IMG/VR virus record: IMGVR_UViG_3300044638_004682
Location: 1 to 24,657 of that record
Length of the DNA stretch: 24,657 nt
DNA from: a virus
Reading direction: 5' to 3' (one strand)
Within the stretch, counting starts at the first letter, position 1; each line of letters opens with the position of its first letter. The notes under the pieces are model-generated. The model was not told the DNA's origin, did no database searches, and saw only the letters and a list, made by a program, of their open reading frames with translations. Both the position numbers and the translations under genes were made by a program. Positions 1-24,657 of this stretch are shown here, piece by piece.

Positions 1-95
1 TCTACGCGGAATGCGAGGACTCATGCAGCGCTGTTTATTACAGTGTTAAGTTTTACGCAGATGACGGAAAAACTGTGTGCCGATATTCCGAATGA
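1..95 (+). CDS. Cassette protein, 3' fragment (paralog of the 1527-1709 product)
   Basis: This is the last part of an open frame cut by the window edge; 30 codons remain before a TGA stop at 93-95. The remaining residues, including ECEDSC and KFYADDGKTVCRYSE, match the C-terminal half of the product at 1527-1709 almost residue for residue, with a handful of substitutions. The stop lies eight bases before a complete attC site at 103, so this is the gene of an ordinary one-gene cassette. Function is unknown. The conserved cysteines and the acidic D-D-G stretch are the only visible features. The similarity to the second copy makes it very likely a real coding region. Confidence 0.75.
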   Translation, partial: YAECEDSCSAVYYSVKFYADDGKTVCRYSE

Positions 96-102
96 TCTTT
101 CT

Positions 103-192
103 GCCTAACGTATAAGCTCAGCGATAGCCCACTGCAACTAGCCGAACCATCAGGGGCCAAAGCGGGCTATTCGCTGTAGCGACTGGTTGGGC
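103..192 (+). repeat. attC site 1 (complete, 90 bp)
   Basis: The left core GCCTAAC (103-109) and right core GTTGGGC (186-192) bracket an imperfect palindrome in which CAGCGATAGCCC pairs with GGGCTATTCGCTG, leaving one unpaired T as expected for an extrahelical base. The site is nearly the same as attC 4 at 2000-2088. Recombination would occur between G186 and T187. Confidence 0.9.
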
Positions 193-230
193 TCGGATGC
201 CTTTTAATTTCCGACAAACTCAAAATTACT

Positions 231-917
231 ATGAACGATAAAACTAACGACTTCACCGACTTCCCGAAAATGGCGCGACTCTCACGCGAGTGCATAATCA
301 CTGAGAAAATCGACGGCACAAACGCGCAAATCTATATCGCGCCGCTATCCGCAAATGAACCCATACCCGAACACTCGCTTGGCGTCTTTGACTTTGGCGG
401 GGCGCTGCACTATATGGCCGCCGGTTCCCGCACCCGCTGGATCACTCCGCAGGATGACAACTTCGGCTTTGCTGGTTGGGTCGCTCGCAACTTCGACCAA
501 CTTAAAACGCTCGGCGCTGGGCGTCACTTTGGCGAATGGTGGGGCGCTGGCATTCAGCGGAAATACAACATGGAAGAAAAGCGGTTCAGCCTATTCAACG
601 TGTCGCGCTGGTGCCTACACGGTTCGACGCCTAATAAAATCGACAATGCCGATCCACGGATCGTGAAACTGCAAGACGTGCTACCTCCATGCGTCGGACT
701 GGTTCCGGTCTTGTTTCGTGGTGAGTTCACGACGGGCGCTTGCGAGTCGGCACTCGACCAACTGCGCAGCTTCGGGAGCTTCGCAAAAAGTGGATTCATG
801 AAACCCGAGGGAATCGTCTGCTTCCACCTCGCCGCAAACGCTGGGTTTAAGAAAACACTGGAGCGCGACGAAGCTCCGAAGTCTTCCTGCTTGCCCAACG
901 TTCAAGCTCAGCGATGA
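231..917 (+). CDS. RNA ligase family nucleotidyltransferase (cassette-borne)
   Basis: The 228-residue product carries the signature of covalent nucleotidyltransferases of the Rnl2/RNA_ligase type. Motif I is KIDGTN at residues 26-31, with K26 the expected AMP-accepting lysine. There is an SRTRW stretch near 66-70, a motif III-like GEWWG (101-105), a IIIa-like FSLFNVSRW (119-127), motif IV PEGIV (192-196) and a motif V-like FKKT (206-209). Such enzymes adenylylate themselves with ATP and seal nicks in RNA. The protein stops about 20 residues after motif V, so it is a stand-alone catalytic domain without the C-terminal domain of T4 Rnl2. Its last eight residues, LPNVQAQR, are read from an attC half site. 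The start follows an A-rich leader without a Shine-Dalgarno. The family is clear from the motifs; the biological role (RNA repair, defence or counter-defence) is inference. Confidence 0.85.
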   Translation: MNDKTNDFTDFPKMARLSRECIITEKIDGTNAQIYIAPLSANEPIPEHSLGVFDFGGALHYMAAGSRTRWITPQDDNFGFAGWVARNFDQLKTLGAGRHFGEWWGAGIQRKYNMEEKRFSLFNVSRWCLHGSTPNKIDNADPRIVKLQDVLPPCVGLVPVLFRGEFTTGACESALDQLRSFGSFAKSGFMKPEGIVCFHLAANAGFKKTLERDEAPKSSCLPNVQAQR

Positions 918-928
918 CCACAACACCA
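893..928 (+). repeat. attC half site (left half only)
   Basis: GCCCAAC at 893-899 followed by GTTCAAGCTCAGCGATGACC matches the left arms of the complete sites in this array. No pairing right arm or GTTRRRY core follows before the next gene at 958. The core matches the TTGGGC at the start of this cassette (187-192), so it is the original left half of the RNA ligase cassette's own attC. Confidence 0.75.
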
Positions 929-957
929 GCGACTCCCGAAGCAAAACGAAACGAATT

Positions 958-1227
958 ATGAACCAAATTGAAATGATAGAACGTGTCGGACGCGCTATGC
1001 GTGCGATGAAAAAAGAACCCAAGGCGTTGCTCTTTATTGACGGTAACACGGACTGGACGTGCGATGCGCAGGAAGTCTGCGGAGTGCATGTGTTTCACGG
1101 CGTTGATCTACGGTGTTTTTACGCGGACCATTTTAGCGACGAGTGCCCGTTCGTGCCGCTTGGCGCGACCGATTCCGAGATCGACTTTCGGGACAGGAAA
1201 CGATTCGCGGAGGCTTGGTCTGCCTAA
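958..1227 (+). CDS. Hypothetical cassette protein, 89 aa
   Basis: I do not recognise this family. The product starts MNQIEMIERVGRAMRAMKKE, with a basic amphipathic N-terminal helix, followed by a beta-like hydrophobic stretch (ALLFIDG) and a cysteine-containing middle (C35, C41, C53, C63). The ATG lies directly after an AAACGAATT leader like those of other cassette genes here. The stop TAA is supplied by the left core (GCCTAAC) of the attC at 1222. It shares one cassette with the RNA ligase, because the attC that once separated them has lost its right half. Coding is likely from its position, leader and stop within attC. Confidence 0.7.
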   Translation: MNQIEMIERVGRAMRAMKKEPKALLFIDGNTDWTCDAQEVCGVHVFHGVDLRCFYADHFSDECPFVPLGATDSEIDFRDRKRFAEAWSA

Positions 1228-1317
1228 CGCTTGAGGTGACCTATGGCCGCAAAACATGAAACTAATAAAACAATCAACGGGCCAAGCGCGGACATTAGGT
1301 CTAGCGACTGGTTAGGC
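1222..1317 (+). repeat. attC site 3 (complete, 96 bp)
   Basis: Left core GCCTAAC (1222-1228) and right core GTTAGGC (1311-1317). The arms GACCTATGGCCGC and GCGGACATTAGGTC pair imperfectly with one extra A. The arm sequence differs from the other sites but the outer GCGACTG before the right core is the same. It closes the fused RNA ligase/958-1227 cassette. Confidence 0.88.
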
Positions 1318-1361
1318 TGTATGGTTTTTCCGATGATTGGGTAACGTAAACGAATAACTAA

Positions 1362-1526
1362 ATGACCTGCGAAAAATGCGGTGGATATGTAGAATGGAAG
1401 GGGCCGATGATAAACCTAACGCACACCGAGTGCTCACGCTGTGGAGCCATAAACTGTCAGATTCCTGAGTCGTATGATGAAGACGACACGCTAGAAACAA
1501 ATGGAGATTCTTTTGGGGAATCATAA
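1362..1526 (+). CDS. Small zinc-ribbon-like cassette protein, 54 aa
   Basis: The 54-residue frame begins MTCEKCGGYVEW and contains two cysteine knuckles, C3-x2-C6 and C24-x2-C27, with a further C32. This spacing is typical of a minimal zinc ribbon. The tail is acidic (YDEDD). No catalytic motif is visible, so a metal-binding structural or nucleic-acid/protein-binding role is the most that can be inferred. The start follows the leader TAAACGAATAACTAA. The TAA stop is immediately followed by the ATG of the next gene with no spacer, pointing to translational coupling in a three-gene cassette (1312-2082). Confidence 0.7.
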   Translation: MTCEKCGGYVEWKGPMINLTHTECSRCGAINCQIPESYDEDDTLETNGDSFGES

Positions 1527-1709
1527 ATGAAAATACATACGAACAAACAAGATGCGCTCGCCGCACTAAAAGAATATCCGGACACTGTATCCGCACTAGC
1601 ACAAAGGCTAGGGGTACATGAAGAGTGCGAGGACTCATGTTGCGCCGTTTATGATAGCGTTAAATTTTACGCAGATGACGGCAAAACTGTGTGCCGATAT
1701 TCCGAATAA
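1527..1709 (+). CDS. Hypothetical cassette protein, 60 aa (paralog of the 1-95 fragment)
   Basis: The protein has an N-terminal helical part (residues 1-30, containing ALAALKEYPDTVSALAQRLG) and a C-terminal half with conserved cysteines and KFYADDGKTVCRYSE. The C-terminal half is almost the same as the fragment at 1-95, which supports selection on the protein. Unlike that copy it is not followed by an attC: another gene begins 15 bases after its stop. The ATG abuts the stop of the zinc-ribbon gene. The family is unknown to me. The ALAQRLG segment could be the first helix of a helix-turn-helix, but the fold is too short to claim. Confidence 0.75.
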   Translation: MKIHTNKQDALAALKEYPDTVSALAQRLGVHEECEDSCCAVYDSVKFYADDGKTVCRYSE

Positions 1710-1724
1710 CTAAACGAAAACTTT

Positions 1725-2024
1725 ATGGCTAAATGTAAAACAAGAACCGAATGGCTCGACCTGCTGCATAAATGTCAGAACGGCGACGCCACCTGCATGT
1801 TTGTGCTGGGAGAAATCGAGCGCGAGAACGCACGGCTGCGGGATGCTCTACGCGAGGCACTCGACGGCGCAGCCTACACGGTTAGCGTCGATGCGATTCT
1901 CGACCCTAGCACTCGGCATGTTGGGCTGGAAAGACTCGCTCGTCATCGGTCACTGCTACCGGATGCGGTCGATGTCTGTCCTGATTCCGAATCTTCTCTG
2001 CCTAACGTTCAAGCTCAGCGATAG
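1725..2024 (+). CDS. Small coiled-coil cassette protein, 99 aa
   Basis: The product is a 99-residue, mostly helical protein with a central coiled-coil stretch ERENARLRDALREALD (about residues 32-47). The same signature in variant form occurs in the cassette proteins at 3669 and 3073. The C-terminus reads into the attC and ends with the attC-encoded tail LPNVQAQR. It starts 15 bases after the preceding stop, with the leader TAAACGAAAACTTT and no Shine-Dalgarno. No enzyme motif is visible and function is unknown. It is the third gene of a cassette running from 1312 to 2082. Confidence 0.7.
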   Translation: MAKCKTRTEWLDLLHKCQNGDATCMFVLGEIERENARLRDALREALDGAAYTVSVDAILDPSTRHVGLERLARHRSLLPDAVDVCPDSESSLPNVQAQR

Positions 2025-2088
2025 CCACTGAAACTAAGCAAACCATCAGCGGCGTATGCGGGCTATTCGCTGTAGCGACTGGTTAGGC
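2000..2088 (+). repeat. attC site 4 (complete, 89 bp)
   Basis: Left core GCCTAAC (2000-2006) and right core GTTAGGC (2082-2088). The left arm CAGCGATAGCC pairs with GGGCTATTCGCTG with one unpaired T. It is very similar to attC 1 through both arms. The last 25 bases of the preceding gene lie inside it. Confidence 0.9.
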
Positions 2089-2103
2089 CCTTTTTTAAAA
2101 TCT

Positions 2104-2373
2104 ATGAGCACTACAAATAAACGAATAGCTGAGTTCCGCCGCAAACTGCGCGCTCTAGTAGTTGAATACAATGTCTCCGTAGAAGTTGATACTGATGACG
2201 GTGGATTCCCTGACCACGTGGAGTTCCGATTAAATGGTGATGGCATTAATCACCTGTCGGGGGATTTAGGCGCGTCAACATCCTCGGGGACTTATTGGGA
2301 TTTTGGCGACGGCGGGTCGCAAACACTTGATTCGCTTAAGTCTGATTTGGCTAACGCTCAAGCTCAGCGATGA
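2104..2373 (+). CDS. Hypothetical cassette protein, 89 aa
   Basis: I chose the ATG at 2104, just after the previous attC; an upstream in-frame ATG lies inside that attC and is unlikely. The protein has a basic helical N-terminus (NKRIAEFRRKLRALVVEYN) followed by a Gly/Asp-rich, beta-like part (SVEVDTDDGGFPDHVEFRL and TYWDFGDGGS). It ends LANAQAQR, the attC-encoded tail in a slightly altered form. There is no recognised family. It is the only gene of cassette 2083-2445. Confidence 0.7.
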   Translation: MSTTNKRIAEFRRKLRALVVEYNVSVEVDTDDGGFPDHVEFRLNGDGINHLSGDLGASTSSGTYWDFGDGGSQTLDSLKSDLANAQAQR

Positions 2374-2451
2374 AGAGGAATGGCGCGCCCTGTGCGGCTC
2401 GGAGCACAGGGCTTGACAGTCCTCGGAATTCGCTGTAGCGCTTGGTTAGCC
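2349..2451 (+). repeat. attC site 5 (complete, 103 bp, with a strong tip hairpin)
   Basis: Left core GGCTAAC (2349-2355) pairs with right core GTTAGCC (2445-2451). CAGCGA pairs with TTCGCTG in the arms. The tip holds a perfect 9-bp inverted repeat, GCCCTGTGC (2387-2395) and GCACAGGGC (2404-2412), stronger than in the other sites. The left core does not match the TTAGGC at the start of its own cassette (2083-2088), unlike the other complete cassettes. Confidence 0.85.
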
Positions 2452-2461
2452 TCAGTTGCTT

Positions 2462-2884
2462 TCATTCTATATCGAGCGAATCAAAACAACGCATCATACG
2501 CTCAACTTCTTCTACCGAATAGTTCTCGGCAGATAGCTTCTTGCCTTTGCTATGGAGTATAATCTTTCGCTTCTTCGATTTTAAGTATGCTACCAAAACA
2601 CCGGATAGCGCAGTAGCGACGCCTAGAACAGTAACGCAAACGCCAGAACTTCCAGACGAATCGAAATGACTCCAATGCTTAATTTCAGAAACTAAATCGG
2701 AATCTTTATTTATGAACGACCTCAACTCCTCCAATACTTCAAAATTACCTTTTATCTGCTTTACGCCAAATTCAAGTTCGGGCGGAAGTACATTTAGCAT
2801 TTCTTCCGACTCTCGAAGCAGGGTCTGGATTTCGTGGTCGTTGTTAAGGGCGGCGATTCGATTACTGTTGGTTGGAAAAGTCAC
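2462..2884 (-). CDS. Backward-oriented single-pass membrane protein, 140 aa
   Basis: This is the only cassette gene that faces against the attC direction, which normally implies its own promoter. The GTG at 2884 is the only good start. The N-terminal 75 residues are polar and helical (EIQTLLRESEEMLNVLPPE). One transmembrane segment follows at about residues 80-101 (VCVTVLGVATALSGVLVAYL), then a positive stop KSKKRK. A short C-terminal cytoplasmic domain has a beta strand (KIILHSK) and an acidic helix (SVEEVERMMRCFD). That layout of helix, basic linker, strand and acidic helix recalls, from memory, the effector-associated EACC-type components of conflict systems. The resemblance is one of architecture only, and I regard it as weak. 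It occupies cassette 2446-2986 alone. Confidence 0.75.
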   Translation of the reverse strand: MTFPTNSNRIAALNNDHEIQTLLRESEEMLNVLPPELEFGVKQIKGNFEVLEELRSFINKDSDLVSEIKHWSHFDSSGSSGVCVTVLGVATALSGVLVAYLKSKKRKIILHSKGKKLSAENYSVEEVERMMRCFDSLDIE

Positions 2885-2899
2885 AATGCGTTTCTTTTT

Positions 2900-2992
2900 G
2901 GCTAACGATTAAGCTCAGAGACGACCACTCTCCCCGACACTCGAACAATTTGAGTGCCAAGCGTGGTCGTTCTCTGTAGCGACTGGTTGGGC
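2900..2992 (+). repeat. attC site 6 (complete, 93 bp)
   Basis: Left core GGCTAAC (2900-2906) and right core GTTGGGC (2986-2992). The arms CAGAGACGACCAC and GTGGTCGTTCTCTG pair with one unpaired T. A second small stem, CACTC (2938-2942) with GAGTG (2952-2956), forms the tip. The right arm is identical to that of attC 8. Confidence 0.9.
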
Positions 2993-3027
2993 GGTCGTTG
3001 TATCCCTTCCGAAATAACCAATAAATG

Positions 3028-3048
3028 TACACGTCACTAAAACGTGTA
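3028..3048 (+). promoter_or_regulatory. Perfect 7-bp inverted repeat in a cassette leader
   Basis: TACACGT (3028-3034), a 7-base spacer and ACGTGTA (3042-3048) lie between attC 6 and the gene at 3073, followed by A-rich sequence. The arms are part of a nine-codon mini-frame (3025-3051). It could be an operator for a dimeric regulator or an RNA hairpin affecting translation of the gene at 3073. It is not part of any attC. Confidence 0.35.
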
Positions 3049-3072
3049 TAAAAAACGACAAAAACTAGTCAA

Positions 3073-3399
3073 ATGAACCGCAACGAATATCTAAGCCTAG
3101 CTGGCGAATACTGCATAAAAATGGAGTGGAATCACGACGCGATTCCCGAGCTTGCTGAGTGCCTCGAACGGCACGACAAAAACATAACTCGATTCCTTGA
3201 GGGCGAGAAGATCGCCCGCCAATACGCAATCGACAAAGGCGTCGAGCTTCAGCGCCACAACTTCCTGCTCATGCAGGCGGGCAATGCCCTACGCGATGCA
3301 CTCGCTTTCGAGGGCGTAAAAATAGGCGATTTACCCCGTGAGATAAAAGAATGGGAGGCATTGGTGTCTGCATTGCCCAACGTTCAAGCTGACTCATGA
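3073..3399 (+). CDS. Hypothetical helical cassette protein, 108 aa
   Basis: The product is acidic and helical throughout and begins MNRNEYLSLAGEYCIKMEW. Residues about 67-80 read LMQAGNALRDALAFEG, resembling the ENARLRDAL signature of the cassette proteins at 1725 and 3669. No domain is recognised. It ends LPNVQADS, reading into attC 7, whose left arm differs from the others so that the tail changes from QAQR to QADS. The start follows CAAA without a Shine-Dalgarno. A 7-bp inverted repeat lies 25 bases upstream. It is the single gene of cassette 2987-3459. Confidence 0.72.
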   Translation: MNRNEYLSLAGEYCIKMEWNHDAIPELAECLERHDKNITRFLEGEKIARQYAIDKGVELQRHNFLLMQAGNALRDALAFEGVKIGDLPREIKEWEALVSALPNVQADS

Positions 3400-3465
3400 C
3401 CACTCTACCTGATACACAAACAATTAGCGGGCCAAGCGCATCTTGGCTCCAGCGCCTGGTTGGGC
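3375..3465 (+). repeat. attC site 7 (complete cores, atypical arms, 91 bp)
   Basis: Left core GCCCAAC (3375-3381) and right core GTTGGGC (3459-3465) are intact. The arms pair poorly beyond GCTG/CAGC, and the main hairpin is instead GCCAAG/CTTGGC close to the right core. The site may be chimeric or decaying. Confidence 0.75.
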
Positions 3466-3490
3466 TCGATTGCCCGCTTCCGAAATAACC

Positions 3491-3676
3491 ATGAAACTAA
3501 TACCGGCATCATCTAAGTTACTTCTCCGTCGCTTCGTCCTACTGAGTCCTAGCGATCCCGTTCTATTTTCTGAGCGCACGGGAATTCGCAAACCAATGCT
3601 GCAAATTGCTGGGTGGCGTATAGTACCAGCGTATAACTGCCCCGTTTGGAACCGAGGAAATCCTAACCATGAATAA
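3491..3676 (+). CDS. Possible small basic cassette protein, 61 aa
   Basis: The frame starts at the ATG after TTCCGAAATAACC, a leader also seen upstream of the gene at 3073. A longer reading would begin inside attC 7 and is rejected. The product is basic and Arg/Pro-rich (MKLIPASSKLLLRRFVLLSP) with no recognised domain. It overlaps the next gene by eight bases. Position and leader favour coding, but composition is not distinctive and a non-coding leader cannot be excluded. Confidence 0.45.
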   Translation: MKLIPASSKLLLRRFVLLSPSDPVLFSERTGIRKPMLQIAGWRIVPAYNCPVWNRGNPNHE

Positions 3677-3917
3677 CGAAAACCCATACTACGATTTATA
3701 CGTGAAAGAAACCAAAGCGCACAACGCGTGCGCTCTACGCGAACAGTCGCTCCTCAAGGACGTGGAGTTTGCGGGTAGTGAAATGGAAAGACTTGAACGA
3801 GATAATGCCCGCCTTCGTGAGGCGTGCCACGTATTCCTCGAAGCGCGTAAGCATAACGGATACGGAATGGATGATGCGGAGGTGGCAATCCGTTCCTCTC
3901 TTCTGCCCAACGTCTAA
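3669..3917 (+). CDS. Small coiled-coil cassette protein, 82 aa
   Basis: The product is helical and contains a coiled-coil core EMERLERDNARLREACHVFL (about residues 37-56). This is the same ER-(E/D)-NARLR-(D/E)-A signature as in the 1725-2024 product, though the rest of the two proteins differs. The C-terminus LPNV and the stop TAA lie in the left arm of attC 8. The ATG overlaps the end of the small frame before it, consistent with translational coupling. Function is unknown. Confidence 0.7.
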   Translation: MNNENPYYDLYVKETKAHNACALREQSLLKDVEFAGSEMERLERDNARLREACHVFLEARKHNGYGMDDAEVAIRSSLLPNV

Positions 3918-3998
3918 GCTCAGAGGCGACCACTTCTCCCTGATACTCGAACAATTTGAGTGCCAAGCGTGGTCGTTCTCTGTAGCGACTGGTTAGAC
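3905..3998 (+). repeat. attC site 8 (complete, 94 bp)
   Basis: Left core GCCCAAC (3905-3911) and right core GTTAGAC (3992-3998). The arms CAGAGGCGACCAC and GTGGTCGTTCTCTG pair with an unpaired T. From the tip stem to the right core it is identical to attC 6. The unusual right core GTTAGAC belongs to the next cassette, whose own left core at 4363 is the matching GTCTAAC. Confidence 0.9.
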
Positions 3999-4056
3999 AT
4001 CTGAGTCTTGGGTTTCCGAAGATCGTGCATTGATAAAAACTAAACGAATACTGAAA

Positions 4057-4368
4057 ATGAAAACAGTCAGCGCTACTCTAATGGTAACCTACAAGGGCGA
4101 CATATCCGCAAAATTGAAATCCTGCGGGACTAAATGTCCGTTTCGCGTAAATTCACTCGGGGATACCGAGCAACTTGTGGCAGCAGAAAACCCGAAGTGG
4201 GGGGCTAGTGAACAGGCGTTCATGCTGCAATACTTAGGTGACCTGATATTAGCGGATTGCAGGGAGAACGGGGAAGTTTTGTGCCATAGCTGGATAGTAT
4301 CGAAGGATTCCGATGGAGTGCAGCAGATAGCAATACCGCTTCCGCACGCCGATTCCGAAACTGTCTAA
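4057..4368 (+). CDS. Hypothetical cassette protein, 103 aa
   Basis: I chose the ATG at 4057, which follows TAAACGAATACTGAAA, a near copy of the leader before the gene at 1362. A TTG at 4030 would add nine residues. The protein looks like a compact mixed alpha/beta domain (MKTVSATLMVTYKGDIS, then SWIVSKDSDGVQQIAIPLP). It has cysteines at residues 23 and 27 (CGTKC) and later at 67 and 75. No family is recognised. The stop TAA is part of the left core GTCTAAC of a truncated attC. It is the last cassette gene before the phage region. Confidence 0.7.
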   Translation: MKTVSATLMVTYKGDISAKLKSCGTKCPFRVNSLGDTEQLVAAENPKWGASEQAFMLQYLGDLILADCRENGEVLCHSWIVSKDSDGVQQIAIPLPHADSETV

Positions 4369-4380
4369 CGTTGTGTAGTC
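4363..4380 (+). repeat. Truncated last attC (left core only)
   Basis: GTCTAAC (4363-4369) matches the TTAGAC that begins this cassette (3993-3998), so it is the genuine left core of its attC. After AACGTT the sequence departs from all other sites in the window, and no GTTRRRY right core or GTAGCGACTG arm occurs before the phage genes. The array therefore ends inside an attC. Confidence 0.7.
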
Positions 4381-4524
4381 GTAACTTCTTCCAGATAGGG
4401 CGGTCTTACGCACCATAAACCGTAAGAAAGTCAGGCTTTCGCGGCGTGGATTAGGTCGGCTTAAAGCCTGCTTTTGCTTACCATTTTCCACTAGCACAAG
4501 ACCCCATAAGCACTGTAAAAAACC
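4381..4524. other. Junction spacer between cassette array and phage late region
   Basis: No gene is supported here. Two inverted repeats are visible: TCTTACG (4404-4410) with CGTAAGA (4421-4427), and CAGGCTTT (4432-4439) with AAAGCCTG (4463-4470), the second followed by CTTTTGCTT on the plus strand. They may be terminator-like or part of a phage attachment region. No duplicate core can be checked because the other end of the element is outside the window. Confidence 0.4.
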
Positions 4525-4551
4525 AAAGCCCCACCGTAACAAGTGGGCTTT
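4525..4551 (-). terminator. Intrinsic terminator of the phage late operon (probably bidirectional)
   Basis: AAAGCCCCAC (4525-4534) pairs with GTGGGCTTT (4543-4551) with one bulged C and an 8-base loop. On the minus strand the stem is followed by GGTTTTTT, directly after the stop of the last phage gene. On the plus strand it is followed by TTTATT, so it could also stop transcription from the cassette array. Confidence 0.75.
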
Positions 4552-4749
4552 TTATTGGCCCAGTCCGGCAGGCAGCGAAATCGGCCCGCACTTCTGGCAG
4601 GCGAGGGCGACGAGCTTGTGGGCGGAGTAGCCAGCGAGGCCGGACTCCCTGCACGTTGGGCAGCGGACAAGCTGCGACGGCTGCCAGTCGATGAGCGCGT
4701 AGGCCCTGAGATCGGCGGGATGCACGCTGTCGCGGTCTGGCAGGCTCAT
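4552..4749 (-). CDS. Small zinc-knuckle protein, last gene of the phage late operon, 65 aa
   Basis: The product has paired cysteine motifs C30-x2-C33 (CPTC) and C51-x2-C54 (CQKC), the spacing of a zinc ribbon, and otherwise low-complexity flanks. Its ATG overlaps the stop of the upstream membrane protein gene (ATGA), so it is translated with the lysis-like block. A terminator follows the TAA directly. Function is unknown. Small zinc-binding proteins of this kind are often found at the ends of phage operons, and a regulatory or host-modifying role is only a guess. Confidence 0.7.
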   Translation of the reverse strand: MSLPDRDSVHPADLRAYALIDWQPSQLVRCPTCRESGLAGYSAHKLVALACQKCGPISLPAGLGQ

Positions 4750-4898
4750 GCTTTATCGGCCTCCTTTTTCCATTTCCAAAGCTGGTAGCTGATGCCGATT
4801 ATCAGCGATACCATTCCGAGGATAGCGTTTAACTGTGCGATGGTTAATCCGGTTACGGTCAGCCAAAGTGCGGAGAGGAGGTGGCGGATTCGGTCCAT
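4746..4898 (-). CDS. Small one-helix membrane protein, holin-like, 50 aa
   Basis: The 50-residue frame starts MDRIRHLLSALWLTVTG and has a hydrophobic stretch at about residues 23-40 (ILGMVSLIIGISYQLW). It ends with the basic tail KWKKEADKA. This layout, with a short polar N-terminus, one membrane helix and a charged C-terminus, suits a small accessory holin or lysis regulator. The gene begins 3 bases downstream of the 3TM holin gene and ends in an ATGA overlap with the zinc-knuckle gene. Lysis function is inferred from context only. Confidence 0.65.
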   Translation of the reverse strand: MDRIRHLLSALWLTVTGLTIAQLNAILGMVSLIIGISYQLWKWKKEADKA

Positions 4899-4901
4899 GT
4901 G

Positions 4902-5336
4902 TTATTTTTTAGAGGTGTAGCGGCTACCAAGCCACCAGAAGATTGCGGTGAATGCGGCGAATTGGAGTTCGGACACCATGCCCGCTTGCACCTCCTCGGG
5001 TGCTTTGAAATAGGCGAGTGAAAGGACGCCGAGCAAGGCCCAAGTGAGGCCTGGGCGCGTGAAGGCACGCAAAGCTTCGACGATGCCAAGCAGGGATGCC
5101 ACCCAGCGTGCCGCGCCTGCGGGGATGGGGATTGCGTCGTTGGTCTTTTGCGAAGCGGTGAAGGCGTCCCAAGCGGATTGCTTTTCAGCGGCGGCGACCT
5201 TGGCGTTCATCAGCAGGATTTCGACCTCGGCGTTTTTCTTTTTTTGCCAAGTCTCGAAAAACCCAGTGCCGAGATGAAGGAGCGAGCCGACGACGCCGCC
5301 GCCCGCTGCGTTGAATAGGATGTCGATGAGGCTCAT
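4902..5336 (-). CDS. 3TM-type phage holin
   Basis: The 144-residue protein has a glycine-rich weakly hydrophobic N-terminus (AAGGGVVGSLLHLGTGFF, about 10-27), a charged helical middle and two clear C-terminal hydrophobic segments (about 97-110 and 122-137). It ends in FWWLGSRYTSKK. That plan, with the R-P turn before the second helix and the WW-x-GSR ending, matches my knowledge of the GTA/phage 3TM holin family. It would permeabilise the inner membrane at the end of infection. The start ATG overlaps the stop of the upstream protease gene (ATGA). Confidence 0.72.
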   Translation of the reverse strand: MSLIDILFNAAGGGVVGSLLHLGTGFFETWQKKKNAEVEILLMNAKVAAAEKQSAWDAFTASQKTNDAIPIPAGAARWVASLLGIVEALRAFTRPGLTWALLGVLSLAYFKAPEEVQAGMVSELQFAAFTAIFWWLGSRYTSKK

Positions 5337-5779
5337 TTTTTGAGTAGGTAAGTTTTGACGACGCGCCCGACGAAGGTCTCGGCGGTGACGCGGGTGGAGT
5401 CGTAGTGCGAGTTATTGAGGCCCGTGGCAGTCCATCCCTCGGCGGTGAGTTCGGCGAGCTGGTGGACGACGTTGCCCGAGGGCGTGCGGAAAACGACGAG
5501 GTCGCCTTGGCCCAGCACGCGGAAGTCACACCGCTCGATCATGCACCACGCCACGCGCCCCTCGCCTGCGGGGATGTAGGGTTGCATCGAGCCCGTGCCG
5601 AGGACGGCGACGAGCGGGTAGCCCTCGCGCAGCATGCCGTCGATTTCATGCGGCGCGACGGTGGATGAGGGAGGCAGGGCTTTGACCATGTTACGGTGAC
5701 GTTGGATTTCCTCTGCAACGATGACGGCCATGACCGCAGCGCCGAGGCAGGCGAGGAGGGCGATTAGGAGGAGCTTCAC
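5333..5779 (-). CDS. Signal-peptidase-like membrane protease with a Ser/His active site
   Basis: The start is the GTG at 5779, overlapping the upstream stop as GTGA. The 148-residue product begins with a membrane anchor (KLLLIALLACLGAAVMAVIV, residues 2-21). It then shows the signal peptidase/S24-S26 order: GTGSMQPYIPAGE with nucleophile S64 (61-73), QGDLVVFRTP (91-100), VVH with H106 and GLNNSHYD (120-127), ending VGRVVK. The position that is lysine in bacterial signal peptidase I is histidine here, as in the ER-type (SipW/Sec11) subfamily. It would cleave a membrane-proximal substrate outside the cytoplasm. It sits between the tail fibre companion and the holin, an unusual place. Fold and anchor are well supported; substrate and role are unknown. 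Confidence 0.75.
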   Translation of the reverse strand: MKLLLIALLACLGAAVMAVIVAEEIQRHRNMVKALPPSSTVAPHEIDGMLREGYPLVAVLGTGSMQPYIPAGEGRVAWCMIERCDFRVLGQGDLVVFRTPSGNVVHQLAELTAEGWTATGLNNSHYDSTRVTAETFVGRVVKTYLLKK

Positions 5780-6213
5780 GAATAGGAGGCGGCGAGGGTG
5801 AACAGTCCGTCGATTTGCGCTGGGCTCATGCCGAGGGCGGCGGCCATGGTGTTGAGCGTGGCGTCGTCGCGCTTGACCTCGGTGGCGTAGTCCCATGCAT
5901 CGCGGGCGTCCTGTGGCGCGGCGGCGAGGGCGGCCTCGACCATGCCGCGCATACCCGATGCGTTGATGGCGCGGCGGATTTGCAGCGGAGTAACGGGCGA
6001 GGGTGGCGGCGCGGGCGAGCGGTACGGGTTGGCCCAGAGCAAGGGCAGCTCGGCCTCGACGTTCTCCTCGTTGGCCGTGGTCGGGGATTCGAGGCCAATG
6101 CGGTTGTCGATGACGTAGCTGTTGCCCGAGATGCCCGTGACGTTCACGTGGACATCGGGCGCGACCGTGACGGTCATGGGCCAAGGGGAGATTTCGATTT
6201 CAGTGAGTGGCAT
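5776..6213 (-). CDS. Tail fibre companion protein, 145 aa
   Basis: The first 60 residues are beta-rich (EIEISPWPMTVTVAPDVHV) and a Pro-rich linker follows. The C-terminal half begins VTPLQIRRAINASGMRGMVE and is a compact helical domain. I recall similar short domains (TPLQIRRA.N..G.R..VE) downstream of fibre genes in many phages, usually annotated only as hypothetical. It is 4 bases downstream of the fibre gene and overlaps the protease start. A role as fibre assembly or attachment partner is inferred from position. Confidence 0.65.
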   Translation of the reverse strand: MPLTEIEISPWPMTVTVAPDVHVNVTGISGNSYVIDNRIGLESPTTANEENVEAELPLLWANPYRSPAPPPSPVTPLQIRRAINASGMRGMVEAALAAAPQDARDAWDYATEVKRDDATLNTMAAALGMSPAQIDGLFTLAASYS

Positions 6214-6217
6214 GGTA

Positions 6218-8836
6218 TTAGTTGGCGCGGTGACCCATGATGGTGGTGCGGACGACTGCGGTGGAGTTGGAGCCCACCCAAAACTCGTTTGAAGCGGCCT
6301 TGCGCGTGACGAGTGTGGTGGGGTTGATGCCTGCGGTGAGTGCGCCGCTGGCCTTGTACTGCGAGCCTGCCGAGTCGCTGCCGATGGTGGTCGTTGGCGT
6401 GCCCGTGGTGGTCTGCTCGATCGTGTTGATGATGTCGGCGGTCGAGTCGATCAAAGCGCCTTCGAGTAGGCGCTGATTGCCGTTCGCCCAAGTATCGGCG
6501 CTGATGCGCCAATCGCGTTTATCCGTCACCGGAGTCACGCCGACGAGCCGAGCCTGATTGCCGCCGATGGTGGTCGCGTCGTCGAGGACGGCGATGGGCT
6601 GCACTACGGGCAGGGAGAGGGCGCCGCCGAACATGATCTTCACGTTCTTGATCGAATAAGTTCCAGTCCCTGTGTCTTCGATGCAAAAGCGGTGACCAGT
6701 GTAAAACTGCGCGGGAACAAACCCCTGCAAGGTAAAGGTTCCATTTCCGCTAACTAGCCCATTGGAAACAGGCGTATTATTAACGTCAATAAAGGCCTCT
6801 GAAGCGGCTGACATAGACCAGTTTGCGATTGTAAACTGAACGACAATATATCGACCATTTGCGACATATGTACCACCAAAGTAAAAGTCAGCTAGCCGAG
6901 TTCTGCCCACACCAGTTACGGTTACATCCAATTCAGAGTTTGCATTATCAACGGCAAGCGACCCGTTCGCGCTTCTATCCCAATCCGTTCCAGCTGCGCT
7001 GAAAACGCTATTGCGAGAGGTGTCCGTGATGCGTTGCTGCATACTCCCACCCGCGACCACCCAAGCCGGATACTTGCCCGTCGAGCGGTGAAACGCACGG
7101 TCGGCGTCGGTCAGAGAACCGAGAATAAAGCAGCCCACGGGCGCGGGGCCTGCGGGCCAGTTGTAGCCCGTCAGGTGGTAGGTCGGCGTGAATCCAGTAG
7201 AAGCGAGCCAGTCGGGGATGCTTGTCCCAGATGTTGCGTATGTTCCTAGGCTAGTTATATCTACGTCATCGACTTCAATATACGGAGACGATGTGCCAGC
7301 CGTAATCTTAATTCTCAGTTTTATGGTTCGTCCCGAGTATCGCGTGCGGAAGTCAGACAATTGCCATTCCCGATTAGCGAAACCATTAGTGCTCAATCCG
7401 CTCTGATTTAGACTAAACTCGTTTCCCGTTTTTCCGTGGTTATTTCCAAAAAAGTGCGCAGTCAAACACGAGTCTGTAAATGTAGGCCATACGCCGGGTG
7501 TTGCACTAGGGCCCACATGAAAAACACGATTTCCTTGTCCCGATGGAAATGCGGTCGTTGGTATGGCAAGTATACCAACCCACTCCAGCGTAGCCGCGCC
7601 CGCCACCCAGCCTCGCGGGTTGTTCACCGCGTCGAACGGGCCTTGTATCTGCGCACGGTTCGGCGTTGCGCCGTCGCTGTTCAGGTAGCCTTGCGGGGAA
7701 TAGGCCGTAAAAGCGGACTGGATGGCGGCGTCGGCTGCTGCCAGTGCTGCGGCTGCCGTGGTCTTCTCGCTGTCCAGCTCGTTTAGCGCCGCCTGCACGG
7801 TCGTAGCCGCGATGTTGCCTGCGGGCGTGTTGGTGACGGTGGAGGCTGTCTGGTCGCCCGTGTTCGTTCCCGAACTGGTCCCGCTGAACGTGCCCGACTG
7901 GGTTGCCAAGGTGCCAAGGCCGAGGTTGGCGCGAGCGGTGGCTGCGTTGGCGAGGTCGGACAAGTTAGCGGATTTATCGGCTTTAAGAGCCTCCGCAGCC
8001 GTGGCGCGGGCGGTCTCGGCGGCGAGATCAGACGCGCTTGCAGCACCGAGCGCCGTCCGCCCTGCCGCCGCGCCCTCCGACTCCATCAGCGCGTTCGCAA
8101 GCGGCGTCCCGTGGTAGTGAGTCGACACCAAAATTTGACCTTGGTTCGCGTGCACCCGCAGCACGTAGCCCACGCGCATGATCCGCTGCGCCTCGCCGCT
8201 CGGCTGCGTTGCGGTGAGCGCTCCTGCAACCGTTGGCGAAAGCCACAGCTCCGCGCCGTCCGTAAAAGCCGACGTGTCGAGGTCGCGCACGATGCCCGCC
8301 ACCGTCACAAAGCCAAAGGCGTTATTCGCAATCCCGCTAGATGTGGTCACAAGCCCGATCATCTTTTGCGCCGTCGAGCTGTTGGCCGTAGCCTTCGCCA
8401 CCGTCGGGCGCTGCCCCGTCGCGCCCGTGACGTAAACAGCATCGCCATTTACAAGCGCCACGCCCGACGCGTTGCGCACGTAAACCGTCTCCTCCTGTCC
8501 GAGCTGCAAAGCCACGCCGCCCTCGGTCACGATCTCGGCGGTTTTGTCCACGTCGTTCCAGCGGATTAAACCCGTCGCTGCCGTCGGAGCTGCGGCGGTG
8601 TCGAGCTGTAATCCAGACAAGGACGTAACGCCCGCAGCACTACGCTGCACGATGCGGCCAGCGGTGTTCGCGCTGGTTGATCCGTGCGTCGTCGTCAGGG
8701 CCGCATGGGCGGCGATTGCCGAAGTCGTAGGCGTGGAAACGGGGAGCGTCGATAGCTCGGCGGATTGGCCGTCGTTAAGTTCGATGCGGTCGCTAGAAAG
8801 CGGGGTAGCTTTGAGTGTGAGGCCGTTGATTGTCAT
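6218..8836 (-). CDS. Large tail fibre / receptor-binding protein, 872 aa
   Basis: This is the largest gene in the window and encodes a typical modular fibre. Residues about 1-250 are Thr/Ala-rich and beta-like. About 260-345 contain fibre repeats (KSANLSDLANAATARANLGL, then TSSGTNTGDQ). About 418-540 and 600-735 look like two beta-sandwich, possibly carbohydrate-binding, modules. The DNA of these two modules is visibly more A/T-rich than the rest. The C-terminus (VTDKRDWRISADTWANGNQR, then RKAASNEFWVGSNSTAVVR) resembles a trimeric tip. The ATG overlaps the stop of the small upstream gene (ATGA). Host receptor binding is inferred from architecture and from its place at the end of the tail genes. 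Confidence 0.8.
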   Translation of the reverse strand: MTINGLTLKATPLSSDRIELNDGQSAELSTLPVSTPTTSAIAAHAALTTTHGSTSANTAGRIVQRSAAGVTSLSGLQLDTAAAPTAATGLIRWNDVDKTAEIVTEGGVALQLGQEETVYVRNASGVALVNGDAVYVTGATGQRPTVAKATANSSTAQKMIGLVTTSSGIANNAFGFVTVAGIVRDLDTSAFTDGAELWLSPTVAGALTATQPSGEAQRIMRVGYVLRVHANQGQILVSTHYHGTPLANALMESEGAAAGRTALGAASASDLAAETARATAAEALKADKSANLSDLANAATARANLGLGTLATQSGTFSGTSSGTNTGDQTASTVTNTPAGNIAATTVQAALNELDSEKTTAAAALAAADAAIQSAFTAYSPQGYLNSDGATPNRAQIQGPFDAVNNPRGWVAGAATLEWVGILAIPTTAFPSGQGNRVFHVGPSATPGVWPTFTDSCLTAHFFGNNHGKTGNEFSLNQSGLSTNGFANREWQLSDFRTRYSGRTIKLRIKITAGTSSPYIEVDDVDITSLGTYATSGTSIPDWLASTGFTPTYHLTGYNWPAGPAPVGCFILGSLTDADRAFHRSTGKYPAWVVAGGSMQQRITDTSRNSVFSAAGTDWDRSANGSLAVDNANSELDVTVTGVGRTRLADFYFGGTYVANGRYIVVQFTIANWSMSAASEAFIDVNNTPVSNGLVSGNGTFTLQGFVPAQFYTGHRFCIEDTGTGTYSIKNVKIMFGGALSLPVVQPIAVLDDATTIGGNQARLVGVTPVTDKRDWRISADTWANGNQRLLEGALIDSTADIINTIEQTTTGTPTTTIGSDSAGSQYKASGALTAGINPTTLVTRKAASNEFWVGSNSTAVVRTTIMGHRAN

Positions 8837-8997
8837 GGGAGTGTGCGGACTTCGACGGTTGCGAGCGTGCGATATGTGCCGTCAGGGAGCGTGCGGATTT
8901 TTGAAACTGGGATTGATGCCGTGGCCTTGAACTTGGCAGAAGGTCGAAGCCATTTAATTGCGGCGGTTATGGCCGTGCGATATATGACAGCCTTCAT
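8833..8997 (-). CDS. Small basic tail-region protein, 54 aa
   Basis: The 54-residue frame begins MKAVIYRTAITAAIKWLRPS and ends TYRTLATVEVRTLP. Its stop overlaps the ATG of the fibre gene as ATGA, and its start lies 3 bases after the stop of the 119-residue protein gene, so it fills the space exactly. It is basic with beta-like C-terminal repeats (KIRTLPDGTYRTL and EVRTLP). Function is unknown; a fibre connector is possible. Confidence 0.65.
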   Translation of the reverse strand: MKAVIYRTAITAAIKWLRPSAKFKATASIPVSKIRTLPDGTYRTLATVEVRTLP

Positions 8998-9000
8998 CGG

Positions 9001-9360
9001 TTACAGCGCGACGGCCTTGAGTTGCCCGCCTTGCACGCGCAGTAGTTCGCCGGTGCTGAACAAGCAACGAAGCGTGTAGTGGTAAACCTGATTCACGGCG
9101 AGCAGCGCCGTCTTGGCGGCGTCGTGGTGCACTTGGCCGATGCCAGACGCGGCGGTGATAATCAGGATTTCGTTTGCGGCCGAGGTAAGCGAAAAAATGG
9201 CGTCGGCATCCGCGTCAACCTCGCTCGCCTTTACGACGAACTTGAAGGTGCATCCGCTAATGTTCACCGCTTCGCCAGCGCTCTCGGGGTCAATCACCGT
9301 AAAGGACCAAATCGGGGAAGACCCGACGGCCAAGCAAAGGTTCGATGTCGCGCAACTCAT
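9001..9360 (-). CDS. Probable baseplate/tail-tip beta-sandwich protein, 119 aa
   Basis: The protein has the pattern SSPIWSFTVIDPESAGEAVNISGCTFKFVVKA (split here: SSPIWSFTVIDPE, then VNISGCTFKFVVKA) followed by further strands. This resembles the N-terminal Ig-like domain of baseplate upper proteins in siphoviruses, where a linear potential, a short turn and a second strand repeat. It is small, lacks a catalytic motif, and lies immediately before the fibre module. A role linking tail tip and fibre is inferred from that position. A 44-base gap separates it from the upstream gene. Confidence 0.6.
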   Translation of the reverse strand: MSCATSNLCLAVGSSPIWSFTVIDPESAGEAVNISGCTFKFVVKASEVDADADAIFSLTSAANEILIITAASGIGQVHHDAAKTALLAVNQVYHYTLRCLFSTGELLRVQGGQLKAVAL

Positions 9361-9404
9361 GTCCCCACTTTTTGGATACGCGCTTGCGTGTCAAGGGTGC
9401 TCGA

Positions 9405-10052
9405 TCAAACCAAGGTGTAAAAAGTTGATGTCGCGGTAAGACCTCCTCCTGTAATAGGCATAAAGTCGCCGATTCCCTCCATATACCCCGTACCATACCA
9501 ATTAAGAGTGTACCCAAACAGGCTAAATGTTCCGCTTCCGGTGCTGTCGTCCTCACTGGAAATTATGTAAACGTTAAAAAAAAAGGGTTCACCCGGGAAA
9601 TACTCACCAGCAAAAGTCCTAGCGCCAAAGAAAAACAGGTAATAAAGTCGCCACTCGGAGGATACGTAGGCTATTTTAAAGGTCGCGTAGTAATTCCACC
9701 CATCTTCACTTCCACCTGCACTATCGCCACTCCCATCCAAGAACTCGAGATCGGTTAATGCGACCCTGTCAACTGGCTCGACAGAATTAGTGACCGTATG
9801 AACCTCGCTTAATGTTGCCGTAATTGGAGGATACGGGGTCTGTGGATACTCTGAAGAACCCGTGGGCGTGAAAACAACCTCTTGAAGCAGCCACCACAAC
9901 CGGCACGCCTCGGCTAATCCTTCGTCGCCGCTGGTTTCGGTCAGCGTCACGTATTTATAGCCTCCGCCTGGCCATGTCGCCGCGTCCCGATTGAACGGGA
10001 ACGGGCAGCGCTTGTCAGGCCCCCTGTATTTGAATGTCGGAGACGTCGGCAC
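9405..10052 (-). CDS. Tail-region structural protein, 215 aa
   Basis: The start is a GTG at 10052, one base after the stop of the upstream gene; no ATG is well placed. The protein is rich in Tyr, Phe, Gly and Ser with few charges after residue 60 (WRLYYLFFFGARTFAGEYFP), suggesting a beta-structured virion protein. No family is recognised. Its DNA is more A/T-rich than its neighbours, with a run of nine A on the plus strand near 9577, which points to recent exchange. It lies between two small tail-tip genes. Confidence 0.6.
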   Translation of the reverse strand: MPTSPTFKYRGPDKRCPFPFNRDAATWPGGGYKYVTLTETSGDEGLAEACRLWWLLQEVVFTPTGSSEYPQTPYPPITATLSEVHTVTNSVEPVDRVALTDLEFLDGSGDSAGGSEDGWNYYATFKIAYVSSEWRLYYLFFFGARTFAGEYFPGEPFFFNVYIISSEDDSTGSGTFSLFGYTLNWYGTGYMEGIGDFMPITGGGLTATSTFYTLV

Positions 10053-10053
10053 G

Positions 10054-10338
10054 TTAATCAGGATTGTCGGTCAGAAAATTGCGCGTCGTCACCACGCCGC
10101 CGTCGTACACGGTCCACTCCTCTGGGCCGTAGCCGTCAGGCAGTCCATCGCCGCCGCCTCCCGCGTCAGGCGGCGCGCTGCCGTCAATCACGATTCGGTT
10201 GTCCGACACGCTCACCTTCACTCCGTTCGTTCCTTCCATGCTTTCAACCGCACGCAGGAATTTAAGCATCTGGTTGATGCGCACGCGGAAGATATTAAAC
10301 GCAGCCGGTGCCTCTGAAATGTCTTCTGGTAGTGACAT
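10054..10338 (-). CDS. Small tail-region protein, 94 aa
   Basis: The N-terminal half is helical (FNIFRVRINQMLKFLRAVES), followed by a short beta-rich stretch (GVKVSVSDNRIVIDGS), a Gly/Asp linker (DAGGGGDGLPDGYGPEEW) and a C-terminal tail. The NIFRVRINQMLKFLRAV helix is reminiscent of short trimerisation helices in fibre-associated proteins. It is 5 bases downstream of the 306-residue gene. Function is unknown. Confidence 0.62.
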   Translation of the reverse strand: MSLPEDISEAPAAFNIFRVRINQMLKFLRAVESMEGTNGVKVSVSDNRIVIDGSAPPDAGGGGDGLPDGYGPEEWTVYDGGVVTTRNFLTDNPD

Positions 10339-10343
10339 GGCAA

Positions 10344-11264
10344 TTACATTGCACGGACCATTAACGTTGCACGCTGAAGGATGTTCCCCTTGTAGGTTGA
10401 AATGTTTGACTCGGCCACAACGAAATCTCCCGCCTTTATCATTGCGATGTACTGCGTATCAGTTGGGGCAGTTAATGGGCTAAGTGTGTTGGCTAAATCC
10501 GCAAAATCGGAAATTGATTGACCTGTGGTAACCAGAATGGGGTCGAAAGATTTTTCAGGCGTGAAATCATCAAATGCAGTAATTCCAGAAGTAACACCAG
10601 GAAGCGCGTAATCGTACCGCATATAAGAGGTGGTTTTCACCTGCTTGGTGGCGCGGTACGGCAGGACTTTCAAAGCATTACCGTAAACCAACGAGTTACT
10701 AAATAATACCGAGCCAATGACGCTGAACGTGTTAGTGGTAACAGCTGTTACTTTATAGTTTGTCGCCGTAGATGCATCGACCCCGGAAATCGTGCAAGTT
10801 ACCCACATAAAGATTGAGTCGTCCACGAGGTATCCATGCGCCGTTGAAGTGAATGTTGCAGTGTTTCCCGAAACAGAACACGCCGTTAGTATTTTGGTTG
10901 ATCCGGCAACACCAGCAGGAAGTCCGACCATTTGAAAAAGCGTGCTTCCGTTTGGCTCGGTGCGAATTGCTGGGATGTTCGACCACTTGCGCGTGAACGA
11001 AACCAGCCCCGATTCTGCCTCACTCAAGTCGTAGTCTCCAATGCAATACGCATCGCCAATCGACACCGGCGAGCCAGAGAAATTGGCGTCCGTTGCTGGC
11101 ACAAAAACAGCGCCGAGCGTCGGCGGCACGTAGCGGTCAGCCAACTGGTACAGCGTCTGATGCACCTCCTTGGTCGCGTTATCGCCTACATCCGCGAATG
11201 GGTAAACGATCTTTGCGGGACGGTCAAAAACGGGCGATGTGGTAACGTGGGATTCGTATGACAT
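10344..11264 (-). CDS. Tail protein following the tape measure, 306 aa
   Basis: The protein is beta-rich and Thr/Ser-rich. A central section, about residues 125-195, looks like an inserted Ig-like or carbohydrate-binding module (TACSVSGNTATFTSTAHGYL, then NTFSVIGSVLF). The N-terminus (MSYESHVTTSPVFDRPAKIV) and C-terminal part (MIKAGDFVVAESNIS) are better conserved in style. From its position right after the tape measure it may be the distal tail or tail-tip organiser, but I see no motif that proves this. The ATG follows ACACATC with no Shine-Dalgarno. Confidence 0.65.
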   Translation of the reverse strand: MSYESHVTTSPVFDRPAKIVYPFADVGDNATKEVHQTLYQLADRYVPPTLGAVFVPATDANFSGSPVSIGDAYCIGDYDLSEAESGLVSFTRKWSNIPAIRTEPNGSTLFQMVGLPAGVAGSTKILTACSVSGNTATFTSTAHGYLVDDSIFMWVTCTISGVDASTATNYKVTAVTTNTFSVIGSVLFSNSLVYGNALKVLPYRATKQVKTTSYMRYDYALPGVTSGITAFDDFTPEKSFDPILVTTGQSISDFADLANTLSPLTAPTDTQYIAMIKAGDFVVAESNISTYKGNILQRATLMVRAM

Positions 11265-11276
11265 GATGTGTATTGT

Positions 11277-12632
11277 TTATCCGCTCTTTGGCATCAGCAG
11301 CTTCTCGATTCGCTCTAAAATATCCTCGGGCTTTTTCCCTTGGTTGTCTTTTATTACTTGGTTTTCCGCTTTTGTCTTTTCCGTGCGCTTGGCGTCCTCC
11401 TCGCTGATAACGACGCCGTTTCGCATGAGCTGGCCCTTCTCGTTGCGCGTGCGTCCCGTGCCTTCGCCAGCCAAGTCCATCGGCTGCCCTTTTCCGCCGC
11501 CCGCCTTCTCGGCGTTAAGCTCGGCGTATTTCAGACGCAGGTCGCCCAGTGCCTTTATGTCTTCTGCCGCCTGCGTCCTTTGTGCCTTCGCGTATGCCTC
11601 TTGCCCCTTCTTTTTAGTCTCCGCGATCTTCTGCTCAAGCGTGGCGTTCACCCAAATGTGATTGTAGCGCGCCTCGGCTAAAGCGGCCTCGTCCTTCTCC
11701 TGTTTTTCCACCCACTCTTGATGGGCGTTTTGCATCTTCTCAAATTCGGATTGACGCTCTTGGCTCAGTTTTTTCTCAAGCTCGCCAATCTCAGCGTTGA
11801 GTTTTAGCACGGCAACAAGTGAGCCAGTGTTATCCTTCACCGCCGCTTCGGCTGCCTTGCGTTGCTTGTTCAGCGCTTCGAGCTTTTGATCGTCCGTCAT
11901 TTTTGACAAAGCCGCAGCCGCCTGAAGCGCGGCGATTTCATCGGACTCTTTTTTTAATGATGCGTCAGCCTCGGCCAACATCCGTTTCTTTTTTTCATCC
12001 GCCGCTTTCTTCTCGGCATCCGCAGTGGTCTTCACCATTCGCGCCTGCGCGGTTTTTGATTCCTCTATTTCGGCCTCTAACTTTGCAATCTCACTGAGTT
12101 GATCGAGTGATAGCTCGCGCATCTTTATGCCGCCCGCCTCGCCACGATTCCCGTTAAATTGGTACTCGTTTGCCTTCTTGATTTCGGCAATTCTGTCCTC
12201 TGCCGCCTTTTGCTTTTCGCCCTCAATCTGTAGATCGGTTTTTCCTATATTTAGGCGCTCCATTATCGACTTGAGCCCACGCGCTTCGTTGTCGGCTATC
12301 GCCTTTGTGAGTTCAGCTATTTTCTCGTAATGCCCACGGATAGCATTCACGCCAGCAGACAGCGCCGCCACTCCAATCGCCGCCACGCCTAAGCCCGGAA
12401 TAAGCCCAGCCGCAGCACCGGCAGAGCCGAACGCGCCCGCCAATTTCTTTACCGTCTCAATCGCTTTCGGGCCGCTTGATGTGACTTTGTCGAGCATCCC
12501 GCCGCCCTGTGGCTGTGCCTTGGCGATGCCTTGCACTGCGCGCTCGTAAGCCTTGGTTGCCCGTGTGGCCTGCAACATTTTCGCCTCAACCTCTGAGACG
12601 TCGGCCCCAAACTTTGCTTTGATGCTAGCCAT
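11277..12632 (-). CDS. Short tape measure protein
   Basis: The 451-residue protein has an N-terminal helical region, a hydrophobic Gly/Ala segment at about 64-98 (LAGAFGSAGAAAGLIPGLGV) and then nearly 300 residues of charged coiled coil rich in Lys, Glu and Ala. This is the classic tape measure plan: it sets tail length and is later ejected. With the usual 0.15 nm per residue it predicts a tail of roughly 65-70 nm, short for a siphovirus. The start overlaps the chaperone gene by eight bases, and it is followed by tail-tip genes, all as expected. Confidence 0.78.
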   Translation of the reverse strand: MASIKAKFGADVSEVEAKMLQATRATKAYERAVQGIAKAQPQGGGMLDKVTSSGPKAIETVKKLAGAFGSAGAAAGLIPGLGVAAIGVAALSAGVNAIRGHYEKIAELTKAIADNEARGLKSIMERLNIGKTDLQIEGEKQKAAEDRIAEIKKANEYQFNGNRGEAGGIKMRELSLDQLSEIAKLEAEIEESKTAQARMVKTTADAEKKAADEKKKRMLAEADASLKKESDEIAALQAAAALSKMTDDQKLEALNKQRKAAEAAVKDNTGSLVAVLKLNAEIGELEKKLSQERQSEFEKMQNAHQEWVEKQEKDEAALAEARYNHIWVNATLEQKIAETKKKGQEAYAKAQRTQAAEDIKALGDLRLKYAELNAEKAGGGKGQPMDLAGEGTGRTRNEKGQLMRNGVVISEEDAKRTEKTKAENQVIKDNQGKKPEDILERIEKLLMPKSG

Positions 12633-13308
12633 TTTTAAAATGTCTCTCTGCGCGTCGTAGCGCGTTCATTTTGCCGAGATAACGGCGGTTTACTTGATCG
12701 GTTAATTGGTCTCCGCGATACTCGGGATTGGTGGCCTTGCGGGCGCGGGCGAGCCACTGCCAAAACTGCGCAAGCGGAATATCGCGCAGCGCCTCGAATG
12801 TCCACGCGGGGAACTCCGCCATTACCTCGCCAGCCATGAGGATTTGCACGTTTACACGCGAAGGGTTGGCGGGGTCTTCCGACGTTGTGCCCGTTGAGAA
12901 TCGGCCTGGCATATCCACAAAGCCGCGCTCAACGTGCTGCGTCACCGCGTAAATGATAAACCGCTCGTCGTAACCGCATGCACGCAAGGTCATGTTTGCG
13001 CGGAATCCCCGCAGAAACTTGGCCCTGCGTGACCCTTCCGGCACGCCAAGCCAATCAGCGCGCAGAATCCAAAGGGCGCGCAACGCATCCGCACACGTCA
13101 CCTCGCCACCGCAGACAAGCGGGGACTCGATGGCGTCGAGCACCGACCACGTTTTGAGCGTGATCGGCAGCACGGAGCACCCGCAGACAACGTCGGGTAA
13201 TGCGAAAAGAGAGCTGTCGCGCACCTCGCGCAGTTGCGCCTTCGCTGCGTCGAAGTCCTCGCGCCAGCCCTCGATCTCCGTGAAGGATCGGGGCAGGCCG
13301 GTAGTCAT
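12625..13308 (-). CDS. Tail assembly chaperone, 227 aa
   Basis: I chose the ATG at 13308, which overlaps the tail tube stop (TAATG). A longer frame upstream lies inside the tail tube gene. The protein is alpha-helical and Trp-rich (FQ-type ending: FWQWLARARKATNPEYRG). It sits between tail tube and tape measure, where the lambda gpG/gpT proteins are found. It is a single open frame; I do not see a separate T-like frame. Its end overlaps the tape measure by eight bases. The assignment is from position and general character, not a motif. Confidence 0.62.
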   Translation of the reverse strand: MTTGLPRSFTEIEGWREDFDAAKAQLREVRDSSLFALPDVVCGCSVLPITLKTWSVLDAIESPLVCGGEVTCADALRALWILRADWLGVPEGSRRAKFLRGFRANMTLRACGYDERFIIYAVTQHVERGFVDMPGRFSTGTTSEDPANPSRVNVQILMAGEVMAEFPAWTFEALRDIPLAQFWQWLARARKATNPEYRGDQLTDQVNRRYLGKMNALRRAERHFKNG

Positions 13309-13646
13309 TAGACAGCGGCTCCAGTGCGACGGAGCGTAAGGGCGAAGGTTCCAGCGGCAGACGAGCTGAGAGTCTCCGAGACTTGGAAAATGACCCACGC
13401 GCTGCCTTGGTAATTCAGCGTGGCGAATTGGGCCGGTGCAGTCTCGGCGGCGTTTTCTCGCTCAATGGTCATTGATGCTTCACGCGGACCAGCGACACGG
13501 CGGCATCCACGGTATGACCCGTTTGAATTTTGGAAGTCGGGCCCAACAGCGGAAGCGCCGCTGTCATTAAAATCAGTGACGATGTAAGTGACCGCGCCGA
13601 TGGTGACATCGGTTGTGACGCCGGAAGTAGTGGGATCGTAAGACAT
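13308..13646 (-). CDS. Tail tube protein candidate, 112 aa
   Basis: The product is small and beta-rich (VTIGAVTYIVTDFNDSG, FATLNYQGSAWVIFQVSE), ending FALTLRRTGAAV. It lies upstream of the chaperone and tape measure genes, the usual place of the major tail tube protein. It is shorter than most tube proteins (often 140-250 residues), so a minimal tube or a tube-associated protein are both possible. Its stop overlaps the chaperone start by one base, and it starts after a T-rich 46-base gap. Confidence 0.58.
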   Translation of the reverse strand: MSYDPTTSGVTTDVTIGAVTYIVTDFNDSGASAVGPDFQNSNGSYRGCRRVAGPREASMTIERENAAETAPAQFATLNYQGSAWVIFQVSETLSSSAAGTFALTLRRTGAAV

Positions 13647-13692
13647 GGTAGGTATTCAGTTTTTGGATACAGTTTAGAGAAAAAAAGGGGTG

Positions 13693-14211
13693 TTAAGGAG
13701 TCGGCCATGCGTCGGCCTTGATCTGTAATTGAACGGCGTAGTTGATCGTAGAAACGTCGAAAGCGTCCTCGCTCACGGCGTGATCTTCTGCGGTGGACGA
13801 AATGACCGCGATTCTGTGGTAATTTAGCGCCAGTGCGGTCTTGCCGTTTACAGTGCCGTTAAGCGACCCGCGCAACATGAGCGCCTTGACCTGCGCTACG
13901 CGGTAATCGTGGAGCGATGCAAAGCCGGAAACGGGCGAAACCTCGGCAAGCGCGCGCTCGGTGTGAACCTCGAAAATGACGACGCCATTAAACCAATCGT
14001 CCTCCTTTTCGCCGGTGTTGGTGGTGGTGCTTGTTGCGCAGTGCCCCGCGCTGCCACCGTGCTGATATTGAACGATTACCTTGCTGTCCGGCTCGTCGCC
14101 GGTGTGGCGCGTGCCGTATACGGTTAAGCCATTGGCCGCGCAGTATGCCACGAAGCCAGCTTCGATGTTGGCCTGCGTATCCATGAGGTGCTCTAAGCTG
14201 GGGGCTTGCAT
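13693..14211 (-). CDS. Tail terminator candidate, 172 aa
   Basis: The mixed alpha/beta protein has an N-terminal helix (LEHLMDTQANIEAGFVAYCA), strands with an S-rich loop (KVIVQYQHGG), a WFNGVVIFEVHTE strand and a C-terminal INYAVQLQIKADAW strand. This is the look of gpU-like tail terminators, which cap the tail and join it to the head. Position between the head-closure candidate and the tail tube agrees. No diagnostic motif is visible, so confidence is moderate. Confidence 0.58.
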   Translation of the reverse strand: MQAPSLEHLMDTQANIEAGFVAYCAANGLTVYGTRHTGDEPDSKVIVQYQHGGSAGHCATSTTTNTGEKEDDWFNGVVIFEVHTERALAEVSPVSGFASLHDYRVAQVKALMLRGSLNGTVNGKTALALNYHRIAVISSTAEDHAVSEDAFDVSTINYAVQLQIKADAWPTP

Positions 14212-14217
14212 GGCGGT

Positions 14218-14589
14218 TTAATTGCGGCGCTTGGATAGCGTCAGCTGGTAGCAGTCCTTTGCCAAATCGGTCCGAACGTCGGTGATTCGATAAACAGTCG
14301 AACCCGAGCGGATGCCGTGTTGGTCGGTTTCGTAAATCGTAATGCTGTCTTGGCTCTGCGCTTCCGGCTTGGCCATGCCGAGCGGAAGGGCGATCATGAG
14401 TTCGATGTCAGCGGTTTCCTGTGTGTATCCAGAAATCCCTATTTTTCGCTGAAACGAAGGCTCAGAAACGCGGGCCGTGTACTCTTTCCCGCGAAAGAGA
14501 ACGAGGGACGGCTTGCGGTAAATGTTGGCACTAAAAACCCCTCGGCGAAGGCTGCCGTCGATTGCCGGAATCGTCGAGGGGTCGTACAT
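14218..14589 (-). CDS. Head closure / head-tail joining candidate, 123 aa
   Basis: The protein is a small beta-rich domain (SLVLFRGKEYTARVSEPSF, ADIELMIALPLGM) ending YRITDVRTDLAKDCYQLTLS, a pattern seen in head-closure and stopper proteins whose last strand pairs with the portal ring. It is directly downstream of the major capsid gene and upstream of the terminator candidate, as expected for a head-tail connector. Assignment rests on size, fold-like pattern and position. Confidence 0.58.
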   Translation of the reverse strand: MYDPSTIPAIDGSLRRGVFSANIYRKPSLVLFRGKEYTARVSEPSFQRKIGISGYTQETADIELMIALPLGMAKPEAQSQDSITIYETDQHGIRSGSTVYRITDVRTDLAKDCYQLTLSKRRN

Positions 14590-14604
14590 TGTCAGTCGGC
14601 TTGA

Positions 14605-15771
14605 TTAGCCCTTGAGGATGGCGACATGCTCAGGCTTCCACACCTTGGCTTGGTAAAGCGTGGTAATGTCGATCATGTTCATACCATACCCCTTGTATAG
14701 CGCGACCTCGTAAACCAGACCGGAAACAGGATCGGTGACGGTCATGCGGTCGGCGGCTTGGTCGCCTCCCATCGGCTGGGCAGGCGGGCGGATAACGAGC
14801 TCGATGGCGCTACGGTCAAAGCCAACGTTGCCGGTGAAGCTGTTGGTGACGGTGATAGCGTTATCGTTCGGGATGGCAACGCGCAGGCCGGGGGCGGCAA
14901 TCGTGATATTGCCAGAGGCGGACGTGGTGCCGGTCAGAACGACGTACTGATTGAGGGTGTCAGCGGCGAAGGTGATAACGTCGCCAGCTTTGATTCCGGT
15001 GGTGTTAACCGTGAGCGTGTCTAAGGGGATCGTGGTCACGCCAACCGCAAGACCGCCGCCAGCATTGACGAGCGCGCCGGTGCCAGCGCCCTTGACGAAG
15101 GACGTGACGCCAGCGGATTCGCGGAAGGCGAAGCCGTGAGCATTGAGCAGCTCGCCACGGCGGAGGGTGGCGTCGGACGCGGCTTCGTTGGCCTTGGTGA
15201 GCTGGGTCAAGGTGCGCAGCTTCGCGCCTGCGGTGGTGTCGATAACCAGCGAAAGATCGCTGAGAGGTGCGCCGTTATCGGCAAGGATTTTCCGAAGCTG
15301 CGCGGTGTCGGAAAGGTCGGAGGCGAAGGGAGCTGTGCCAGAGGTGCCGTAGGCGCGGGATGCGCCGAGTTGAGCGACGGAGCCGACGTGGGCCTCGATG
15401 GTGTTGCCGATGCGGCGGAATGCCTGGGCAAACATGTTGTCGAGCACGCCCTGATATTGGCCGACGTTGTCGAGTTTCTTAACGTCCTCGCCGCGCAGTG
15501 GGACGCGCACGTTGGCAACTTGGCCGATGGTCATCGTCACGTTGCCGATGGTCTGGTCATCGCCCGCAGGGATGGTCATCGCGGGGGTGTAGCTGGTGTT
15601 AAGCGTCGGGGCGGCGGTGGTCAGCGAGTTGATGGTGCCGTTGATGCTTACGCCGTCGCTCTCGGAGTTGATGAGAACGGAGGGGATAAAGCCGATGAGC
15701 TCGCGGGAAACGGTGTCGCGAGCGCGGAAAATGTTTTCCGCGAAGGAGGTCAGTGTGAGTTCGTTAGCCAT
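14605..15771 (-). CDS. Major capsid protein (P22 coat-like, HK97 fold)
   Basis: The 388-residue protein opens MANELTLTSFAENIFRARDT, then SRELIGFIPSV (22-32), and a long helical spine region at about 105-135 (LDNMFAQAFRRIGNTIEAHV). A beta-barrel-like section at about 232-312 (GGGLAVGVTTIPLDTLTV, KAGDVITFAA) resembles the inserted I-domain of P22 gp5-type coat proteins. The C-terminal part returns to the capsid core. It follows the protease/scaffold gene, as expected. The start is the ATG after AAAATATC, with no Shine-Dalgarno. Highly expressed role and context make the call secure; the P22-like subgroup is from memory of the family. Confidence 0.82.
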   Translation of the reverse strand: MANELTLTSFAENIFRARDTVSRELIGFIPSVLINSESDGVSINGTINSLTTAAPTLNTSYTPAMTIPAGDDQTIGNVTMTIGQVANVRVPLRGEDVKKLDNVGQYQGVLDNMFAQAFRRIGNTIEAHVGSVAQLGASRAYGTSGTAPFASDLSDTAQLRKILADNGAPLSDLSLVIDTTAGAKLRTLTQLTKANEAASDATLRRGELLNAHGFAFRESAGVTSFVKGAGTGALVNAGGGLAVGVTTIPLDTLTVNTTGIKAGDVITFAADTLNQYVVLTGTTSASGNITIAAPGLRVAIPNDNAITVTNSFTGNVGFDRSAIELVIRPPAQPMGGDQAADRMTVTDPVSGLVYEVALYKGYGMNMIDITTLYQAKVWKPEHVAILKG

Positions 15772-15809
15772 GATATTTTAAGTGTAAGTGGTTGGAGTGC
15801 TATGGGAAA

Positions 15810-16844
15810 TTATGCGGTGATTTTGCCGCCCGCTGCTACGTGCTGTCCTTGAGCGACGGGGTTGAGCGCGGAGAACTCGGCTCGGGTGATAGACTTCACC
15901 TCTTTTGCTTCGTGTGCTCCGGTATTAACAGGGCGGATACCGAAACGTGCGGTGCGCTTGGAAAGCTGGGCGACTTGCTCGGAGAGCTCGCTGTTTTTCT
16001 TGGAAAGGTCAGCGGCTTTTTCAGCGTCGGGCTTGAGCGCGGCAATCTCGGCTTTAAGAGCGGCGACCTCAATCACCAGAGCGTCACGCTCGGCAATCAG
16101 GGCGGCTTGGTCTTCTTCGGAAAGCTGATCTTTTACGGCGTCAATAACATCCTCGGGTTTGGCCTCGGGGTTTTCGGCAGCGAATTTGACGGCGCGGGCA
16201 ACGTGTTCGGGATTTTTTCCGAAGGCGGAATGGATGTCTTTGAGTGTGCTCATAAAGTGGGCGTGTGGTGGGTTTTCAACTACAGGTAAAGTGGGGGTGA
16301 TTTCGTTGTGTATTTGTTTTTCGGATACGTCAAGCGGTGTTTCCTTGCTGAAAAGGGCTTTGTTTGCTGCGGGCGCGGAAACGAAGTCGGCTGACTCGAT
16401 AGATGTCGGGCGGATGAATGCGCTTCCTCCGTCTTCCGCGTCCTCTAAATCGTGGTAAATCGAGACGGAAACGCCGAAAGATTCCGGCGCGGTCATCGAC
16501 AATTCAAAGAGCGTGTCGTAGGCTTGGCGGTTGTGGTTCTTGAATGCTTCGAGCGCCTTGAATTGCGAGGCACGGAGAACGCCTTTTTCGGCGTCGATGT
16601 AGATTCCCGAGAACACTCCGACGACCTCCGTTGGCGCGGGGTTGTAGGAGTGGTTCAAAAAGGCTTTTACGCTCTTGCCTTGGCTCAACTGAAAGAGCCC
16701 TTGCAAGGTGCCCAAGTCCACGCGGCAGTCGTGGCCCGCAGCCTCGCCAATCGACATAAGCGCGACGTTGCGGAGGATGCCATTTTCTGGGTCGACGTTG
16801 GTGAGTTGGAGCGGCTCTGCGTTGTAAAATTGAACGAGGGGCAT
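15810..16844 (-). CDS. Fused prohead protease and scaffold protein
   Basis: Residues about 20-165 carry a phage prohead protease: LNHSYNPAP with H65, FGVSVSI with S126 or S128 (123-129) and ESADFVSAPAANKALF with D153 near the end of the domain. Residues about 195-300 form a charged helical scaffold with a coiled coil (RDALVIEVAALKAEIAALKP), and the last part is Gly/Ala-rich. The protease would cleave the scaffold and capsid proteins during maturation. An internal ATG at residue 198 (MSTLKDIHSAFGK) could yield scaffold alone, as in lambda C/Nu3, but no ribosome site is visible there. The gene precedes the major capsid gene by 38 bases. Confidence 0.8.
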   Translation of the reverse strand: MPLVQFYNAEPLQLTNVDPENGILRNVALMSIGEAAGHDCRVDLGTLQGLFQLSQGKSVKAFLNHSYNPAPTEVVGVFSGIYIDAEKGVLRASQFKALEAFKNHNRQAYDTLFELSMTAPESFGVSVSIYHDLEDAEDGGSAFIRPTSIESADFVSAPAANKALFSKETPLDVSEKQIHNEITPTLPVVENPPHAHFMSTLKDIHSAFGKNPEHVARAVKFAAENPEAKPEDVIDAVKDQLSEEDQAALIAERDALVIEVAALKAEIAALKPDAEKAADLSKKNSELSEQVAQLSKRTARFGIRPVNTGAHEAKEVKSITRAEFSALNPVAQGQHVAAGGKITA

Positions 16845-16847
16845 AAA

Positions 16848-17033
16848 TTATAGTTGGGTTTGTTCAGCGTTAAACGCCTGCTCGTAGTCATCGGCGTAGG
16901 TCTGTAGTTGCGCCCCTAGGGCCTCCCCCGTGGCCTGCGTGGTGATAAGCTGCGGGAAGGTTAAGGCGTTAAACGCCACCTCGATCTCGTAGTACGGGGC
17001 CAAATCCGTTTTGATTTGTACCTCGGCGCTCAT
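16848..17033 (-). CDS. Small acidic protein between virion protein and protease genes, 61 aa
   Basis: The 61-residue product (MSAEVQIKTDLAPYYEIEVA at the start, YADDYEQAFNAEQTQ at the end) is acidic and helical. Its ATG overlaps the stop of the upstream gene by one base (TAATG) and its TAA is 3 bases before the protease start. Tight packing supports coding. It is unrecognised; a head accessory role is possible. Confidence 0.62.
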   Translation of the reverse strand: MSAEVQIKTDLAPYYEIEVAFNALTFPQLITTQATGEALGAQLQTYADDYEQAFNAEQTQL

Positions 17034-18346
17034 TAGGTGGTGCGGCTGAGGATGACTTTGACCTGTCCGGCTGCGACGGCGGTGGTGTCGGTGTCGGCAA
17101 CCGCCCCCGTGATCGCGATGCCGAGGCCGAGTGCGAATCGGTAGCCGTTAAAGCCTGGTGAGATTTGCGCGACGCCAGGGACACCGGCCACTGCGGCGGG
17201 GACGGGGATAATCATCACGGGAACATCTGTGCCGACTGTGGGCGCGGTGGCTTTGTTGTAGAGTTTTACGAACGCCGCACCCGCTCCCGTGTTGGTCGTA
17301 TAGACGGATTGGAGGCCCGTGGTGGCTGCCGATAGATTGGCCCCGTTTGTGGTTGCGGCGCTGTTGACGACGTAAGCCGTGGGGGCTGCGGGGGTGCCCG
17401 CCGTGGTAATCGTTGTCACGGTGCCTAGTGTACCGCCCCCGATGAACGCCGGAAATGCTTTCGACTGGTCGTTCGTGCCCGCCATGCGTGGGCTCACGTC
17501 GAAGCGCAAGGCGTCCATCACGTTGACGAGGTGGATGCGCCAATCAGTCGAGGAGGCGGGGACGCCCGTATTCTCCACGATGATACAAAGTTTGTATTGG
17601 CGGTTCGGATTAAGGAGCGTGCGGTCGTAGCCGAATTGCCCGCCGGTGTTCGTGATTACGTTCATGCCCCATGCGCGAGCGTTGATTTTGTCCCGCTCGA
17701 ACATTAGCCCGAATGTCGTTGCCGTGAGGAAATCAGGCGCGGAGCCGGTGGCTAAGGTCGTGAAGCCGGCACCGAAATTGGTTGTCAGTGTCGAGATCGC
17801 GCTGGCTGCGGCACGCACTAGGAGCGTGCCGCTCGTTGCCGTGGTGCCGCTAATTTCTTGCATGACCGCATTACGCGCATTAAGCACGCCGGGGGCGGCT
17901 GCATAGGTCGTATCAACCACCACCGCGCCAGCGTCATCCACCTCGACGAAGCCGATCCTGAACGCGTTGTTGGCGATGCGCTGCGAGGCGGTGATTTGGT
18001 AACGCACCTCAACGGGCGCGGAGAACGTGGAGCGGGAAAGAATAACGGTCACTGCGCCGTCGTCCACACCGCTGGCGATGTTGACATACGGCGAGCTGCC
18101 CGCAGCGGCTCCACCGAGCGGGCCGGTGATCGCCATGCCGGTGCCCGTCTGCACCACCTCCCAATTGCCTGTGGGGCTGGTGTCGAAGTCGCGGAAATTC
18201 TCAAAGAATTTCTCGCGGGAAGTGCCGACGAGCATCTTGCCGCCGATGGGTTCGTATGCGGCGTTTGCGTCGTAGGGTATGAGTGTATCAGGATTAACCA
18301 ATACAACGGGAGCGATTAGCCTGTTTGGTGAGAGTGCGTCAGCCAT
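17033..18346 (-). CDS. Virion structural protein upstream of the protease, 437 aa
   Basis: The protein starts MADALSPNRLIAPVVLVNPD and is beta-rich, Thr/Gly/Ala-rich throughout, without catalytic motifs. Its last 85 residues contain FVKLYNKATAPTVGTDVPV and end with a GITGAVADTDTTAVAAGQV-type strand. From memory, this module recurs in many phage virion proteins, including fibre-like ones. Sitting between portal and protease, it may be a head decoration or head fibre protein. Its size and place are not those of lambda, so this is inference. The ATG follows AAAACATC with no Shine-Dalgarno. Confidence 0.68.
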   Translation of the reverse strand: MADALSPNRLIAPVVLVNPDTLIPYDANAAYEPIGGKMLVGTSREKFFENFRDFDTSPTGNWEVVQTGTGMAITGPLGGAAAGSSPYVNIASGVDDGAVTVILSRSTFSAPVEVRYQITASQRIANNAFRIGFVEVDDAGAVVVDTTYAAAPGVLNARNAVMQEISGTTATSGTLLVRAAASAISTLTTNFGAGFTTLATGSAPDFLTATTFGLMFERDKINARAWGMNVITNTGGQFGYDRTLLNPNRQYKLCIIVENTGVPASSTDWRIHLVNVMDALRFDVSPRMAGTNDQSKAFPAFIGGGTLGTVTTITTAGTPAAPTAYVVNSAATTNGANLSAATTGLQSVYTTNTGAGAAFVKLYNKATAPTVGTDVPVMIIPVPAAVAGVPGVAQISPGFNGYRFALGLGIAITGAVADTDTTAVAAGQVKVILSRTT

Positions 18347-18375
18347 GATGTTTTAGATAATTGAAAGTTTGTTTT

Positions 18376-20229
18376 TTAGACGGGTGGAATTTCTGTTGCG
18401 CCAACAACTGGGGAGGCGGTGCCCTGCTCAGGAACCATACTAGCGGCTTCGGATTCGGTGACGCCGAACAGGAGCTTGATGGTGTTGATGCCCTGCTCGC
18501 GTGGTATCACCCCTGTGGATACTTGTTGCAAAATCTGGATAAGCGCCTGCGTTCCGCCAATGCCGATTGTCTCGATTAGCGGCTTGGCTGCGGGCGCGAT
18601 AACCGGCGCGGCCTCGGTGGATACCGGCGCACCTGCAACCGGCGCAATGGCACCAGCACGCGCCGCGTTGGCGTTGGCATTGACCGGAGCTGCGTCGGCA
18701 TTTGCGAGCGCGTTCATTGCCTCGCTTGCTGCGGTAGCGTTCGGCATGTAGGCCATGATCTCCTTGGAGGTCACCTGTTGCTCTTCGATCTGCTCTTTCG
18801 TCGGGGCCGCGTACAGCGCATAAGCCCGCACGTTCTTTGCCCAGCGTACCGCCGAGCGCACGACCTGCTGCTGCACTTGATCGGCAAATTTGCCGTTCTC
18901 CGCGCATACATCGTCGAGAGACTTCGACCCGTTTGCCAACGCCGTTCCTTGAGCGAGCACGTGCTTCGTTTCGTCGATCTCGCGGACCACGGGCCACCCG
19001 TAGGAAATGTCAGCGATGCCGTCGCCCTCGATTGGGATTTCTCCCGAATCAACGGCGATGGCGGTTTGGCGCTCAATAACACGGTCGCAAAACACTTCCC
19101 GCTCGCGGCGAATGTCTTTGAGTACGTCCGTCAAGCGGATGCGGTCAGCGCGCGCGGATGAGTAGTTGCTATTCCGATACCCAACCAAAACCTCCTCGGG
19201 GAATAGGCCGGTAGGTGCGCAGATTTGATCGAGCAACATCAGCGCGAACGAGGAAAAGTCCTGCGCGTTTAAACTAGGCTCTATGAGCTTCACGTCCTCA
19301 CCCACCTCGCCATACATAATCGATCCGTTCTTGATGTCCTGATAAGACGAACGCGCCACGCTTTGCGCTAAGATCGTGCCGCCATTTTGCTCGACCGTCG
19401 ATGACAGCGCGGACGATTCCGCGAACATGCCAGGGTCAAAGTTCTTCGTGAAGAACATCGACATTGCCGACTGGTTTTTAACCGTCGTTACCTTGGCCTT
19501 TATGATGTCGTCAAGGTTTTGAATCTGCGCGATGACCGATGAAAGAATGGGCGAGAATCGGCGCTCCTCGATGCGCATGGGGGTGCCGATGTGGGAAACG
19601 AACTCGGCGGGGATAAGTTGCGCGCCGTCCTTTTCCTCGAACGACACAACCGATGACTGAAATTGATCCGTGGTCTGCTTGCGAACGCCAAAGCGGTAAA
19701 ACAAAGGAACGCCCGTTTCGTCGTAAATAATGCCGTCGATCTCGCCCTTTTCGGGCTTGGCCGGTGATCCGCAAAGCTCTGAAGGGATTAGCTGAACTTG
19801 TTCCTCGGCATCTACCGCGAAGACCTCGCCCGCAATGAGCGTCTCCACTGAAATGATCCTGTGCATGCGGTGCCAGCTCCACCCGCAACCGTACATGATC
19901 GAGCGCAAACGGCGCTCAAGCGACCGTTCTTTTTGGTCGTTAAAGCCGCCGTCATTTGTGATTGCGTGAACCGTTGGCGAGCCGATTGCCAGCGCGTAGC
20001 GGAAGGCCAGCGCCGCCACAACTGGATTGTTGCGCAGTGAGCGGCGCAGGTAGGCGATGATCTTTTTGCGATCCGAAAACGGCAGCATTTCCGTTTCGGG
20101 GCGCGTGTTGTAGTCCCATGATCCATACAGCTTGCGCTCGCGGGTGTTGCGGCTCGCCTCGTATTCACCAACAAAATACTTCATCGGCCTGCCGAATCGG
20201 TCCAGAATCATTGGGGTGGATGATGCCAT
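18376..20229 (-). CDS. Portal protein (lambda gpB-like family)
   Basis: The 617-residue protein has the features of the Phage_portal_2 group: an N-terminal RRSLRNNPVVAALAFRYALA helix (62-81), a conserved LIPSELCG... strand region, a LDDIIKAKVTTVKNQSAMSM stretch (about 239-258) in the tunnel-forming part, and a polar Ala-rich C-terminal tail after about residue 500. It forms the dodecameric ring through which DNA is packaged and ejected. It follows the terminase by several genes and is preceded, two bases away, by the small joining protein. Start is ATG after AGTAAAA, without a Shine-Dalgarno. Confidence 0.85.
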   Translation of the reverse strand: MASSTPMILDRFGRPMKYFVGEYEASRNTRERKLYGSWDYNTRPETEMLPFSDRKKIIAYLRRSLRNNPVVAALAFRYALAIGSPTVHAITNDGGFNDQKERSLERRLRSIMYGCGWSWHRMHRIISVETLIAGEVFAVDAEEQVQLIPSELCGSPAKPEKGEIDGIIYDETGVPLFYRFGVRKQTTDQFQSSVVSFEEKDGAQLIPAEFVSHIGTPMRIEERRFSPILSSVIAQIQNLDDIIKAKVTTVKNQSAMSMFFTKNFDPGMFAESSALSSTVEQNGGTILAQSVARSSYQDIKNGSIMYGEVGEDVKLIEPSLNAQDFSSFALMLLDQICAPTGLFPEEVLVGYRNSNYSSARADRIRLTDVLKDIRREREVFCDRVIERQTAIAVDSGEIPIEGDGIADISYGWPVVREIDETKHVLAQGTALANGSKSLDDVCAENGKFADQVQQQVVRSAVRWAKNVRAYALYAAPTKEQIEEQQVTSKEIMAYMPNATAASEAMNALANADAAPVNANANAARAGAIAPVAGAPVSTEAAPVIAPAAKPLIETIGIGGTQALIQILQQVSTGVIPREQGINTIKLLFGVTESEAASMVPEQGTASPVVGATEIPPV

Positions 20230-20231
20230 TT

Positions 20232-20495
20232 TTACTCGGGGACGTAGTTGCTTAAATTGATTCCAGACGGCGCGGGGATTTCTCCGCCTGCGGCGATGGC
20301 AAGGTATTGCTCACGCATGCGGCGAAGCAGCGTCAACTTGTTGCGCCAACGCGGGTTGTCGTTAAACGTCGCGCTCACTCCTTGCGAGGAATGCGAGTCG
20401 CCAAGCCCGTGCGAAACCGCAAGACGGTTTTGGATTTGCCCGATCTCTTCTTCGATCTCGGCAAGGCGGACGGATTGCGACGCAGTAAGGGCCAT
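20232..20495 (-). CDS. Head-tail joining protein candidate at the gpW position, 87 aa
   Basis: The helical protein (LAEIEEEIGQIQNRLAVSHG, then RWRNKLTLLRRMREQYLAIA) has a short beta-turn between two helices (GVSATFNDN). That is the general plan of lambda gpW, which joins head and tail and also lies between the large terminase and the portal gene. It is longer than gpW (68 residues) and sequence similarity is not obvious, so the call is by position and topology. Confidence 0.58.
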   Translation of the reverse strand: MALTASQSVRLAEIEEEIGQIQNRLAVSHGLGDSHSSQGVSATFNDNPRWRNKLTLLRRMREQYLAIAAGGEIPAPSGINLSNYVPE

Positions 20496-20538
20496 TGCCC
20501 TTTAGTGCGTGCGCGTATTCATTTTGTCAATACTCCGA

Positions 20539-21426
20539 TTAGTGTTGGCGCGGCTTCACGCTCGCCCACGGGTGATACTTGGCGACAAACTTAGCGTCGG
20601 AATAAAATCCATTGTCCAAGTGCTGCATGAAGAATCGGCGGCGGGCCGAGATTGCGCTCTCAAGTTTGCGCTGACCGCCCGTTGCCGATGCCAGACCGGA
20701 AAAATTGAGAACGGTGATCTCGAAGTTATTTGTGCGTTCGCCGGTGGCGATGACGCCCGCAATCGTTCGGGAGCGATTGGAAATTGGCCGAGCGCGGCGC
20801 ACAAAGTCGGGGATGCCCTCGGCGTCTCCGCTTTGCAGCTTTTGAATAACCTCAAGCCAAGACCGCGCAGTGATACCTCGGGCGGCGAGCCGGTCCCTGA
20901 TTCGGTCATCAGTGTCTTGCATGTCTTCATACCACGTACGCTTAAAGTTATTCCAATCATCCTCCTTCACGCGCCACCCGTTGCGGCTGCGGTGCTTGGC
21001 GCGTAGTCGATTGACCCCGTTAGGACTGCGGTTTAGTTTCATGCCCTTGGTGCCTCCTTTGCTTGATCCGTTTTGCAAAAATGCAAACCTTCCCGAATCT
21101 GGGTTAAACCACCCCATTGGAATTGCTTTTTTAGTTCCGCGCCGCCCAACCATCCATTGCCGCCCGTACTCGCCGCGCCGCCCCGAGACGTTGGTGGTTC
21201 CGCCAAAACTGCTGCCACCCGATCCGCGAAACGACGCCACACCTTTTTTGAAAGCACGCGCCTGTACTTCAGCGGGCTTTAAGTGCTTGTGCATCCGCAG
21301 CGTTGCGCGGATGATGTGCTTCACCTCGCCTCTGATCGTCTCGGGGACCTTCTTGCGCAGCACGACGGCAAGCTGGCCGAAAAATGTTTCGACCGGCTTA
21401 ACGTCAACGGTTGCGGTGATCTTCAT
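20539..21426 (-). CDS. Basic 295-aa protein between terminase and portal
   Basis: The product is strongly basic and rich in Arg, Lys, Gly and Ser. An N-terminal helix (VETFFGQLAVVLRKKVPETI) precedes a glycine-rich loop region (GSGGSSFGGTTNVSGRRGEY), a RAKHRSRNGWRVKEDDW stretch and a C-terminal alpha/beta part. It brings to mind minor tail protein Z or HK97 gp10-type neck proteins in composition, but no motif settles this. Such a gene is not found between terL and portal in lambda. DNA or nucleic acid contact in the capsid is possible. Starts with ATG after ACAATGAAG-type leader, without a clear Shine-Dalgarno. Confidence 0.65.
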   Translation of the reverse strand: MKITATVDVKPVETFFGQLAVVLRKKVPETIRGEVKHIIRATLRMHKHLKPAEVQARAFKKGVASFRGSGGSSFGGTTNVSGRRGEYGRQWMVGRRGTKKAIPMGWFNPDSGRFAFLQNGSSKGGTKGMKLNRSPNGVNRLRAKHRSRNGWRVKEDDWNNFKRTWYEDMQDTDDRIRDRLAARGITARSWLEVIQKLQSGDAEGIPDFVRRARPISNRSRTIAGVIATGERTNNFEITVLNFSGLASATGGQRKLESAISARRRFFMQHLDNGFYSDAKFVAKYHPWASVKPRQH

Positions 21427-21462
21427 TGTATCGGATTAGCCGATACGATTGCCGCCGTCAAC

Positions 21463-21657
21463 TCAGCGGTTCGCCGGATTGCGCGCGCGTGCTTCGTGCC
21501 GCATTACGGCGACGTTTATTTCGTTGATCTCGGTCTTGATCATGTCGAGGCGCGAGATGAGTAGGAACGGCAAGATGATCCAGGCGATGCCGATTGCCGT
21601 CGGGATTATTCCACCGATGATGAGGAGGACTGGCGAAATTCTTTCAATTTTGTTCAT
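21463..21657 (-). CDS. Small membrane protein, 64 aa
   Basis: I chose the ATG at 21657 (MNKIERISPVLLIIGGIIPT); an upstream in-frame ATG would add 23 basic residues. The protein has a long hydrophobic segment at about residues 8-33 (VLLIIGGIIPTAIGIAWIIL) that could cross the membrane once or as a hairpin. A short C-terminal tail (SRLDMIKTEINEINVAVMRH) is helical. It lies between the plus-strand insertion and the basic 295-residue gene. Membrane proteins are unusual in the head-gene region, so an exclusion or lysis-timing role is conceivable but not shown. Confidence 0.6.
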   Translation of the reverse strand: MNKIERISPVLLIIGGIIPTAIGIAWIILPFLLISRLDMIKTEINEINVAVMRHEARARNPANR

Positions 21658-21752
21658 GCGGTTGTGATTGTTGTCCGTGACAACATAAGGCAATTTGATT
21701 TTTTTTGATTTAGTGCTTGCAATCAATCAAACACGCGGTCAGGGTCTAACTC
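21658..21752. promoter_or_regulatory. Divergent intergenic region
   Basis: This A/T-rich 95-base gap separates a minus-strand membrane protein gene from two plus-strand genes. It contains a run of eight T, the tandem GCAATCAATCAA and a small inverted repeat TTGT-N5-ACAA. It is the only divergent junction in the phage region and must hold a promoter for the plus-strand pair if that pair is expressed independently. No consensus promoter stands out. Confidence 0.35.
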
Positions 21753-21935
21753 ATGAACTCTGTCATTTCCTTCTCTTGCCCTGCTGGTGAATTTCGCGTT
21801 GGTGCTTTTGGCCGCACTTGGTCAAAAGGTTTTGCCGTGGTTCTCGCCACTGGCGGGATGCTCTGCAATGCGGACGGTATCGTTATGTGCTTCCGTACTA
21901 AGCGCATCGCCGCAGAGGTTGCGGCCAGCCTATGA
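21753..21935 (+). CDS. Plus-strand moron gene 1, 60 aa
   Basis: The 60-residue product (MNSVISFSCPAGEFRVGAFG at the start) carries a small hydrophobic Gly/Cys-rich middle (VVLATGGMLCNADGIVMCF) and a helical C-terminus (RIAAEVAASL). It is transcribed against the surrounding late genes and overlaps the next gene as ATGA. No domain is recognised. The coupling to a second small gene and its reversed direction make a moron (accessory gene pair) the best reading. Confidence 0.6.
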   Translation: MNSVISFSCPAGEFRVGAFGRTWSKGFAVVLATGGMLCNADGIVMCFRTKRIAAEVAASL

Positions 21936-22108
21936 CCGCAGGGGGCAAACGCAAAGGGGCAGGCCGCAAGGCTGGCCCCGCTCGGGTGGCGGTCACGGTG
22001 AAGGTGAACGCATACACTGCCTCACGCTTCCGGCTATATTGCCACTTAACCAAACTCAGCCACGCTCGAGCATTCGAGCGGCTGGTTCGGGATGCCGTCA
22101 TTGGCTAA
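21932..22108 (+). CDS. Plus-strand moron gene 2, small basic DNA-binding-like protein, 58 aa
   Basis: The frame starts MTAGGKRKGAGRKAGPARVA. It has a K/R-G-A-G-R-K basic arm, then a strand (VAVTVKVNAY) and a helical part (SRFRLYCHL and SHARAFERLVRDAVIG). This order of basic arm, strand and two helices is that of small ribbon-helix-helix regulators. Its start overlaps the preceding stop (ATGA) and its end overlaps the end of the convergent large terminase gene by 11 bases. Regulation of the pair or of late genes is a reasonable guess. Confidence 0.62.
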   Translation: MTAGGKRKGAGRKAGPARVAVTVKVNAYTASRFRLYCHLTKLSHARAFERLVRDAVIG

Positions 22109-24110
22109 ACATTGACTCGCCGGTTCCTCCCGCGCCGCGCCGTTGCGACATCGGCACGTAGGCGGGCAGGATTGCGCTCGGTTGCGGGATGGGCGCACGC
22201 TCCACGACGATGTTGCCAACGATCCGCTCGGGCTGTGCTTGCGTTTGATTTGCGGCAGGTTCGGGAACCGGCGCAGTCGTTGGCGCGTCTGGCTTCACCA
22301 TCGCCGCCATTTCCGCACGAATCGCCACCGTGTCGAATGTCAAGCGGCGGTGAGCGGCGAGCGCATACACTCGGATGTCGAGCGGTTCGTTGCGCCGGTT
22401 GCCCGCCTCGTAGATGTAATACGGCCGCCCGTGGCTGTACCGCGTCATCCGCTTTTCACTCGTCAACTGGTGGTAAAAGCGCGTGTCGTAACCGTGCCCT
22501 TTCGGGAAGTGCATCGAGCCCGCGCCTGGCACCGGCAACATGATGCGCGAATAAATCACCGTCTTAGCTGCCGTGACGCCCACCATCCACTGGTGGACCT
22601 TGCGCTTGTTGTTAATCGACGGCTTCCGTTGCATGATCGGGATTTGTTTGCCGATGGTGTTTTGGCCCTTCGACGCGAAAATCCCACGCGACCGGCGGGG
22701 GCCGGTGAACTGTAGGACGCGATCTTGCTTTGCCCCCGAATCGATGAACGTCGTCGCTGCCCCCATTACCTTGCCGCTGGGATGCGTGAAGGTTTTCGCA
22801 AGTAGCAAGTCCAGCTCCTCCCACACCTTATCCGCCTGCGTGTCGCCGTGGATAACGTGATACCCGAGCCCCCACGTTTCCTCGCCCTCGCCGTATCCAA
22901 CAAACTCACACTCGATTCGGTCATCCTGCACGTCGGCACCCGCCGCTATGCGCAGCACGCCCGCGGGCAACAGCTCGTCAGGGTTGTAGTCCTCGGCGCG
23001 TGCCAGCACGGATTTCTCGTCGAGCTTTTCAAATTCTTCTTCCGAAGGTTCCGCCAAAAAAGTGTTCATCCAAGGCTTCATTCGCTCGGGCCCGCCCGCC
23101 TTCGACTCAAGAAAATCCACCGCGAACTCATGGAGCATGGAGGTGAACTGAGGCTTGTGACCCATGAGCCGGTAAAGGCCGCTCAAGTGGTAGCCGCGCC
23201 TGCCCTTGAACGGTTGCCGCGCCTGCCAATGCCCACGAACGATTGCACGTTGCCGGTCAAGGTCCGTCCACCGGCAGCCGCACTCGCCCAAGTAATAGGC
23301 CGTTTCTGGCATCGCCTTGCCCTCGGCATCTTTGTCCCAACGCACGCCCGCCCATGTCAGCTCCTGCGCCTTGTTGCAATGCGGGCAAATCGCTCGCCAC
23401 GTCCGAAAGTCGGAATCCTCAAGCAGCGCCCAAATCTTTGACCGGCCCTTGACCGTCGGCGTGGACATCTTGACTTTTACCGCGTTGGAAAAATTGGAGG
23501 CGCGTCGATCCGCTAACGCGCATGGGTCGCCTTCTTCGCCTGCTGAAAATGGGTCTGAGTCGATTTCATCCTGTAGCACGACGCGGCACGACGCCCGCCG
23601 CAGCCCGCTCGGTGAGTTGGCCCCCGCGATTCGGATAAAACCACCAGGAAAGCTCTTTTGCAAAATCGTGTTTCCGCTGTCACGCGACCTCGCGTCTTGT
23701 ATCAGCGCAGCCAATACAGGCGTGTCTTGGATCATTGGATCAAGCTTCTCCTTCGAGTAACCCTTTGAGGCGTCAAGCGTCGGGTATTTAACCAAGATCG
23801 GCGACGGGTCGGCATGAATCATGTAGCCGATAAGGTTGTTCATCAGCTCGGTTTTTCCAACCTGACTAGCGATGCAAAGGACCGTCTCCCGAACATCCGG
23901 CGCGGTGAAAGATTCCATGATTTCGCGCTGGTACGGCACGCGGTCGCACCGATATTTGCCCGGCTCCGACGAAGCGCCACGCGAAAGGATGCGGTATTTT
24001 TCAGCCCATTCGGCAACGGTCATCTTCATCGGCCAACGCAGAAACTTCCACGCCCGAACCAGCGCGGCTTTGTCGTTGGCGCGGCAATACTTTTTAATGG
24101 CTTGGCTCAT
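22098..24110 (-). CDS. Terminase large subunit (lambda gpA-like)
   Basis: The 670-residue protein packages DNA into the prohead through ATP hydrolysis and cuts concatemers. It shows an N-terminal WPMKMTVAEWAEKYR segment typical of gpA, a Walker A-like ASQVGKTE (81-88), a Walker B RVVLQDEID (176-184), an adenine/coupling STPT (216-219) and a zinc-like pair CPHC/CGC (242-245, 277-279). A nuclease segment GADVQDDRIECEFVGYG (391-407) supplies acidic residues. The last 60 residues are Pro/Ala-rich and variable. The start overlaps the small subunit's stop (ATGA), and the end overlaps a convergent small gene by 11 bases. Confidence 0.92.
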   Translation of the reverse strand: MSQAIKKYCRANDKAALVRAWKFLRWPMKMTVAEWAEKYRILSRGASSEPGKYRCDRVPYQREIMESFTAPDVRETVLCIASQVGKTELMNNLIGYMIHADPSPILVKYPTLDASKGYSKEKLDPMIQDTPVLAALIQDARSRDSGNTILQKSFPGGFIRIAGANSPSGLRRASCRVVLQDEIDSDPFSAGEEGDPCALADRRASNFSNAVKVKMSTPTVKGRSKIWALLEDSDFRTWRAICPHCNKAQELTWAGVRWDKDAEGKAMPETAYYLGECGCRWTDLDRQRAIVRGHWQARQPFKGRRGYHLSGLYRLMGHKPQFTSMLHEFAVDFLESKAGGPERMKPWMNTFLAEPSEEEFEKLDEKSVLARAEDYNPDELLPAGVLRIAAGADVQDDRIECEFVGYGEGEETWGLGYHVIHGDTQADKVWEELDLLLAKTFTHPSGKVMGAATTFIDSGAKQDRVLQFTGPRRSRGIFASKGQNTIGKQIPIMQRKPSINNKRKVHQWMVGVTAAKTVIYSRIMLPVPGAGSMHFPKGHGYDTRFYHQLTSEKRMTRYSHGRPYYIYEAGNRRNEPLDIRVYALAAHRRLTFDTVAIRAEMAAMVKPDAPTTAPVPEPAANQTQAQPERIVGNIVVERAPIPQPSAILPAYVPMSQRRGAGGTGESMFSQ

Positions 24111-24586
24111 TCTGCTTCGCCCTCCTCGCTTTCCCTTTCCGCGCCGTCATCAGGCCCATCGTCCGCGATGCTTTCAAATGCGTCGCGCAGCTCGGTCTCG
24201 ATTAACTTGGTCGCATCGCCCGCGCTCTTTGCAATCACCACCATCGGGCCAATCCGCGCAGGCATCGCCATGCACTTGCCGCGCAGCCCGCTTAATGCGT
24301 TTGCCCACCGCCGCTCAATCTTGGCGATCTCGACGAGCTTGCGCCCCTCCTTCGCCGTAAGCAGCTCGGCAAGGTCTGCGTCCGCTTTCATCTTTCGCGC
24401 CTTGTCAGCTTCGTAATCGCCTGGCGCTTCATCGCTTGCCTTCCTCTCGTCGCGGATAAACTCGGCAATCGATTCGCAAGAAATTCGCCCGGGCTCGGGG
24501 CGCTTCAATTTCCCCTCTTCGACCATCTGCGTTATGCGCCGATGCGTAACCGTCAAAATCTTGGCCGCTTGTGCAATGGTTATCAT
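24107..24586 (-). CDS. Terminase small subunit (Nu1-like)
   Basis: The 159-residue protein begins with a winged-helix/MerR-like DNA-binding segment (ITIAQAAKILTVTHRRITQM, 2-21) used to bind the packaging site. A long charged helix (EADKARKMKADADLAELLTA) follows, then a hydrophobic helical domain (RWANALSGLRGKCMAMPAR) as in lambda Nu1. The C-terminus is strongly acidic (ADDGPDDGAERESEEGEAE). It is directly upstream of, and overlaps, the large subunit gene, the standard arrangement. The ATG at 24586 follows a short leader with no Shine-Dalgarno. Confidence 0.85.
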   Translation of the reverse strand: MITIAQAAKILTVTHRRITQMVEEGKLKRPEPGRISCESIAEFIRDERKASDEAPGDYEADKARKMKADADLAELLTAKEGRKLVEIAKIERRWANALSGLRGKCMAMPARIGPMVVIAKSAGDATKLIETELRDAFESIADDGPDDGAERESEEGEAE

Positions 24587-24628
24587 GAGTAAGTTAAGCA
24601 GGAAACCTAAGATTAAAAATCTATGCCT

Positions 24629-24645
24629 AAAAAAGCCTCGGGGCT
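24629..24645 (-). terminator. Possible weak terminator upstream of the terminase genes
   Basis: On the minus strand AGCC-CCGA-GGCT is followed by six T. The stem is only four base pairs but the U-tract and GC content fit a small intrinsic terminator ending an upstream minus-strand gene outside the window. It would separate that transcript from the terminase operon. Confidence 0.35.
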
Positions 24646-24657
24646 GTGTAAATTCCC

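Follow-up and report, generated by a model that had tools for sequence, protein, structure and literature searches.

How did a gene for an RNA ligase come to lie among integron attC sites beside the late genes of a phage, and what might it do there? The question is raised by a stretch of 24,657 nucleotides, hereafter the window, which comprises positions 1 to 24,657 of the IMG/VR virus record IMGVR_UViG_3300044638_004682 (G000). An earlier sequence-only reading had taken one of its genes for a stand-alone Rnl2-family RNA ligase carried as an integron cassette. With reasonable though not high confidence, we propose that it is a single-domain RNA ligase cassette in an integrase-less array, situated between the left-hand and the late genes of tailed phages probably of Verrucomicrobiota, and that the array may be shuffled by a host integron integrase (IntI), expressed by read-through and put to use in early counter-defence.

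The ORF at 231-917 on the plus strand starts with ATG and comprises 228 codons, and the window translation gives the 228-residue protein of the sequence-only reading. PF09414 (RNA_ligase) matches residues 20-196 of this protein (E 2.3e-10, 41.3 bits against a cut-off of 27), and phrog_548 (RNA ligase) matches residues 17-201 (E 2.6e-26), so that the profile search suggested by that reading bears out its family assignment. In an alignment of the window protein with 66 of the 80 kept IMG/VR relatives, K26 was found in all 67 sequences. Likewise unchanged throughout were E25, G29, N31, S66, R67, G101, E102, W103, L121, F122, E193, G194, and K207, while K208 was a lysine in 41 of the 67. We take E25, K26, G29, and N31 to represent motif I, G101, E102, and W103 motif III, L121 and F122 motif IIIa, E193 and G194 motif IV, and K207 motif V. 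With the exception of K208, the nucleotidyltransferase (NTase) motifs I, III/IIIa, IV, and V noticed earlier, including the intact K26, thus withstood comparison across the family. The motif names I, III, IIIa, IV, and V for Rnl2 are those used in the accessible text of PMC4599027. All 67 scanned ligases matched PF09414 and no other Pfam family.

A PDB sequence search with the single protein returned weak matches to citrate synthase and lipid kinase only, and the alignment profile was needed to reach T4 Rnl2 (1s68, E 8.2e-07). The AlphaFold2 model of the ligase, with a mean pLDDT of 92.7, contains a ligase NTase core, so that neither of the outcomes by which the sequence-only reading would have fallen, no profile match or no such core, came about. 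Its top PDB structure match was the Naegleria RNA ligase 6vte (Z 11.8, 158 residues, rmsd 3.5), closely followed by T4 Rnl2 (2hvr_B; Z 11.7, 156 residues, rmsd 3.1), which ranked first in Foldseek (E 1.2e-05). Rnl1 (2c5u) reached Z 9.3, and DNA ligases scored lower than the top matches, at Z about 9.5; since DNA ligases match the model as well, the fold alone cannot decide between RNA and DNA as the substrate. Taken together, profiles and model indicate that the product is probably an ATP-dependent Rnl2-like RNA ligase consisting of the NTase domain only, with K26 as the predicted AMP-accepting lysine.

The ORF ends 21 residues beyond the invariant K207, and a C-terminal domain as in T4 Rnl2 is absent, as had been noticed before. 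This absence is not special to the window copy. The frame ends at most 11 codons past the matched region in 78 of the 80 kept relatives, the exceptions being L056 and L076, which run 43 and 74 codons further, and 70 of the 80 have no more than 231 residues even when counted from the most upstream start. Since 78 relatives end alike and PF09414 stands alone in 67 ligases, the single-domain form is a family trait and not a loss in the window copy: the window ligase is related to Rnl2 but, having a single domain, lacks the canonical two-domain architecture. The family was represented by 98 stretches in the viral data, 80 of them kept, and by 82 of 50,697 phage records, with the match covering at least 80% of the ligase in 81 of the 82 and identity reaching up to 47.7%.

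The gene lies in the following array at the left end of the window.

103-192, plus strand: attC upstream of the ligase gene (bottom-strand fold, z -1.87)
187-1311, plus strand: cassette unit with the ligase gene and ORF 958-1227, from the G^TT of one R' box (186-192) to the G^TT of the next (1311-1317)
231-917, plus strand: Rnl2-like RNA ligase, 228 aa (profiles, alignment, model)
893-919, plus strand: half attC with R'' and L'' only, which provides the last codons and the stop of the ligase gene (z +2.00)
958-1227, plus strand: second ORF of the ligase cassette, 89 aa, without a family match (ORF list, Pfam, PADLOC)
1222-1317, plus strand: complete attC ending the two-ORF cassette (z -0.74)
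1362-1709, plus strand: cassette ORFs of 54 and 60 aa, with related DNA at 33010-33416 of G001 (ORF list, DNA comparison)
1725-2024, plus strand: cassette ORF, 99 aa (ORF list)
2000-2088, plus strand: attC (z -2.36)
2104-2373, plus strand: cassette ORF without a Pfam match (ORF list, Pfam)
2349-2451, plus strand: attC (z -3.98)
2462-2884, minus strand: cassette ORF in reverse orientation, 140 aa, with a relative in the G004 array (comparison of arrays)
2900-2992, plus strand: attC (z -3.26)
3073-3399, plus strand: cassette ORF, 108 aa, with relatives in the G005 and G012 arrays (comparison of arrays)
3375-3465, plus strand: attC (z -0.82)
3669-3917, plus strand: cassette ORF, 82 aa (ORF list)
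3905-3998, plus strand: attC (z -2.65)
4030-4368, plus strand: last cassette ORF, where the near-identical G003 differs in sequence (window/G003 alignment)
4363-4369, plus strand: terminal R'' box GTCTAAC, at which window and G003 diverge (window/G003 alignment)

Seven attC sites, all on the plus strand, were thus found between 103 and 3998. They were called with a relaxed script and a half-site pattern, the script overlooking some sites (2349-2451, 2900-2992, and 2083-2145 of L010); a stricter attC pattern matched the window four times and never occurred in 100 shuffles. Folding of the bottom strand is better than that of almost every shuffle for five of the seven sites, but not for the other two (1222-1317 and 3375-3465). 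Rfam and tRNA scans of the window gave no matches, and Pfam matched two of ten cassette-region proteins taken from several arrays. In G005, ORF L165:10836-11705, which overlaps the last attC, weakly resembles PAPS reductases (E 3.5e-04, short of the curated cut-off). Positions 9-93 of the window, the end of the first, cut-off cassette, are 89% identical to 1623-1707, the end of the cassette with ORF 1527-1709, so that one cassette is present twice in the same array.

In the window, the cassette of the ligase gene has a broken end. IntI cleaves at G^TTRRRY (PMC9892861, accessible text), and behind the ligase gene, from 893 onward, R'' and L'' are left while the 3' half of the site is gone, together with any fold (z +2.0); the last residues of the protein, LPNVQAQR, are encoded by this half-site. 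Because the 3' half of the ligase's own attC is missing, the cassette unit in the window is 187-1311, with two ORFs. Two related phages carry the gene in a more regular setting. G001 (38,291 bp), the source of ligase locus L002, encodes a ligase identical to that of the window at 222 of 224 residues and followed by its own complete attC, and G002 (35,129 bp), the source of L003, a ligase 85% identical and with a complete attC behind it, as read by eye. In the window the closing site is the attC of the next ORF and folds weakly. The two attC sites flanking the L002 ligase (4872-4962 and 5663-5753) are apparently identical over 91 bases, which could be the mark of a recent insertion or conversion event.

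From 4.7 kb on, the window contains phage late genes on the minus strand.

4746-24586, minus strand: phage late genes (gene annotation)
5333-5767, minus strand: conserved flank gene (gene annotation)
14605-15771, minus strand: major head protein (gene annotation)
18376-20229, minus strand: portal (gene annotation)
22098-24110, minus strand: terminase large subunit (gene annotation)
24107-24586, minus strand: terminase small subunit (gene annotation)

The window alone, with phage genes to one side only and attC sites of a type found in Verrucomicrobiota chromosomes, could be read as a chromosomal integron beside a prophage, with the ligase as a bacterial cassette gene. This is highly improbable and is already contradicted by the related phages. 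Over the aligned parts, the terminase large subunits of G001 and G002 are 95% and 93% identical to that of the window phage and the portals 94% and 98%, and in both genomes the array is enclosed by phage genes; the contig ends of G002 are identical over 127 bp, so that this contig closes on itself with the array inside. In addition, arrays occur in six related phages, and of 387 Verrucomicrobiota genomes one yielded a relative of the ligase (at E 1e-10 or better), against 98 viral stretches. That single relative (L201, L202, G070) sits at the ends of contigs, next to what by eye look like attC sequence and DNA-modification genes.

The tyrosine recombinase family PF00589 was absent from G000-G012, G014, and G017 and from 13 other records including G022, G024, and G028; among the records checked only G013 had it, a record distantly related by its terminase and free of attC matches. 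With seven attC sites, where two suffice, and no PF00589 in a record whose end lies within the array, the window holds a cluster of attC sites lacking an integrase (CALIN). A complete integron is lacking, since neither the window record nor the related array phages gave a tyrosine recombinase. The array is an integrase-less attC cluster in a phage genome. The integron cassette of the sequence-only reading therefore stands with its seven surrounding attC sites, but the array is no bacterial integron in the usual sense.

This array occupies a common locus in the phage lineage. The half-site pattern was found 7 times in G000, 6 in G001, 8 in G002, and 6, 9, and 10 times in the further terminase relatives G004, G005, and G012, with all sites of a record on one strand; the reversed pattern gave one match in these six records, in G002. 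Among ORFs of at least 100 aa in the seven contigs showing the left side, 53 of the 55 lying within 6 kb of the array are directed toward it, and to the right, 50 of 54 such ORFs within 8 kb are convergent (eight contigs). Inside nine arrays, 59 of 84 mechanically called ORFs run in the direction of the left-hand genes, G005 contributing 5 of its 13. The left-hand genes of G001 and G002 include replication and recombination functions, and being of replication type they are taken as early. Two further contigs, G022 and G024, are flanked as G001 is, by cluster 3 on the left and clusters 36 and 1 on the right, though each has just 7 gene clusters in all in common with G000-G002. G017 retains a diverged fragment of the right-flank gene, and over 7.6 kb the attC pattern had no match there. 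The terminase relatives G006-G011, G013, and G014, as well as G016, gave no pattern match either, in records that may not span the locus, and G015 had one match and one control match, which points to chance.

Two observations lie outside this locus. The members of a second phage group, G028, G031, and G018 (L172-L173, L177, and L178-L179), have another locus in common, flanked by gene clusters 52 and 17, where they carry 4, 2, and 1 attC sites. In G002, the frame of the terminase large subunit (L085:5341-8529) has 1062 residues compared with about 670 usually, and among 59 scanned G001/G002 proteins the LAGLIDADG family and the homing-endonuclease family have one match each; an intein in this terminase is therefore likely.

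Comparison of related phages shows that the contents of the array change. Window positions 193-901 match G001 at 701 of 709 bases (99%); in the attC core that precedes the ligase the matches drop to 49 of 72 columns, and behind the ligase to 48 of 105. The terminase and portal genes of the two phages are 87% identical and other backbone pieces 83-90%, which argues that in one of the phages the ligase cassette is much younger than the backbone both share. In the comparison with G002, identity is 80% for the ligase, 94-97% for the terminase, portal, and head genes, 83% for the flank gene, and 64.5% for a tail gene; owing to this wide backbone range, the contrast between ligase and backbone is weaker there than with G001. 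Over 20,293 bp the window and G003 share 99.995% identity, until at window position 4365, inside the R'' box at 4363-4369, G003 diverges. Its last 160 bases, not found in the window, match a cassette end in G027 (84% over 95 columns); as G003 ends 160 bases past the junction, it shows the array edge only, and its own array is out of view. The ligase cassette has different neighbors in the arrays of G000, G001, and G002, and the ligase is present in 3 of 9 listed arrays, some of them cut by contig ends. The presence of different cassettes at one locus in related phages suggests a changeable toolkit, which may help the virus to overcome bacterial defenses.

Whether an integrase makes these exchanges can be argued in two ways. 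As no tyrosine recombinase was found in the array phages checked, any cassette-moving recombinase would have to be supplied by another source, in the simplest case the host. Alternatively, the array might be inert to integrases and consist of old cassettes, the variation arising by phage homologous recombination or by single-strand annealing between attC repeats. Such a process would need no tyrosine recombinase, in line with the absence of one from the array phages checked, and annealing proteins resembling RecT and Sak4 are encoded among the 59 scanned G001/G002 proteins. It would also fit the half-site behind the window ligase, the look-alike attC pair around the L002 ligase, identical as far as seen over 91 bases, and the window/G003 junction, which lies at R'', whereas IntI cuts at the G^TT of R'; this particular exchange may therefore have been made without IntI. 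What speaks against an inert array is that bottom-strand structure is kept in five of the seven attC sites and that phage attC sites elsewhere are functional with IntI1 (PMC9892861, accessible text). On both sides of the ligase, identity to G001 starts at 99% and does not exceed about two thirds within attC, a drop that cassette exchange predicts and that annealing between attC sites predicts as well. On balance we regard an inert array as unlikely and favor shuffling by a host integrase.

The probable host is consistent with this preference. The strict attC pattern was found in 30 genome stretches, of which 18 bear Verrucomicrobiota names, 2 the name 'PVC group', and 10 others, including cyanobacteria. 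A search of 18 of these stretches (17 genomes) for the integron integrase TIGR02249 gave matches over the cut-off in nine genomes, all nine named as Verrucomicrobiota, compared with none of 14 controls. The attC type and the IntI-bearing genomes thus make a host from the Verrucomicrobiota likely.

Ligases of this family also occur as cassettes in a second set of phages. Over 80 ligase loci, the attC script found sites in L002, L003, L005, L007, L008, and L009, with one match in the reversed control of L004-L081; the other 74 were without attC by the script, which misses some (L010, L012, and L015). L010 has attC both by eye and by pattern, and L012 and L015 show attC remnants by eye. The sites of L005 and L007-L010 are of a different, short type (about 55-63 bases). 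The contigs tested are viral in content: L005 carries a terminase, L008 virion-structure and helicase genes, and L010 tail genes. The array of L005 also contains a DNA methyltransferase cassette (phrog_67, E 5.9e-41). The ligases of L007, L008, and L009 are identical and were therefore counted as one. A wider search from the L005 ligase, covering the best 80 of 158 matches, revealed no new array-borne ligase by the script.

In ligase trees the two cassette sets lie apart, and none of 200 bootstrap trees joins them (36 of 81 rows). A single clade was not rejected by the AU test (p 0.279), with L012 and L015 counted as cassette remnants. We rejected the stronger claim that supported branches force two captures, since with L012 and L015 labeled they force one change. 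Two captures are the simpler reading of the trees than one.

What might the ligase do for the phage? Ligases of this class join a 5'-phosphate to a 3'-hydroxyl and are thought to mend tRNA cut by defense ribonucleases, and the ends left by metal-independent RNases have to be healed before such ligases can seal them (both from the accessible text of PMC7824862). An end-healing enzyme encoded by the same phage, as expected for a Pnkp-Rnl pair, was not found: the kinase-phosphatase family PF08645 matched in none of 10 array or ligase phage records, several of them fragments, and PF13671 was over the cut-off in none of these 10, with three weak matches. As no kinase-phosphatase was found, the likeliest direct substrates would be breaks that already carry 5'-phosphate and 3'-hydroxyl ends, or else healing would be supplied by the host. 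PADLOC had no matches among the 10 cassette proteins of the window, the ligase included, and the nuclease toxins that the sequence-only reading proposed to look for in nearby cassettes were not recognized.

We propose that a host integron integrase loads and shuffles the phage array during infection, that the cassettes would be expressed via read-through from the left-hand genes, and that the ligase would seal 5'-phosphate/3'-hydroxyl breaks in tRNA or other RNA cut by host defense ribonucleases, thereby acting as an early counter-defense gene. Counter-defense is a plausible leading role. Instead, the ligase might serve an ordinary phage function, such as RNA processing, sealing of nicks in RNA/DNA hybrids, or another adenylyl transfer, as could be expected of a gene with relatives in many phages (82 of 50,697 records), no healing partner in the 10 records, and no second domain to set substrate choice. 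Its variable, exchangeable position would be unusual for a housekeeping gene, and it is present in only 3 of the 9 listed arrays (some cut by contig ends). An ordinary function therefore seems doubtful to us, and we retain counter-defense as the leading role.

It is tempting to extend this proposal. Apparently virulent Verrucomicrobiota phages may keep a landing site for the host integron beside their early genes, swaps during infection would vary the accessory early genes of clones, and one phage family's ligases might have become cassettes in two sets of different attC type because RNA sealing is a transferable defense-breaking function. The two sets could have arisen by two captures or by one capture with a later change of attC. 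We advance this wider scenario tentatively, as a possibility to which we would not yet commit. Should host integrases indeed swap the cassettes, integrons would act as a gene supply for the viruses that attack their owners, and array contents would amount to a list of candidate counter-defense genes, including RNA ligases and DNA methyltransferases.

Among known enzymes, T4 Rnl2 (PF09414; 1s68, 2hvr) resembles the window ligase in its NTase fold and in motifs I, III, IIIa, IV, and V. It differs in having a C-terminal domain at residues 244-329 (PMC4599027, accessible text), which the window ligase lacks; structural alignments give 24-25% identity, and motif V reads FKxT in the family of the window ligase. 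Phage ligases of the phrog_548 type, such as those of Caulobacter phage CcrBL9 and Rhizobium phage RHph_Y1_10, belong to the same family; by the script their loci mostly have no attC, whereas the window ligase is a cassette. T4 Pnk/Rnl1, which counters PrrC, shares the idea of sealing tRNA cut by a defense system (PMC2610378, accessible text). However, it pairs an Rnl1-type ligase with a kinase-phosphatase, whereas the window ligase is of Rnl2 type and no kinase-phosphatase was found in 10 records. HEPN toxins in cassettes are discussed in the accessible text of PMC3710099.

The closest precedent for the array is the work of Qi et al. (2023), who in the accessible text of PMC9892861 describe CALINs in phages, virulent ones included, with DNA methyltransferase cassettes, and report that five of six tested phage attC sites recombine with IntI1. 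A term search of its main text found neither 'ligase' nor 'Verrucomicrob', and the open-access literature, as far as it was consulted, yielded no description of an RNA ligase as an integron cassette. On the strength of that literature the ligase cassette appears to be new, and we regard as new also that one phage lineage has its arrays at a common locus, that near-clonal variants exist, and that ligase cassettes occur in two phage sets. While phage integron arrays have so far been reported as scattered cases, the one described here is a locus shared within a lineage, behind genes that point at it; in comparison with the CALINs in the accessible text of Qi et al., a single lineage has a common array locus, and near-clonal phages differ there.
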